NCBI RefSeq assembly: GCF_002104515.1
Contig: NZ_NBOE01000011.1
Span: forward strand, 62,001-126,000
Reading direction: 5' to 3'
DNA: 64,000 nucleotides
From: Colwellia polaris
GTDB taxonomy: Bacteria > Pseudomonadota > Gammaproteobacteria > Enterobacterales > Alteromonadaceae
Under the pieces are notes generated by a model, which saw only the letters and a program-made list of their open reading frames with translations, did not search any database and was not told where the DNA came from. Made by a program: the position numbers and the translations under genes. Below are positions 1 to 64,000 of this stretch, one piece after another; within the stretch, counting starts at the first letter, position 1; each line of letters begins with the position of its first letter.

Positions 1-1712
1 TCACCTACGTCGTAACCGAAAGTAAAATCAGCATATAGTGAAGTAATATCTTCACTTACTTTATAACGGTTGTTTTGTAGTGTTGGCTCAATTGGAAAGC
101 CTTGAGATGCTAAGAAGTCAACGTAAGCGTCGCCGTCATATGCATAAAAAGTATCAATTAAACCAGAGAAGTAGTTATTAGCCGTAAATGGTTTGAAATC
201 TAAGATATCATTTGGCGCAGCTTCACCGTAGCCACAAAATTGACATTGATTACCAAAAATTTGAAAACTTTCTTTTTCACGCTCTTGACGGTATAAACCG
301 AAACGCGCTTGTTCAAAAACATCACCATCAGCGCTGTATACAAAATCAGCTTTGAATTCAGTTATGTCGTCTTTATCAGTAAATTGGTTACCTTTTTCGT
401 TGTAATGTAAACGAGATAAGTTGGCATCAGGTAAGTTACCACCGCCAAAACCATCATGAATAACGGTTGGTAAGCTACCTGTACCATCAAATGCATAATT
501 ATTTATGATGCCTACAACATTAAAACGGTCACGACCAGCACGATCGTTTTCTGCTGTTGATGTTGAAAGATCGAATGTCGATACTAGTTGGTCAGTAATG
601 TCCCACTGAACATTAATACCAAAGCCTTCATTTGTTACATCACGAGAATTACGCGTATGAGAAACAAAGTCAGTTGCAGGGTTACCACTACCGTTAGGAC
701 CACTTAAACCAATACCTTGGTTGAACGAAGTTAAGGTACCTGTTGCTGCGTCTATCGTTGCAGAGTCTACACGATCAGGTTCGAACCAAGACGCCAAATC
801 TGTAACTTCAGATTTAACTTCAAATTTTGACATGTAGCCATCAACAGTAATTTCTATTTCGTCAGTTGGAGCGTATTGAAGTACTAAACTTGCGTTGGTA
901 CGCGTACGTTCTTGTTGATCAACAATTTGATCCCAGTTACGTGGAATGTATGCATTGGTAAATAGCACATTAGCTTCACCATCGCCATCAGCATCGTTAG
1001 AAATAGTTTGGCCTGGGCGCCAACCCGCCGTTTCAATACGGTTAATTTGTACATCACGCTCAGAGTGACTTACTGCAAGTAAAACACCTAAACGGTCTTC
1101 GTGAAAAGTATTACTGACAAGTAAAGATGCTGCTGGCGACGTTTCTTCAGAAAGGCTTTCATACATACCTTTTAAAGAGCCAACCACTTGGAAACCTTCA
1201 TAGTCGAATGGGCGTGCAGTACTAACATTAATGGTACCGCCAATGCCGCCTTCTTGTAAGTTTGCTGAAGTTGTTTTAAAAACATCAGCTCCGGTAATTT
1301 GGTCTGCAGCTAAAACGTCAAAGTTAAATTCACGACCCGCGCTGTCGGTAGCTAATTGGCGACCATTAACTAATACCGTATTAAATTGAGGCCCGAAACC
1401 ACGTACAGTTACAGCTTGGCCTTCACCACCGCTGCGATCTATTGATACACCGGTAATACGTTGTAATGACTCAGCAACGTTTAAATCTGGAAATTTACCT
1501 AAATCTTCTGCAGATATACCATCTGACACAACATTTGATTCTTTTTTATCAAGCATTGAAGATTTTAAGCTGCTTAGCATGCCAGTAACTGTAATGACTT
1601 CAGTTGGTTTTGGTGCATCTTGTGCAAAAGCACTTGCATTAGTAAAAGTACTAGCAACAGCTAAAGCAATTGCAGTTCTTTTACCGAGTGTAGATATAAC
1701 TTTTGTAGACAT
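1..1712 (-). CDS. TonB-dependent receptor, N-terminal part (cut by window edge)
   Basis: The gene reads leftward from an ATG at 1710-1712 and is open for about 570 codons to the window edge, so its C-terminus is missing. It starts with a signal peptide ending near ASAFA, followed by a TonB-box-like TEVITVTG and a plug domain with SDGISAEDLGKFPDLNVAES and RITGVSID. This plug is typical of the large proteobacterial receptor family often linked to oligosaccharide uptake (TIGR01782 type). It would sit in the outer membrane and import a ligand using TonB energy. The ligand cannot be read from the sequence. A marine polysaccharide fragment is a guess based on the family and the alginate lyases elsewhere in the window. 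Confidence 0.9.
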   Translation of the reverse strand, partial: MSTKVISTLGKRTAIALAVASTFTNASAFAQDAPKPTEVITVTGMLSSLKSSMLDKKESNVVSDGISAEDLGKFPDLNVAESLQRITGVSIDRSGGEGQAVTVRGFGPQFNTVLVNGRQLATDSAGREFNFDVLAADQITGADVFKTTSANLQEGGIGGTINVSTARPFDYEGFQVVGSLKGMYESLSEETSPAASLLVSNTFHEDRLGVLLAVSHSERDVQINRIETAGWRPGQTISNDADGDGEANVLFTNAYIPRNWDQIVDQQERTRTNASLVLQYAPTDEIEITVDGYMSKFEVKSEVTDLASWFEPDRVDSATIDAATGTLTSFNQGIGLSGPNGSGNPATDFVSHTRNSRDVTNEGFGINVQWDITDQLVSTFDLSTSTAENDRAGRDRFNVVGIINNYAFDGTGSLPTVIHDGFGGGNLPDANLSRLHYNEKGNQFTDKDDITEFKADFVYSADGDVFEQARFGLYRQEREKESFQIFGNQCQFCGYGEAAPNDILDFKPFTANNYFSGLIDTFYAYDGDAYVDFLASQGFPIEPTLQNNRYKVSEDITSLYADFTFGYDVG

Positions 1713-2635
1713 TTTTCTTCCCCTGTTTTTGCGTTTACATTTTAACGTTAACTTTATTATTTAACCTATTTATCTTATAAATAACTCGAATACAAAAAAA
1801 ATTCAACCTTTTTCCACTTTTTAAGGTTATATTTTTCACTGCATTTCGATCACAAAACAACCAGGAATATGTTAAGCAATAGCCTATTTATAAAGAAAAT
1901 CAATGTTACTGGCTTAATTTTTTTACTCCGACAAGCGATAATAAACAATCAAAAACATCAGTAAGTCACTGTTTTTAAATTTAATTATATGGTTCCCCAT
2001 GAAATACCAACCAATAAAGTTAGTACTGTTAAAGTTACCCTTAATGTGAATTATATTCTCGTTAGAAAACGACAAAAATTATCATGCGTAAAAATAATGT
2101 TTCACGTTAACTTTTAACATACAAATCATTCAAATTACCGAGTTCAGAAGCCGTAGCATTTTGCTTTATCTGTTCATTATCTGGGTAATTATTTTATATT
2201 TTGTAATAGAGTTTCAGAATTATTTGCCAAACTAGTTATCCCAATTGAATAAATTAAATCAATGGACAGTTGTATGTTTTCATTACTAAAGTTGGATAAT
2301 TAATCGCTATTAAGTGGATTTTGACGTTTTTCACATTAACTAACCTGAACTCTGGATAATGAGTGCTTGAAACTCAAGTAAACCAAAAGCTTAGGTAATA
2401 AAGTAAATGCTATAGCCAGGTGAACATCACGAATAGATATCATCAATGCTTCATTTTATGCCATTTCCAAGGCAAAGCGTTTATGAATAGCGCGCTATTT
2501 ATCGACGTTTTAACGCAGAAAATGGATTAAAAGGGAACATTGAGCAAGTGCTGCTTATCCAGAGTTCAGGTTAACTATTAACAATACAACTGATTAATCA
2601 ATCGCGTATTACGCTGTAAAAATAGTACGGCAGAA
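1713..2635. other. Intergenic region, no gene seen
   Basis: About 920 bases of AT-rich sequence between the receptor start and the 3' end of glpK. No convincing reading frame is present. The first 200 bases should hold the receptor promoter. The only structure I recognise is the inverted-repeat element at 2341-2573, listed separately. Confidence 0.6.
2341..2573. mobile_element. Small inverted-repeat element (MITE-like or IS remnant)
   Basis: A perfect 19-base inverted repeat (taacctgaactctggataa at 2341-2359 and its complement at 2555-2573) brackets about 195 bases. The interior has a short open stretch (about 2415-2529, plus strand) ending just before the right repeat, but no full gene. This architecture fits a miniature transposable element or the shrunken remains of an insertion sequence. 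The transposase family was not identified and no target duplication was obvious. Confidence 0.55.
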
Positions 2636-2661
2636 ATAAAAAATGCCAGTACAACTGGCAT
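2636..2661 (-). terminator. Intrinsic terminator of glpK
   Basis: On the minus strand an 8-base stem (arms 2654-2661 and 2643-2650, 3-base loop) is followed directly by a run of six T. It lies about 30 bases past the glpK stop codon. Confidence 0.8.
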
Positions 2662-2693
2662 GTTAAACGACTTAATAACGGCTTATTCAAACA

Positions 2694-4172
2694 TTAGCTT
2701 TTCACGCGTTTAACCGCAGCCAACCACTTGTTATATAAATCATTACGTTGAGTATCATCAATACTTGGCGTAAAACGCTTTCCACAATGCCACATTTTAG
2801 CTAATTCATCTGTTGAATTAAAAACACCGGCTTTAAGACCTGCTAAATAAGCAACACCTAGGGCTGTTGTTTCAATAATTTCGGGTCTATCAACTGTTGC
2901 CCCTAAAATATTAGACAAAAAGCTTAGCAACCAATTATTAGCCACCATACCGCCATCTACACGAATTAAAGTAGGCCTAAGACCATCATTTTCCATTGCT
3001 TTTTGTAAATCTTTTGTTTGATAGCAAACCGATTGCAGGCCTGCAGTTACAATTTCATTTATACCAGAGTCACGTGTTAACCCTAAAATAGCGCCTCGCG
3101 CATTAGGGTCCCAATAAGGTGCACCTAAGCCAGTAAATGCCGGCACAAGAAAAACACCATGATCTAACGGCATTTTTTCAGCAATTGACTCGGTTTCACA
3201 AGCAGAGCCAATTAACTTCAAACCGTCCCTGATCCATTGAATAGTAGCCCCGGCCATGAAAATACTGCCTTCAATAGCGTAAGTTGGTTTACCATTTAAT
3301 CGATAAGCAACCGTTGTTAATAATTTATTTTTTGATTTAAGCGCCCTATTGCCGGTATTCAACATTAAAAAGCAACCGGTGCCATAAGTACTTTTTGCCA
3401 TACCTTCATCGAAACAGGCTTGGCCGAATAAAGCCGCTTGTTGATCACCTGCCACACCTAAAATTGGAATCTCACTACCAAGTAATTCGCTATCAACATG
3501 TCCAAAGTCATCTGATGAATCCATAACTTCAGGTAGCATTAGCTTTGGAATTTTGAATAGTTCAAGCAACTCTTCATCCCATTCTTGTTGGTGAATATTG
3601 AAAATCATCGTACGAGAAGCATTGGTGGCATCTGTTTTATGAACTTTTCCACCCGTTAGATGCCATAATAAAAAGCTATCAACAGTTCCAAAAGCAAGTT
3701 CACCGTTTTCGGCCTTCTCTTGTGCACCGTCAACATTTTCGAGAATCCATCTAATTTTAGTTGCGGAGAAATAAGGATCTAATAATAACCCTGTTTTATT
3801 ATTTATTATCGTTTCAATATGAGGGCTAGATATTGACTCACAATAATCTGATGTACGTCTGTCTTGCCAAACAATCGCATTATAAATAGGTTCGCCGGTG
3901 TTTCTGTCCCAAACTAAAGTCGTTTCTCTTTGGTTTGTAATACCGATGGCCGTTATGTCAGTTGCTTTAACATTATTGTCTGCAAGAACTTTACGACAAG
4001 TGCGTAGAACAGTTTGCCAAATGTCACTAGGATGATGTTCAACCCAGCCATCTTGTGGGAAATGCTGTTCAAATTCTTCTTGGGCCGAAGCGTATACTTT
4101 GCCTAATGGCGTAAAAAGAATGGCTCTTGAGCTTGTAGTGCCTTGATCAATGGCTAATAAGTATTTCAACAT
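2694..4172 (-). CDS. glpK: Glycerol kinase
   Basis: ATP-dependent phosphorylation of glycerol to sn-glycerol 3-phosphate in the cytoplasm, the entry step of glycerol catabolism. The 492-residue length is normal for the family (about 500). FGGY-kinase hallmarks are visible: the N-terminal phosphate loop [12 protein letters not shown] near residues 8-19, [13 protein letters not shown] in the middle and the C-terminal [11 protein letters not shown]. It is divergent from glpR and glpD, and the shared region has GlpR-like half-sites, so glycerol-3-phosphate-responsive control is likely. No glycerol facilitator (glpF) lies beside it. Confidence 0.97.
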
Positions 4173-4204
4173 AGCTCCTATTTATCTTACTTAATAATTA
4201 AATT

Positions 4205-4263
4205 ATATTCGATAATGCCAATCCCTTTCGAAATTGGCAACAATTATTTTCATATTCGAACAT
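4205..4263. promoter_or_regulatory. Putative GlpR half-sites upstream of glpK/glpR
   Basis: The region between glpK and glpR contains attcgataatg near 4207 and ttcgaacat at 4255-4263. Both resemble halves of the enterobacterial GlpR operator (ATGTTCG-like arms). They lie within 100 bases of both starts. This is a motif match by eye only. Confidence 0.4.
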
Positions 4264-4358
4264 TTGCCTTAAATAATGCTAAACAATTAGTTTTGGAAAA
4301 TATATAATCTGTGGGATAATTTTCATTTCTTGTAAGCTGTCGAATAGAGGAAGCCTTT

Positions 4359-5117
4359 ATGGCGCTAAACCAACGTCAAACTGAACTTATCGATCTCGTT
4401 CACGAGAAAGGTTTTATTACTATCGATGAATTAGTACAAATTTTTAAAGTTACCCCGCAAACGATACGAAGAGATCTCAATTCACTTGCTCAGTTAGGGG
4501 TAATAATTCGCCATCATGGCGGCGCTGAAAGTATCTCGACAACTGAGAACACCTCATACCAATCACGGAAAATTTTAAACTTAGAAGCAAAAGAAAGTAT
4601 CGCAAAAGAGCTTGTAAAAATGATACCAAACGGCTCTTCTTTGTTTATCAATATCGGCACGACAACAGAAACAATTGCTCGTGCTTTGCTTAATCATAGT
4701 GCGCTAAATATAGTCACCAACAACATACACGTAGCCACCATTTTATCGGCTAAAGAAGACTTTACCGTTATAATTGCCGCGGGTGAAGTACGCCACAGAG
4801 ATGGCGGTATTATAGGTGAAGCCACTTGTGACTTTATGAGTCAGTTTCAAATGGACTTTGGTATTATTGGCATTAGCGGTATCAGTAACGACGGCTCTTT
4901 ACTTGACTTTGATCTTAGAGAAGTAAAAGTAGCACAAGCCATTATTAATAATTCAACCAATGTATTACTTGCTGCAGACCACTCTAAATTTGGCCGCAAC
5001 GCTATGATTAAACAAGGTAACATTGCACAAATTAATCATCTATTTACTGACCAAGCACCACCTGAAGCAATTCAAGAAATACTCAGCAACAACGCTATTA
5101 CTACGCATATCATCTAA
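4359..5117 (+). CDS. glpR: DeoR-family repressor of glycerol genes
   Basis: Transcriptional repressor of 252 residues, the usual DeoR length. An N-terminal winged helix-turn-helix covers about residues 5-56 (ITIDELVQIFKVTPQTIRRD). A C-terminal sugar-phosphate sensor domain follows, with NIGTTTETIARALL and GISNDGSLLDFD. By family, it binds sn-glycerol 3-phosphate and leaves DNA. It sits between glpK and glpD, a standard arrangement. The start ATG has aggaagc seven bases upstream. Confidence 0.92.
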   Translation: MALNQRQTELIDLVHEKGFITIDELVQIFKVTPQTIRRDLNSLAQLGVIIRHHGGAESISTTENTSYQSRKILNLEAKESIAKELVKMIPNGSSLFINIGTTTETIARALLNHSALNIVTNNIHVATILSAKEDFTVIIAAGEVRHRDGGIIGEATCDFMSQFQMDFGIIGISGISNDGSLLDFDLREVKVAQAIINNSTNVLLAADHSKFGRNAMIKQGNIAQINHLFTDQAPPEAIQEILSNNAITTHII

Positions 5118-5157
5118 TTTACACTTTTTTATAAAATAAATTTCTTCCAAAAATATG

Positions 5158-5187
5158 GCTAGTTAACAACTAACTAGCGCTTTTTTT
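5158..5187 (+). terminator. Intrinsic terminator after glpR
   Basis: An 8-base stem (gctagtta at 5158-5165 with taactagc at 5171-5178, 5-base loop) is followed by gcttttttt. It separates glpR from glpD, so glpD probably has its own promoter. Confidence 0.8.
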
Positions 5188-5246
5188 GCGCCCAAAATAT
5201 ACATAACCTATACTAAAATGAACAAAAGCAACTTGAAACGAAACAA

Positions 5247-5275
5247 AACGAACATTATAATTCATTATCGAACAT
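5247..5275 (+). promoter_or_regulatory. Putative GlpR operator upstream of glpD
   Basis: CGAACAT occurs twice, at 5249-5255 and 5269-5275, exactly 20 bases apart, ending about 34 bases before the glpD ATG. The heptamer matches one arm of the GlpR operator known from enterobacteria. Here the arms are direct repeats two helical turns apart rather than a palindrome. Confidence 0.5.
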
Positions 5276-5308
5276 CCCATTTATCATACAAAATGATAAG
5301 GCGTATTT

Positions 5309-6841
5309 ATGAAAGAAGAAAATAAAATATTTGACGTTGCTGTTATTGGTGGTGGCATAAATGGCGCAGGTATAGCCGCGGACGCCTCAGGCCGAGGGCT
5401 AAATGTTGTATTGTGTGAACAAAACGATCTAGCTTCAGCTACTTCATCTAACAGCAGCAAGCTTATTCATGGTGGTTTACGATACTTAGAGCATTATGAA
5501 TTTAGTCTTGTTAAAAAGGCGTTAGCTGAACGTGAAATTTTGTTGAAAAATGCGCCTCATATCATTAAGCCTCTAGTTTTTAGATTACCTCATCAACGTC
5601 ATTTAAGGCCTTCTTGGCTGATCAGAATTGGTTTATTCCTCTATGACAACTTAGCAAAACGAGTAACATTAAAAGCGTCAAGAGGAATTAAGTTTGGCGA
5701 TGACAGTCCATTAGTGAGTAGCATCACCAAAGGTTTTGAGTATTCAGACGGTTGGGTAGACGACGCGCGTTTAGTGGTTTTAAATGCACTTTCGGCACAA
5801 GAAAATGGCGCCACAATAAAAACACAAACTAAATGCATAAAGGCCGTTCGTGAAAACAATGTTTGGGTTATTACCCTACAAGATCGCTTAAATGGTGATG
5901 TTAATGTAATACGAGCTCGCAGTGTTGTTAATGCCTCAGGACCTTGGGTTGCTCAATTGTTTTCAGATGCATTACCGCTAAAATCTCCTCAAAACATTAG
6001 ATTAGTTAAAGGCAGCCATATCGTAGTACCGCGCATTCATGATCAGCCTGAAGCGTATATGTTGCAAAATGCTGATCAGAGAATCGTGTTTGTTATTCCT
6101 TTTGAAGATAATTTTTCATTAATTGGCACAACTGATGTTGAATATAATGGTGAGCCATCTGACGTAAAAATATCGGAAGATGAAATTGACTACCTATTAA
6201 ATATTACCAATGAATATTTTAAGAAGAAAATATCACGTGCAGATATTGTTACCACTTACTCTGGTGTAAGACCATTATTAGATGACGAGTCTGTTAATGC
6301 TCAAGCCGTTACTCGCGATTACACTTTAGAATTAGAAGATATTGATAAGAAAGCACCTATTCTCTCAATTTTTGGCGGTAAAATAACAACTTATAGAAAA
6401 TTAGCTGAAGCAGCTGTTAATAAGTTAAGTCCTTATTTCTCAAATATGGGCGCTCAATGGACAGCAGATAAAGCGCTACCAGGTGGCAATTTCGCTAATA
6501 TAGCGCTATTAACCGAAGGGTTAAAAGTAGATTACCCATGGTTACCATCAAGCTTAAGAACCCGGTTTATCCGCAGCTACGGTACCAGAACGTTTAATTT
6601 ACTCGAAAATATTAAGAGTATTGAAGCAATGGGCACGTGTTTCGGCACTGATTTATATCAAGTAGAAATTGACTTTTTAATCGAGCAAGAGTGGGCTGTT
6701 AATATTGAAGATATTATATGGAGAAGAACCAAACGAGGTCTATATTTATCAACTGAGCAAATAGCTAATCTACAAAAATATCTAGATGAACACCCTGTGC
6801 TTACGGCTCGCCGCTCTTTACATTCAACTAAGGTTGCATAA
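5309..6841 (+). CDS. glpD: Aerobic glycerol-3-phosphate dehydrogenase
   Basis: FAD-dependent, membrane-associated oxidation of sn-glycerol 3-phosphate to dihydroxyacetone phosphate, passing electrons to quinone. It has 510 residues, as expected for GlpD. The N-terminal FAD-binding fold (DVAVIGGGINGAGIAADA, residues 9-26) is followed by SSNSSKLIHGGLRYLE. The conserved STYSG-like TTYSGVRPLLDD and FGGKITTYRKLAE are present, and a C-terminal helical domain completes it. It works with GlpK and is probably repressed by GlpR through the repeats just upstream. The start is preceded by aaggcg. Confidence 0.96.
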   Translation: MKEENKIFDVAVIGGGINGAGIAADASGRGLNVVLCEQNDLASATSSNSSKLIHGGLRYLEHYEFSLVKKALAEREILLKNAPHIIKPLVFRLPHQRHLRPSWLIRIGLFLYDNLAKRVTLKASRGIKFGDDSPLVSSITKGFEYSDGWVDDARLVVLNALSAQENGATIKTQTKCIKAVRENNVWVITLQDRLNGDVNVIRARSVVNASGPWVAQLFSDALPLKSPQNIRLVKGSHIVVPRIHDQPEAYMLQNADQRIVFVIPFEDNFSLIGTTDVEYNGEPSDVKISEDEIDYLLNITNEYFKKKISRADIVTTYSGVRPLLDDESVNAQAVTRDYTLELEDIDKKAPILSIFGGKITTYRKLAEAAVNKLSPYFSNMGAQWTADKALPGGNFANIALLTEGLKVDYPWLPSSLRTRFIRSYGTRTFNLLENIKSIEAMGTCFGTDLYQVEIDFLIEQEWAVNIEDIIWRRTKRGLYLSTEQIANLQKYLDEHPVLTARRSLHSTKVA

Positions 6842-7249
6842 GCAGTTTTATAAATATTTTCAATGAAAATGAAAGTATAAAAAATTGATTATTTAGACCT
6901 CAGTTACATCCAACCTACTCTGACTTTGCTATTGCTATAAACTCAATAGCAAAGTCAAACTTAACTGTTGCTTATCTAAAACAAAATATGATTCAGCTAA
7001 GCCAAATATAAGTTAAGAGTAAGTTAAAAATAAGTTAAAAATAATCTGAAAAATAACGACCATTAGTCCCCCCCAATTGCAACTAGCATTGCCAGCCAAT
7101 CACATTTAAGTTTGCCCCCCTAAAATGTTATGTTTTTAAAAAAAGAGCAAATTATTCATTTACGTTAGGGTAATTATGAGCCTAAAGCTGACGTAGATGC
7201 CCAATCTTCCTGTTCCTAATTTAGTTTGATAACTGAGTACTTAAATTTT
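6842..7249. other. Intergenic region after glpD
   Basis: No gene seen. A strong hairpin lies at 6921-6957. At about 7009-7045 the sequence is repetitive (three near-copies of taagttaaaaa), apparently simple slippage sequence. Confidence 0.5.
6921..6957 (+). terminator. Hairpin downstream of glpD
   Basis: A perfect 14-base stem (6921-6934 with 6944-6957) encloses a 9-base loop about 80 bases past the glpD stop. The following T-tract is weak (aactt), so it may act as a 3' end stabiliser as much as a terminator. Confidence 0.55.
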
Positions 7250-7421
7250 CTTATTTAGCCACCCACAATAACTTTCTAAAAATAAGCCTACATAAAAAGG
7301 AAGCTCATTACTGCCTTAATTTTCTTATTAAGCCACCCATAATCAATTTTCTTATTAAGCCACCCATAATAACTTTCTAAAAATAACCCTGCATAAAAAG
7401 GAAGCTCATTACTGCCTTAAT
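7250..7421. repeat. 71-base direct repeat containing REP-like motif
   Basis: Positions 7250-7320 recur at 7351-7421 (offset 101 bases) with only a few changes. Each copy begins with the cttattaagccaccca motif and ends with ctcattactgccttaat. An additional lone motif copy lies between them. This indicates duplication of a REP-like unit together with its neighbouring sequence downstream of the transposase. Confidence 0.85.
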
Positions 7422-7552
7422 AGAACAATTCAGTAAGGGAATATGGGAAATATTGTCTATTTAGAGAGTTTCCTTGTCTTCAAGTGAATTTAAAGCAAGT
7501 TTTTTCCATTACAAAAAGGCAATTATATTTGTATTAATGTCAGTCTAAGTTG

Positions 7553-8533
7553 CTAAGCGCTATTTAAACAAGCCTGAGCATTTGCTATCCCATGTGTCCG
7601 TTTCAACCCCACGTTTTCAGTAAACTCACACAAATGCTCAGCGGTGCCAACTGCACCAGTGAACATACCTTCGAAGTTGGTGGTGAGTTTTAACCAGCTT
7701 TCGTCGCTAATATGTAGTCTTGACAGTACCTCAGCTGTTTTAGCACTCATAGCTCCGCGCTTGTCTTCTCTTATCACGCGCCCAGTTTCATCTACCAGTA
7801 TTAAATAATCCTTCAAGCTGAAAGAGATGCCAGTAGTTTTTTCTTGATGTTCATTGCCAGTGAAAGGTAATAAGACTGTGGGTTGAGCCCCTTTAATCGC
7901 TGCCTTGATACGCAGTTGAATACTAGTAAAGCAAGATTCTTCGGGTGTCGGAGCAATACCTGCTCGGACAGGATTTAAATCCACATAAGCCATACAGGCG
8001 AGTAATGCAGCTTCATCGAGCAGGGCTTGAGATTTAAAACGCCCTTCCCAGAAATGCCCAGTGCACTTATCTTCTTTATTAGCTTGTCTGGCAATAGGCT
8101 CGTTCAAAGCCCGCATCAACCAGCTAATATCGATGAGTCGCTGTTTATAAATCAGCACAGTTTCTTCAACCATTTCCAATTCGAACTTTGTTAACGGTTG
8201 CTCTCGCTGAAATTTACAGGTCAAAATTGTTCCTTTAAACAACTTATGCCAACGAGTAATCACCTCTAGCGTAGTCCAGTTTTTCACTTGTTCACTATCA
8301 ACATGAAGTACGAGGTGTAAGTGATTATTCATGATAGCATGAGCACAAATATCAATAGCAAATACCTGAGATAATTGAAAAATACGCTTTTCAATCCAAC
8401 TACGCCTATGCTCATAACTCACCCCTGTTTCTTTATCAATACCACATAAAAAGGCTTTGCGAACGGTGCTACTGCAAACATGATAATACGGTGTGCTGGA
8501 TAAACAGATTTGTTGTGAACGAGGCTTGGGCAT
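7553..8533 (-). CDS. REP-associated tyrosine transposase (Y1/HUH superfamily)
   Basis: A 326-residue protein of the IS200-like REP-associated family. The HUH metal-binding motif is visible as NNHLHLV (His71 and His73). The usual GHFWEGRFKS segment follows near residues 159-168, and AYVDLNPVRAGI near residue 182 supplies the candidate catalytic tyrosine (Tyr183). Known members cleave and join single-stranded REP DNA and are usually single-copy, domesticated genes. The short repeats on both sides are its likely substrate. The frame is intact, so it may be active. Confidence 0.9.
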   Translation of the reverse strand: MPKPRSQQICLSSTPYYHVCSSTVRKAFLCGIDKETGVSYEHRRSWIEKRIFQLSQVFAIDICAHAIMNNHLHLVLHVDSEQVKNWTTLEVITRWHKLFKGTILTCKFQREQPLTKFELEMVEETVLIYKQRLIDISWLMRALNEPIARQANKEDKCTGHFWEGRFKSQALLDEAALLACMAYVDLNPVRAGIAPTPEESCFTSIQLRIKAAIKGAQPTVLLPFTGNEHQEKTTGISFSLKDYLILVDETGRVIREDKRGAMSAKTAEVLSRLHISDESWLKLTTNFEGMFTGAVGTAEHLCEFTENVGLKRTHGIANAQACLNSA

Positions 8534-8600
8534 AACAGTAACCTAAGTTAAAAAATGTGAACTAAGTATAGTTGACTGCTGAAAATACGAACAACTTATT

Positions 8601-8638
8601 ATGGATGGCTTAATAAGTTTTATGGGTGGCTTAATAAG
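8601..8638. repeat. Pair of REP-like repeats upstream of the RAYT gene
   Basis: atggatggcttaataag (8601-8617) and atgggtggcttaataag (8622-8638) are 21 bases apart. They are the reverse complement of the copies at 7250-7367, so the repeats face each other across the transposase gene. Confidence 0.85.
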
Positions 8639-9236
8639 TTAATAACAAACTGTTAAACCAAGAAAAATTACATGGCGTTGAAGCTATAGAGTTACTCCAA
8701 AGTAAAAATGATGGATGATTTTTGTGTTCATACAGTCTTCAAAGTGCGCTTTCTAATGAAATGCTGCGTCATAACCCACTGAAATATATAGTGAGTTACA
8801 ATTAAAATTCATCCCCCGATATATTCATGATTTCACAAAAGCTGATGACAGCAATTCGCTAACTGCTGTTGTAAGCCTCAACAAAAACCAATGTAATTAC
8901 CCAATAAGCTAAGCCCAACCAAGTTAACGTGAAGTAAACACAACTAACCAACACTATTATTTAGCCATAATACTTATTCAGCAAATTAATCAACTAGCTT
9001 TAATACCGCTATCAACTGCTTATAACAAGCCTTTGCTGAACTAGTAATATTAGCATGTTAATGAATATGGTTAATTTTAATATTTTTAAGTTCAATATCT
9101 TTAAATTCATTACGCTACAAGCTCTAAATATCATCACCTTTTCCACTGAGCCCTCGCTTAAATCTCTATAAATAAAAGTTGCATTTATCGCCAATATTAT
9201 TTATCTTATAAATAAGACTTAAGTAAAGGGTTATCT
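8639..9236. other. Intergenic region before galE with a possible gene remnant
   Basis: A plus-strand stretch at 8641-8718 reads as a protein-like C-terminus (LNQEKLHGVEAIELLQ) ending at a stop, with no start of its own. It may be the tail of a gene broken by the neighbouring element. The remainder is AT-rich with no recognisable gene. The last bases should hold the galE promoter. Confidence 0.35.
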
Positions 9237-10247
9237 ATGAACGTATTAGTTACAGGTGGTACAGGCTATATAGGCAGTCATACATGTTTGGCACTGCTTG
9301 ACGCTGGTTATACCCCAGTTATATATGATAATTTGTCTAATTCTAGTATCAAAGTTTTGGATCAATTAAGCAAAATCAGTAGTCATACCTTTGATTTTAT
9401 TGAAGGCGATATAGCCGATAGCAAAAAGCTCAAAGCGACCTTTGAGCAATACAATATCGAAGCAGTATTCCACTTTGCATCATTAAAAGCCGTTGGTGAA
9501 TCTACAGAACAACCTTTATCTTATTACCGCAATAATGTCGCTGGTACAGTTACTTTACTTGAAACCATGCAAAGCTGTGGTATCAATAAAATAATTTTTA
9601 GTTCCTCTGCAACGGTCTATGGCGATCCTCAGTATTTACCTATTGATGAGCAACACCCTATTACGGCAACCAATCCTTATGGCTGGACCAAGGTAATGGT
9701 GGAGCAGATACTAGTTGACTGGTGCAAAACTGATTATCAACACCTTGCTATTGCTTTGCGATACTTTAATCCTGTTGGTGCCCATCCAAGCGGCTTGTTA
9801 GGTGAAAGTCCTAACGGTATACCGAATAACCTGATGCCCTTTATCGCTCAAACAGCTGTAGGTAAACGTGAATTTGTCAGTATTTTTGGTAACGACTACA
9901 ACACAAAAGATGGTACTGGCGTACGAGATTATATTCATATTACAGATTTAGCCGCCGGCCATGTTGCTGCCTTTTCAACACACCAAAATGATTCGGGCTC
10001 CCTCGTTTATAACTTAGGAACGGGTAAAGGTTATTCTGTATTAGAAATAATTAATGCTTTCTCTGAATCTGCAAACATAGAGATAAAATACAAGTTTGCC
10101 CCGCGACGTGCCGGTGATATTGCCAGTAATTTTGCAGACGCATCACTTGCTAAAAAGAATCTTGGCTGGACAGCACAACTAAATATTGAAGCAATGACTG
10201 ACGACACTTGGCATTGGCAATCGAAATACCCTAATGGTTTGGAATAA
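9237..10247 (+). CDS. galE: UDP-glucose 4-epimerase
   Basis: NAD-dependent interconversion of UDP-galactose and UDP-glucose. It has 336 residues, close to E. coli GalE (338). It shows the N-terminal GGTGYIGSHTCLALL Rossmann motif, SSSATVYGDP with the catalytic serine or threonine region, and Tyr148-x3-Lys152 (YGWTK), plus RYFNPVGAHPSG. It is the first gene of a galE-galT-galK set reading in one direction, the next start being only four bases past its stop. Confidence 0.97.
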   Translation: MNVLVTGGTGYIGSHTCLALLDAGYTPVIYDNLSNSSIKVLDQLSKISSHTFDFIEGDIADSKKLKATFEQYNIEAVFHFASLKAVGESTEQPLSYYRNNVAGTVTLLETMQSCGINKIIFSSSATVYGDPQYLPIDEQHPITATNPYGWTKVMVEQILVDWCKTDYQHLAIALRYFNPVGAHPSGLLGESPNGIPNNLMPFIAQTAVGKREFVSIFGNDYNTKDGTGVRDYIHITDLAAGHVAAFSTHQNDSGSLVYNLGTGKGYSVLEIINAFSESANIEIKYKFAPRRAGDIASNFADASLAKKNLGWTAQLNIEAMTDDTWHWQSKYPNGLE

Positions 10248-10251
10248 TACA

Positions 10252-11307
10252 ATGAACAACTTAGAATTTACCCATCGTAGAAAAAACCCGCTCACAGGTA
10301 GTTGGGTTTTGGTGTCTCCACACAGAAACAACCGACCTTGGTTAGGTGCTACAGAAGCAGCCTCTGAAACAGAGCTACCTGTATACGATGAAAACTGTCC
10401 ATTATGTCCAGGAAACGAACGAGCAAAAAATGCTGGCAATCCTGATTATAAAAACACCCATGTTTTTGTGAATGACTTCGGCGCGTTAACTGAAGAGCAG
10501 GTTGAGGCGCAACAAATTGATGATGAACCACACCCTTTATTTGAAGCCAATATAGCCAATGGTGAATGTAGAGTTGTGTGTTTTTCTCCTGATCACAACA
10601 AGTCATTGCCTGAACTAACGATTCCTGAAATTGAAGCAGTGGTTAATACTTGGCAATCAAACTATGTTGAATTGGCAAAGACTTATGCTTGCGTAAATAT
10701 TTTTGAAAATAAAGGCGCGGTTATGGGCTGCTCTCAGCCTCATCCTCATGGGCAAATTTGGGCGCATGAACACCTTTCAACTGAAATAGAAAAAGAAGAT
10801 ATCCAACAACAGGCATATCTAGATAAACACGGTAAATCTTTATTGGCTGATTACGTTGAACATGAATCAGCTAAAAAAGATCGCATTGTGGTAGAGAATG
10901 AACATTGGTTAGCTGTTGTACCTTTTTGGGCAGCATGGCCGTTTGAAACAATACTCATTGCCAAAGACGATATTCAGCATTTTGGCCAATTAAATACACA
11001 ACAAAAACAGAGTTTAGCGCAAGCAATACAAGAGCTAACCATACGTTATGATAACGTGTTTAATTGCAGCTTTCCTTATTCAATGGGTTGGCACAATGCC
11101 CCTGCAAATGATCAAAACAACAGTCATTGGCGTCTACATGCACATTTTTATCCGCCACTATTACGCTCTGCTACGGTAAAGAAACACATGGTTGGCTACG
11201 AAATGTTAGCTGAAAGCCAACGTGATTTAACCGCTGAAACAGCGGCGAATATATTACGTAAAGCAAGTACAACCCATTATAAAAAGGAGCAGGCTCGTGG
11301 TAAATGA
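10252..11307 (+). CDS. galT: Galactose-1-phosphate uridylyltransferase
   Basis: Transfers UMP between UDP-glucose and galactose 1-phosphate in the Leloir pathway. I chose the ATG at 10252 rather than the upstream in-frame ATG at 10234, which overlaps galE. With this start the protein is 351 residues and the nucleophile motif His164-Pro-His166-Gly falls at the E. coli positions. Cysteines near the N-terminus (ENCPLCPG) are consistent with the metal site. It overlaps galK by 11 bases, which suggests translational coupling. Confidence 0.96.
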   Translation: MNNLEFTHRRKNPLTGSWVLVSPHRNNRPWLGATEAASETELPVYDENCPLCPGNERAKNAGNPDYKNTHVFVNDFGALTEEQVEAQQIDDEPHPLFEANIANGECRVVCFSPDHNKSLPELTIPEIEAVVNTWQSNYVELAKTYACVNIFENKGAVMGCSQPHPHGQIWAHEHLSTEIEKEDIQQQAYLDKHGKSLLADYVEHESAKKDRIVVENEHWLAVVPFWAAWPFETILIAKDDIQHFGQLNTQQKQSLAQAIQELTIRYDNVFNCSFPYSMGWHNAPANDQNNSHWRLHAHFYPPLLRSATVKKHMVGYEMLAESQRDLTAETAANILRKASTTHYKKEQARGK

Positions 11308-12445
11308 TAACTTTAATGCCATTTTTGAAGAAATATATAAACAACCTGCTCAAGCAATGTCTTCTGCACCAGGACGTGTAAATTTAATTGGCGAATTTAC
11401 CGACTACAATAACGGTTTTGTTTTACCTTGTGCGTTAGAGTTTTGTACGCGCATACTTTATAGAAAACGTAATGATAACAAGGTTGTGGTGCACTCTTTG
11501 CACTACCCTGGCGAGTCAGACGAATTCTTTCTAGACCAAGAAATAGCCCGTGGCGAATCTCAATGGGGTAACTACATTCGTGCCGTTGCTTTTGTTTTAA
11601 AACGCCAAGGTCATCAGCTAAGCGGTGTTGATTTATTAATTGACAGTAATGTCCCGCAAGGCAGTGGTTTATCTTCTTCTGCCGCTTTAGAAGTTGCTAT
11701 TGGTGGCGTTTTCAATCAAGCTTGCCAGTTAAACTTATCTAATGAAACTATTGCTGTGTTGGGCCAAGAAGCTGAAAACGACTTTATGGATTGCCAATGC
11801 GGTATTATGGATCAGCTTGTTTCTGCCAATGGTGAAAAAGCCCATGCACTACTTATTGATTGTCAGAGTTTAGCTACTGAAGCGGTGAGTATTCCTGACG
11901 ATCTTTCTATCGTTATTGTTAACTCAAATTACCCTAGAAAATTAGTCGATAGCGAATACAACCAACGCCGAATTGATTGTGAAAAAGCAGCCGAGAAAAT
12001 GTCTGTAGCGACTTTACGTGATGCCGATCTTGCTATGTTAAATAATACTCGCTCAGCCATGACCGAAAATGAATATAAACGCGCACATCATGTTATTACC
12101 GAAAACACGCGTGTACTTGACGCAACCCAAGCCCTGAAAAATAATGATATGCAAGCACTCAGAGCGTTAATGACCGCTTCTCATATCTCATTAAGAGATG
12201 ACTTTGAGGTTACCATTCCTGAAACCGATGGTTTAGTAGAGATATGTCAAATGGCTTTAGGGACTAAAGGTGCTGTGCGAATGACAGGTGGTGGTTTTGG
12301 CGGTGCAATAGTTTGCTTATGCCGTCAGGCTGATATCGATAAAATTAAAGACGCAGTTACCGCACAATACTTTGCTCGCTTTAATATCAACGCCTCAATT
12401 TATGTTGGTAAAGCGGGTAATGGTTTACAAGTTACTGAGTTTTAA
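11297..12445 (+). CDS. galK: Galactokinase
   Basis: ATP-dependent phosphorylation of galactose; GHMP kinase family, 382 residues. Start is GTG at 11297, supported by aaggag seven bases upstream inside galT. Motif 1 is PGRVNLIGEFTDYN, motif 2 VPQGSGLSSSAAL and motif 3 GAVRMTGGGFGGA. Residue 34 is Phe where most galactokinases have His (GEHTDYN), a position near the sugar. The rest of the active site looks intact, so activity is likely, with sugar preference uncertain. Confidence 0.95.
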   Translation: MVNDNFNAIFEEIYKQPAQAMSSAPGRVNLIGEFTDYNNGFVLPCALEFCTRILYRKRNDNKVVVHSLHYPGESDEFFLDQEIARGESQWGNYIRAVAFVLKRQGHQLSGVDLLIDSNVPQGSGLSSSAALEVAIGGVFNQACQLNLSNETIAVLGQEAENDFMDCQCGIMDQLVSANGEKAHALLIDCQSLATEAVSIPDDLSIVIVNSNYPRKLVDSEYNQRRIDCEKAAEKMSVATLRDADLAMLNNTRSAMTENEYKRAHHVITENTRVLDATQALKNNDMQALRALMTASHISLRDDFEVTIPETDGLVEICQMALGTKGAVRMTGGGFGGAIVCLCRQADIDKIKDAVTAQYFARFNINASIYVGKAGNGLQVTEF

Positions 12446-12618
12446 ATAAAGAATATAAAGTGGTGTATGTAAAATAGAGAATTTAACAATAGTGAGTTTA
12501 AAATAGAAAATTTCGCGCCACTATTCCTATTGGATCACAAATGTCACTTTCGAAAGTTTATTAAAAATTGAATGCTGATATCTCATTAAAACAAGGGGCA
12601 TCGGCTTTAAGGATAAAT

Positions 12619-13602
12619 ATGCAAAGTATCAATTGGGGTGTAATGGGCTGTGGTGGTATTGCACATCAATTTGCCCTTGCCATAAAAAAGTTAGAAAAAT
12701 GCACGATACTCGCCGGTGCTTCTAACACTAAAGGTCGAGCTAAAGACTTTACTGAACAATATCAAATACCGAGAGCATACGATAATTACCAATCTTTGGT
12801 AACTGATCCAGATATTGATGTCATTTATATTGCAACTACGCATAACTTTCATTTTGAAAATATCAAACTTTGTCTCCAGCATGGTAAACATGTTATTTGC
12901 GAGAAACCGTTTACCGTAAACGCCCAGCAAACAAAAATACTTATCGCATTAGCAACAGAAAATAATTGCTTCATGATGGAGTGTGTTTGGACACGATTTT
13001 TACCCGCCATTGAACACTTAAAGCAGCTATTATCAGAAAACATAATTGGTGAGGTACATACTGTTAAAGCAAACTTCAGTATTTGTGAAGACTTTCCATT
13101 GGAACATAGATTACGTAACAAAAGCCTTGCTGGCGGCGCTTTACTCGATTTAGGTATTTATCCTTTAACCTTAGCGTCAATTGTCTTTGGCGAACAGCCT
13201 AGTCGGATACAAAGCTCAGCGGTTATGGGTGAAGACGGTGTAGACGAAAGCTCTTGCTACTTGCTTGAATACCAACAACATCAGCGTGCTATTTTGTCTG
13301 CATCTTTTATTGAAGAATCGCCTACCGAAGGCATTATTAGTGGCACTAAAGGCTATATCAGGATCCCTGATTTTCTTGGTGCTCAAGAGCTGCATATCAA
13401 ACTTAAAGATCAAGCGATTAAAGTCAGTAGCTTCCCGTTTGATGCCGATGAAAATTTCACTTTCGAAGTTGCACATGCCATGCAGTGTATTCGAGAAAGT
13501 AAACAACAAAGTGATATTTTACCACTTGATACTACCACCGCCATGATGGCTATAATGGATTCAATTAGAAACCAGTGGGGGCTAAAATATCCAGGAGAAT
13601 AA
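12619..13602 (+). CDS. Gfo/Idh/MocA-family oxidoreductase
   Basis: NAD(P)-dependent sugar or diol dehydrogenase of about 327 residues. The start is taken at ATG 12619, which has aagga just upstream and places the Rossmann motif GVMGCGGIAHQF at residue 7. A longer frame from TTG 12568 exists but lacks a ribosome site. Conserved features are EKPFTVNAQQT (the family's EKP catalytic lysine) and GGALLDLGIYPL. It resembles the dihydrodiol dehydrogenase-like branch. Its position 170 bases behind galK suggests sugar metabolism, but the substrate is unknown. Confidence 0.85.
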   Translation: MQSINWGVMGCGGIAHQFALAIKKLEKCTILAGASNTKGRAKDFTEQYQIPRAYDNYQSLVTDPDIDVIYIATTHNFHFENIKLCLQHGKHVICEKPFTVNAQQTKILIALATENNCFMMECVWTRFLPAIEHLKQLLSENIIGEVHTVKANFSICEDFPLEHRLRNKSLAGGALLDLGIYPLTLASIVFGEQPSRIQSSAVMGEDGVDESSCYLLEYQQHQRAILSASFIEESPTEGIISGTKGYIRIPDFLGAQELHIKLKDQAIKVSSFPFDADENFTFEVAHAMQCIRESKQQSDILPLDTTTAMMAIMDSIRNQWGLKYPGE

Positions 13603-13704
13603 GTTTGTTGCGCTTGAGATACTTCAATGTTCACTGCTTGTGCTATAACTAAGATTTCAATTACTTATAACGAATAAAAAATAATAATAAAAGTGAAAAC
13701 ACCT

Positions 13705-15069
13705 ATGATAAAAGTTAAAAAAAACACCCTCATTATACTGAGCAGTTTAATGTGCTGTTATGTACAAATTGTCGCAACCGTAAATGCCGCCGAAATTTCT
13801 TCAACAGCGCAGTTATCAAACAGTAAAACAACTTTGGTGCCTGAGCAATTACAAAAACAGCTTCCCAAAGATGTGGTTGCTGAACTCGCAGAAATAGGCC
13901 AATTTAAGATTGGTGTAAAAACATTAAACATTATTAACCCTGCGCAATTTGATCCCGCAACACAAGCACCAAAAGACAGAGAATTAACCGTAGAAGTTTG
14001 GTATCCAACTTCCGTAGATAACCAACACACTAAAAAAACGAGTTATGAAAACGTTACGCGCACCGGTAAAAACTTCTCCATTCAAGCCGATGCTTTTCGA
14101 GACTCAGCTGTATTAGCAAACAATGAGGCTGAAAAATTTCCATTGGTGGTGATTTCACATGGTTATACCGGCTATAGAACACTGATGTATTATTTAGCAG
14201 AACATTTAGCCTCTCATGGATACATTGTTGCTGCTATTGATCATACTGACTCAACCAACGCCGAAATTGACATGATAAATAGCCCTTTCGCTGGTTTTGT
14301 GAGTACATTGCTTAATCGCTCTCGTGACCAACAATTTACCCTTAACTATTTAACCACAACGCCCAATTTTCTCTCAAAAGTTATCGATAGCCAAAAGGCT
14401 GGCTTAATAGGTTATTCAATGGGGGGTTATGGCGCGGTAAATACCATTGGCGGTTGCTATAACTTTACCAACACAACAGCTTCAACTTTTACAGGCATTA
14501 AAGATCCTGAGCAAGTCGAAAAAGTAAAAGCATTACTCAATAGCTGCGCCGCAGGCCAGTATGAAACCCCGAAAGTAGACCCAAGATGGCAAGCCGTTAT
14601 TGCTATGGCACCTTGGGGTGCACAACACCAGTTATTTCAACAAGAAGCACTGTCAAAAATTAATACGCCAATACTTTATATCGCAGGCGATTTAGATGAT
14701 GTTTCTGATTACAACGCTATAAAATCACTTTATGAACAAACCGGTAGCGACAATAAATACCTGCTTACCTATCAAAATGCGCGACATAATGTTGCACCAC
14801 ACCCGGCACCTAGCGTTGCTAAAACAAGTGAGTTAGATATAGGTCATTATTATGAACCCGCTTGGAACAGCACGGTATTAAATAACAACAATAAACACTT
14901 CACGCTTGCAATGATGGATTGTTATTTAAAGCAAAAATTAACTCAATGCGCTTACCTAGACTTATCGCCTGATTCTAACCAAATAGCCATTGATGGCAAA
15001 ACACCTAAGCCTTGGAAAGGTTTTGATCACCGTTATGCGGTAGGTATGGGCTGGCATAAAAAACAATAG
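13705..15069 (+). CDS. Exported alpha/beta hydrolase
   Basis: About 454 residues from ATG 13705 (a GTG at 13693 would add four). An N-terminal hydrophobic signal (LIILSSLMCCYVQIVATV NAA) predicts export. The fold is the PAF-acetylhydrolase/dienelactone hydrolase type: VVISHGYTGYRTLMYYLAEH for the oxyanion region, nucleophile elbow GYSMGGYG (serine about residue 238), an Asp in IAGDLDDVSD and His in NARHNVAP. Substrate is unknown; an ester is expected. A hairpin terminator follows. Confidence 0.8.
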   Translation: MIKVKKNTLIILSSLMCCYVQIVATVNAAEISSTAQLSNSKTTLVPEQLQKQLPKDVVAELAEIGQFKIGVKTLNIINPAQFDPATQAPKDRELTVEVWYPTSVDNQHTKKTSYENVTRTGKNFSIQADAFRDSAVLANNEAEKFPLVVISHGYTGYRTLMYYLAEHLASHGYIVAAIDHTDSTNAEIDMINSPFAGFVSTLLNRSRDQQFTLNYLTTTPNFLSKVIDSQKAGLIGYSMGGYGAVNTIGGCYNFTNTTASTFTGIKDPEQVEKVKALLNSCAAGQYETPKVDPRWQAVIAMAPWGAQHQLFQQEALSKINTPILYIAGDLDDVSDYNAIKSLYEQTGSDNKYLLTYQNARHNVAPHPAPSVAKTSELDIGHYYEPAWNSTVLNNNNKHFTLAMMDCYLKQKLTQCAYLDLSPDSNQIAIDGKTPKPWKGFDHRYAVGMGWHKKQ

Positions 15070-15119
15070 CTCCCAGATACAAAAGCTTAGCTAATAAGCA
15101 GATGGAGTGTAAAAATACA

Positions 15120-15142
15120 AAGTCTCTAGTTAATAGAGACTT
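15120..15142. terminator. Bidirectional terminator between convergent genes
   Basis: An 8-base perfect stem (aagtctct at 15120-15127 with agagactt at 15135-15142) has a 7-base loop. It is followed by tttctt on the plus strand and, 6 bases out, TATTTTT on the minus strand. It serves the hydrolase gene and the oppositely oriented aldehyde dehydrogenase. Confidence 0.65.
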
Positions 15143-15203
15143 TTCTTACTTTTACGACTGTTTATATAATAAATACCTCAACTTAGCTTATCTTAAATAA
15201 AGC

Positions 15204-16613
15204 TTAAAGCTTAATCACCGCCATTTTATCCTGCGACATATCATGCATAGTATAAGCAATACCTCCGGTGTTATAACCTGAATGTTTACGTCCAGCAAAA
15301 GGCATCCAATCAACACGGAAGGCGGTATGGTCATTAACCATAACGGCAGTAGCATCTAGCGTATTAATTGCCTTCATTGCTACATCTATATTCTTAGTAA
15401 ATACCGAGCCTTGAAAAGCAAAATCTAACGCGTTAGCTTGAGCAATGGCTTGATCAATATCTTCGTAACCATAAACACAAACAACAGGGCCAAAAATTTC
15501 CATGCTAGAAACTTTAGTGCCTAGTGGCGGATCAAGCAGCACCGTTGGTGCATATGTCGTTTTGCCGAGTCGCTTACCTCCGGTTAACAGTGTTGCGCCT
15601 GCAGATACAGCTTCATCAACCCATTCTTCAACACGATCAACCTCTGCTGGTCGAATTAGCGGTCCGCATTCTGTCGATTCATTAATAGCATTGCCTACAA
15701 CAAGTTTGGCGGCACCATCTGCTAACTTTTGAGCGATAGCTTGGGCTTGACTCTTAGGTGCAAAAATTCGCTGTACAGATACACAAACTTGGCCTGAATG
15801 ATAAAAACCACCTTTGAGCAAACTTGGGATCATGGCTTCAATATCTGCACTTTCTTCAATAATAACAGGGGCAACTCCGCCGTGCTCTAATGCGCAACGA
15901 GTTCCAGGAGCAAGCTTAGACCTTAGCATCCAACCTATTTTAGCTGAACCAATAAAACTCAAAAATGCAACACGAGGATCAGTGATCATTTGCTGTGCGG
16001 TTGACGTTTCACACATAGCAAAACGGCACCACTGTTCAGGTAATCCCGCTTCATGCACCATATCAACAAATGCCTTGCAAGATAGTGGCGTATCTGAGGC
16101 CGGTTTAACAAGTACCGGACAACCTGTAGCAATAGCTGGAGCCACTTGATGTACAATTAAATTTAATGGATGATTAAATGCTGAAACAGCAACCACCACA
16201 CCAATAGGCTCTTTAGTGGTATAGGCAACTCTTCCCGCCCCCGCTTGGGTTAAGTCCATTGGAATTTGGCTACCCTTTAAGTTGGCTATTTCTTTAGCGC
16301 ACAACTCAACACCATCAATCGCTCTTGCCACCTCTACTTTAGCATCAACCAATGGCTTACCGCCTTCACTTGCAATTAAAAGCGCTAATTCATCTGCTCT
16401 TTGGGAAATTAAAGTAGCAAGTTTTTTGAGGATATTCATTCGCTCATATGCAGGTAACCATTGTTGACGATCTTTAAATAATTGCTCTGCGTTGGTTAAG
16501 TAACTGTCGATTTCGGCCCACTTAATCAAGGGAACAGAGCCTAAATAAGTTTGATCATACGGATTAAAAACATCGTGTTTTTCAACTGTTTTACTACTAT
16601 CTAAATTTGTCAT
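15204..16613 (-). CDS. NAD(P)-dependent aldehyde dehydrogenase
   Basis: 469 residues, ALDH superfamily. The key residues are visible: Asn147 in SAFNHPLN, Glu243 in LEHGGVAP and the catalytic Cys277 in SGQVCVS. FNHP replaces the common WNFP, as in lactaldehyde- or phosphonoacetaldehyde-type branches. It lies 58 bases downstream of a TPP-dependent enzyme on the same strand. The pair could oxidise the aldehyde released by decarboxylation of a 2-oxo acid. The exact substrate is not evident. Confidence 0.88.
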   Translation of the reverse strand: MTNLDSSKTVEKHDVFNPYDQTYLGSVPLIKWAEIDSYLTNAEQLFKDRQQWLPAYERMNILKKLATLISQRADELALLIASEGGKPLVDAKVEVARAIDGVELCAKEIANLKGSQIPMDLTQAGAGRVAYTTKEPIGVVVAVSAFNHPLNLIVHQVAPAIATGCPVLVKPASDTPLSCKAFVDMVHEAGLPEQWCRFAMCETSTAQQMITDPRVAFLSFIGSAKIGWMLRSKLAPGTRCALEHGGVAPVIIEESADIEAMIPSLLKGGFYHSGQVCVSVQRIFAPKSQAQAIAQKLADGAAKLVVGNAINESTECGPLIRPAEVDRVEEWVDEAVSAGATLLTGGKRLGKTTYAPTVLLDPPLGTKVSSMEIFGPVVCVYGYEDIDQAIAQANALDFAFQGSVFTKNIDVAMKAINTLDATAVMVNDHTAFRVDWMPFAGRKHSGYNTGGIAYTMHDMSQDKMAVIKL

Positions 16614-16671
16614 AATTTACTCTTTAATAAGTTAAAATCGTTCGCAAATAACGAATATTGACATTACTCTT

Positions 16672-18330
16672 TTAAATTAAGCACACCTTCTCAGCTAGCT
16701 CATCAATTAAAACTTTTTGATTTTCGGAGTAATCAACGGGTAATTCAACAAGGTGAACTCCACCTGCGGCGAATGCTTTTTCATAAGTAGGTATAATATT
16801 TTCAGCAGAGGTAACTCTATGCCCTATTGCGCCATAACTTTCAGCGTACTTAACAAAATCAGGATTGTTAAACTCTAAGCCCCAATCAGCAAACCCGGTA
16901 CTGGCTTGTTTCCAACGAATCATCCCATAAGAATTATCGTTTAGCACCGTTATCACTAAGTTCAAACCTAAACGTATTGCCGTTTCTATTTCTTGAGAGT
17001 TCATCATAAAACCACCATCACCGCATAGTGCCATTACACGTTGGTCAGGGTTTAGCATGGCAACCATCATAGCCGAAGGCAAACCTGCTCCCATGGTGGC
17101 TAGCGCATTATCAAGTAATACGGTATTAGGTTGATAAGCTTTATAGTTACGGGCAAACCAAAGTTTATACATGCCGTTATCAAGCGCGATAATATCTTTC
17201 TCGCCCATAACTTTGCGAATATCTGCTACAAAACGCTGCGGAATGATAGGAAAACGTGCGTCATCAGCACCTTCTTCAATATGCTCATCTATCGCAAGTT
17301 TTATTTTATCGAAGTAGCTTCTATCGAACTTAACCTCTCCCGCTAATTTATCTTTTAGCGCATTTACTGACGTTGCTAAATCGCCTACAACTTCTGATTG
17401 CGGAAAATAAACTTGGTCAACTTGCGCAGATTTATAATTAACATGAATTACCTTCTTACCCCCTGCTTCCATAAAAAATGGCGGTTTTTCAATTACATCA
17501 TGTCCAATATTAATAATGACATCGGCACGTTCAATAGCACAATGTAAGTAGTCGCCCGATGACAAGGCTGCTGTACCTAAAAATAAATTTGAGCGTTCAT
17601 CAACAACGCCTTTGCCCATTTGTGTAACAAAAAATGGAATACGGGTTGTGTCTATTAAGTTAGATAATGCCGTTCTAACGTTTTTTCTGTTTGCGCCTGC
17701 ACCAATTAAAATTAACGGCATTTTAGCGGTTTTTATCAAGGCCACGGCTTCTTCAATAGCGACTTCGTTCGGACTAGCATAGTGACGTTTGTGAGGCATT
17801 ATTAGGCCTGCATCACAATCTTCTTCAGCAATGTCTTCAGGTAATTCTAAAAGCACGGCTCCAGGACGCTCTTCTTCGCTAAGTCGAAAAGCTTCACGCA
17901 CTAAGGAAGGTATAGTATTACCGTGAACAATTTGTTTAGACATTTTACAAATAGGATCAAATAAGCCGACTACATCAATAATTTGAAACTGACCTTGCTT
18001 TGATTTTTTAATCGGTTTTTGGCCTGTGATCATAATTAAAGGCATACCGCCCAAGTGCGAATAAGCAGCAGGTGTTGCTAAGTTAGTTGCTCCGGGCCCA
18101 AGGGTTGCCATACATACACCGGCTTTACCCGTAAGTCGTCCATACGTTGCTGCCATGAAGCCAGCACCTTGTTCATGGCGGGTTAGTACTAACTTTATTG
18201 AGGAATTTCTCAAAGACTCAACCATATCGAGGTTTTCTTCACCAGGTACGGCGAAAATGTGATCTACGCCTTCTGCTTCTAATGCTTGTACAAATAAATC
18301 AGACGCTTTTATCTTGTTATTCTCATTCAT
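16672..18330 (-). CDS. TPP-dependent enzyme, acetolactate synthase-like
   Basis: 552 residues, with the three-domain fold of acetolactate synthase large subunits and 2-oxo acid decarboxylases. The N-terminal domain has the catalytic glutamate in RHEQGAGFMA and GPGATNLATP. The C-terminal thiamine diphosphate motif is GDGGFMMNSQEIETAI...LNDN. No regulatory small subunit is nearby and its partner gene is an aldehyde dehydrogenase, so a catabolic decarboxylase or catabolic acetolactate synthase is more likely than a role in branched-chain amino acid synthesis. Likely co-transcribed with the downstream dehydrogenase. Confidence 0.85.
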   Translation of the reverse strand: MNENNKIKASDLFVQALEAEGVDHIFAVPGEENLDMVESLRNSSIKLVLTRHEQGAGFMAATYGRLTGKAGVCMATLGPGATNLATPAAYSHLGGMPLIMITGQKPIKKSKQGQFQIIDVVGLFDPICKMSKQIVHGNTIPSLVREAFRLSEEERPGAVLLELPEDIAEEDCDAGLIMPHKRHYASPNEVAIEEAVALIKTAKMPLILIGAGANRKNVRTALSNLIDTTRIPFFVTQMGKGVVDERSNLFLGTAALSSGDYLHCAIERADVIINIGHDVIEKPPFFMEAGGKKVIHVNYKSAQVDQVYFPQSEVVGDLATSVNALKDKLAGEVKFDRSYFDKIKLAIDEHIEEGADDARFPIIPQRFVADIRKVMGEKDIIALDNGMYKLWFARNYKAYQPNTVLLDNALATMGAGLPSAMMVAMLNPDQRVMALCGDGGFMMNSQEIETAIRLGLNLVITVLNDNSYGMIRWKQASTGFADWGLEFNNPDFVKYAESYGAIGHRVTSAENIIPTYEKAFAAGGVHLVELPVDYSENQKVLIDELAEKVCLI

Positions 18331-18741
18331 AATTTGTCCTTTACTAGCTATTAATTGGCTATTAATTAGCTCTTAATTAGTAATACAGAATTTTTTAGAA
18401 ATAGTATCTTTATAGTTACCCTAACATTGAATCACTTAAAAATAACAGGCTACAGGTTTAATAGTAGCCTTAATATCGTCAACTATTTCTAACGAAAGAA
18501 TGGATGTTTTAGATCAATTAATTTGAAAAATTAATAAGATAAGCATTTTATTACTTAAACGTTGCGCTAAAAAATAGCTTAATTAGCCCAGCAACATTTG
18601 ATCATTACACCGCACACTTTATAGATTGTCGCTTCAACTTATTATTAGCGAAAGCACAGCATAAAAGTGTTACGTTTATGGTTTAAATTGTAATAACCCC
18701 GTTTATGGGCGTTTAAGTTCAATGCATTGAATGCGAGTGCC
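18331..18741. other. Intergenic region between antiporter and TPP enzyme
   Basis: About 410 bases with no gene. A 7-base hairpin (18447-18453 with 18464-18470) followed on the minus strand by TGTTATTTTT may terminate the antiporter transcript. Near 18345-18380 a short tandem of ctattaatt-like units lies in the leader of the TPP gene. Confidence 0.45.
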
Positions 18742-20340
18742 TTACGTCATACTTTGTTTAACGAGTAACATTGCAGTTTCTTGTTGTGCATGCACAAACG
18801 AGTTAATTTTAATATCAGCAAGTGCAGCTTTTTCTTCCAATGTACTGACTTTGACAATTAAATTGGCATTTGGGTAGTGTTCAAGTACCGCTTCACAAAT
18901 AATTTGTTTCGTTAATAAAGTGTTTACCGTAATTATAATACTTTTAGTTTGCTCAACTCTTAATGCTTCTAGTACAGGGGTTTTATCTAAGTGCCCAAAA
19001 TACGCGTCATAACCACGTTTTCTAGCCAACAGTACATGCTGTAAATTATCAGAGATAATCAAAAAGCTCTCGCCTTCTTTACTGAGCTCTTTAGCAACAA
19101 TTCGTCCTAAAATAGCAAAACCACAAACAATGGTATGATTTTTAGCTTCAAGTGGGGTAATTTTGTCTGACTCAAAAAACTCGACTACAAATAAAGCGGC
19201 TATTTTATAAATATTACTGATCATAAAAGGCGTTAAAATCATGGATAACACAGTGATCAATATGAGAAAACTTCCTAAGCTTTCTGTTAGTAAATTATGG
19301 TTCATGGCCATTGCAAAAATAGCGAAAGAGAACTCCCCGACTTGGCATAGCGCTACCGCTGATTTTATCGATTCACTTTTATCAGATTTCATTCTGATCA
19401 GTAAATATATAATCACAGCTTTTATCAGCATAACTAAGGCTAATACACCCAGTACCCAATGTAAGTTACTCAGAAAATATAGAACATCAATCTTGGTGCC
19501 TATAGCAAAGAAAAAGGCGCCTAATAACAAGTCTTTATATGAGGCTATGTCAGACTCTACTTTTATATGAAACTTAGTTTCTGCGATGATCATACCCGCG
19601 ATAAATGCCCCTAAAGAATAGGTAAAGCCCATTTCATGTGCGAGCAATGACGCCCCTAAAACAATGGTAAATACTGAACTTAAAAACAACTCTTCCATGC
19701 GGGCATTGGCCGAAAAATGTAATAGCCAAGCAATCAGCTTTTTACCAATAGTAAACATGAAAATAATAATAACGCCGGCATATAAAAATGTTTTCAATAA
19801 TATATCTGACATCGATAATTCATTATTAGATAAAAAACCCATTAGCAATAAAATAGGGATCACAGCTAAGTCTTGAAAAACTAATATAGCAACCGCCTTT
19901 TTGCCGTAAGGCGTAACGATATCTTTTGATTTTTTTAAGTAAGGTAAAACAATTGCGGTTGAAGATAAGCTAAAAGCAAGGGCAATAACGACTGAAGGAA
20001 TAAGCTCGACATTAAACAGATAAAAGGCCATGGCAAAAATAACTACTGAGCTAAAAGCTACTTGCACAAAACCATTAAAAAAAATCAGCTCTTTCATTTT
20101 ACCTAGTTTAGAAAACGACATTTCTAAACCTATAGTAAACATAAGAAAAACTATACCAAACTCGCCAATTAGCTCGAGTGAATGAGGTGTAGTACTGCCA
20201 TTAAAGTCGAAGAAATTACTGACAATTGTGCCGGTAATGATATAACCGATAATATGTGAAATTGAAAATTTAGTTAATACAATATTAATCACGCTAGCAA
20301 GCGCTAATGACAGTGCAATAATAACAAGTATAGAGTCCAT
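18742..20340 (-). CDS. Kef-type cation/proton antiporter with RCK domain
   Basis: 532-residue inner-membrane protein of the CPA2 family. About twelve hydrophobic segments fill residues 1-385, including GIVFLMFTIGLEMSFSKLG, FSLSSTAIVLPYL and VFQDLAVIPILLLMG, which are typical of Kef/RosB antiporters. A C-terminal nucleotide-binding RCK/TrkA-N domain starts near residue 405 (HTIVCGFAILGRIVAKEL). It would exchange K+ or Na+ for protons under nucleotide control. No KefF/KefG ancillary subunit is adjacent. Confidence 0.9.
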   Translation of the reverse strand: MDSILVIIALSLALASVINIVLTKFSISHIIGYIITGTIVSNFFDFNGSTTPHSLELIGEFGIVFLMFTIGLEMSFSKLGKMKELIFFNGFVQVAFSSVVIFAMAFYLFNVELIPSVVIALAFSLSSTAIVLPYLKKSKDIVTPYGKKAVAILVFQDLAVIPILLLMGFLSNNELSMSDILLKTFLYAGVIIIFMFTIGKKLIAWLLHFSANARMEELFLSSVFTIVLGASLLAHEMGFTYSLGAFIAGMIIAETKFHIKVESDIASYKDLLLGAFFFAIGTKIDVLYFLSNLHWVLGVLALVMLIKAVIIYLLIRMKSDKSESIKSAVALCQVGEFSFAIFAMAMNHNLLTESLGSFLILITVLSMILTPFMISNIYKIAALFVVEFFESDKITPLEAKNHTIVCGFAILGRIVAKELSKEGESFLIISDNLQHVLLARKRGYDAYFGHLDKTPVLEALRVEQTKSIIITVNTLLTKQIICEAVLEHYPNANLIVKVSTLEEKAALADIKINSFVHAQQETAMLLVKQSMT

Positions 20341-20541
20341 TTTATTCCTTAAAAACAGCCTGATATTGACATCAGTAATTAAAAATAACCTTGTTTATTT
20401 ACATGCACATTACAGACCACTAAAACAGTAAAGCTAAACAAATAAAAAACATAAAAATTACTTTATATTCAATAAATTAAAATTATTTTATAAAAAACAT
20501 AGCGGTTAAAAATTATCCTCACGCTTAATATTGATGCGCCC

Positions 20542-20556
20542 GCACCATTTTGGTGC
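20542..20556. promoter_or_regulatory. NtrC-type binding site
   Basis: gcaccattttggtgc is a perfect palindrome matching the nitrogen regulator NtrC pattern GCACC-N5-GGTGC seen at enterobacterial glnA. It lies about 180 bases upstream of the sigma-54 promoter of the urease operon, a normal enhancer distance. Confidence 0.75.
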
Positions 20557-20736
20557 AAACAAATATCCTTTTTAGTCATAAATTGCCCCATTATCTGACT
20601 AATAAACAAAGAGTTCTCGTTGCTAAACAAAATGCCTGAAACTGCCGTAATAAGTTAGCTTCAGCCATATATAACACTATAAATTTTAGCGTATTTGAGC
20701 CTGAAACTACCGAATAAAATTTCTACTGATATTCGT

Positions 20737-20752
20737 TGGCGCATTTTGTGCA
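20737..20752 (+). promoter_or_regulatory. Sigma-54 promoter of the urease operon
   Basis: TGGCGCATTTTGTGCA fits the -24/-12 pattern TGGCAC-N5-TTGCA: the essential GG (20738-20739) and GC (20750-20751) are separated by exactly 10 bases. Transcription would begin near 20763, about 47 bases before ureD. With the upstream NtrC site this predicts activation under nitrogen limitation. Confidence 0.7.
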
Positions 20753-20809
20753 ACTTGCCAGTATAACTTTGATATAGCTCAGCGTTTTACAAAATAATGA
20801 TAAATAATA

Positions 20810-21721
20810 ATGACTGCTAGCCCGCAAACAAAATGCTTAACGGCTGTAAATTCTAATAAAAATAGTTGGCTAGCTAACTTATTATTAGAATTTAGTATGA
20901 CTTTAAACGGCACACAGCTTACCCGAACAGAGCGAAATGGACCGCTAAGTGTGCAAAAAGCGTTTTATCCTGAAGGACGTGATTGTGCGCATATTTATTT
21001 GTTACATCCGCCAGCAGGGATTGTCTCGGGTGATGAACTACGGATAAATATTAAGGTAAATCAGCAGGCACACAGTTTAGTTACCACACCGGGTGCTAAT
21101 CGTTTTTATCGTGCCCGTGAAGATCTTTCTATTGGCGATTCTAAACAAGTTCAGCACTGCGAGCTATTGTTGGCTGAACATGCAAAGTGTGAAAACTTTC
21201 CATTAGAAACCATTGTTTATGAAGGCGCTGATGGCGTTAATACTGTTGATGTGCACCTAACAAGCAACAGTGTTTATTTAGGTTGGGATATCACCTGTTT
21301 AGGGTTACCAAGATCAGGGCAACTTTTTGAACAAGGTCGTTACAGCCAATTAAACCGTGTTTATTGTGACAATACCCTACTTTATCACGACAGAATTGCG
21401 ATTAAACCTGACAACCAAATACACCAGCATGTCGCGGGATTAAATAATAAAAGTGTCTTTGCAACTTTTATGGCTTACACAGAAAAAGGCCTACTTAGCG
21501 ATACCGAGAATAAAGCACTTATCGCTAAATTGCGCAATTGTATAAGTGAGTCACAAGCCGATGAAAAAGTCAGTATTAGCCAAATACGACAATTATTAGT
21601 GATTCGTTATTTAGGCCAACACGCCGAAGAATGCAAAGCACTTTTCATCAAATTATGGCAAATAATTAGGCCTATATATCTTAATAAACCAGCCAATATG
21701 CCCCGAGTTTGGCATACCTAA
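20810..21721 (+). CDS. ureD: Urease accessory protein UreD
   Basis: 303 residues, the normal size for UreD/UreH. It is a scaffold that binds the urease apoenzyme and channels nickel from UreG with UreF. Recognisable segments are RTERNGPLSVQKAFYPEG, LLHPPAGIVSGDEL and TTPGANRFYRA. It is the first gene of the operon, with the ATG 47 bases from the predicted sigma-54 start site. Confidence 0.95.
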   Translation: MTASPQTKCLTAVNSNKNSWLANLLLEFSMTLNGTQLTRTERNGPLSVQKAFYPEGRDCAHIYLLHPPAGIVSGDELRINIKVNQQAHSLVTTPGANRFYRAREDLSIGDSKQVQHCELLLAEHAKCENFPLETIVYEGADGVNTVDVHLTSNSVYLGWDITCLGLPRSGQLFEQGRYSQLNRVYCDNTLLYHDRIAIKPDNQIHQHVAGLNNKSVFATFMAYTEKGLLSDTENKALIAKLRNCISESQADEKVSISQIRQLLVIRYLGQHAEECKALFIKLWQIIRPIYLNKPANMPRVWHT

Positions 21722-21793
21722 AGCGGTAATTACCCAAGATATAGATAAATATTAAAGCCTATAAAACCGTATAAATACTAAATAGAGAACGTT

Positions 21794-22096
21794 ATGGATT
21801 TATTACCAAGAGAAAAAGACAAATTACTGATATTCACCGCGGCATTACTTGCCGAGCGACGATTAAACCGTGGTTTAAAATTAAATTATCCTGAAGCGGT
21901 AGCCTATATTTCCATGGAAATAATTGAAGGTGCGCGTGACGGAAAAACCGTTGTTCAAATGATGGATTATGGTCGAACACTTCTCACTCGCGAGCAAGTT
22001 ATGGACGGTGTGTCAGAATTAATTCCAGACGTACAAGTTGAGGCGACATTTCCAGACGGCACCAAACTTGTCACCGTTCACAACCCTATTATTTAA
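21794..22096 (+). CDS. ureA: Urease gamma subunit
   Basis: 100 residues, standard for bacterial gamma subunits. It begins [20 protein letters not shown] and contains [21 protein letters not shown], the family signature. It is a structural subunit of the nickel urease that hydrolyses urea to ammonia and carbamate in the cytoplasm. Good ribosome site agagaac upstream. Confidence 0.97.
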
Positions 22097-22124
22097 TTAT
22101 AACTTGCACATAAGAGAAGCAAAT

Positions 22125-22430
22125 ATGATCCCAGGTGAAATAAAAACTGACCATGGTAACCGTGAGCTAAACCTAGGTTGCAAGCAAGTAAAAATTACGG
22201 TGGCAAATTCAGGCGACCGCCCGATACAAGTTGGCTCGCACTATCATTTTTATGAAGTAAACCCTGCTCTGCACTTCGATAGAGCTTTGGCAAAAGGTTT
22301 TCGTTTAGATATTACATCTGGCACTGCCGTACGTTTTGAACCCGGACAAGAGCGCGAAGTAACTTTAGTTGCCTTTCGTGGTAAACGTCGCGTATTTGGC
22401 TTTCGTGCTGAAATTCAAGGAGATCTATAA
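22125..22430 (+). CDS. ureB: Urease beta subunit
   Basis: 101 residues from ATG 22125 ([16 protein letters not shown]), which matches the usual N-terminus; an upstream in-frame ATG at 22038 lies inside ureA and is rejected. It contains [18 protein letters not shown] and [13 protein letters not shown], both conserved. The stop is two bases before ureC. Confidence 0.97.
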
Positions 22431-22432
22431 CC

Positions 22433-24136
22433 ATGGCTAGCATTGACAAAAACGCTTACGCTCATATGTTTGGCCCAACGGTGGGCGATCGTGTTCGTTT
22501 AGCCGATACCGATTTATGGTTAGAAGTTGAGCAAGATTTTACCGAATACGGTGAAGAAGTTAAATTTGGTGGCGGTAAAGTTATTCGAGACGGCATGGGG
22601 CAAAGCCAAGCGTCTTGTCTTGAAACGGTAGATTTAGTGATCACCAATGCGCTAATTGTTGATCACTGGGGCATTATTAAAGCCGATGTTGGTATTAAAA
22701 ACGGGCGTATTGCCATTATTGGTAAAGCCGGTAACCCTGATATTCAAGACAATATTGATATTGAAGTAGGACCCGGCACAGAAGTTATTGCAGGTGAAGG
22801 ACAAATTCTAACGGCTGGTGGTATTGACGCGCACATTCATTTTATTTGTCCGCAACAAATAGAAGAAGCGTTGATGTCGGGTGTAACCACCATGATCGGT
22901 GGTGGCACAGGTCCAGCAACAGGCACTAAAGCAACCACTTGTACGCCAGGTCCGTGGAATATTTATAAAATGCTGCAAGCCACTAACGACTTTCCGATGA
23001 ATTTTGGCTTTTTAGGTAAAGGTAATGCTAGTTTGCCTATCGCTCTAGAAGAGCAAATTGAAGCAGGTGTTTGTGGTTTAAAACTTCACGAAGATTGGGG
23101 AACAACCCCAGCAGCCATTGATAACTGCTTATCGGTTGCTGAGCGTTACGACGTACAAATTGCTATTCATACTGACACCTTAAACGAGTCGGGCTTTGTT
23201 GAAGATACTTTAGGTGCTTTTAAAGGCCGAACTATTCACACTTATCATACTGAGGGTGCTGGCGGTGGACATTCGCCTGATATTATTAAGGCTTGTGGCG
23301 AAGCCAATGTTCTACCTTCTTCAACGAACCCTACTCGACCATACACGGTTAACACGATTGACGAACATCTAGATATGCTGATGGTTTGTCATCACTTAGA
23401 CCCTTCTATCCCAGAAGATATTGCTTTTGCTGATTCACGTATTCGCAAAGAAAGTATCGCCGCTGAAGATATTATGCACGATTTAGGCGCGATTAGTATG
23501 ATCGCCTCTGATTCGCAAGCCATGGGACGAGTCGGTGAAATGATCACCCGCACTTGGCAAACAGCGCATAAAATGAAGCAACAACGTGGTCCATTAGCAC
23601 CTGATACCAAACGAAACGACAACTTTCGCATTAAGCGCTATATCGCAAAATACACCATAAACCCTGCAATAAGTCATGGTATTAGCCATGAAGTAGGCTC
23701 TATTGAAGTGGGTAAACTTGCTGACTTAGTACTATGGAAACCGGCATTTTTTGGTATTAAACCCGCCTTAATTTTAAAGTCTGGCTTTATTGCCGCAGCA
23801 CCAATGGGCGATGCCAATGCCTCTATTCCAACACCACAACCGGTTTATTATCGCCCCATGTTTGGCGCTTTTGGCAGCGCAGCAGCGCAAACATCAATAA
23901 CCTTTATGTCGCAGGCCTCAATTGATGCCAATGTACCGCAAAGCATAGGCATGACACGTATGGTAGGCGTTTGTAAAAACACCCGAAACATCAGTAAGAA
24001 CGATATGATTCATAACAGCTGGCAGCCAAAAATTGAAGTTGATGCCCAAACCTATGAAGTGCGAGCAAATGGCGAACTACTAACCTGTGAGCCAGCATCT
24101 ACCCTGCCGTTAGCTCAACTTTATTGTTTATTTTAG
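22433..24136 (+). CDS. ureC: Urease alpha subunit (catalytic)
   Basis: 567 residues, amidohydrolase fold with a two-nickel centre. The catalytic residues fall at the same numbers as in Klebsiella urease: carbamylated Lys217 in GLKLHEDWG, and Cys319-His320 on the flap in [16 protein letters not shown] supplies the metal-binding histidines. No sign of truncation. It is translated two bases after ureB. Confidence 0.98.
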
Positions 24137-24144
24137 GAAATTAC

Positions 24145-24690
24145 ATGTTACAAGCTTATCAACGTTTAGATCATACCCACGGTGAAATTGTTGACTCAAT
24201 CACTTTAGATCAAGACACCCGAAAAAAAGCCCGTATTAAAGGGGTAACCGATAATGGCGCCGACATTGGTATTTTTATGGAACGCGGCCACCCGTTATTG
24301 GTTGGCGAAATATTAAAAACAGAATGTGGCTTATTAATAGAAATTAAAGGTGCAGCAGAGCCTGTTTCTACTGCTATTGCTACCGACTGGTTAACTTTTT
24401 CTAAAGTTTGCTATCACTTAGGTAATCGCCATACATCATTGCAAATAGGTGAACTTTGGCTGCGCTTTAAACCCGACCATGTTTTAGAAGCCTTAGCTGA
24501 AAAATATGGCTTAACACTTGATAAAACGCCAGCGATATTTGAACCAGAAAGTGGTGCCTACGGTAGTAAAAGTGGTCACTCGCATTCTCATGCAAATACA
24601 GACAGCATTAGTCATGAAAAACATAATCATGATAAACACAGTCACGAAAAACATAGTCACGATAAACATAGTCATGAACATGCCCACTAA
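24145..24690 (+). CDS. ureE: Urease accessory protein UreE (nickel metallochaperone)
   Basis: 181 residues from ATG 24145, which has a taggaaa ribosome site; the ATG at 24124 is inside ureC. The body binds and delivers nickel ([12 protein letters not shown]; the conserved HLGNRH is present as [10 protein letters not shown]). The C-terminal tail of about 35 residues is almost entirely His with Ser, Glu, Asp and Lys, encoded by 15-base tandem repeats (HSHEK units). Such tails store extra nickel in some species. Confidence 0.95.
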
Positions 24691-25414
24691 TACGGTAAAC
24701 ATTAAACAAGTGGTTAATAAATCAGCCCATAAAAGCCAACCGATTCAATTAAATCGGTTACTTCAACTGTGCAGTGCTAATTTACCTGTTGGTGGGTTTT
24801 CATTCTCACAGGGCTTAGAATACGCGGTTGAAATGGGTTGGTTAACATCACCAGAAACAACCGCAAGTTGGGTCACTATTAATTTAGAAGAGTCTATCGC
24901 AAAAACCGACTTAGCCATTCTAAAAAGGCTATTCATTGCTTTACATAATAATGACTTAGACCAGTTCAACTACTGGAATACACACTTAATTGCATGTCGT
25001 GAAAGCCATGAGTTATTACTCGCTGATTTAGCGATGGGCAAAGCCTTAATTAGACTATTAAAGCAACTTAATAATATAGATGTTAGCGCATATCAAAGCG
25101 TTATCGCGCTAACAGAAATCAGCTTTGTTAGCGCCTTTGCATTAACGGCTTATTTATTTCAATTAGATCTAGTGTCTGCCCAAAGCGGTTATTGCTGGAC
25201 TTATATCGACAACCAAGTAGCAGCGGCAACAAAATTAGTACCGCTTGGGCAAACACAAGCACAAAATTTGCTCTTTGAATTAACTGAAAATACACAGTTA
25301 ATTATCGAGAAATCAAACCAGATTAACGATGAAGATATCGGTACCAGTTTACCGCATTTAGCCATGGCAAGCGCTTGGCATGAAACGCAGTATTCACGAC
25401 TTTTTCGTTCGTAA
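24680..25414 (+). CDS. ureF: Urease accessory protein UreF
   Basis: About 244 residues from ATG 24680 (24674 is an alternative). The frame continues upstream to 24518, but that part is the out-of-frame shadow of the UreE His tail. Family marks are [25 protein letters not shown] and [12 protein letters not shown]. It works with UreD and UreG in loading nickel. It overlaps the end of ureE by 11 bases, indicating coupling. Confidence 0.94.
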
Positions 25415-25448
25415 TAAAACAAATTTAAACATTCAAGAGATAGATAAA

Positions 25449-26060
25449 ATGAAGAAACAAGTATTACGCATAGGTGTCGGCGGCCCAGTTGGCTCAGGAA
25501 AAACAGCCTTACTACGCGAGTTATGTTTAGCACTGCGTGACAAATATAATATGGCGGTGGTCACTAACGATATATACACTCGAGAAGACGCCGAATTTTT
25601 AACAAAAAATGACGCGCTCGCTGCCGACAGAATTATGGGCGTGGAAACAGGTGGCTGTCCGCATACTGCTATCCGTGAAGATGCCTCAATGAACTTAGCC
25701 GCCATTGACGAACTACAAGCCCTACACCCTGATTTAGATTTTGTATTAGTAGAAAGTGGCGGAGACAACTTAAGCGCCACCTTTAGCCCCGAACTATCTG
25801 ATCTCACTATTTACGTTATTGACGTTTCAGCCGGCGATAAAATCCCACGCAAAGGTGGCCCAGGTATTACCAAATCAGACTTATTAATCATTAATAAAAT
25901 AGATGTTGCTGAGTTAGTCGGTGCCTCACTTGATGTTATGGACAGAGACACCAGAAAAATGCGAGGCGATAAAAAATTCATTTTTTCTAACATGAAAACA
26001 CAACAAGGCTTGGCAGAAATAATCTCATTTATCGAAACAGAAGGCATGTTGAAAATTTAA
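25449..26060 (+). CDS. ureG: Urease accessory GTPase UreG
   Basis: 203 residues from ATG 25449 ([12 protein letters not shown]), the usual UreG N-terminus; an upstream ATG at 25380 is inside ureF. The P-loop is [12 protein letters not shown], the metal-binding motif [15 protein letters not shown] carries the CPH nickel ligands, and the guanine-specificity motif is NKID. It provides GTP-driven nickel insertion. Confidence 0.97.
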
Positions 26061-26141
26061 TCTTTTCACCGCTACCTCAGTAAAAAATTGAAAATTTTTT
26101 TAAAAGAACAATAAACAAATTAACAAGAAAAAGGATCAAAT

Positions 26142-26330
26142 ATGAAGTTTTTAACATTAATTATTAGCTACCTAATACTCTTTACTAGCCAAGCTTTTGC
26201 CCATACAGATCACGCATTAGGCGAAGGCTCTTTTCATACTTTTTACCATAGCGTGTTTTGGACCATCTTCGCGATTGTGGTTTATAAAGCCTACAACTGG
26301 TTTAAACATAAAAAATATCATAAGAACTAG
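26142..26330 (+). CDS. Small His-rich membrane protein downstream of urease
   Basis: 62 residues. A signal peptide (ends SQAFA) is followed by a short mature part, HTDHALGEGSFHTFYHSVFW, one transmembrane helix and a basic tail (KHKKYHKN). aaaaagga is a good ribosome site. It lies 81 bases behind ureG in the same direction. The AHTDHALGEG start recalls the N-terminus of HupE/UreJ nickel permeases, but only one further helix remains. Histidines on the periplasmic side suggest metal contact; function is unproven. Confidence 0.7.
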   Translation: MKFLTLIISYLILFTSQAFAHTDHALGEGSFHTFYHSVFWTIFAIVVYKAYNWFKHKKYHKN

Positions 26331-26745
26331 GTTGTCACAGAGCTAATATTATTATTTAACAACAGCTTGTATTGAATTACCAACAAATAAAAGGCTAACA
26401 TTTACCTTGTTAGCCTGCTCTTATATGCGCATTACTAGCCTTTATATTCTAAATAAACGTCAATGCTAATGCATAAAACACCTTTCAACATTCTATTCAA
26501 ATAGCTTAAACGCGACTTAAGCCATTAAACAACTGATATTATAGTTATTTTCATAATTGAAAAATAAAAGCCAGATACTCTCAGTATCACTTATAAAGTC
26601 AAATTATTACACCGTTCGAAAAACCAACACTTTACAGAGCCCCGCTTTGGTATTACATTTTATAGCTACCTCACTTATCAAAACAAACTTTGGTAAGTTA
26701 AATTGGTAAGTCAAATTAACGACGGATTTCGGTTTTATTATTGAG
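26331..26745. other. Intergenic region with hairpin after the urease operon
   Basis: About 415 bases with no gene. An 8-base stem (aggctaac 26392-26399 with gttagcct 26409-26416) probably ends the urease transcript, although the T-tract is poor. The right part should hold the alginate lyase promoter. Confidence 0.45.
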
Positions 26746-26754
26746 GTGAAAAAA

Positions 26755-28173
26755 TTGTCTATCTACAAAATTCCGCTCTACCTATGCATTTATATACTAT
26801 TTATTGGTTGCAAGTCTTCTTCTGGTTCTGCTGATAAAGCACCCGAAGAAGTTATTGCTATACCACCTTCAGTACCACCTGTTGAAGCGCCTACAGAGCC
26901 ACCAGTTGCCCCGATAAATTCAGATATTACCTGCACAGGTTTAGCAAAGGTCAATATTGTTGAAGCTATCGCCACTAATAGCTTAAATAGCTATACTGCT
27001 AACCAAGTTATTGATGCTAAGTTTTTGCCTGAATCTCGTTGGTCATCACTTGAAAACTCTGCCCAGCTAACGTTAACCTTAGAAAATTTCACATTAGTCA
27101 AAGGCTTGTCAATTACGTGGCTTAACACCGATCAGAGAAGCTATAGCTACGATGTTGAAGTATCAAAAGATAAGCAAACATGGACCAGTGTGGTGGCTGA
27201 TCAATTAACCGATGCATTAACCACCCGTAGCCAGTTTATTGAAATAGCAGAGCATTCTGCACAATACATAAAAATAATCCCTAAAGGCAGTAATATTGAT
27301 AGCACCAATAATATTATTGAAGTTGAAGCATTTGGCTGCTCAGAACACGTAAGTTCTCCCATTGAATTAACAGACTGGTATTTAAGCGTTCCGGTTGATG
27401 AAAGGTTAAATACCAAAGCAGAAAGTATTTATGAATCTCGTTTAAATAATCACTATTTTAACGCTGAGTTTTTCTTTATCAATAACGAAGGCGGCTTAGT
27501 TTTTAGAAGCCCGATTGAAGGAGCTAAAACCTCGACCAACACCAAATATACCCGTACAGAGCTTCGAGAAATGTTAAGACGTGGCGATACCAATATTAAC
27601 GTTAAAGGGGTAAATAAAAACAATTGGGTATTTTCAAGTGCACCTGAAAACGACCTAGATGCCGCGGGTGGTGTCGATGGTGAATTAATCGCGGAACTGG
27701 CCGTGAACCATGTTACTGAAACAGGCGACAAATCGCAGGTTGGCCGGGTAATTATCGGTCAAATACATGCAAATAATGACGAACCTATTCGTGTGTATTA
27801 CCGAAAACTGCCTGGCAACAATAAAGGCTCAATTTACTTAGCCCATGAAATTGAAGGCGGAGATGATATTTATTACGAGTTAATTGGCAACCGCTCACAA
27901 AGTGCGACTAACCCTGAAAACGGCATAGCCCTCAATGAACGTTTTGGCTATCAAATAAAAGTAGTGGCTAACTTGTTAACCTTAACAATCACAAGAGCCG
28001 GCAAAGCCGATGTTACTCAAGTCGTTGATATGACCAATAGTGGCTATGATCAAGGTGGACAATACATGTACTTTAAAGCCGGCGCTTATAATCAAAATAA
28101 TACCGGAAATGCTAAAGATTATGTACAAACAACCTTTTACAAAATTTCCAATAGCCATAACGGATATCAATAA
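26755..28173 (+). CDS. Alginate lyase (PL7) lipoprotein with discoidin-like domain
   Basis: Secreted, lipid-anchored enzyme that cleaves alginate by beta-elimination. A lipobox (LFIGC) puts the lipidated cysteine about 19 residues in. Residues 60-195 resemble an F5/8-type carbohydrate-binding domain (SARWSSL-like SRWSSLENSAQ). The PL7 catalytic domain follows, with YTRTELREMLR, GQIHA and YFKAGAYNQN, the three family signatures. The frame starts at GTG 26746, but a perfect Shine-Dalgarno gaggtga (26743-26749) covers that codon, so the real start is probably TTG 26755. It is the first of an alginate gene group. Confidence 0.9.
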   Translation: MSIYKIPLYLCIYILFIGCKSSSGSADKAPEEVIAIPPSVPPVEAPTEPPVAPINSDITCTGLAKVNIVEAIATNSLNSYTANQVIDAKFLPESRWSSLENSAQLTLTLENFTLVKGLSITWLNTDQRSYSYDVEVSKDKQTWTSVVADQLTDALTTRSQFIEIAEHSAQYIKIIPKGSNIDSTNNIIEVEAFGCSEHVSSPIELTDWYLSVPVDERLNTKAESIYESRLNNHYFNAEFFFINNEGGLVFRSPIEGAKTSTNTKYTRTELREMLRRGDTNINVKGVNKNNWVFSSAPENDLDAAGGVDGELIAELAVNHVTETGDKSQVGRVIIGQIHANNDEPIRVYYRKLPGNNKGSIYLAHEIEGGDDIYYELIGNRSQSATNPENGIALNERFGYQIKVVANLLTLTITRAGKADVTQVVDMTNSGYDQGGQYMYFKAGAYNQNNTGNAKDYVQTTFYKISNSHNGYQ

Positions 28174-28560
28174 CAAGAACGTTATTTGCGTTAGGTAAAC
28201 GCACGACAGTATTTATAACTTAATAACGAACAGCCTTATTTATTTGGCTGTTTTAATTACTGTAATCATGAATTTATAGTCCCAGTAATCGTAACAATAA
28301 AAATTGGTAATAACATTAAGTTTATTACCATAAATACAATTACTTAAATGTTTAAAAAACATATTGTCCGCTTAAAAACACTTAAATATAACCCCCAACA
28401 ATAGGAAGTTTTATCCCTTTAAGTGCAATAATTGGTTGACAGATTGGTAAGTTATTGCAAGTATCAGTATCAGCAGTTCTTGTAGATAAAATGACCGAAA
28501 CAATGTTATTTCTCAAAGCAGCGATTAAAAATATAATAAAATTTGTCGGGGAGAGACTAA
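28174..28560. other. Intergenic region between lyase and lipoprotein
   Basis: About 390 bases without a gene. It contains the terminator at 28229-28254 and probably a separate promoter for the following lipoprotein, whose ATG is preceded by the strong ribosome site ggggagag. Confidence 0.5.
28229..28254 (+). terminator. Intrinsic terminator of the first alginate lyase
   Basis: Stem aacagcc (28229-28235) with ggctgtt (28246-28252), 10-base loop, followed by tttt, 55 bases past the stop codon. Confidence 0.75.
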
Positions 28561-30723
28561 ATGAAAACGAAATTGGTAATAGCAATATCAAGCGCATTAG
28601 CGTTAATGGCTTGTGATGATGGCAGCGTAACAGGCTCAGAAGGAAATGCCGTCAGCTATGTCGAAATATCAGGAGATCCTACAACAGGAGAAACATTAAC
28701 ATCGACCATAAGCGATGGTAATGGTTTTGACCCTGCCAATGTAACTTACACTTGGGTTGCTGATAACAAAGTGCTCTCTGGCTCTACATCAAGTACATAC
28801 CTTCTTACAGATGCCGATGTAGGCTCTATGATTTCACTCGTCGTTAACTTCACAGACAACGATGGTAATGTTGAAAAAGCGATATCAGCCGAAACTGACG
28901 TTATTGAAGTTCCAGCAGTACCGAGTGCCGGTAGCGTTGCTATTACAGGCGATGCTTATGTAGACTTTGAACTAACAGCTGTTATTACCGACGAAAATGG
29001 CTCTGGTGACACGCCAATTACCTATGTATGGATGGCAGATGGCGTAGCAATTGCTGATGCTACCAGTGCAACATACATATTAACTGAAGCTGAACTCACT
29101 AAAACGATAACGGTTTCAGCTACCTATATTGATAATGATGACTTCCCAGAAGATACACTTTCTGATCCAACTGACCCAGTTATTGTAAAACCCGCAGATG
29201 TTGTAACCAGCCAAGTAGCTAAAATTACTGACACTATGGGTGTTGGCATTGGCGATGGCTCTACCGATACGGGTGAACTTAGATTTAAACTGAGCGATGA
29301 AAGTATTGACCCGCTAGTAACCGGCAAATTAAGTCTGGCATTTAGAAAAGAAGCGAATGCGGTAAACAACAATCCAAACGATACCGATACCGACTTTAAA
29401 GATGCCTATATTGGTATATTCGGCAGTAAAGTTAGTACCGGATACGAGCTGGTAGAATTAAGAGTTAAAGAAGGCAACTATGTAATTCGCGGCCAAGAAG
29501 GCACGGTTGATACAGACGCTACTTTTACAGGCGAAGAATGGGTTGATATAGATATCACCTGGGATGCAACAAATGCCAGTGCCTCACAAGCGCCATTAAT
29601 TACTTTAGCAATTAACGGAACACCTGTTTCAGCCGAAGCCTTTCCAACTTACGATAGTGGCAAAACAGACGGTAGTTTAGGTACCCACTTTGAAACTATT
29701 ATGAATGGTGTGCAACACATGACCTTCAGAATTGGCGATAACGACGCCACGGTTGCTACCGCATTTTACCTAGACGACATTAAGCTGTTTTCTGATGTAG
29801 CCGGTACAGTTGAAGTGTTTGCCGATAACTTTGAAGACTTTGCAGTTGATGACTCTCTTGATACTGACAACAGTGCATCACCTTATAACAGTTCAACCAA
29901 CGAAGCTGTTGTTGCTGAAGTCACCAGAGAAGGTGAAATTGGCAGCGACCCGAGTGATCCACCTGCCGATCCACCAGCGGATCCATCTGAAGGTAACTTA
30001 CAAGTCGCTAAAATTACCGATACCATGGGAGTAGGTATTGGCGATGGCTCTACCGATACGGGTGAATTAAGGTTTAAACTTAGCGATGAGAGTATTGCAT
30101 CGTTAGATGTCGGTAAACTAAGCGTATCATTTAGAAAAGAAGCAAATGCTGTAAATAATAACCCTAACGACACCGATACTGACTTTAAAGATGCTTATAT
30201 TGGCTTATTTGGTAGTAAAGTTAGCACCGGCTACGAGCTGGTAGAATTAAGAGTTAAAGAAGGTAACTATGTAATTCGTGGTCAAGAAGGCACGGTTGAT
30301 ACCGATGCAACATTTACCGGTACTGAATGGGTTGATATTGATATTACTTGGGATGCCAGTAACGCAAGTGCTACCCAAGCACCACTAATAACCTTATCAA
30401 TAAATGGTACGCCTGTTTCAGCTGAGGCTTTCCCGACTTATGATAGCGGTAAATCAGACGGTAGTTTAGGTACTCATTTTGAAACGATTATGGACGGCGT
30501 TCAGTACTTGGCATTCAGAATTGGCGACAATGATGCCACCGTAGCCACTGCATTCTACATAGACGATATTAAACTATATTCTGATTTAGCAGGCACAACA
30601 GAAGTATTTTCAGATGACTTTGAAAGTACAAGTTATGCAGTAGGTGGTTCTCTTGATACCGACAACCCTGCTTCGCCTTACAACAGCTCAACAAACGAAG
30701 CTATTGTAGCCGACAGATTATAA
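28561..30723 (+). CDS. Large lipoprotein with Ig-like repeats and a duplicated unknown domain
   Basis: 720 residues, lipoprotein signal with Cys18 (LALMAC). Two bacterial Ig-like repeats span roughly residues 30-120 and 122-215 (both with TYTW- or TYVW- and YLLTDADVG/YILTEAEL elements). Two near-identical copies of an approximately 235-residue domain follow, at 218-453 and 481-718, joined by an Asp/Pro-rich linker. The domain (AKITDTMGVGIGDGSTDTGE; AYIGIFGSKVSTGYELVELR; FYLDDIKLFSD) looks like a beta-sandwich of the laminin-G or carbohydrate-binding kind. Lying between two alginate lyases, it probably binds alginate at the cell surface; this is inference from position. Confidence 0.8.
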   Translation: MKTKLVIAISSALALMACDDGSVTGSEGNAVSYVEISGDPTTGETLTSTISDGNGFDPANVTYTWVADNKVLSGSTSSTYLLTDADVGSMISLVVNFTDNDGNVEKAISAETDVIEVPAVPSAGSVAITGDAYVDFELTAVITDENGSGDTPITYVWMADGVAIADATSATYILTEAELTKTITVSATYIDNDDFPEDTLSDPTDPVIVKPADVVTSQVAKITDTMGVGIGDGSTDTGELRFKLSDESIDPLVTGKLSLAFRKEANAVNNNPNDTDTDFKDAYIGIFGSKVSTGYELVELRVKEGNYVIRGQEGTVDTDATFTGEEWVDIDITWDATNASASQAPLITLAINGTPVSAEAFPTYDSGKTDGSLGTHFETIMNGVQHMTFRIGDNDATVATAFYLDDIKLFSDVAGTVEVFADNFEDFAVDDSLDTDNSASPYNSSTNEAVVAEVTREGEIGSDPSDPPADPPADPSEGNLQVAKITDTMGVGIGDGSTDTGELRFKLSDESIASLDVGKLSVSFRKEANAVNNNPNDTDTDFKDAYIGLFGSKVSTGYELVELRVKEGNYVIRGQEGTVDTDATFTGTEWVDIDITWDASNASATQAPLITLSINGTPVSAEAFPTYDSGKSDGSLGTHFETIMDGVQYLAFRIGDNDATVATAFYIDDIKLYSDLAGTTEVFSDDFESTSYAVGGSLDTDNPASPYNSSTNEAIVADRL
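29212..30714 (+). repeat. Tandem duplication of about 0.7 kb inside the lipoprotein gene
   Basis: Sequence from 29212 recurs from 30001 (offset 789 bases), with long stretches differing mainly at third codon positions. Copy 1 runs to about 29919 and copy 2 to about 30714. Synonymous drift with conserved protein shows that both copies are under selection. Confidence 0.9.
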
Positions 30724-30764
30724 GCAATTAACAAATTGAAATAGCAGTATTAATAACGAATAAA

Positions 30765-30792
30765 ATGGCGCTTATGTTAGCGCTATTTTTTT
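30765..30792 (+). terminator. Intrinsic terminator of the lipoprotein gene
   Basis: 8-base stem (atggcgct 30765-30772 with agcgctat 30779-30786, one G-T pair), 6-base loop, then seven T. Confidence 0.85.
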
Positions 30793-30878
30793 GTAAAAGT
30801 TTTAGCCAATAAAGTGAACAACTTATCGGCTTTGGTTATTTTAATGCGAAGTATCACTCATTATAAAAGGTAAACAAA

Positions 30879-31829
30879 ATGCTATCCCCTATTAAAAGCT
30901 TATTAAGCATTACGTTATTTTTAGCGTTAAGCGGACAAAATTACCTGCAGGCAGCAGAGATAAAAAACAGCCGAAACGAAGTTATTACACTTGATTCAAC
31001 AGCAAGGCCCGCTGATAACTTTGACTTATCTGACTGGAGCATCAGCTTACCCGTTGATACCAATAAAGATGGTATTGCTGACAACGTGCCCGAAACTTAC
31101 CTTGCTAAAGGCTTATCAATAAAACCCTTATTTTATACCGCCGAAGACGGTGGTATGGTTTTCACCGCGCCAATTCAAGGACCTAAAACCTCTAAAAACA
31201 CCAAATATACCCGCAGCGAATTAAGAGAAATGCTACGCAAAGGTGACTTAAGAGTTAAAACCAAAGGTATTACTGAAAATAACTGGGTATTTAGCACAGC
31301 AAAGCGCAATGTAAGAAAAAAATCAGGCGGAGTTGATGGCACCTTAGACGCCACTTTAGCAGTGAATCATGTCACCACTTCCGGCGACGACAAACAAGTG
31401 GGTAGAGTAATAATAGGCCAAATTCATGCCACAAAAGACGAACCCGTTCGCTTATATTATCGCAAGTTACCTCATAACGACAAAGGCGTAATATACATGG
31501 CACACGAACCATTAAAGGGCAAAGGCAAAGAACAGTGGTACAACCTTATTGGTTCTCGCGCTAGCAATGCAAAAAATCCTGAAGATGGCATTGCCCTAAA
31601 CGAAGTATTTAGTTATCGCATTAATGTTGAAGGTGACAAATTAACCGTTACCATTATTCGCCAAGGAAAAGCCAACATAGTACAAGAAGTAGATATGAGT
31701 AATAGCGGTTATGATAAAAGCGACCAATATATGTACTTTAAAGCTGGGGTTTATAATCAAAATAATACCGGTGAAGCTAACGACTACGTTCAAGCTACTT
31801 TTTACCAGTTAGAAAATAGTCATAACTAG
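30879..31829 (+). CDS. Alginate lyase, PL7 family, secreted
   Basis: 316 residues with a cleavable signal peptide (ending about LQAAEI) and a single PL7 domain starting near residue 45 (FDLSDWSISLPVD). The signatures are YTRSELREMLRKG, GQIHATKDE and YFKAGVYNQNN. It is a close relative of the catalytic half of the lyase at 26755 but lacks the binding domain and the lipid anchor, so it probably acts soluble in the periplasm or outside. The QIH motif is associated with lyases acting on guluronate-containing blocks. Confidence 0.92.
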   Translation: MLSPIKSLLSITLFLALSGQNYLQAAEIKNSRNEVITLDSTARPADNFDLSDWSISLPVDTNKDGIADNVPETYLAKGLSIKPLFYTAEDGGMVFTAPIQGPKTSKNTKYTRSELREMLRKGDLRVKTKGITENNWVFSTAKRNVRKKSGGVDGTLDATLAVNHVTTSGDDKQVGRVIIGQIHATKDEPVRLYYRKLPHNDKGVIYMAHEPLKGKGKEQWYNLIGSRASNAKNPEDGIALNEVFSYRINVEGDKLTVTIIRQGKANIVQEVDMSNSGYDKSDQYMYFKAGVYNQNNTGEANDYVQATFYQLENSHN

Positions 31830-32490
31830 TTAACAGCCAGCACTGTTTTAAGCACTTTAGCTTTAAGTGATAACAAAGTAAAAATCAAAAAAATGCATAA
31901 AGTTAAACCCGTTTGTTACTACTAATAAACGGGGTTAATTGACTAAAGCTAGCGTTATTTCAATAATTGGCCTGCTGTTCATTTTATGCGCCTAAGCTTT
32001 TAATAAGTTTTGATTAGTAAAATTATTTTTCATAAAGCATAGATGTTATTGATAAAAGTTACAGAATACCCTCCCCCTCCACAGTTACTCACCTAAGCTA
32101 TATGCTTTTTCAAAATAAACATGTATAGCTCTGCTTATTGTTCATCACCTTATACCTGTAAATTTATTATAAATATTAAAATATAAAAAAAGCGTGCTAA
32201 AAAACATCAGGGTAAACTAACTCACACTAAAGATTAATTTCAGTTAGTTTAACCTGTTACAACATGTAATAATTGTTGTATTCAGCAAAGAAAGTGAACT
32301 TACAAGGTAGGCGAAGCCATACATTATATTTTGATTTTGTATAACAACACTTGAAATATATACGTAATTTTTTACTTGAAAATAAATAACTCCAAAAAAT
32401 TGTACTGAAAGCCAAATACTAGGTCCGAACCTTCTCATTTATCGGACCAATAATAAAAAGATATTACGCCTTAGGCGTTAGGATGTTACT
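31830..32490. other. Intergenic region between alginate lyase and TonB receptor
   Basis: About 660 bases without a gene. Hairpins at about 31903-31938 (ttaaacccgttt with aaacggggttaa, one mismatch) and 32208-32255 are visible; the first may end the lyase transcript, and the second lies in the possible leader of the receptor gene. A small acgcc-tta-ggcgt dyad at 32466-32478 is directly before the ribosome site. Confidence 0.45.
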
Positions 32491-34584
32491 TTGAAAATAA
32501 ATGCCATTACTTTCTCCCTTCTACTTACCAGTATGCCAACACTTGCACAAATCCCAGTAACATCAGTCGATGTAAACACGCCAAGGGTTGAAAATAATAA
32601 AGCGCTACAGCCAATAGAACAAATTACCGTAACCGCAACTCGCAGTAAAAACAGCTTGAATACGCTTGATAGCAACCTGTCAGTGGTAACAGCTGACGAT
32701 ATAGCTTTTATCAATCAGCAACATATAAACCAAGCTATTGTACGCGTACCTGGCGGCTGGATAAGCAGAGGCAACGGGCAAGAACATTTAACGGCTATTC
32801 GCTCACCTGTATTAACCGGTGCAGGCGGTTGTGGCGCGTTTTACATCGCACAAGATGGCATTTCTTTACGAGCGCCAGGGTTTTGTAATGCCAACCAATT
32901 ATTTGACGCTAACACTGAACAAGCGGCTCGTATTGAAGTATTACGAGGTCCTTCAAGCACGCTTTATGGCTCAAATGCCGTACATGGAGTTATCAATGTT
33001 ATTACCCCAAACCCATTTGAACAATCAAACGCTTATGTCGGCGCAACTTTAGGGCCAAACGACTACCTTAGTGGTCAATTTTCAGCAGGAAAAACAGGCC
33101 AACAACATGCTTTTATGGTTTATGGTAATTTAAGTCATGATGGCGGTTATAAAGACGACAGCGGTTTTGAACAACAAAAATTAAATGTTATCCATCAATT
33201 TCAAGATGCTCAATTCAATATTAAAAGTGTGTTCAGCGTGACTAATTTAAACCAAGAAACCGCTGGGTTTATTAATGGTGAAAACGCTTATCAAAACAAA
33301 AGTGTTAAACGCAACAATCCGAATCCTGAAGCATTTAGAGATAATAAAAGTGTTAAAGCCTACAGTGAAATTTCTTATAACATCGACGATACAAGTAACG
33401 TCAGTATTACCCCTTACCTGCGCTATACCGATATGGCGTTTCTTCAACACTTTTTACCGTGGAAATCACTAGAAGAGAACAGCCAAAAAGGGCTAGGCAT
33501 TAAATCGCAATATGAAAAAGAATACCAAAGCTTAACTTGGTTAATTGGGCTTGACGTTGACCTAACGCAAGGCGAATTAATTGAATCACAAGCCGATGAC
33601 TTTTCACCCACAATACCGCAAGGCGAGCATTATAATTACGATGTTAATGCACAAGTTTACTCACCATTTGCTAAAGTAAATTGGACGGTTTCAGACCAAC
33701 TATTTTTAAGTGCAGGTTTACGCTACGAGCACACGAAATACGATTACGATAATAAACTCAGTAACGGTAGTGCATGCGAGGCTGGTATAAGTAATTGCCG
33801 ATTTACCCGCCCTAGTGATCAAAATACAAAATTTGACGAAGTGTCATATCAATTTGGCGGTCACTATTTTCTGAGTGAACAACATACAACTTATGCCCAA
33901 TACTCAACCGGCTACCGTGCTCCACAAGCAACCGAGCTATTTCGCCTGCAAGCTGGGCAAAGTGTTACAGACCTAAAACCTGAACAAGTTGACTCTATAG
34001 AACTAGGCGTTCGCGGCCAAACACAGCGTTTTTTCTACGATGTTAGTGCATTTACTATGAATAAAAAGCACTTTATCTTTCAAGATACCAACCGACAAAT
34101 CATCAGCAATGGTGAAACTAGCCATAACGGTATTGAATTCGCCTTAGGTTATCAATTACCAAAAGGCTTTTATCTTAAAGCCAACGGTACCTTAGCTAAT
34201 CATAGCTACGAAAGCTCATTAACGCTGAGTCGCGAAAACATCAATGGCAATGAAATTGATACCGCACCACAACACATGGGTAGTGTACAATTGGGCTGGC
34301 AAGGTGCACAAGAAAGCAAAGTTGAACTTGAATGGGCGCACTTAGGAAACTACTACCTTAACCCCGAAAACACAGCACAATATAAGGGGCATAACCTATT
34401 AAACTTACGTGCTAGCACTAAAATTAATAATCGTTTAACGATAAGCGCACGCGTTTTAAATATAGCTAATGAAGATTACGCAGAACGCGCCGACTTTGGC
34501 TTTGGCAGTTATCGATATTTTGTTGGCGAGCCACGTTCAGTTTTCGTTTCATTAACTTACGAGTTTAACCATAAAAGCGGCTAA
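32491..34584 (+). CDS. TonB-dependent outer-membrane receptor
   Basis: 697 residues starting at TTG 32491, with agga about seven bases upstream; no better in-frame ATG is near. After a signal peptide (MPTLAQ) comes the TonB box region EQITVTATRS, a plug with RIEVLRGPSSTLYGSNAVHGVI and a 22-strand barrel ending in LTYEFNHKSG. The C-terminal half resembles siderophore or vitamin receptors (YSTGYRAPQATELFRL). Two cysteine pairs in loops (GAGGCGAFY / GFCNA; SACEAGISNCRF) are likely disulfides. The ligand is unknown; it follows the alginate genes but is separated by 660 bases. Confidence 0.9.
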   Translation: MKINAITFSLLLTSMPTLAQIPVTSVDVNTPRVENNKALQPIEQITVTATRSKNSLNTLDSNLSVVTADDIAFINQQHINQAIVRVPGGWISRGNGQEHLTAIRSPVLTGAGGCGAFYIAQDGISLRAPGFCNANQLFDANTEQAARIEVLRGPSSTLYGSNAVHGVINVITPNPFEQSNAYVGATLGPNDYLSGQFSAGKTGQQHAFMVYGNLSHDGGYKDDSGFEQQKLNVIHQFQDAQFNIKSVFSVTNLNQETAGFINGENAYQNKSVKRNNPNPEAFRDNKSVKAYSEISYNIDDTSNVSITPYLRYTDMAFLQHFLPWKSLEENSQKGLGIKSQYEKEYQSLTWLIGLDVDLTQGELIESQADDFSPTIPQGEHYNYDVNAQVYSPFAKVNWTVSDQLFLSAGLRYEHTKYDYDNKLSNGSACEAGISNCRFTRPSDQNTKFDEVSYQFGGHYFLSEQHTTYAQYSTGYRAPQATELFRLQAGQSVTDLKPEQVDSIELGVRGQTQRFFYDVSAFTMNKKHFIFQDTNRQIISNGETSHNGIEFALGYQLPKGFYLKANGTLANHSYESSLTLSRENINGNEIDTAPQHMGSVQLGWQGAQESKVELEWAHLGNYYLNPENTAQYKGHNLLNLRASTKINNRLTISARVLNIANEDYAERADFGFGSYRYFVGEPRSVFVSLTYEFNHKSG

Positions 34585-34594
34585 GCAAAAATAA

Positions 34595-34628
34595 ACCACA
34601 ATTTATTCTACAACGAATAAATTGTGGT
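34595..34628 (+). terminator. Hairpin after the TonB receptor
   Basis: A 14-base perfect stem (34595-34608 with 34615-34628) with a 6-base loop lies 10 bases past the stop codon. No T-run follows. Confidence 0.55.
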
Positions 34629-34815
34629 ACCCCTTACCTCAAATTATTTTTAATAATTCATCTTTAATCAACAAAAAACTCAATACAAGATAGAAAACAA
34701 ATATTATAATAAATATTCAAACCAATAAATTAATTGCCATTTTACTGCTAGCTTAGTAAATGTTGCTCAATTTATTTTACCTCTTATTTATTGCATACAG
34801 TGATCTTACACATTT

Positions 34816-35961
34816 ATGTTTAAAAAACTTATTAGTAAAATATTTAAAAAGAAAGCCGCTAACAGCACTAATTTATATTATTTTGAAGATCTTAAAAAAA
34901 GCGAAGCCCCAAAAGAAAAGGTATCGCCTGACATTCAGCACAACATTCAGCACAACATTCAGCAAAGCAATAGCGCTGATAACCATACCAATAATCAACC
35001 GTTAAGGTACTTCTCGTTTGAAGAAGAATACCACCAAGCTTTTTATGATTATTTGTTTGGCATGCCTAACAGCTTCACATCATCACATAACGACGAATTA
35101 TCTGAATTTATTTCTGATAAGGTTGAAAGCTTATTACAAAATCCAAAGTTGATCCTCGACGCCCTGCCGATACTTCCCATGTCGTTAACAAAAATAATTG
35201 AGCAATTAAATAATGACGACTTTGACGCTGACGAACTTATTTCATTAATTCAGCAAGAACCCGCCATCGCGGCAAAAGTATTAGAGCTTGCCAATTCAAC
35301 TTACTATAATCGCAATGGCAAAGAAGTTATTGATCTTAAGTCAGCGTTTATGGTGTTAGGTGCACAAGGTCTTTCAGAAGGTGTTATCAACGGTTTTGTG
35401 AATAAACTTGTACCACAATCAAGTATTTACTTTCGTCAGTACGGGCAAAAAATTTGGCAACATAGCTTGTCTACAGGCGTTAACGCTAAAACACTAGTAT
35501 CGAAGTCGAATATTAAAAACGATGCTGCCCAAGCCTACTTTATTGGACTAATTTCTAATTTAGGCGACGTTATTATTTACCAACTTATGATTGATGCGTT
35601 TGACGTGGTGCACCCTGACTGCCAACCTAACTCAACATTATTTAAAAGTGTTATGGCAAAAAATTCAAAAAAACTCACTTATTTTATCGCTAAGCATTGG
35701 AACTTCCCATCTTCTATCCTGGAAGTTCTAGCGTTACAAACCAAAGTAAAGCGTGCAGCATTATTACCCGCATTACATCAAAAGCTCCCTATTGCTTGCT
35801 ACGTTTACGAAGCAAAACTGATCAGTGAATTACAGCTAAGAATGACAAAAGAAACGCTTGCAGACGACTACATAGACGAAATTAAAACATCGTTACTCTT
35901 TACTGATGAAGCAACTGATTATTTGAATTTAGTGATAAGTAAAAATAAAATAGAATCGTAA
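34816..35961 (+). CDS. HDOD-domain protein
   Basis: 381 residues, presumed cytoplasmic regulator. The HDOD domain covers about residues 115-320 (LPILPMSLTKIIEQLNN, IQQEPAIAAKVLELANSTYYN, AYFIGLISNLGDVII). These are catalytically dead relatives of HD phosphohydrolases, often linked to chemotaxis and second-messenger signalling. The N-terminal 80 residues are basic then low-complexity, including a 12-base tandem repeat (QHNI units, 34932-34967). It stands alone upstream of a chemoreceptor. Confidence 0.85.
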   Translation: MFKKLISKIFKKKAANSTNLYYFEDLKKSEAPKEKVSPDIQHNIQHNIQQSNSADNHTNNQPLRYFSFEEEYHQAFYDYLFGMPNSFTSSHNDELSEFISDKVESLLQNPKLILDALPILPMSLTKIIEQLNNDDFDADELISLIQQEPAIAAKVLELANSTYYNRNGKEVIDLKSAFMVLGAQGLSEGVINGFVNKLVPQSSIYFRQYGQKIWQHSLSTGVNAKTLVSKSNIKNDAAQAYFIGLISNLGDVIIYQLMIDAFDVVHPDCQPNSTLFKSVMAKNSKKLTYFIAKHWNFPSSILEVLALQTKVKRAALLPALHQKLPIACYVYEAKLISELQLRMTKETLADDYIDEIKTSLLFTDEATDYLNLVISKNKIES

Positions 35962-36280
35962 AACAGCAACAAACTAAGTTTTATTTAACCATAAAACCTA
36001 GCAGTGCTATTTATTTTTTTGCAACCTTAAGCTTTTTACGGCTGTGCTATCTCACTGTAACATCAACTATAATTTAAAAATTAATGGCTAGATTTAATAT
36101 TTTTTCTATACTGAAAATACGCTTAGATTTAGGGATGTAGACACTTTATACAAAAATAAACATCAAAGGGACAAGCTCAAATTTATTCACTTAATTTGCT
36201 CCCTATTTTGTCCTTTATATTTTGTATAACTAACGTCGACTAACTGTTAAGTCTGAATACTCTTACTCAAAGGATAAGTT
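35962..36280. other. Intergenic region before the chemoreceptor
   Basis: About 320 bases without a gene. An imperfect long inverted structure is visible: ttatacaaaa (36146-36155) pairs with ttttgtataa (36220-36229), and inside it aaagggacaa (36165-36174) pairs, with one bulge, with ttgtccttt (36208-36216). It could be a leader structure or a degenerate repeat. Confidence 0.4.
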
Positions 36281-38263
36281 GTGACATTTTCTGATATCTC
36301 TTTCAAAAATAAAATATTTATTATACTAGCGCTACCCCTTTTTGGCTTTATCTGGCTAAGTGCATTAACCATAAAACATAATTACTCGATTAATAATGAA
36401 ATGGAAACACTTGCTCAGTTAACTCAGCTTTCTATTACCTACAGCGAATTAGTACACGAGCTACAGAAAGAACGAGGAGCTACCGCTGGTTTTTTAAGCT
36501 CTGCAGGAAAAAAGTTCAATAATACACTGAGTAAACAACGAAAAATAAGTGACGAAAAGAATGCAGGTCGTACGTCGTTTTTAGAACAAAACAGTTTTGA
36601 AGATAAATCAATCGTTGAGTTGAATAATACTATAACGTTAGAGCTGAACAAGCTTGACTCAATACGCACTAGAGTAACTAATTTAAATATTGATAGTGCA
36701 TCGGCAATCGGCTTTTATACTAACCTCAATAGTAAACTACTTTCTGTATCAGCTATCATTGCAGAGCTCAGTACTGACGCCCATTTAACTGAGCAAACTT
36801 TTGCCTACTATAATTTCTTACAAGGTAAAGAGCGCGCCGGAATTGAGCGAGCAGTAATGAGCAGTACTTTCATCCTCGATGAATTTAAAGCTGGTGTTTT
36901 TGTTAAATTTATAACTTTAGTAACAGAGCAAAATACCTATATCGACAATTTTTTAGCGACTACAAGCACCGAAAATGCACAATATTATCAAGAGCAAACA
37001 GCTAACCCTGCCGTAGAAGAAATTATCAGAATGCGCAATATAGCCAAAAGCGTTAATGCTAATTTTTCAATTGACGCCCTTTATTGGTTTGAACAGGCAA
37101 CAAAAAGAATTGGACTGCTTAAAAAGGTTGAAGATCACGTTGCCAACAACTTGCTTTTATTAGCTAAAACCAACTATAACAAAGCAAATACAACCTTACT
37201 TATAAATATATTTACCAGCGTGTTTGTGCTGGTTTTAGTGACAATAGTAACCACAATATCAATTAAAGATTTAACCTCAAGAGTCAATGAACTGACTTCT
37301 GTTTTAAGCAAAGTAAGAGATAAAAATGATCTTTCTGTTCGAACTAAACTTCAAGGTAAAAGTGAATTCGGCCAAATTTCTCTTGCTTTAAACCTTACCC
37401 TTGAACAATTTACAAATACCATTAATGAAATTTCAAACACTAGCCATACCTTATCTGCCGCAGCAGAAGAGACCTCAGTAACCTGTGAGTATAACGCCAG
37501 CACACTAGAAGATCAGCAAGTAGGAATAGGCGCTATTGCGACCGCAGTTGAGCAACTATCAGCCACGGTAAAAGAAGTTGCTTCTAGTACTCAAGCAACA
37601 GCAAATTCAGCTCAAGAAGCCGACATACAAGCAAAGAATGGTCTTGACGTGGTAAAAGCATCGTATAACTCAATTGAAGCTTTATCTCATGAAATTGAAA
37701 GCTTAGCCGAAAAAATTAATAACTTGCACACCAGTAGCGGTAACATAACCAAAGTTGTTGATGTAATTAAATCTGTTGCAGAGCAAACAAATTTATTAGC
37801 ACTTAATGCTGCTATTGAAGCTGCCCGGGCGGGCGAGCAAGGCCGTGGTTTTGCGGTTGTAGCAGATGAAGTAAGAACCTTAGCGCAGAGAACTCAACAG
37901 TCTACCTTAGAAATTGAATCTTTCATCGGTTCTTTACAAACAGATGCAATAGCGGCCCATCAAGTAATTGAACAAAGCCAACAAAAAGCCATAATAGCGG
38001 TAGATAGCTCAAAGAATGTCGAGCATAGCCTACAAGATCTAACCAATTCCATAAGTACTATCTTCTCTATGACAGAGCAAGTTGCCACCGTAATTGAAGA
38101 ACAATCAACAGTGACTCAAAACGTTGCAAAAAACATTATAGATATAGAACAAAAATCGACAGCAACCGCAACGGGTGCTGCCCAAATAGCAGCAACAGCA
38201 AAAGAACAAGCTTGCCTAGCCACCACAATGCAAAATCTTGCGAACCGCTTTCGGGTTGGGTAA
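36281..38263 (+). CDS. Methyl-accepting chemotaxis protein with NIT sensor domain
   Basis: 660 residues from GTG 36281 (aaagga seven bases upstream). A transmembrane helix near residues 10-28 is followed by a periplasmic helical domain (about 45-290) with [18 protein letters not shown], the mark of the nitrate/nitrite-sensing NIT family. A second membrane helix lies near 300-325, then HAMP, then the signalling domain with the hairpin tip [34 protein letters not shown]. By family it signals to CheA/CheW. The ligand (nitrate, nitrite or another) is inferred only from the domain. Confidence 0.92.
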
Positions 38264-38331
38264 AACACTAATGATGCACTAATACACCGAATAGATAAGT
38301 GGGGGACGCTAAAATAGCCCCCTGCTTTCAA

Positions 38332-38991
38332 CTAACGTTTTAAGTACTGATTAAAGTCAACATCGCTACACCCTAACACGACTTTAACGCGATTAGACGC
38401 ACCTAACTTCTTCAAAATTGAAGAAACATGTGACTTAACTGTAGTCTCAGAAATATGTAAATTAAAACCAATTTGTTTGTTTGCTTCGCCTTTAGTTAAA
38501 TGTTTTAACACAATTAATTCACGACGAGTAAGTAATGAGATGTTTTCTGGGGCAACTTGAAATTCTTTTTTTGTACTAGTGTCGTTAACTTGCGAGCGCA
38601 TAATATCTGAAGGCAAATAGACATTACCTTGAAATACACTGTCTATTGCTTCCCCAATAATATCTTTAGAAGAAGATTTGGAAATAAAGCCCACTGCGCC
38701 ATAAGAAATAGTTTGTAATATTTTCTGCTTTTCTTGCTCTGCTGATACGATTACAACAGGCGCTGTAGGGCATTCGTTACGAATATCTAGCAAACCATTA
38801 AGGCTCGACATGCCAGGCATATTCAAGTCTAAAAGTATTAAATCTATATCATCGTTTTCTTTCACAAATGCTAATGTTGACTCAACATCTTCCGTTTCAT
38901 AGGTCGTTGAACCAGGAAACTTTATGCCTATAATATTAACGATTGCATCTCTAAAAAGCGGATGATCATCTGCAACCAAAATTTTATACAT
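38332..38991 (-). CDS. LuxR-type response regulator, AgmR/ErbR-like
   Basis: 219 residues. Receiver domain with Asp8-Asp9, phospho-acceptor Asp55 (LILLDLNMPGM) and Lys in GFISKSS. The LuxR helix-turn-helix lies at about 150-210 (LTRRELIVLKHLTKGEANKQ). The wording ADDHPLFRDAI, VVIVSAEQEKQ and GNVYLPSDIM closely follows the Pseudomonas AgmR/ErbR/PedR1 regulators of PQQ ethanol oxidation as I know them. It sits at one end of the PQQ island, so it is a good candidate for its activator. Partner kinase not adjacent; the hybrid kinase at 58333 is a candidate. Confidence 0.88.
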   Translation of the reverse strand: MYKILVADDHPLFRDAIVNIIGIKFPGSTTYETEDVESTLAFVKENDDIDLILLDLNMPGMSSLNGLLDIRNECPTAPVVIVSAEQEKQKILQTISYGAVGFISKSSSKDIIGEAIDSVFQGNVYLPSDIMRSQVNDTSTKKEFQVAPENISLLTRRELIVLKHLTKGEANKQIGFNLHISETTVKSHVSSILKKLGASNRVKVVLGCSDVDFNQYLKR

Positions 38992-39101
38992 AAAAGCACT
39001 ACCGTAAAATGAATAAGCGGCCTAACCATAACAGGTTACCGTTAATAATTTAACCCTCCTAAAGTTGTAGAAAACTCATCTTTTGGTGTGCCTACCGTTG
39101 A

Positions 39102-39145
39102 AAAACGCAATAATTGTTCTTTGTCTAGCTCCAGTATTGCGTTTT
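39102..39145 (-). terminator. Terminator of the porin gene
   Basis: On the minus strand aaaacgcaata (39135-39145) pairs with tattgcgtttt (39102-39112) across a 22-base loop, and the second arm runs into a T-run. It is about 50 bases past the porin stop. Confidence 0.6.
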
Positions 39146-39197
39146 CCAAGTATTTATATATTTTATTGAAATGTACTTAAAGTATTATGAATCACTA

Positions 39198-40358
39198 TTA
39201 AAATGTAATCACAGAACCAATAGCAAAGGTATTATTATCTTCACCTACCATCGAGTCAGTAACATCTGCTTCAGTGTTATTATATTCAAATACAAGTGTT
39301 AGACCTGGGCGCAATGTTCTAAAATAAGCAACACCTGTATTGGTATGCGTTGCATCTAAAGTGCTGCCGGTATTTTTCACTTCAGTTTCACCGTAAGTAA
39401 CTACAAAACGGTTATCTTCCATGGTGTAAGATGCCTGTACTAAGTAACCGTCAGATTCAATAGCATCGTCACCAACAATACTGTCTAAACCAGCAACATG
39501 ACCTAAGCCTTCTGAACTATAGCCTGATGCCGTTATTGATAAACCTCCAAACTTAACATTAGCGCCGTAACCAATACCTGACTGATCTTGTTCAACACCA
39601 TTCGCTTCACTTGACTGAGTAACACCACTCACCCAAGCTTTTATTGTTGTATCATCAATACTTGTTGTGTACATCAACTCAGCTTCAAACCGTGGTAAGT
39701 CTTCAGATGAATCAGCGCCGGTTTTATTGGGGTCCATTATGCCAACCGCTAAATTGAAACCATTCATTTCTGGCGAACGATAAGTAATTTGTGCTTTTGG
39801 AAAAGGGTAAGTATAACCAGTACTAATATTACCGAATGAAACATTACCGCCATCAACCAAACCAAAAAAGTCTGACGTTTGACCATAACCCAATAATAAT
39901 TCATCGCCTAAAATATTAGCTCTATTGAAAAGACCAAAATCTTTACCGAGTAAAACTTCCCCCCAATCACCACTGACTGTGCCGTAAAACTGTCTAACGT
40001 CAATTAACGAACCTGTACCTAAATCATCGGGGGTTGCGTCTCTGCTTTGATCTGTGTCGTTAACAGAAACCCAAAATGAAGATCGCATACCTATTTTTAA
40101 ATCTGACAATTGATTAGTGAAGTTGAAGCCAATATTGTTCGGTAAAAAGCCCATACGAACACGAGATTGATCTCTGTCGCTGGCATTGCCGCTAGCGTCG
40201 GTAGTTTCAATTGAGCTGTTTACATAGAATATATTTACTAAGCCATCGGCACTAAAAGTCATACCGTCATTTTCGTAAATTTCAACAGCGGCATTACTGT
40301 TAAATGCGGCCATAGCTAATGTTGCAGAGATCACGCTTACTTTAAATAGTTTAGTCAT
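39198..40358 (-). CDS. Outer-membrane general porin
   Basis: 386 residues with a signal peptide (LAMAAFNSNAAVEIYEN) and a 16-strand porin pattern: FSADGLVNIFYVN, VLLGKDFGLFNR, and a C-terminal TFAIGSVITF ending in the aromatic residue needed for barrel assembly. It resembles the gram-negative porin_4 type. It would admit small solutes such as alcohols or sugars. It sits between the AgmR-like regulator and the PQQ genes; co-regulation is possible but not shown. Confidence 0.88.
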   Translation of the reverse strand: MTKLFKVSVISATLAMAAFNSNAAVEIYENDGMTFSADGLVNIFYVNSSIETTDASGNASDRDQSRVRMGFLPNNIGFNFTNQLSDLKIGMRSSFWVSVNDTDQSRDATPDDLGTGSLIDVRQFYGTVSGDWGEVLLGKDFGLFNRANILGDELLLGYGQTSDFFGLVDGGNVSFGNISTGYTYPFPKAQITYRSPEMNGFNLAVGIMDPNKTGADSSEDLPRFEAELMYTTSIDDTTIKAWVSGVTQSSEANGVEQDQSGIGYGANVKFGGLSITASGYSSEGLGHVAGLDSIVGDDAIESDGYLVQASYTMEDNRFVVTYGETEVKNTGSTLDATHTNTGVAYFRTLRPGLTLVFEYNNTEADVTDSMVGEDNNTFAIGSVITF

Positions 40359-40501
40359 TTTATGCTTCCGGTTTTTATTATAAATGTGTATTTATAATAA
40401 AAAATTCAGCCGTAAATAAAATGAGCCAACTTAACCAAATAAACTGCCCTTTAGTCGTACGATAAAGGTGTAATGCTTTAGGATGATATAAGGAGGATAA
40501 A

Positions 40502-40552
40502 ATGAATATAATGTCTTTAGCACACTGTTCTACCGCTCACTTAAAATCTTGA
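40502..40552 (+). CDS. Possible 16-codon ORF with perfect ribosome site
   Basis: ATG at 40502 follows an ideal Shine-Dalgarno, aaggagg (40490-40496), by five bases. It encodes MNIMSLAHCSTAHLKS, then a stop. It is on the strand opposite to the porin and the DUF3422 gene between which it lies. The peptide matches nothing I know. It could be a leader peptide or a chance occurrence. Confidence 0.3.
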   Translation: MNIMSLAHCSTAHLKS

Positions 40553-40619
40553 CGATATCACATAAAAGTTGAAGGTATACCTGTGAAATTGATTAAACGA
40601 CATTATTTTATTTAACTTT

Positions 40620-41942
40620 TTAATCTTTCCCTTTATTAATGTAACGAATAGCAATCCGAACCAACAACCAAGTAGAAATCAAAATAATAGGCACTGCAAA
40701 TCCTTTGACCATTACCTTATTAACCGAGAAACCTGAAGACTTTATCGCATTCAAAACATAATCGAGTAAGCCCATTAAATAATAAGCCATAGCAGCGACA
40801 GAAACTCCCTCGACCATTTGCTGCAAACGTAATTGCACTACACCACGCTGATTAATCGCTGACAGCAGTTGTTGATTTTGTTGTTCTATAGCTAGGTCAA
40901 CTCGGGTTCTTAATAAACTACTTGCACGAGCAATACGTCGGGTTAGATCTTCTAAGCGCACAGACAATGCCTGACACGTTCGAATACCTGGGCTAAGCCT
41001 GCGAGTAACAAATTCATTAATTCGTTCAGTTCCTGCAATATCACTTTCTTTTAATTGCTTTAGCCGAGAACACACTAATTCATAATACGCATTGGTCGCA
41101 CTAAAACGGTAACTAATATCAGCAATAAGTTGTTCGGTTTTACCCGCTAACTCTGAAAGTTTGTCGAGCATTTCGCCGTCATTAACTTTTTGGCTATCAG
41201 CCATTTGCTGATTAATAGCGACTAAATCGTTTTCCATTTTTGCCACTTTAGGCGATAACGATCGGGCAATAGGTAAACTCAGCAACGCCATCATTTGATA
41301 GGTTTCAATTTCTAACATGCGCTGTATTAAACGCCCAGCTTGATAACTATTAAGTAACTTACTTTGAATGAGAATTCGGCTAAAGCCATCACTGTGTAAT
41401 TTAAATGAGGTATAAACATTGGCGCGATCATCTGCAACATTACTGCCAAGCACTTGGTGACCTTCAAAGGCATGATAGAGGGCTTGTTCAGATAGATCTT
41501 CTTCGTGAATCACTAAATTCACTGCACTTGCTAGCTCACCGACAATATTATCAAACCATTCTTGCGGTAAGAACTCAGTGGCATAACCATCAAAAAGTGA
41601 TTTACCTAGCCCTTTGCGAATAAAACTATAACTTGAAAACTCCAAATGGCGCTCCCAACGAAGTTCAAAACCACCAAAATCTTGATAATAACAACTTGCC
41701 TCACGTATGGGAGGATTGACGTTGTAACGCTGACATAAGGTATATATTTGCTGATATTCTAAATCACGTTCTTGCTCAGTTATGCGTACAGCTAGATGTG
41801 TAATTGAAGTGGGCACATAAACCTGAGGAGATGGTCTATTGTGAAGCTCTTGCGATATTTGCTGTCGCAATGGAGAAACAACAATATTAGCTCGCTCATA
41901 ATTCACCGCGTTAGCGTTTGTTGTTGATAAATTAGAGTGCAC
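40620..41942 (-). CDS. DUF3422 family protein
   Basis: 440 residues. The N-terminus LRQQISQELHNRPSPQVYVP and the segments FGGFELRWERHLEFSSYSF and LLRTRVDLAIEQQNQQLL are the DUF3422 signature. The middle is helical, and two C-terminal hydrophobic segments (AAMAYYLMGLLDYVL and VPIILISTWLLVRIAI) anchor it in the inner membrane. The function of the family is unknown. I note that it lies inside the PQQ island, but whether it belongs to the pathway is open. Confidence 0.85.
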   Translation of the reverse strand: MHSNLSTTNANAVNYERANIVVSPLRQQISQELHNRPSPQVYVPTSITHLAVRITEQERDLEYQQIYTLCQRYNVNPPIREASCYYQDFGGFELRWERHLEFSSYSFIRKGLGKSLFDGYATEFLPQEWFDNIVGELASAVNLVIHEEDLSEQALYHAFEGHQVLGSNVADDRANVYTSFKLHSDGFSRILIQSKLLNSYQAGRLIQRMLEIETYQMMALLSLPIARSLSPKVAKMENDLVAINQQMADSQKVNDGEMLDKLSELAGKTEQLIADISYRFSATNAYYELVCSRLKQLKESDIAGTERINEFVTRRLSPGIRTCQALSVRLEDLTRRIARASSLLRTRVDLAIEQQNQQLLSAINQRGVVQLRLQQMVEGVSVAAMAYYLMGLLDYVLNAIKSSGFSVNKVMVKGFAVPIILISTWLLVRIAIRYINKGKD

Positions 41943-42112
41943 TGAGTTTCTCCAGAAATGTAAAAAATTCGCTCAAACAGCAAATCAAAATATCGTTGCT
42001 GCATAACCATTAGCTTCGCATAAATCATCAAACAGTACGGTCAAATTAGCACCGTACTGTTGAGATTACTCATTCATAACTAAAGCTGAAATTCATGCCT
42101 AATGTTAATGGT

Positions 42113-42177
42113 TAAAATTAATAACTAAAATTGATAGTTAAAATTGATAGTTAAAATTGATAGTTAAAATTGATAGT
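42113..42177. repeat. 13-base tandem repeat across the TonB receptor stop codon
   Basis: Unit taaaattgatagt occurs four times without error (42126-42177) plus one degenerate copy (42113-42125). The last copy on the plus strand encodes the receptor's C-terminal residues; the others lie beyond its stop. Confidence 0.95.
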
Positions 42178-44503
42178 TAATGCTAATACTTGCTGATCGC
42201 GGTCTAGATGGACCAACAAAGTATTCATCAAATTCCGTGTCAGGATAAATTTCCTCTAACACTTCATCTGCCTCACCGTAAGTGCCAAAAGTTTCAAACT
42301 TACGATCAAAAAGGTTATCAACTTTCGCTGACAAGCGCAGTTGTTGGGTTATCTGATAATTAACATAAATATTAGTCACTGCGTATGATGGAATTTTTTT
42401 ATTCTCATTCGCTTCATCGCCACGATAATATGATGAAGATGCATACAACATCTCAGTACCTATATTTAGTGCATCATTAAGTTGCCAATTAGCATGAAAC
42501 TTTACTTGATGCTGTGGTTGGCCAGGAATATTGTCACCCACTTCAACTTGTCTGTTTGCGCCTAAAGGATTTACGGGGCTAAAAGAGACAAAAGGCGATT
42601 CAAAAGTGGCTTTTAAATAGTTATAACTTGCGCCTAAATCAATCGAGTTTACTTGGGTAGAGGCAGCCAATTCAACACCTTGTCGTTGCGTTTTATCAAG
42701 GTTGATAAAATAACCTTGGTTTGATTTATTACCCGCTTGTTGAAATATTATGTCTTCATAACTCATGGTTGAAAACACCGTTGCTAAAGCAGAAAAGTTA
42801 TCGTTTTCAAACTGTAAAGCTGCTTCAACTGTTTTCGCCACCACTTGCTCAAGTGGCGGATCGGCAACAAACGCATTCGGCAATTTACAGGGATCTTCTT
42901 CATCTGCACAACTTAGCTCAGCTGGGCTAGGAGCACGTGATGATTCGCTATAACTTAGCTTAAAGGTATATTCAGGCGTTAAGCGGTAGTTAACTGAAAC
43001 TGCGGGGTTAAAACGGTTAAAATAGTGTTCGCCATTCAGTGAACCTGGCCCGGTTTCAATCTGGTCTTGCATACTTATGTGAGTACGATTATATCGACCA
43101 GCAAGGTTAACGATTAAATCGTCTCCAATGACTAAAGTATTTAAGAAGTAAAAATAATGCTGTTTATTACTCACCTCTAACTGAACACGAGACTCCATAT
43201 CGAATAAGCCAATGCCCGTTACTGAACGATCATCAGTAATAGTATCGTTATGCAGCACAGCGAATTCGGTATCACTTCTAAAGCTGATATCTGCTTTATC
43301 AATGCCAAGCCCAAAAATAAATTCGTTATCTAATGCTGCATGCACATCGGTTGCATCAAAATGACTGGCTCGTACCCATTGCAAAGCCACACCGTAACTT
43401 TCGTTATCAGTAAAGCCAGTATTATAAGTACCATCAACGTCATCAGCATCAATATCGCTTAGCTCACTTAACCAAGTGTCTTCATCAAAGCCAACAAACT
43501 GCACGCGCTCTAACTCATCGTTTTCATCTTCTTCACACAAACTATAAAGCGCACCAGACTCACACTCTTCATAATCGCTGTCGTCACCATTTATACTGTT
43601 AATTTTATTTTTACGATAATAAACATTACCCTGCCACGACATTTGCTCGTTAATAACACTGTCAGATTTAATACTGAATTGCTGAAATCTGGTATGAGTT
43701 TTATCAGGTTGAGTGTAAATGGCACTTCTTCCTGCTAATTCGGCTAGTACTTCAGGCACAGCGCCATTTCCCAGTAATTGGTTATTATTCGCAGAGTAAG
43801 TAAAATCAATAGAACGGTCTTCATCAACATAACTCAGTGTTGCTAAAAATTGCTTTAATTCACTTTCAGAATAGTCTCGCCAGCCATCTTCTTGGTATTG
43901 GTTAGCAATGATGTAATAGCCCCAGTTGCCATTATTGCCACCTGATTGCACGGTAAATTGTTGTTGCCCAAAACTACCAAAGCGCGCTTCAAGCTCATGC
44001 TTGGTATAACTAAAGCCATTTTTAGTCGTTAGTGCTAGCGCCCCACCTAAAGTATTTTGCCCAAAAGCAGGATTTGAACCAGAGAATAACGCCACCTTAT
44101 CAAGCGCAGCAAGCGGAATTAAATCCCAGTTTACCGTGTCGCCAAAGGGTTCATTGAATCGCACCCCATTAAGATAAACAGAAATCCCCTGAGGTAAGCC
44201 TAATAATGGCGAAGCAGTGAAGCCACGGTATTGGACATCAGGCTGAAAAGGATTGTTTTGTATGTCATTAATATGCAAGCTTGTTAGCTTGTTTTTCATG
44301 TGTTCAGCTAACGAAATAGCTTGAGATTGTGCTAACGACTGTTCGTTAATTGTTTGTACACTGCCAAAGGTGCTTTCTTCAGCTAAGTCATTGGTGGAAA
44401 GCGGTGTTTGTCCATATATACTAATATTTTCAACACCGTTCATTTCGTTCCCTAAAGCAGGGAGTGCAGTACAAATAAATAAAAAAGTTAACGTCCGTTT
44501 CAT
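42164..44503 (-). CDS. TonB-dependent receptor with acidic loops, LutH-like candidate
   Basis: About 779 residues from ATG 44503 (MKRTLTFLFICTALPALG); the frame is open to 44536 but the signal peptide favours the later start. The plug contains GISVYLNGVRFNEPFGDTVN and GSNPAFGQNTLGGAL, wording that I associate with receptors found with PQQ/lanthanide gene sets. The barrel ends SINYQF. One loop near residues 310-355 is extremely acidic (DDSDYEECESG, CEEDENDELE, SELSDIDADDVDG), as is the last loop (EADEVLEEIYPDTEFDEYF). Its place beside the Ped-type ABC genes suggests uptake of a lanthanide chelate; this is inference. Confidence 0.85.
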   Translation of the reverse strand: MKRTLTFLFICTALPALGNEMNGVENISIYGQTPLSTNDLAEESTFGSVQTINEQSLAQSQAISLAEHMKNKLTSLHINDIQNNPFQPDVQYRGFTASPLLGLPQGISVYLNGVRFNEPFGDTVNWDLIPLAALDKVALFSGSNPAFGQNTLGGALALTTKNGFSYTKHELEARFGSFGQQQFTVQSGGNNGNWGYYIIANQYQEDGWRDYSESELKQFLATLSYVDEDRSIDFTYSANNNQLLGNGAVPEVLAELAGRSAIYTQPDKTHTRFQQFSIKSDSVINEQMSWQGNVYYRKNKINSINGDDSDYEECESGALYSLCEEDENDELERVQFVGFDEDTWLSELSDIDADDVDGTYNTGFTDNESYGVALQWVRASHFDATDVHAALDNEFIFGLGIDKADISFRSDTEFAVLHNDTITDDRSVTGIGLFDMESRVQLEVSNKQHYFYFLNTLVIGDDLIVNLAGRYNRTHISMQDQIETGPGSLNGEHYFNRFNPAVSVNYRLTPEYTFKLSYSESSRAPSPAELSCADEEDPCKLPNAFVADPPLEQVVAKTVEAALQFENDNFSALATVFSTMSYEDIIFQQAGNKSNQGYFINLDKTQRQGVELAASTQVNSIDLGASYNYLKATFESPFVSFSPVNPLGANRQVEVGDNIPGQPQHQVKFHANWQLNDALNIGTEMLYASSSYYRGDEANENKKIPSYAVTNIYVNYQITQQLRLSAKVDNLFDRKFETFGTYGEADEVLEEIYPDTEFDEYFVGPSRPRSASISINYQF

Positions 44504-44739
44504 AGCAACTCTCAAAGTAAAATGAAGAGCTGTCAATGTAACCTGATGACTAAATTAATCAATCCCCCGCTTAGAAAAGCAGAATCTAATAAATACAAAT
44601 AAAACATATATAATCAGTAACTTAAAACTATTTCATTCAGGTTTTATCCTGCTAAAGTATGACTAATTTACTTCCCTGTGTTTATACTCATATCACGAAT
44701 AAATACGTCAACTTATGCTTTCTATTCAACTTCATACCA

Positions 44740-45051
44740 CTAAATTCTAATTTCACTTATCTGAATGGTCGGCTCTACATTGGTAAAATTAGCAAGATCA
44801 GCCATGATCACTTCAGCATTAGGACCAAATGCTGCTTGAAAATCCTCTACCGAATTAAAAGTCATATGACCCATAGCAATAAATGCGGGTGTGTCACCAG
44901 GTGCACCACCAGCCAGTCCAGAATCTACAGCACCAACCTTTAAAGCATCGCCCAACAACTCTACTACCATAGGAATATGAGTATTACAGTAATAATCAAT
45001 ATCAAACTTTGCACTCGCCGAATTTGGATACATTACACTAACTTTTATCAT
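44740..45051 (-). CDS. EthD-family protein
   Basis: 103 residues, ferredoxin-like alpha/beta barrel dimer of the EthD type: MIKVSVMYPN, FDIDYYCNTHIPMVVELL and a C-terminal ISEIRI. EthD proteins are found with various oxidative degradation systems, and relatives recur in PQQ alcohol dehydrogenase clusters. Precise role unknown. It has its own spacing of 236 bases to the receptor gene downstream. Confidence 0.8.
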   Translation of the reverse strand: MIKVSVMYPNSASAKFDIDYYCNTHIPMVVELLGDALKVGAVDSGLAGGAPGDTPAFIAMGHMTFNSVEDFQAAFGPNAEVIMADLANFTNVEPTIQISEIRI

Positions 45052-45706
45052 TATTTTGATCCTTAATGTTTAGTTTCAATTCAATATGAATTAAGTTTAA
45101 AATCAGTTATTCAATCACTTTTTTAATCACTTTTTAAATATTATCGACACAATAACAGGCTAAAAAGTTGCGTGTTAATTCGTCCTTTAGCCATTAAGTC
45201 GTATTTTATTTCGTTTGATTAGAATATGTTTTTTAATTACCGTATAAACCTTCTAACCCTTACGACATTAACAGAGTATGTGCATGAACTATTGAACAAC
45301 ATGCCTCGTTAGTATGATTTATAAGATACTTTTGAACCTGTTTGAATACAAAAGCCCTATCATGAATAATTGCATCAGCTTCATCACACACTTGCATTAG
45401 CTATTAGCACTGCCAATTATTGGCATTCGTAACAATCACTAAATAACACTCAATTTTTATCCCCCAACAAACTGTTCGATTACCCATCAAATATATAAAG
45501 TAGGGTCAGATACACATTAATTGATTTTGGTGGCTTTGATAATTTAAAGAAAGAATGTTGAGCATAGAGCTTGGCCACGGTACTTGTTTTAGAGAATATC
45601 AAGCAATTAAAGTTTAATGTGTATCTGACCCTACTTTATTTTAGCGGCTATTTATTTAACCGAAAAACGCTACGCACCTGCTTAAAATAATAATATGAGT
45701 TAACTC
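45052..45706. other. Intergenic region with an inverted-repeat element
   Basis: About 650 bases with no gene. It contains the 145-base element at 45495-45639; nothing else is recognised apart from the presumed EthD promoter at its left end. Confidence 0.5.
45495..45639. mobile_element. 145-base MITE-like element with 26-base inverted repeats
   Basis: Perfect 26-base arms (45495-45520 and 45614-45639) contain agtagggtcagatacaca and enclose 93 bases. Sequences with GTAGGGTCAGATACA are familiar as ends of non-coding elements in marine gammaproteobacteria, possibly moved by IS200/RAYT-type enzymes. The element carries no gene and lies past the end of the permease gene. Confidence 0.75.
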
Positions 45707-46489
45707 TTACTTACGCCCAAGCTTTGGCTTAAAACTCATCAGTGCAAAAAATGATGCGATACTTGTAGCAATTAACACCGTTAACAATGCGGAAAAATTT
45801 AATTGCCCATAAAGTGCGAATCGTAACAACTCAACACACGCAGTGAATGGGTTAAACTCGCAAATCCAATATAACCAAATGCTCGCTTCTTTCATCTTCC
45901 ACAGTGGATACAATGCACTGGACAGAAAAAACATCGGGAAAATAACAAAGTTCATCACGCCAGCAAAGTTCTCTAATTGTTTTATCAAATTAGATAACAT
46001 TAACCCGAGTGCGCCTAGAAAAAATGCAATTAAGAAAATAGCGGGTATTGCACTTAAATAACCTAAAAGTGGAATATCTACATCGACTAACTGGGCAAAA
46101 AGCAAAAAAATAACGACTTGTAAAAGTGATAACAAAGCACTGGCAATTAATTTGCAGCACAATAAATAAGGCCGAGGTAATGGGCTCATTAATAGCACTT
46201 TCATACTGCCCATTTCGCGGTCATAAACCATTGAAAGCGAACTTTGCATGCCGTTAAATAAAATGATCATGCAGCAAAGACCAGGAGTGATATATTGCTG
46301 ATAAGTAATATAGGTGCCATAAGGTTCCATTATCGACACCCCTAAAGCCGCCCTAAACCCTGCTGCAAATACTACTAACCATAATAGAGGCCTAACCAGT
46401 GCGCTAAGTAAACGGGAACGTTGTTGAAAAAAACGTAAAACTTCACGTTTAACAATGCCATTAAAACAATACAGATATTGGCTGCCCAT
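45707..46489 (-). CDS. ABC-2 type permease of the PQQ-associated (Ped/Lut) ABC system
   Basis: 260 residues, six hydrophobic segments, ABC-2 permease pattern (YDREMGSMKVLLMSPLPRP, a loop typical of this family). It corresponds to one of the PedA1/PedA2 pair in Pseudomonas putida, which is needed for lanthanide-dependent growth, and to LutF in Methylobacterium. Its ATG overlaps the stop of the ATPase gene by one base, so they are translated together. Confidence 0.88.
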   Translation of the reverse strand: MGSQYLYCFNGIVKREVLRFFQQRSRLLSALVRPLLWLVVFAAGFRAALGVSIMEPYGTYITYQQYITPGLCCMIILFNGMQSSLSMVYDREMGSMKVLLMSPLPRPYLLCCKLIASALLSLLQVVIFLLFAQLVDVDIPLLGYLSAIPAIFLIAFFLGALGLMLSNLIKQLENFAGVMNFVIFPMFFLSSALYPLWKMKEASIWLYWICEFNPFTACVELLRFALYGQLNFSALLTVLIATSIASFFALMSFKPKLGRK

Positions 46490-47217
46490 TAGATAAGCTC
46501 CGAACTAGTGGTTAGTCGACGATACAGTTGATATATGTCGTCAACGTTATTTTCCTTACATAGTTCACTACTTACGCCCTGTGCGGTAATTTTTCCTTCG
46601 TTAATTAATATAAGTTGATCATTCTCTGCTATTTCGTCAATTAAATGAGTTGCCCATAACACGCAAATATTTAAATCTTTGCAGAGTTTACCCACATATT
46701 CGGTGATCATTTTTCTACTATCAATATCTAAACCTACGGTAGCTTCATCAAGCAGTAATACTTTGGGTTGATGAATTAATGCACGGGCAATTTCAACTCG
46801 ACGTCTATGCCCGCCATTTAGCGAACGCACTTTGTCATTAAGCCGTTGCGTTAATTGCAATTGCGCTAATATATCGCTGATATTATTCAGTGCTTGCGAT
46901 GCTGAAATACCATGCAGCGCGGCATAATAAACTAAATTTTGTTTTACAGATAAATCTAAATCAAGTGTACTTTGCTGAAAAACCACGCCCATTGAACGCA
47001 TGATTTTAGGACGATTTTCTTTAAGGTCAAAACCATTAATATTAACGCTACCTGAAGTTGCTTGAGAAAGGCCTGTTAACATTAAAAACAAGGTGCTTTT
47101 TCCTGCGCCATTTGGCCCAAGCAACACGTTAAAACCACGGTTAATATTCAAGCTTAAATTATCAATTGCCGTTTTTTTACCGTAATGAAAACTCAGCTGA
47201 TTAGTCACTATGCTCAT
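46489..47217 (-). CDS. ABC transporter ATPase of the PQQ-associated system
   Basis: About 242 residues from ATG 47217, which overlaps the upstream stop as ATGA. Walker A is LGPNGAGKSTLF, the signature is LNGGHRRRVEIARAL (LNGGH instead of LSGGQ), Walker B is KVLLLDEATVGLD and the switch histidine is in WATHLIDE. It matches the PQQ-dependent catabolism-associated ATPase family (TIGR03864 type). It powers the adjacent permease. Confidence 0.92.
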   Translation of the reverse strand: MSIVTNQLSFHYGKKTAIDNLSLNINRGFNVLLGPNGAGKSTLFLMLTGLSQATSGSVNINGFDLKENRPKIMRSMGVVFQQSTLDLDLSVKQNLVYYAALHGISASQALNNISDILAQLQLTQRLNDKVRSLNGGHRRRVEIARALIHQPKVLLLDEATVGLDIDSRKMITEYVGKLCKDLNICVLWATHLIDEIAENDQLILINEGKITAQGVSSELCKENNVDDIYQLYRRLTTSSELI

Positions 47218-48194
47218 GGCACGTTTCGTATTACTACGCCCCACGGGTAACGCCCTACTTTAATAGATTTAGTCACCTTCATTGCTTTAACATCAATCAC
47301 CGAAACATCACCACTGATGCCATTAGTAGTTAACAATTGGCTTTGATCATCGTTAAACGCCAATTGCCAAACACGGCGACCAACTAACAAATATTTATCA
47401 ACTTCCATGGTTTTACGGTCAATAACCGCTACATGATTTGCCGGGCCAAGCGCCACAAAAGCAAAGCGACCATCGCTTGATAACTCTACCCCCACCGGTT
47501 GAACTCGATCACGGTGTATACCCCGAATAGCAAAGGTAAACTCTTTAACAATCTCTTGTGTGTTTACATCAAGCACCACCACTGCCCCACCAATCTCAGA
47601 GCTAACCCATAAAAACTTTCCGTCGTCAGTAAATTTAGCCGAGCGAGGTCTAGCACCCACTAACGTGTTGGCAAAGTTGGTATTATTTTCAGTGTGTATC
47701 CAATGCACCATATTGGTGGTTTCTGAGGTAACCACAACAATTTTTCCATCAGGACTCACCGCTAACCCCTCAGGCTCAACACCAACATCAATTTGAGCAA
47801 TAACCGTTGCGGTTTCTATATCAATCACGGTAAGCAGTGCATCGTCTTCATTGGAGGTATAAATTATTTTACCATTTGGGTGTAATGCGATGGTTTCAGG
47901 GTCTTCACCTGAAGGTAACTCACCAACAATTTGCTCGGTATTAAGATCTAAAATTTGAATTCGGTCTGACTCGCTGGCACAAATGTAGGCCAAGGAATGT
48001 TGCTTATTAAAAATAATACCGCGCGGTCGCTCGCCAACTGGTATGGTTTTAATGACTTTATTTTGGCTTAAATCAATTACTGAAATATTATCGTCTTTCT
48101 CATTCGTAACATAAGCAAATTCAGTGGCATAACTCGTATTGATATGCAAAGCAGCGGCGAAGAAAAATAAGCTAGCAAGGGTTAAATTTTTCAT
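47214..48194 (-). CDS. pedB: PQQ-associated periplasmic YVTN beta-propeller protein (PedB/LutD-like)
   Basis: 326 residues with signal peptide (FFFAAALHINTSYA). Seven YVTN-type blades are visible, such as NKVIKTIPVGERPRGI, GELPSGEDPETIALHPNG and AQIDVGVEPEGLAVSPDG. This matches the beta-propeller family fixed to PQQ-linked ABC transporters (TIGR03866 type). It is 15 bases behind the binding-protein gene and overlaps the ATPase by four. The likely role is a periplasmic partner of the transporter; the ligand is unproven. Confidence 0.88.
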   Translation of the reverse strand: MKNLTLASLFFFAAALHINTSYATEFAYVTNEKDDNISVIDLSQNKVIKTIPVGERPRGIIFNKQHSLAYICASESDRIQILDLNTEQIVGELPSGEDPETIALHPNGKIIYTSNEDDALLTVIDIETATVIAQIDVGVEPEGLAVSPDGKIVVVTSETTNMVHWIHTENNTNFANTLVGARPRSAKFTDDGKFLWVSSEIGGAVVVLDVNTQEIVKEFTFAIRGIHRDRVQPVGVELSSDGRFAFVALGPANHVAVIDRKTMEVDKYLLVGRRVWQLAFNDDQSQLLTTNGISGDVSVIDVKAMKVTKSIKVGRYPWGVVIRNVP

Positions 48195-48209
48195 AAGTAA
48201 TGGTGAGCC

Positions 48210-49463
48210 TTATTTACAGTGAGATTCTTGAGCATCAAAGCCAAGCGTATCAAGTTCAGTGACGGGATGTAACATACCCGGCTGAGGTGATTGCGACACC
48301 AAAGCATGAGGATGCACCAAAGAAAGTGGCATTCTTAATTGTCGGTTCCAAGACCTAAAGCTTAACTTACGGCCTTTGTATGCCGCGAGTTCAAACTTAT
48401 CTGAGCTAATATATTCTTTAAGCTTTTCACTATCTTTAGAGTGCAGTTTATGTACTGATTGGGCAATACTACGGACAGCTAAATATGCCGAAAAGTCGGT
48501 TTCATTCATTGCACGACTAGCTAAATCCGTAAAGCGATTTTGTAACTGCGTTGCGCCCCACTGTTCAATTGCACCATGCCAAGCTAACGCTTCTAAGCCA
48601 GCTGAGCCAATAACAGGTCGCGGTAAATAGGTATTGAAAGGGATAAACTCAGCAAATTCTTTGCTTTTATCTGCAACATAAACGGCATCATAATCTTGCA
48701 CTGTTTGGGTAAATAATGGAATTTCTTGCTGAGTGCTGCGCCTAAGGTCGGTATTAAAATCCCATTGTTTTTTGTCAATAATTTTTATGCCAAATCGTTT
48801 TGCTGAGCGTATAAAGGAATGCGCCAATTGAATATCTTCTGCTTTATTGCCTTGTACTAATAACACCTTATTCATACGACGATGTAATAGCCACTGAGCA
48901 AGCGCGTCAGACTTCATCGCGTTACTAACACTGGTATGAAACACCTTAGCTAAACACTGAGTAGAGCGTAATTCATCTGACGACTCGCTCACATTAAAAA
49001 GTAGCAGTGATTTGTTTTTCGCCCACTTATCAACTTTAACTAACTCAGTTAGGGGGGCGTCAAGAATAAAAATTTGTTGCCCTTGTAGATATTTCGCATC
49101 TAAATAACGTAAAAAATCATCGCTTTTCGCCGTACTAAAATTGCTTAATGTAAAATGCTGCTTTAAAAACTTACCAGTAGTATTCGAATCATTTATCGCA
49201 AGTTCAGCCCCCATATAGCCACTATCTTCTGGTATTTTGAAAATATTCAGCACATTGCTAGCTTGTTGTTGATCAAACTTAACATAGCTAATTTGTAACG
49301 TAATGGGCTGGGGTTGCGCTAGAGTTGTTAAGCAAATTAGCGACAAACCAATAGCAAAAAATTGCTTCTTAGCACTTATATTTACTATCGCAGACAGTGA
49401 CTGGGTAAATATGAACACGGTAAAAATAACAATTAAAAACATGGTGAACTCAAACATTAGCAA
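48210..49463 (-). CDS. pedC: PQQ-associated ABC substrate-binding protein (PedC-like)
   Basis: 417 residues of the branched-chain amino-acid-binding fold as found in the PQQ alcohol dehydrogenase set (TIGR03863 type): ISYVKFDQQQA, GAELAINDSNTTGKFL and YDAVYVADKSKEF. The N-terminus is odd: a hydrophobic stretch (FLIVIFTVFIF) precedes a second one that looks like the true signal peptide (KKQFFAIGLSLICLTTLAQ), with no start codon between them. It heads a four-gene unit (binding protein, propeller, ATPase, permease) divergent from the cytochrome gene. Confidence 0.85.
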   Translation of the reverse strand: MLMFEFTMFLIVIFTVFIFTQSLSAIVNISAKKQFFAIGLSLICLTTLAQPQPITLQISYVKFDQQQASNVLNIFKIPEDSGYMGAELAINDSNTTGKFLKQHFTLSNFSTAKSDDFLRYLDAKYLQGQQIFILDAPLTELVKVDKWAKNKSLLLFNVSESSDELRSTQCLAKVFHTSVSNAMKSDALAQWLLHRRMNKVLLVQGNKAEDIQLAHSFIRSAKRFGIKIIDKKQWDFNTDLRRSTQQEIPLFTQTVQDYDAVYVADKSKEFAEFIPFNTYLPRPVIGSAGLEALAWHGAIEQWGATQLQNRFTDLASRAMNETDFSAYLAVRSIAQSVHKLHSKDSEKLKEYISSDKFELAAYKGRKLSFRSWNRQLRMPLSLVHPHALVSQSPQPGMLHPVTELDTLGFDAQESHCK

Positions 49464-49750
49464 AGTCCCAAGACTATAAAGTCGAATAGAGCTCGAATCG
49501 AGCTATCAACCTTAAGCATATAGAATAATTGCTTAAATTTAAAATCATCAACACCTACCAACAACCACCGCAAACCATTGATAATTAAAACTATAAACAA
49601 AAAACACACGCTATAAACACGATAAACTCATACTAAAGGAGGAGGCCTAACGCGCTAAAGTATAATTCTTGAACATAGCTCACATCCTTATGATGAGGCT
49701 ATCAAAATTAAACTCCACGAATAACTTACGTAGAAAATGAGGTACTCACA
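49464..49750. promoter_or_regulatory. Divergent promoter region of the ped-like units
   Basis: 287 bases between the leftward ABC unit and the rightward cytochrome unit, so promoters of both must lie here. A purine-rich aaaggaggagg at 49636-49646 resembles a ribosome site but no ORF with a good start follows. No clear operator was recognised. Confidence 0.5.
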
Positions 49751-50191
49751 ATGATAAAACTTAATAAAGGCCGCTGCTATTTAATTGCATTGATAGCAAT
49801 TTGCTCATTCGGTATTGCGGCTCATGGCCCAGTTACACCGCAATCAATTGATACCTCAACATTACCAACGTTAGGTGAAGAGTGGAGTGATACTAACCCG
49901 TATCGCGAATCTGAAGGTGATACCCGCAAAGAGATTTTACGTGTTGGCGCTTCAGCGTATAACCAAAATTGTGCGCGCTGCCATGGCTTAGAAGGAATTT
50001 CAGGTGGTATTGCTCCCGATTTACGGGAGCTTGCCAGCGATTATGACGGTGATGAATGGTATGTGTATCGAGTGCAAAATGGTGCAGTTCGTAATGGCGC
50101 AGTTTATATGCCGAAAATGACAGAGCATTTAAACCAAGAAGCACTTTGGTCTATTCGTACATGGTTAGAGTCTGTCAGTGAAAAAAAGTAA
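49751..50191 (+). CDS. pedF: Cytochrome c-550, PedF-like
   Basis: 146-residue periplasmic c-type cytochrome with a signal peptide (ends near IAAHG). The haem site is Cys74-Ala-Arg-Cys77-His78 and a likely axial Met is in YMPKMTEHL. The segment SYN-like SAYNQNCARCHGLEGISGG and the APDLREL follow-up match cytochromes that accept electrons from PQQ ethanol dehydrogenases. It overlaps the next gene by 14 bases, so the two are coupled. Confidence 0.9.
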   Translation: MIKLNKGRCYLIALIAICSFGIAAHGPVTPQSIDTSTLPTLGEEWSDTNPYRESEGDTRKEILRVGASAYNQNCARCHGLEGISGGIAPDLRELASDYDGDEWYVYRVQNGAVRNGAVYMPKMTEHLNQEALWSIRTWLESVSEKK

Positions 50192-51080
50192 CTTTAACGC
50201 GTTAATTTTTTGGCTAAGTTGTTGTAGCATTTTTTGCTCAACAGCTTTTGCTCGATCCTATGATGACATTATTGAAAGTAATGAAATTGTAGTAGCGGTA
50301 TATCGAGACTATATCCCATTTTCGTATCAGGAAAATGGCGAAGCTAAAGGTATTGACGTTGTTATAGCTAAACATATTGCCAAAAAATTAGGGGTAAAGC
50401 TTCGTTTTAGGTGGGTAACTGCCGATGAAAACGTCGAAGGCGATTTACGCAATAACCTCTGGAAAGGCCACTTTCTAAAACGCACAGTCGCCGACTTAAT
50501 GCTACGCGTGCCATACGACAAAGCATATTCTCTTCTGCGTGATGATATTGGCGAGCTGGTGCATGAACAAGTACACATGTTCGCGCCCTACCATACTGAA
50601 TCTTGGAAAATAGCCTTCAATAATCAGAAAATTGAAGATGTTAGCACCATGGCAGTATTTCAATATCACGACATTGGTGTAGAAGTAGATTCTATTCCTC
50701 AGTTTTACTTAATGTCAGTTTTTAATGGGCGAATGAGTAAAAGAGCCAAACAATTTAACACTGTGGAATCGGCTTTTACTGCTATGCATGAGCAAAAAAT
50801 TGATGCGGTAATGGGGTTAAGAAGCCAAATAAGTTATTACCAGCACCAACTCTCCTCGCCAAATTATCAATTAGCGTCAAATGCCTTTCCTAATATTGGT
50901 AAACAACAATGGGATATTGGCATGGCGGTTAAAAGTGACTATCGCCAACTAGGTTATGCGGTTGCCGATATTGTAGAAGCTATGATTGCATCGGGAGAAA
51001 TTAAAAAAATATTCGAAGATCATTACGCAATATATCAACTGCCTGCATTGTACTCAGTTGCTATGGAGCAACCTCAATAG
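50178..51080 (+). CDS. Quinoprotein-associated periplasmic binding protein (MxaJ/XoxJ-like)
   Basis: 300 residues from GTG 50178 inside the end of the cytochrome gene. Signal peptide (CSTAFA), then a type 3 solute-binding fold: IVVAVYRDYIPFSYQENGE and GIDVVIAKHIAKKLGVKL. This family (TIGR03871 type) accompanies methanol and ethanol quinoproteins. XoxJ relatives bind and help activate the dehydrogenase rather than import a solute. It corresponds to the gene in the PedG position. Confidence 0.87.
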   Translation: MKKSNFNALIFWLSCCSIFCSTAFARSYDDIIESNEIVVAVYRDYIPFSYQENGEAKGIDVVIAKHIAKKLGVKLRFRWVTADENVEGDLRNNLWKGHFLKRTVADLMLRVPYDKAYSLLRDDIGELVHEQVHMFAPYHTESWKIAFNNQKIEDVSTMAVFQYHDIGVEVDSIPQFYLMSVFNGRMSKRAKQFNTVESAFTAMHEQKIDAVMGLRSQISYYQHQLSSPNYQLASNAFPNIGKQQWDIGMAVKSDYRQLGYAVADIVEAMIASGEIKKIFEDHYAIYQLPALYSVAMEQPQ

Positions 51081-51292
51081 CAACGGTTTACTCATCCCCT
51101 TATTCATACTAAATGATGAAAAAAATTCGACCGCTGAGTGATAGCCGTTAAAAACACCAAAATATAACATGGCTGTAGACTGTAAAAATGTATGGATTCA
51201 AACAAGAAAACACGCCGGATCTAACCAAGGCTACAGGAAGATAAAAAGACAAAATATCGTTACGTATATTTATAACCCAAGAGGAAATAACA

Positions 51293-53056
51293 ATGATAAC
51301 AGCAGGTAAAAATAAAATATTGTCATTATCTATTGCTATGTCTTTAACGTTTACAGGCCTAGCAAACGCAGGTGTAACCGATAAAGACATTGCCAATGAT
51401 CAAATGACAACTAATGACGTAGTAACCTACGGACTTGGCCTAAAAGGTCAGCGTTACAGTCCACTTGATAAAATAAATACCGAAACAGTTAAGCAAATGC
51501 ATCCGGTTTGGTCTTTTTCATTAGGCGGCGAAAAACAACGTGGTCAAGAATCTCAACCTATGGTGAAAGACGGCGTTATGTATATCACTGGTTCATACTC
51601 ACGTGTGTATGCAATTGATGTAAATACGGGTGACGAACTTTGGCAATACGATGCAAGACTACCCGATGGCATTATGCCATGTTGTGATGTTATTAACCGT
51701 GGCGTGGCATTATTCGATGATCTAGTTATTTTTGGTACGCTTGATGCGAAACTTGTCGCATTGCATAAAGACACAGGTAAAGTCGTTTGGAAAAAGAAAG
51801 TAGAAGACTACAAAGCCGGTTATTCAATTACCGCCGCGCCTATTATAGTTAAAGGTAAGGTCATTACAGGTGTTGCCGGTGGTGAATTTGGTGTTGTAGG
51901 TAAAGTAAGAGCTTACGATGCTAAAAATGGTAAATTAGTTTGGGAACGTCCAACTGTTGAAGGCCACATGGGCTACATTTGGAAAAACGGCAAAAAAATG
52001 GACAATGGCATTTCTGGCGGTAAGCCAGGACAAACTTGGCCAGCAGAGCTTTGGAAATCAGGTGGTGCTGCGCCTTGGTTAGGTGGTACTTATGATGCTG
52101 ACGTTGATTTGCTTTTCTTTGGCACAGGTAACCCAGCACCTTGGAACTCTCATTTACGACCAGGCGATAACCTTTTCTCATCTTCACGTTTAGCTATCGA
52201 CCCAGATACCGGTAAAATTGTATGGCACTTTCAAACAACGCCGCATGATGGTTGGGATTTTGATGGCGTAAACGAACTTATCTCTTTCGATTATAAAGAA
52301 AAAGGTAAAACCATAAAAGCTGCGGCTACAGCCGACAGAAACGGATTCTTTTACGTACTTAATCGTGAAAATGGTGACTTTATACGTGGTTTCCCATTTG
52401 CAGATAAAATTACTTGGGCTTCAGGACTAACTGATGAGGGTCGTCCAATCTATGTTGATAGCAACAGACCTGGTGATCCTAGTAAATCAAAAGACGGTAA
52501 TAAAGGTAGTACTGTTGTTTCAGCGCCAGCCTTCTTAGGTGCCAAAAACTGGATGCCAATGGCTTACAGCCAAGATACAGAATTATTTTATGTGCCTGCA
52601 AACGAATGGCAAATGGATATTTGGAATGAGCCTACTGCCTATAAAAAAGGTGCAGCATACTTAGGTGCTGGTTTTACCATAAAAGCCATTAATGAAGACT
52701 ACATTGGTGTGCTAAAAGCAATCGACCCTAAAACGGGTAAAGTTATTTGGCGCTACAATAACTACGCACCTTTATGGGGTGGTGTTTTAGTAACTGCAGG
52801 TAACTTAGTATTTACCGGTACACCAGAAGGCTATTTATTAGGCCTTGACGCTAAAACAGGTGAAGTAAAATATAAATTTAATACAGGCTCAGGCATTGTA
52901 GGCTCACCTATTACCTGGGAAATGGATGGCGAACAATACTTGTCAGTACTTTCTGGTTGGGGTGGCGCAGTTCCTTTATGGGGCGGCGACGTTGCAGAAC
53001 GTATTAAGCACTTTAACCAAGGTGGTAGTGTTTGGACCTTTAAATTACCTAAGTAA
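51293..53056 (+). CDS. PQQ-dependent alcohol dehydrogenase, lanthanide type predicted
   Basis: 587-residue periplasmic quinoprotein with an eight-bladed propeller, signal peptide ending about LANAG. It oxidises alcohols to aldehydes using PQQ. Visible active-site features are the vicinal disulfide Cys130-Cys131 (MPCCDV), metal ligand Glu198 (GGEFG), Asn280 (GTGNPAPWN) and the catalytic Asp322 in [10 protein letters not shown]. Asp324, two residues on, is the extra aspartate found in lanthanide enzymes (XoxF, ExaF, PedH); calcium enzymes have Ala or Ser there. The neighbours supply the cytochrome, chaperone-like protein and aldehyde dehydrogenase. Ribosome site agaggaa. Confidence 0.93.
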
Positions 53057-53151
53057 TTATCGCAAGCAATTACCGCAAGCAATAATAGAAGGGCTGAATA
53101 CAAAGCGACTCCCATAGTAATGTAACACCAGCCCTACTCTCCCTGCATTTA

Positions 53152-53185
53152 AAAAGCTTTTGATATTTTTCAAAAGCTTTTTTTT
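53152..53185 (+). terminator. Terminator of the alcohol dehydrogenase gene
   Basis: 12-base perfect stem (53152-53163 with 53170-53181) with a 6-base loop, followed by T residues. The rest of the 334-base gap up to the aldehyde dehydrogenase (53057-53390) shows no gene and should hold that gene's own promoter. Confidence 0.8.
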
Positions 53186-53390
53186 ACCTTAAAAATTAGT
53201 GATAGCCCCATAAAAACCAAGCAACTCGTCCCAAAGTATGATGTTTTTAAAGCCTATGGGTAATAGTTCCATTTGCTTGCACCGCATTACTATAGATACA
53301 CGAAAAAAACGTTTTAGTAATAACTAGAGCAAACATAAATAGGGCCATGGAAAGAGTATTACTCTGGCTGGTCTCGACACGAGGTGATAT

Positions 53391-54911
53391 ATGATCTATT
53401 CAAACCCAGGCAGTGAAGGTTCTGTTGTTTCTTTTAAACCTAAATATGAAAACTTTATCAATGGTCAGTGGGTAGCTCCTGTTAAGGGAAATTATTTTAC
53501 CAACACTACCCCTGTTACTGGTGAAGTTATTTGTGAAATTCCTCGTTCAAGCAGCGAAGATATTGAATTAGCCCTTGATGCAGCTCATGGCGCTAAAGAA
53601 GCTTGGGGCAAAACATCAGTTCAAGACCGCTCTAGAGTGCTCCTGAAAATTGCTGACCGTATTGAAGAAAACCTTGAGAAAATTGCCGTTGCTGAAACAT
53701 GGGATAACGGTAAGCCAGTGCGCGAAACGCTTGCGGCTGATATTCCATTATGTGCTGATCACTTTCGCTACTTTGCCGGCTGTATTCGTTCACAAGAAGG
53801 TTCTCTTTCGCAAATAGATAACGAGACTGTTGCTTATCATTTTCATGAGCCAATTGGTGTTGTTGGTCAAATAATTCCTTGGAATTTCCCAATATTAATG
53901 GCGGCATGGAAGCTTGCGCCTGCACTTGCTGCTGGTAACTGTGTAATTTTAAAACCTGCTGAGCAAACACCGGTCAGTATTTTAGTCTTAATGGACATTA
54001 TTGCTGACTTACTTCCGCCAGGCGTTTTAAACATAGTCAATGGTTTTGGTAAAGAAGCCGGTGAAGCACTAGCTACAAGCACACGCATTGGTAAAATCGC
54101 CTTCACAGGCTCTACCGCAATTGGTGGACACATTCTTAAATGTGCCGCTGAAAATCTTATTCCATCAACGGTAGAACTTGGTGGTAAATCACCGAATATT
54201 TTCTTTAAAGACATAACACAATTTGAAGATGACTACTTAGAAAAGTGTGCTGAAGGTTTTGTTTTAGGCTTCTTTAACCAAGGTGAGGTTTGTACTTGTC
54301 CGTCTCGAGCCTTAATCCAAGAAGATATTTTCGACGAATTTATGGAAAAAGTCATCGAAAAAGCGAACAAAATTATTCGCGGCAACCCACTCGATACTGA
54401 AACTATGGTGGGTGCTCAAGCATCTCAAGAGCAATTTGAGAAAATCATGAGCTACCTAACTATTGGTAAAGATGAAGGTGCTGAGCTTTTAACTGGCGGC
54501 AATAAAGAAAGCTTAGGCGATTCACTTGATACGGGTTACTACATCCAACCTACTATTTTAAAAGGTAATAACAAAATGCGCATCTTCCAAGAAGAAATTT
54601 TTGGACCGGTTGTTGCAGTAACTACCTTTAAAGATGAAGCCGAAGCATTAGCCATAGCTAACGATTCAGTTTACGGTTTAGGCGCGGGTTTATGGACACG
54701 TGACGCCAACCTTGCACACCGAGTTGGACGTGGTATTGAAGCGGGTCGAGTATGGACTAACTGTTACCATTTATACCCAGCTCACGCAGCATTTGGTGGT
54801 TATAAAAAATCAGGTATCGGTCGTGAAAACCATAAAATGATGCTTGATCATTATCAGCAAACTAAAAACTTATTAGTAAGCTATAGCACGAGTCCTTTAG
54901 GTTTCTTTTAA
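53391..54911 (+). CDS. exaC: NAD-dependent aldehyde dehydrogenase, ExaC/PedI type
   Basis: 506 residues, acetaldehyde dehydrogenase II branch. Conserved elements are [14 protein letters not shown] (Asn), [11 protein letters not shown] (Glu) and catalytic Cys301 in [11 protein letters not shown]. The [22 protein letters not shown]-terminus is typical of ExaC-type enzymes. It converts the aldehyde made by the quinoprotein into the acid. The gene follows the alcohol dehydrogenase, separated by a terminator, so it is probably a separate transcript. Confidence 0.93.
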
Positions 54912-54934
54912 CCTAGCCCTCGATGTGTATTAGG

Positions 54935-54966
54935 GTGCCTTTCTTTAACGAGACTGGCACTTTTTT
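54935..54966 (+). terminator. Probable terminator after the aldehyde dehydrogenase
   Basis: gtgcc (54935-54939) pairs with ggcac (54956-54960) across a 16-base loop, followed by six T. Confidence 0.5.
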
Positions 54967-55013
54967 ATTCCGCAAATACTGATCAGTTTGTAACGATTTT
55001 TAGGGGTGTTAGC

Positions 55014-57152
55014 ATGCATTTAAAAATACTCAACTTCCTAATGACAAGAGTGATTTTCATGCTTGTTTTTATGCTTGCACCTTCTTTTTATTCTTTTTCT
55101 TTTTCTCCTGTTGAGCCTCAAAATACCACCTCTATTTCTGCCGATATTGCCGAAATATTTCCTAGTGCAACACGTTTAGGCCCTGTTGATAAAAAAATTG
55201 CCGTAACGCCGGTTTATCAGTTAGGCGATTTACTCGGTTATGTCTTTGAGTCAGACGATTTTACCAACTTCATTGGTTTTTCAGGGCAAACTGTCAATAT
55301 TCTTATTGGTATTGACACTCAAGGCATAATTACCGGCTTAAAAATATTAAATCATCATGAACCAATATTCCTGCACGGCCTAGGCGAGCAACCATTATTT
55401 AATTTTATTAACCAGTATCAAAACCATTCAATTAAAGAACGCTTTATTATTAATGCCCGCGATAAATCGTCAAAAGATGCCACCTATTTCGATGGTATTA
55501 CCCGCGCTACCATTTCAGTATTAGTCGTTAACGACACCATAATTGCTTCTGCACTCAAAGTGGCACGCGAAAAGTTATCTGGCTTCGTTGCGCCTTCAAA
55601 TTTCGTGGTTGATCCCGACTTTTTTGAAAAATTAAGCTTTGAACAACTGCTTGAGAAAAAATATATACAGCACTGGCAATTAACACGTGACCAAGCACTC
55701 GCCTTAACCCAAAGCGAGTCAAGTACACTGACAAATACAATTGAAAAACTAAGTGAAGATAGCAACGACTTTATCGATTTATATTTCGGATTTGCTAACA
55801 TCCCTATTGTGGGTAAAAACTTATTAGGTCAAACAGAATACCAACGCTTACTCGAAAGTTTAATCCCCGGTGAACATGCCTTAATGGTATTAAATCGCGG
55901 TAACTATGCTTTTGTTAGTGAAGCGTTTATTCCACAAACCGTTCCTAGTCGTTTAAGCGCAACGCAAACCGCACTGCCGGTTGATATGCGCGATGTCGAC
56001 TTTTATAGCTATTTCAATCCTAGGTTTGCACTTGAAATACCCGACTATAATGAAATTAAAGTGTTCCGTATTAAGTCTCAATCTGGTTTTGAGCTAAACA
56101 AAGAGTTAACCCTGTCGTTAGCTGTTAACTATAACCAATCATTTTTATCTAAAAAACAACACAACTTTAACTTTGCGAGTACATTACCTGAAACTTTGTT
56201 TCTTGATAAAACGCCTTTAGTTCAACCTGAAAAAGCGCAACCATTATGGCTAAAGCTTTGGCTACAACGAAGTAATGAAATAATCATACTTTGCATATAT
56301 CTTATCGCCTTAACACTAATTTTTATTAAGCAAGAAACGTTGGCGAAAAATGAAAAGTTAACTCACCAAGTACGCTTTATCTCCTTGATATTTGTTATCG
56401 GCTTTATCGGCTTTTATTCCCAAGGGCAGTTGTCTGTTGTCAACATTTACACCTTGTTATTGTCAATCAAACAAGGCTTTAACATTGAAGTATTTCTACT
56501 TGATCCAATAATATTTATTTTATGGATTTTTGTCTTTATTAGCCTTTTCTTGTGGGGCCGAGGTTTGTTCTGTGGTTGGTTATGCCCTTTTGGTGCGCTA
56601 CAAGAAATAATGACTTTGATAGCGACTAAACTGAAAATAAAACAAATTAAAATTAAGCCTCAACACCATAAAGCGGGGCAAAAAGTAAAATATGTATTGC
56701 TGGTATTATTAGTCGCTTGTTCTTTTTACTCACTAACACTAGCAGAGCAACTGGCTGAAATAGAGCCTTTTAAAACCAGCATAACACTTAATTTTGTGCG
56801 CTATTGGCCGTTTGTTTTGTATGCTGTTTTACTGCTACTTTTGAGCTTGAAAATTCATAAATTTTATTGTCGTTATTTGTGTCCGTTAGGCGCAGGATTA
56901 GCAATTATTGGTCGATACCCCATACTTAAATGGTTAAGACGTCGTGATGAATGTGGCTCACCATGTCAGCTTTGTCGTAATAAAAAATGTGGTATAGACG
57001 CCATTAAACCCACAGGTGCAATTGACTACAGTGAATGTATTCAATGCTTAGAATGTGTTGTGGTTATTGAAAGCCCTAAGCTCTGCGTAGTTAATAAATA
57101 TGCAAATAAAACAAAGCCTTCACCGATAAAGGTGTTGAACTGTAACCAGTAA
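55014..57152 (+). CDS. NosR-like membrane flavin and iron-sulfur protein
   Basis: 712 residues. After a signal anchor, a periplasmic FMN-binding domain spans about residues 40-200, with the flavin attachment motif as Asp160-GITRATIS (Thr166 probable FMN site; the usual SGAT is TRAT here). Several membrane helices follow from about 425. Two CxxxCP motifs (Cys520-GWL-Cys524-Pro and Cys619-RYL-Cys623-Pro) and a ferredoxin-like cluster region (Cys647, 651, 654, 659, 675, 678, 681, 691) end the protein. The family (NosR/NirI) moves electrons between quinol and periplasm. No nitrous oxide genes are near, so it probably serves the PQQ system. Confidence 0.87.
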   Translation: MHLKILNFLMTRVIFMLVFMLAPSFYSFSFSPVEPQNTTSISADIAEIFPSATRLGPVDKKIAVTPVYQLGDLLGYVFESDDFTNFIGFSGQTVNILIGIDTQGIITGLKILNHHEPIFLHGLGEQPLFNFINQYQNHSIKERFIINARDKSSKDATYFDGITRATISVLVVNDTIIASALKVAREKLSGFVAPSNFVVDPDFFEKLSFEQLLEKKYIQHWQLTRDQALALTQSESSTLTNTIEKLSEDSNDFIDLYFGFANIPIVGKNLLGQTEYQRLLESLIPGEHALMVLNRGNYAFVSEAFIPQTVPSRLSATQTALPVDMRDVDFYSYFNPRFALEIPDYNEIKVFRIKSQSGFELNKELTLSLAVNYNQSFLSKKQHNFNFASTLPETLFLDKTPLVQPEKAQPLWLKLWLQRSNEIIILCIYLIALTLIFIKQETLAKNEKLTHQVRFISLIFVIGFIGFYSQGQLSVVNIYTLLLSIKQGFNIEVFLLDPIIFILWIFVFISLFLWGRGLFCGWLCPFGALQEIMTLIATKLKIKQIKIKPQHHKAGQKVKYVLLVLLVACSFYSLTLAEQLAEIEPFKTSITLNFVRYWPFVLYAVLLLLLSLKIHKFYCRYLCPLGAGLAIIGRYPILKWLRRRDECGSPCQLCRNKKCGIDAIKPTGAIDYSECIQCLECVVVIESPKLCVVNKYANKTKPSPIKVLNCNQ

Positions 57153-57191
57153 ACTATATGATGGTTATCTACATAATGATGAGCCGAATGT

Positions 57192-58340
57192 ATGCATGAA
57201 ATAAAAACAGTTACGGCAGTTAGTAAAGCAATAGACCCTGCCATTGCAAGCCTTGAACTATATCAACAATTAAATAAAGCGAACATCAGCTTCGTGCTTT
57301 TCTATTGCTCCTCTACTTATGCGCTAGACACACTAGCACAAAGTATGGAAAGCGCCTTTACCGATGTTGATATTGTCGGATGTACTACCGCTGGCGAAGT
57401 CACAAACCAAGGTTACGAGCAGCATTCCATAGTTGCTATCGGATTTTCCAGCCAATACTTTGCTATTTGCGCTACATTAATAGAGTCGATGGAAAAATTC
57501 GACACCATCAATGCTCAGTCAACCATTAATGAGTTAGTTGAAAGCTGCCAGTCGAAAGAGTTAACAGAGATAAAAAATAACAGTTTCTTACTCACCTTAC
57601 TCGATGGCCTTTCTTCAAGCGAAGAACAGTTTTTAGTTACCTTAAACTCTGCTGCTAGAGCTATTCCGCATTTTGGTGGTTCGGCGGGCGACGACATAAA
57701 TTTAACTAAGACTCATGTTTATTATCACGGAAAATTTTATCGAAACGCTGCAATTGTTATTATGGTTAACACCATTTTGCCATTTGAAGTTTTTACCTGT
57801 CACCACATCAAGCGACCAATAGAAAAACTCGTGGTTACCGATGCTGACGCAGCCAACAGAACGGTGTACGAATTAAACGCCGAGCCTGCAGCATTAGAGT
57901 ATGCAAAATTACTCAATATTGACCTGAAAGATTTAAGCCCAGAAGTATTTTCGCTTAATCCATTAGCGGTTAAAGTCGGCGGTGACTACTATATTCGTTC
58001 TATTCAAAAAGTGAATGAAGCAGATTTAAGCTTAACATTTTACTGCGCAGTAGATGTTGGTATTGTGCTAACAGCCGTAGAAATGGGCGATATATTTTCC
58101 CCTGTAACAGACAAACTTGGTGAAATTTCACAACGCTATGGTGCCCCTGAATTAGTCCTCACCTGTGATTGCTTTTTAAGGCGGCTTGAAATTGAACAAA
58201 AAGGCTTAGAATCGCGAGTAAGACGTTTAAATGCCCAATACAACATTGTTGGTTTTAATACCTACGGCGAACATACGAATGGTATTCACTTAAACCAAAC
58301 TTTTACCGGCGTTTTCATCGCTGGAGGCGACAATGAGTGA
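57192..58340 (+). CDS. FIST-domain sensor protein
   Basis: 382 residues with FIST N (about 25-215: FTDVDIVGCTTAGEV, IPHFGGSAGDD) and FIST C domains (to about 370). FIST proteins are cytoplasmic sensory modules thought to bind small ligands and to feed histidine kinases. The gene overlaps the hybrid kinase by 8 bases, so the two proteins are made together. A FIST gene next to an ErcS'-like kinase is a known arrangement in PQQ ethanol oxidation regulation in pseudomonads. Confidence 0.9.
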   Translation: MHEIKTVTAVSKAIDPAIASLELYQQLNKANISFVLFYCSSTYALDTLAQSMESAFTDVDIVGCTTAGEVTNQGYEQHSIVAIGFSSQYFAICATLIESMEKFDTINAQSTINELVESCQSKELTEIKNNSFLLTLLDGLSSSEEQFLVTLNSAARAIPHFGGSAGDDINLTKTHVYYHGKFYRNAAIVIMVNTILPFEVFTCHHIKRPIEKLVVTDADAANRTVYELNAEPAALEYAKLLNIDLKDLSPEVFSLNPLAVKVGGDYYIRSIQKVNEADLSLTFYCAVDVGIVLTAVEMGDIFSPVTDKLGEISQRYGAPELVLTCDCFLRRLEIEQKGLESRVRRLNAQYNIVGFNTYGEHTNGIHLNQTFTGVFIAGGDNE

Positions 58341-60897
58341 GCAAGCTTTAAAAGATGAGTTGGCTTTGCTAAAACATCAAAATGCTAAACTTATTAAAAT
58401 TAACAATGCTTTAATGCAACGTGTTGAAGACAGTGGCGAAAATCAATATGCCCCCTACACCGCTTTTGAACATTCTGTGCACTTAGCTGAACAAGTAAGA
58501 GAAAAAACGCAAACACTGAATGAAACACTCGCAAAATTAGAGTCGAGTAACCGAGCATTAAAACAAGCAAATGATACTGCCAACTTATTTAAACAACGCT
58601 TTATAGATGCGATTGAAAGCATTACAGAAGCCTTTGTTTTACTCGATAACGATGGCAGAATTATTCTTCAAAACAGTAACTTTGCCAGCTTTTGGAGTGA
58701 TTCTGGCTTACCTATTGTTGAAGGTGCAAACCTTAATGACTTAAAAGAGTTAGCTAAAACACGTGGCATTATTCGTCGAGCATCACCGGGGGATAGTTTT
58801 GCCAGCCCCGTATATCAGCTATCAGACGACCGTTGGTTCCAACTCAACGAACATCGCACCAGCGAAGGTGGTTGGGTAATGCTTTATACCGATATTACTG
58901 CCATTAAAAATGCAGAAAGCGCCCGATACGAGCGTGGCATGGCGCAAAAGTCTTTGTTACTGCAAAACTTAATTGATAACCTTTCACAAGGTGTGGTTTT
59001 GATTAGCAGCCAAAACAAAATTGAAGTATGGAATATGCGGTTTGCACAAATTAGTCAATTATCGCCAAACCTTTTACGGGCAATGCCCAACACCAATAAT
59101 GTGCAAAACTTAACCGAGCTTGATCTCGCACCAAAATCTAGTACAGATAACTATTATTATACCCAAACGCTAATGAATGGAACGGTTTTAGAAATACGAG
59201 ATCATCGTTTAAATAATGGCAAAATCATCAAAACCTACAGCGATATTACCGAACGTCATCGCTATGCAGAATCGTTAAGAAAAAGTGAAAGTTGGCTGCG
59301 ATTAATTACTGATAATGTGCCCGCGATGATCGCCTACATAGGCGAAGATCTAAAATATCAGTTTACTAACCAAGTGTATGTTGACTGGTATGGTTTGCCG
59401 CAAGGCGGACTTAATGGTTTGGAGCTTGAACAAAGTCGTGTGCATACTAATTTCACTGAATTAAAATCTTATGTTGATCGCGCTTTAAAAGGTGAAAGTG
59501 TCAGCTTTGCCATGGAAGAGAAAAACAAAAAAGGTGAGCCTTGCTACCTTTTAAAATCTTATGTGCCTAATCGCGACAATAAAGGCCATGTTCTTGGGTT
59601 TTTCGTGCTTATTCGCGACATTACCGCACGTAGAAAAGATGCCCTTGCGCTGCAAAAAGCTCATGATCAACTTGAAATTAGAGTGCAAGAAAGAACGGTT
59701 CAACTGCAAGGGTTAAACGATAAGTTAATTGTTGAAGTAGCTGAGCGCAGCCAGGCACAAGCGAATTTACATAAAGCCAAAAGTGAAGCTGAGTTTGCCA
59801 ACAGCACCAAAACAAAATTTTTAGCTGCTGTTAGCCATGACCTATTACAACCCTTAAATGCGGCGCAGTTATTTACCAGTTCTTTAATGGAAAAAACGTT
59901 AGAAACTCATACCAAAAAGTTGCTCGGCTCTGTGTCTAATTCATTAGACGATTTAGAGAATTTAATTTGTACCTTGGTGGATATTTCAAAACTAGATGCT
60001 GGTGTGGTAAAAGCTGATAAAAGCTCATTTAAATTATCAGAATTACTGAACAATCTAGCCAGTGAATACCAACAAACCAGTGAACAATTTAAAGTAAAGT
60101 TACACTATGTTAGTAGCGATCTTGTGGTTAATTCTGACAGCGTATTATTAGCGCGTATTTTACGTAACTTTCTTTCTAATGCCTTTAGGTATGCAAATAA
60201 TGGCAAAGTATTGCTTGGGTGTAGACGCCAAGGAGATCATGTTTCAATCCAAGTATGGGACAACGGAATGGGTATTGCCCAAGACCAGCTTCAAGAGATA
60301 TTTAAGGAGTTTAAACGTCTTAAATCGTCTCAATCAGCGTTTCGTAACGGCCTAGGCTTAGGGCTTGCCATTGTCGATAAAATTTCAACCGTATTAGAGC
60401 AACCTATTATGGTTAATTCTACCTTAGGTAAAGGCTCAGTTTTTTCGGTAAAAGTGCCCTTAGGTAAATTAAGTGACTTACCTCAAACCATAAACCCTCA
60501 AAATTACGTCCTTGATAATACGGCTTTAGCTAAGCGTAAAATATGGATTATTGATAATGATACGACCGTTTGTGCCGGTATGGCTGAGTTATTAGGCGGC
60601 TGGGATTTTATTGTAACCACCGCAACTAGCTTGAAACATTTGCAAGAACAAGTGAATGTGGCAGATGACCATGCAGACATACTCATTGTGGATTACCATC
60701 TTGACGACGGCGTTAATGGTTTAGACGTTTCAACCGAGATAAACAGCTTACGCGATAATGAACTGCCGGTAATTATGATCACCGCTAATTACAGTAAAGA
60801 GTTAAAGAACGAGGTTAAAGCTAACGATATTCTATTACTTAACAAGCCAGTAAAACCGATGAAATTAAAAACCTCAATGCTGTACTTGTTGAAATAA
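58333..60897 (+). CDS. PAS-containing hybrid histidine kinase (NahK/ErcS'-like)
   Basis: 854 residues, no obvious membrane segment. Order: coiled coil (1-85), three PAS regions (about 93-190, 212-300, 318-435), coiled coil, HisKA with His502 (AAVSHDLLQPLNA), HATPase (NFLSNAFRYANNGKV, DNGMGIAQD, GLGLGLAIV) and a C-terminal receiver with Asp787 (ILIVDYHLDDG). The overall build and the SHDLLQPLNAA box match NahK/ErcS' kinases. It is coupled to the FIST gene and could act, directly or by a phosphorelay, on the AgmR-like regulator at 38332. Confidence 0.9.
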   Translation: MSEQALKDELALLKHQNAKLIKINNALMQRVEDSGENQYAPYTAFEHSVHLAEQVREKTQTLNETLAKLESSNRALKQANDTANLFKQRFIDAIESITEAFVLLDNDGRIILQNSNFASFWSDSGLPIVEGANLNDLKELAKTRGIIRRASPGDSFASPVYQLSDDRWFQLNEHRTSEGGWVMLYTDITAIKNAESARYERGMAQKSLLLQNLIDNLSQGVVLISSQNKIEVWNMRFAQISQLSPNLLRAMPNTNNVQNLTELDLAPKSSTDNYYYTQTLMNGTVLEIRDHRLNNGKIIKTYSDITERHRYAESLRKSESWLRLITDNVPAMIAYIGEDLKYQFTNQVYVDWYGLPQGGLNGLELEQSRVHTNFTELKSYVDRALKGESVSFAMEEKNKKGEPCYLLKSYVPNRDNKGHVLGFFVLIRDITARRKDALALQKAHDQLEIRVQERTVQLQGLNDKLIVEVAERSQAQANLHKAKSEAEFANSTKTKFLAAVSHDLLQPLNAAQLFTSSLMEKTLETHTKKLLGSVSNSLDDLENLICTLVDISKLDAGVVKADKSSFKLSELLNNLASEYQQTSEQFKVKLHYVSSDLVVNSDSVLLARILRNFLSNAFRYANNGKVLLGCRRQGDHVSIQVWDNGMGIAQDQLQEIFKEFKRLKSSQSAFRNGLGLGLAIVDKISTVLEQPIMVNSTLGKGSVFSVKVPLGKLSDLPQTINPQNYVLDNTALAKRKIWIIDNDTTVCAGMAELLGGWDFIVTTATSLKHLQEQVNVADDHADILIVDYHLDDGVNGLDVSTEINSLRDNELPVIMITANYSKELKNEVKANDILLLNKPVKPMKLKTSMLYLLK

Positions 60898-61136
60898 TAG
60901 CTGACTAAAGCAAGTAACTTATCCGTTCTAACTAGCCTTTTTTAAGCAACTTGATATAAGTAGCCTGTTTGAAAATAGTTTGTGCCTCAACCGGATACAT
61001 TGAAACAGCTAGCCTGCTTAAACCTTAACGTTAAATATTGACTTTTAAGTTGTGCTACTCGAGAAATTATCCTACTTTACCCCTAGGTCAAGCGTTCATC
61101 TTTTGTCAAAAATCAACATTCATAAGTGAGATTAAA

Positions 61137-62027
61137 ATGTCAAAAAAACTAAACAATGATATCCCTCAAGAAGCATTTGACTGGTACGACTCTTATGCAC
61201 ATGGCGGCATGGATCGTAGAACATTTATGGCAAAGCTTGGTACTTTAGTGGCTGTGGGGTACTCAATGACCGTACTCACATCGGCACTTTTACCTAATTA
61301 CGCCTTAGCTGAACAAGTTTCTTTTAATGATGCTGACATAAAAGCAACGTATGAATCTTTTGACTCGCCGAACGGTTACGGCACCGGAGCAGGCTATTTA
61401 GTTACACCAACCAATAAAACAGGCACCCTGCCCGTTGTACTTGTTATTCATGAAAACAGAGGTTTAAACCCTTATGTTAAAGATGTAGCTCGCCGTTTGG
61501 CTAAAGCTGGCTACCTTGCCTTTGCGCCCGATGCTTTATTTCCTTTAGGCGGCTACCCTGGTAATGACGATGAAGGTAGAGCAATGCAAAAAACAATGGA
61601 TCGCGCTAAGATTCAACATGACTTTGTGGCGGCGGCAAACTTTATTAAGCAACACCCAAGAAGTAACGGCAAGCTAGGTGCTGTAGGCTTTTGTTTTGGC
61701 GGTTATATGGTTAATTATTTAGCAGCTATTGACTCTGATCTTATTATCGCCGGCGTCCCCTTTTACGGCACACCTGCATCGAAAGAGTTAAGAAAAAATA
61801 TTAAAGCATCGTTACTTGTTCAACTAGGTGAGCTTGATGAACGAGTGAATAAATCTTGGCCTGAATATGAAAGCGACTTAAAACAGGCGGGTGTCCCTTA
61901 TAAAATGCACATGTATAAAAATGCTAATCATGGTTTTCATAACGATTCTACAGGGCGATATGATAAAGAAAATGCAGACCTTGCATGGGAGCGTACATTA
62001 GCGTTTTTTGCAGAAAAACTAGTGTAA
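61137..62027 (+). CDS. Dienelactone hydrolase with Tat signal
   Basis: 296 residues from ATG 61137; the frame extends upstream to 61038 but this start has a ribosome site and a sensible N-terminus. The twin-arginine signal (MDRRTFMAKLG, then a hydrophobic stretch ending ALAEQ) predicts folded export to the periplasm. The catalytic domain is of the dienelactone hydrolase kind: nucleophile Cys186 in GFCFGGY, an Asp in GELDERV and His in NANHGFHND. Relatives occur in PQQ alcohol gene clusters; the substrate is unknown. Confidence 0.88.
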   Translation: MSKKLNNDIPQEAFDWYDSYAHGGMDRRTFMAKLGTLVAVGYSMTVLTSALLPNYALAEQVSFNDADIKATYESFDSPNGYGTGAGYLVTPTNKTGTLPVVLVIHENRGLNPYVKDVARRLAKAGYLAFAPDALFPLGGYPGNDDEGRAMQKTMDRAKIQHDFVAAANFIKQHPRSNGKLGAVGFCFGGYMVNYLAAIDSDLIIAGVPFYGTPASKELRKNIKASLLVQLGELDERVNKSWPEYESDLKQAGVPYKMHMYKNANHGFHNDSTGRYDKENADLAWERTLAFFAEKLV

Positions 62028-62076
62028 AAATATGCTTTCACATCGAGTTGATCAACATTGGTCAACTCTTTAACCT

Positions 62077-62100
62077 CTACTATCTACTATCTACTATCTA
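62077..62100. repeat. 7-base tandem repeat
   Basis: ctactat repeated three times plus a partial copy, in the short gap between convergent genes. Probably replication slippage. Confidence 0.9.
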
Positions 62101-62124
62101 AAAAGCTTCGCTTAAATTGAGCTC

Positions 62125-63792
62125 CTAATCCTTAGCTATTCTTTGTAAATAGCCAACAATATTTTCAGGGCTTAAATCAGCAACATTACGGTTTGTTACT
62201 TGATGAACCCTGCCGTACTTTATTTTAGCCAGTGCTAGGCTCTGGCTAATAAAAGCCATATCTTCACTTAAGGTCAACAAGCATGGTGAAATTGTATTTA
62301 TTTGCTCGACTGGGGCTACGTCAAAAGCGCTATAAATAGCAAGATAAGCTGAGTCTTCAATGGTTAATGCTTGTATGGCATAACAAAAGCCTTCACACCT
62401 TCGTGCTATAAATGCGGGATAAGCACTCAATATATAACTGGTGATATTGGCAATAGCTTGTTCTTTTTTGCTAATTTTTATCAACCATAAGGCGTTATGC
62501 TGATCGTAAACACTTACCGCTTTAGTGTGATTCTTTTGGTGTTCGTTCTGACTTAACTCTTTGCTAGTTAAGTTTTTATTAGCTGAGTGATTTAATACAA
62601 ACTGTTGTTTTGCTTTTAGGCAAAGCGAAGTGAATAGTTTAGGTAATGGCTGACTTGCTGACTCGGCTTTACTTCTTTTAACTGGGCTAGTAACAGCACT
62701 ACTGCCAACACTAATCTCAGCACTAGTATCAAATGTTTGCTCAGCATTAACCGCATCACTAATTTTATCAGCCAAAGATACAAGTGGTGCAATTACCCCT
62801 GCTTTAGCTGTTTGAGCTGCTTTTTCTATTTGAATTATTTTAGACTTGGGCTTTAGTTTGAGATTGAGTTTGGATTCGGCTTTCACCTGCCCTTTAATAT
62901 CAACGGTCAACGTTTCATTTTCAACACTTTTATATTGTTCAAAACGTAAGTCATTTGGCGTGTTCAACGTTAAATAATAAGCATTTATAAGCGTGTTAAT
63001 TGCTGGGGAATATTTTGCTTGGTAACGCTCAGTTTCGTTATTATCACCACGATTTTTACTGGTTTTTTTTATCTCGGCGTTAGCTTTATTTTTTAACGAA
63101 TGGTTTTGGTTATTTTGTGCTTGGCTAGCTTGTGCTTGGCTAGCTTGCACAGATAAGCGCGAAATTAGCGTTGATATGTTTTCAATATCGGCATTAGCGG
63201 TAACTAACGTAATATTGCTGGCTTGATAAAAACCTTGATGAAAAGCCCTAATTTCTTTAAGTGTTAAGTCGCCAATAGTACTGCTGACACCACCATAATT
63301 AAACTCACCTTCTATCTCGCTTGTTTCGCTTATTTCTTTTTTTTCTTTTATTTCGTTGTTGCTCTTGGTGTGCTCTATACCAATAAGTTCACGATAAATA
63401 ACGCCTTTATCTTTGCCATCATAAACTTCACCGTTTAAGTACTCTTCATTGAACACCGGTGAAAATAAGCCATTTAATAAATACTCTACAACTAAGTTAA
63501 AGGTACTTTTACATTGGCTTTGGCAATGGAAATAAGTGGTATCAGCAAACGTAGAAGCATTAATTTTTGCATCAGTAAGCGCAGTGAGTTGAAATAAAGT
63601 TTCAGGATTTTCAAAAGCTAAACTGCGACGAAAAATACCATGTTCAACACCATGTGCTACGCCGCTATTATCAAATATTGGCGTGTTAACCACAAATAAG
63701 GCGCTATAGCCCTCATTATTAATGATATTGACCTGCTTTAAACCATTTTCATGGCGATACAATTTATCAATCAAGGCTGCATCTACGCTCAT
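62125..63792 (-). CDS. pqqF: M16 peptidase-like protein, PqqF-type candidate
   Basis: 555 residues. The inverted zinc motif is His47-GVE50-His51 with a distal Glu135 in GVIYRELIG, as in M16 (insulinase) peptidases. Residues about 215-370 are low-complexity and rich in Lys, Asn, Gln and Ala, with a 15-base tandem repeat (ASQAQ units), an unusual insertion. It is shorter than known PqqF (about 760). Its ATG overlaps the stop of pqqE (ATGA). In PQQ synthesis an M16 protease cuts the PqqA peptide; this is the probable role. It might instead need a partner for the missing half. Confidence 0.8.
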
Positions 63793-64000
63793 ACTTTTAC
63801 GGTAACAATATTTAACTCAGCATTTTTAGCATGTTTCATCGCCGTACTTTGGTTAATGCGATCAACAATAGCTTTAGAAGGTTTTATTGCGCTCTCGATA
63901 GCTTGTTGAATAAGATGATGATCTTCAGACTTACTACAAACAGGATCAGTTTTGTGCATGTCGCCTGTCATCATAAAGGCCTGACAACGACAACCGCCAA
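63789..64000 (-). CDS. pqqE: PqqE, C-terminal end (cut by window edge)
   Basis: The reading frame enters from the right edge and ends at 63789. It carries [20 protein letters not shown], the conserved C-terminal cysteine segment of PqqE, the radical SAM enzyme that links Glu and Tyr of PqqA in the first step of PQQ synthesis. Only about 70 residues are in the window. An internal ATG at 63974 is not the real start. The rest of the pqq operon is expected further right on this strand. Confidence 0.88.

Follow-up and report, generated by a model that had tools for sequence, protein, structure and literature searches.

Background

The best-described relative of the enzyme studied here is PedH of Pseudomonas putida. 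PedH showed no activity under conditions optimised for the calcium enzyme PedE, whereas La, Ce, Pr, Nd, Sm, Gd or Tb each supported activity, and it bound lanthanides with a Kd of 25-75 nM (PMC5487730). In P. putida lacking PedA1A2BC, about 100-fold more La was required for PedH-dependent growth (PMC6839425). The ped cluster of this organism also holds homologues of NosP (PP_2663) and of the kinase (pedS1), and the Cys pair mentioned below is described in the same source (PMC12997753). For the ocean, the excerpted part of a further study reports the lanthanide motif in 61% of 6,328 PQQ dehydrogenases, the calcium motif in 12.5% and neither in 26.5%, and gives seawater concentrations of around 1e-2 M for calcium and around 1e-11 M for lanthanides. 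It also describes metal heterogeneity inside ADH type 2b and suggests possible promiscuity for GDH enzymes carrying this lanthanide motif, which belong to another family (PMC11996626). Clusters combining NapH-like flavinylation with an ExaA-type alcohol oxidase have been reported from 172 genomes, with a proposed transfer of electrons to the respiratory chain, according to the excerpted text of PMC8238504.

Judged by title, literature searches returned nothing relevant on lanthanides in combination with Colwellia or on the PQQ alcohol dehydrogenase of Alteromonas in combination with lanthanides, and nothing on a lanthanide-dependent ethanol dehydrogenase in Gammaproteobacteria and Vibrio. Among the matches listed, nothing relevant joined NosR with lanthanides, and in PMC10979944 NosR appears solely among the references. 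Here, a ped-type locus of Colwellia polaris is described. The term window denotes the whole stretch of 64,000 nucleotides that was analysed.

Results

The features of the locus are collected in Table 1. An earlier note on this DNA had pointed to a PQQ alcohol dehydrogenase (PQQ-ADH) with an additional Asp two residues after the catalytic one, and its motif and open reading frame coordinates proved to be exact. The segment [10 protein letters not shown] of the protein includes D322 (codon 52256-52258) and D324 (codon 52262-52264, both on the plus strand), which form the arrangement D322-x-D324. By eye, the N terminus resembles a signal peptide. In a phmmer search against solved structures, 6ZCV (E 8.6e-297, far beyond a chance match) and 6ZCW (E 4.8e-295) were the best matches, followed by ExaA (1FLG, E 1.9e-198) and then by XoxF and other quinoproteins. 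6ZCW is PedH according to the excerpted part of PMC11996626. A pairwise alignment with 6ZCV showed 409 identical positions, corresponding to about 71%, and the protein belongs to the quinoprotein methanol/ethanol dehydrogenase family by NCBIfam TIGR03075 (788 bits, cut-off 480.05). The aligned columns further contain E198, N280 and the Cys pair C130-C131; the first two were picked by us and are presumed to be metal-site columns. Judged by its sequence, the enzyme is of a known kind, namely a PedH/ExaF-type lanthanide ethanol dehydrogenase (PQQ-ADH type 2b).

Table 1. Coordinates of the locus features within the window, with the model or alignment on which each description is based
Feature	Position	Strand	Basis
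TonB-dependent receptor, weakly PqqU/YncD-like	42164..44536	-	6v81 E 3.1e-18
ABC permease PedC	45707..46489	-	TIGR03861 480.2 bits, cut-off 241.35
ABC ATPase, PQQ-ADH system, PedB-like	46489..47244	-	TIGR03864 347.1 bits, cut-off 302.25
Beta-propeller protein, same PQQ-ADH system, PedA2-like	47214..48194	-	TIGR03866 514.4 bits, cut-off 287.3
ABC substrate-binding protein, PQQ-ADH system, PedA1-like	48210..49463	-	TIGR03863 484.9 bits, cut-off 413.6
PedF-type cytochrome c550	49751..50191	+	TIGR04494 188.8 bits, cut-off 122
Periplasmic substrate-binding protein, PedG position	50178..51080	+	SBP_bac_3
PedH-type PQQ alcohol dehydrogenase	51293..53056	+	587 aa, ATG start, intact ORF
W321-D322-F323-D324 codons, D-x-D lanthanide signature	52253..52264	+	Motif alignment, tree alignment
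ExaC/PedI-type aldehyde dehydrogenase	53391..54911	+	NF050026 961.8 bits, cut-off 900
NosR-like membrane protein, 712 aa	55014..57152	+	FMN_bind and Fer4_5 domains
NosP, nitric-oxide-sensing FIST protein	57192..58340	+	NF041558 563.2 bits, cut-off 450
NahK/ErcS-like hybrid histidine kinase	58333..60897	+	NF041832 525.1 bits, cut-off 400
pqqE end	63789..64000	-	pqqE, D, C, B above cut-off

The motif position was surveyed in an alignment of the window protein with homologues from 80 genome loci, the best 80 of at least 589 confirmed relatives, and from genomes of the same family; the tree also included plasmid records. Asp occupied the second motif position in all of these best 80 loci and in all 51 PedH-type homologues that cover the motif in a sample of 395 genomes of the host's family, in which one additional genome carries a PedH fragment without the motif region. 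Paralogues that share about 50-57% identity with the window protein have Ser at this position, and 22 more distant family genes comprised 16 with Thr, four with Ala and two with Asp. In a quick tree of 73 rows, built with the diagnostic motif column left out, the window protein was placed among 40 Asp rows that form one clade (SH-aLRT 99), adjoined by a clade of 17 Ser rows (SH-aLRT 100), and XoxF- and MxaF-type rows stood apart. The type-organism enzymes PedE, PedH and ExaF are no rows of this tree, and its clades were anchored via the best solved matches: ExaA 1FLG (1221 bits) for a row of the Ser clade, 6ZCV (849 bits) for a row of the Asp clade from an alphaproteobacterium, 1LRW for the MxaF rows and 6OC5 for the XoxF rows. 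Long branches among the outgroups and one join involving the Ser-clade branch were flagged. A placement of the enzyme with the calcium enzymes ExaA and PedE was rejected, as the 17 Ser rows form a clade of their own with the window protein outside it. The tree groups the protein with the all-Asp PedH clade, of which it is an orthologous member. In addition to PedH, two genomes of the family sample (G331 and G382) encode another D-x-D quinoprotein type, which has WDWDE and lacks the Cys pair at the aligned columns.

The earlier note had also remarked that the window holds no calcium-type paralogue, and this extends to the genome as searched (4.43 Mb in 28 contigs, rated 100% complete). A protein search of the whole genome found no second PQQ-ADH, and with TIGR03075 only the gene at 51293-53056 scored above the cut-off. 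In both searches, the other matches were confined to a 406-aa frame on contig C1, whose length and weak score suggest BamB. A PF13360 search returned PedH, the C1 frame and one weak match below the cut-off on contig C6 (E 0.004). Other alcohol dehydrogenase domains are present in the genome, with three Fe-ADH matches over the cut-off and nine ADH_N matches, and alcohol oxidation may thus proceed without lanthanides as well.

Within the genus, the gene was found in four of 17 sampled genomes, Colwellia polaris included, and the other matches in these four were weak and BamB-like; one of the 13 genomes in which PedH is absent is 66% complete. In the family sample, 51 of the 395 genomes carry a motif-bearing PedH-type gene, and one more carries the fragment mentioned above. 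Of these 51, six have a Ser-type gene as well, 12 have a gene of the Ser, Thr or Ala type and two have a second Asp type. PedH was the only PQQ-ADH found in 38 of the 51, given that up to three candidates were scored per genome and extra copies could escape; in three of these 38, a weaker match was taken for the glucose-dehydrogenase type. An Asp-type enzyme as the sole PQQ-ADH is therefore not exceptional. In a sample of 394 genomes of the order, nine had a match at 1e-60, and eight of these matches are PedH-type with at least 78% identity. Two of these PedH-type genomes hold further genes: G113 a Ser-type-like match at 55% and another match at 37%, and G537 a second gene at 41% with the Asp motif. 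Among the best 80 of at least 589 loci, a Ser-type gene lies within the flanks of 28, including loci from Pseudomonas, Stutzerimonas, Marinobacter, Neptuniibacter and others; no such neighbour was found in the flanks of those named Colwellia or Alteromonas.

The gene content around the enzyme corresponds to a ped cluster. All four PedA1A2BC-type genes lie beside the PQQ-ADH gene and each scores above its family cut-off, with a presumptive A1/A2 assignment of the PedA1-like gene. Among the best 80 of at least 589 loci, the PedF-type gene and the gene at the PedG position were each found in 73, the ExaC/PedI-type gene in 41, and the transporter genes PedC, PedA2 and PedA1 in 38, 40 and 41, respectively. 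That the transporter genes appear in only about half of these loci is partly due to some flanks being short. The hybrid histidine kinase also matches NF041831 (NahK/ErcS') with 981.3 bits, below the cut-off of 1500. The genes pqqE, D, C and B, together with a PqqA-like peptide bearing an E-x-x-x-Y motif, span window coordinates 63789-67175, mostly beyond the window end. The gene at 62125-63792 is a weak PqqF match (18.5 bits, cut-off 320), and a LuxR-type regulator at 38332-38991 reaches 149 bits with the ErdR model, below its cut-off of 390. The TonB-dependent receptor falls far short of the PqqU equivalog, the specific model nearest to it (111 bits against 1200), and a homologue occurs near pedH in six of the best 80 of at least 589 loci; it is a possible candidate for the outer-membrane step. 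Elsewhere in the window, a urease gene cluster that comprises structural as well as accessory genes (20810-26060, plus strand) and two alginate-lyase-like secreted proteins flanking a protein with a long repeated part (26746-31829, plus strand) were recognised by eye from the list of open reading frames.

The NosR-like gene is located between the aldehyde dehydrogenase gene and the NosP gene. Its product fails the NosR equivalog model, with 611.9 bits against a cut-off of 1000. A role in nitrous oxide reduction was considered and is unsupported: the TIGR04244 model of NosZ found no match in the genome, yet none of 14 control genomes passed its cut-off either. Homologues above 600 bits, a line set after the scores had been seen and equivalent to at least 45% identity over nearly the whole length, were present in all 52 PedH genomes of the family sample (the 51 and the one with the fragment) and in none of the 343 others, with up to two candidates scored per genome and with counts that come from genomes related to one another, for which a Fisher test gives no fair probability. 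One genome without PedH, assembled in 920 contigs, contains a 226-residue NosR-like fragment (49%) and a further piece (29%), which probably represent a single broken-up distant copy; counting this fragment, the gene occurs in one of the 343 genomes without PedH. Full-length homologues at 34-41% exist in genomes both with and without PedH. The distance to pedH is within 6 kb in 32 of the 52 genomes and 15.9-22.6 kb in 14, and in six the gene is on another contig. Two genomes (G283 and G293) have a second NosR-like copy (46%) about 1 kb from a Ser-type alcohol dehydrogenase gene. The NosR-like gene may therefore be linked to PQQ alcohol dehydrogenases in general rather than to lanthanides.

Discussion

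Taken as a whole, the locus is best explained, with high confidence, as encoding a PedH orthologue that would act as an exported lanthanide-dependent PQQ enzyme together with a ped electron chain and transporter. In such a system, a light lanthanide would be held between PQQ and E198, N280, D322 and D324, with D324 providing an extra charge for the 3+ ion at the position occupied by Ser, Ala or Thr in calcium enzymes. Short alcohols and aldehydes are the predicted substrates. Electrons would pass from PQQ to the PedF cytochrome c550 and perhaps also to the NosR-like flavin and iron-sulphur protein, and the aldehyde product would be oxidised further by the ExaC-type dehydrogenase. PQQ would be supplied by the neighbouring pqq genes, and the PedA1A2BC-type transporter would gather the metal at low concentration. 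This same function is suggested by the site residues and transporter families shared with the PedH system. The organism presumably lives in seawater, judging from its nearest named relatives (Colwellia). Since the lanthanide concentration of seawater lies below the Kd of PedH, some concentrating step would be needed.

The lanthanide type proposed in the earlier note is supported by the motif, by the position outside the Ser clade and by the closeness to PedH, and the enzyme is very probably lanthanide-dependent. Because of the metal heterogeneity reported for type 2b in the excerpt of PMC11996626, the D-x-D motif is strong evidence but not proof. Further cautions are the suggested promiscuity of GDH enzymes, although these lie in another family, and the occurrence of the transporter genes near pedH in only about half of the best 80 of at least 589 loci, in part owing to short flanks. 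The reported heterogeneity would also fit a promiscuous enzyme that binds lanthanides best and uses calcium in vivo. In seawater, calcium exceeds the lanthanides about a billion-fold by the concentrations given in that excerpt, and a calcium paralogue that could serve as a fallback was not found in the genome. This alternative is nevertheless considered very unlikely, as the enzyme shares about 71% of its residues and the same site residues with PedH, which in the excerpted report was inactive under the calcium conditions of PedE and bound lanthanides in the nanomolar range (PMC5487730), and as all four PedA1A2BC-type genes adjoin the enzyme gene. A different question is whether a lanthanide-type enzyme is needed at all, or whether it is a dispensable side route, with NAD-linked or iron-type alcohol dehydrogenases serving when lanthanides are missing. 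The Fe-ADH and ADH_N matches speak for this, as does the absence of PedH from 13 of the 17 genus genomes, a count that includes the genome studied here among the 17 and a 66% complete one among the 13. These domains span many functions, however, and the ped genes are kept together in one cluster. A side route is given slightly less than an even chance. The reliance on lanthanides suggested in the earlier note is confined here to the PQQ-dependent route and may not extend to all alcohol oxidation.

The role of the NosR-like protein is less certain. Its co-occurrence with PedH across the family sample and its location no more than 6 kb from pedH in 32 of the 52 suggest, tentatively and with more doubt than confidence, that this putatively flavinylated iron-sulphur protein provides a family-wide dedicated membrane route from PedH to the respiratory chain, besides cytochrome c550. 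The association is partly known already from the survey of NapH-like systems with ExaA-type oxidases (PMC8238504). It is also quite conceivable, if somewhat short of an even chance, that the gene is unrelated to alcohol oxidation and merely travels in the same region. The copies at 15.9-22.6 kb or on another contig fit this, and they indicate that the gene is not always an operon partner. Likewise, no NosR-like gene was found in the flanks of 62 of the best 80 of at least 589 loci, although flanks of up to 10 kb could miss it, and these 62 include all 28 loci with a Ser-type neighbour. A mere passenger is harder to reconcile with the presence of homologues above 600 bits in every PedH genome of the family sample and in none of its 343 others, with the genome's lack of a match to the NosZ model (which none of the 14 controls passed), and with the 172 genomes that combine NapH-like flavinylation with an ExaA-type oxidase in the excerpted survey. 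As a possible electron route, the NosR-like partner is concrete and testable, and it is the point most worth further work. Since the only PQQ-ADH found is of the lanthanide type, the organism also offers a clean test, with no calcium backup or switch, of the need for rare earths during growth on alcohols at seawater levels in a bacterium whose relatives are marine.

Compared with known systems, the locus is closest to that of P. putida KT2440, with which it shares a PedH (6ZCV, 6ZCW) of about 71% identity with the D-x-D motif, site columns and Cys pair, as well as PedF, a PedI-type aldehyde dehydrogenase and PedA1A2BC-type genes. In contrast to P. putida, no PedE was found in the genome and hence no calcium partner for a rare-earth switch, whereas a NosR-like gene is part of the cluster and the pqq genes lie nearby. 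ExaA of Pseudomonas aeruginosa (1FLG) and PedE belong to the same group of quinoprotein ethanol dehydrogenases, but they carry Ser instead of Asp at the metal position and fall into a separate clade. The methanol dehydrogenases XoxF and MxaF share the superfamily, and the XoxF rows also the D-x-D motif, but they are distant (best XoxF chain E 7.4e-108) and likewise form a separate clade. In the NapH-like/ExaA systems, too, a membrane protein, there NapH-like and flavinylated, is associated with an alcohol oxidase; the word lanthanide is absent from the main text of PMC8238504, whereas in the locus described here the alcohol-oxidising partner is of the Asp type and cytochrome c550 occurs as well.
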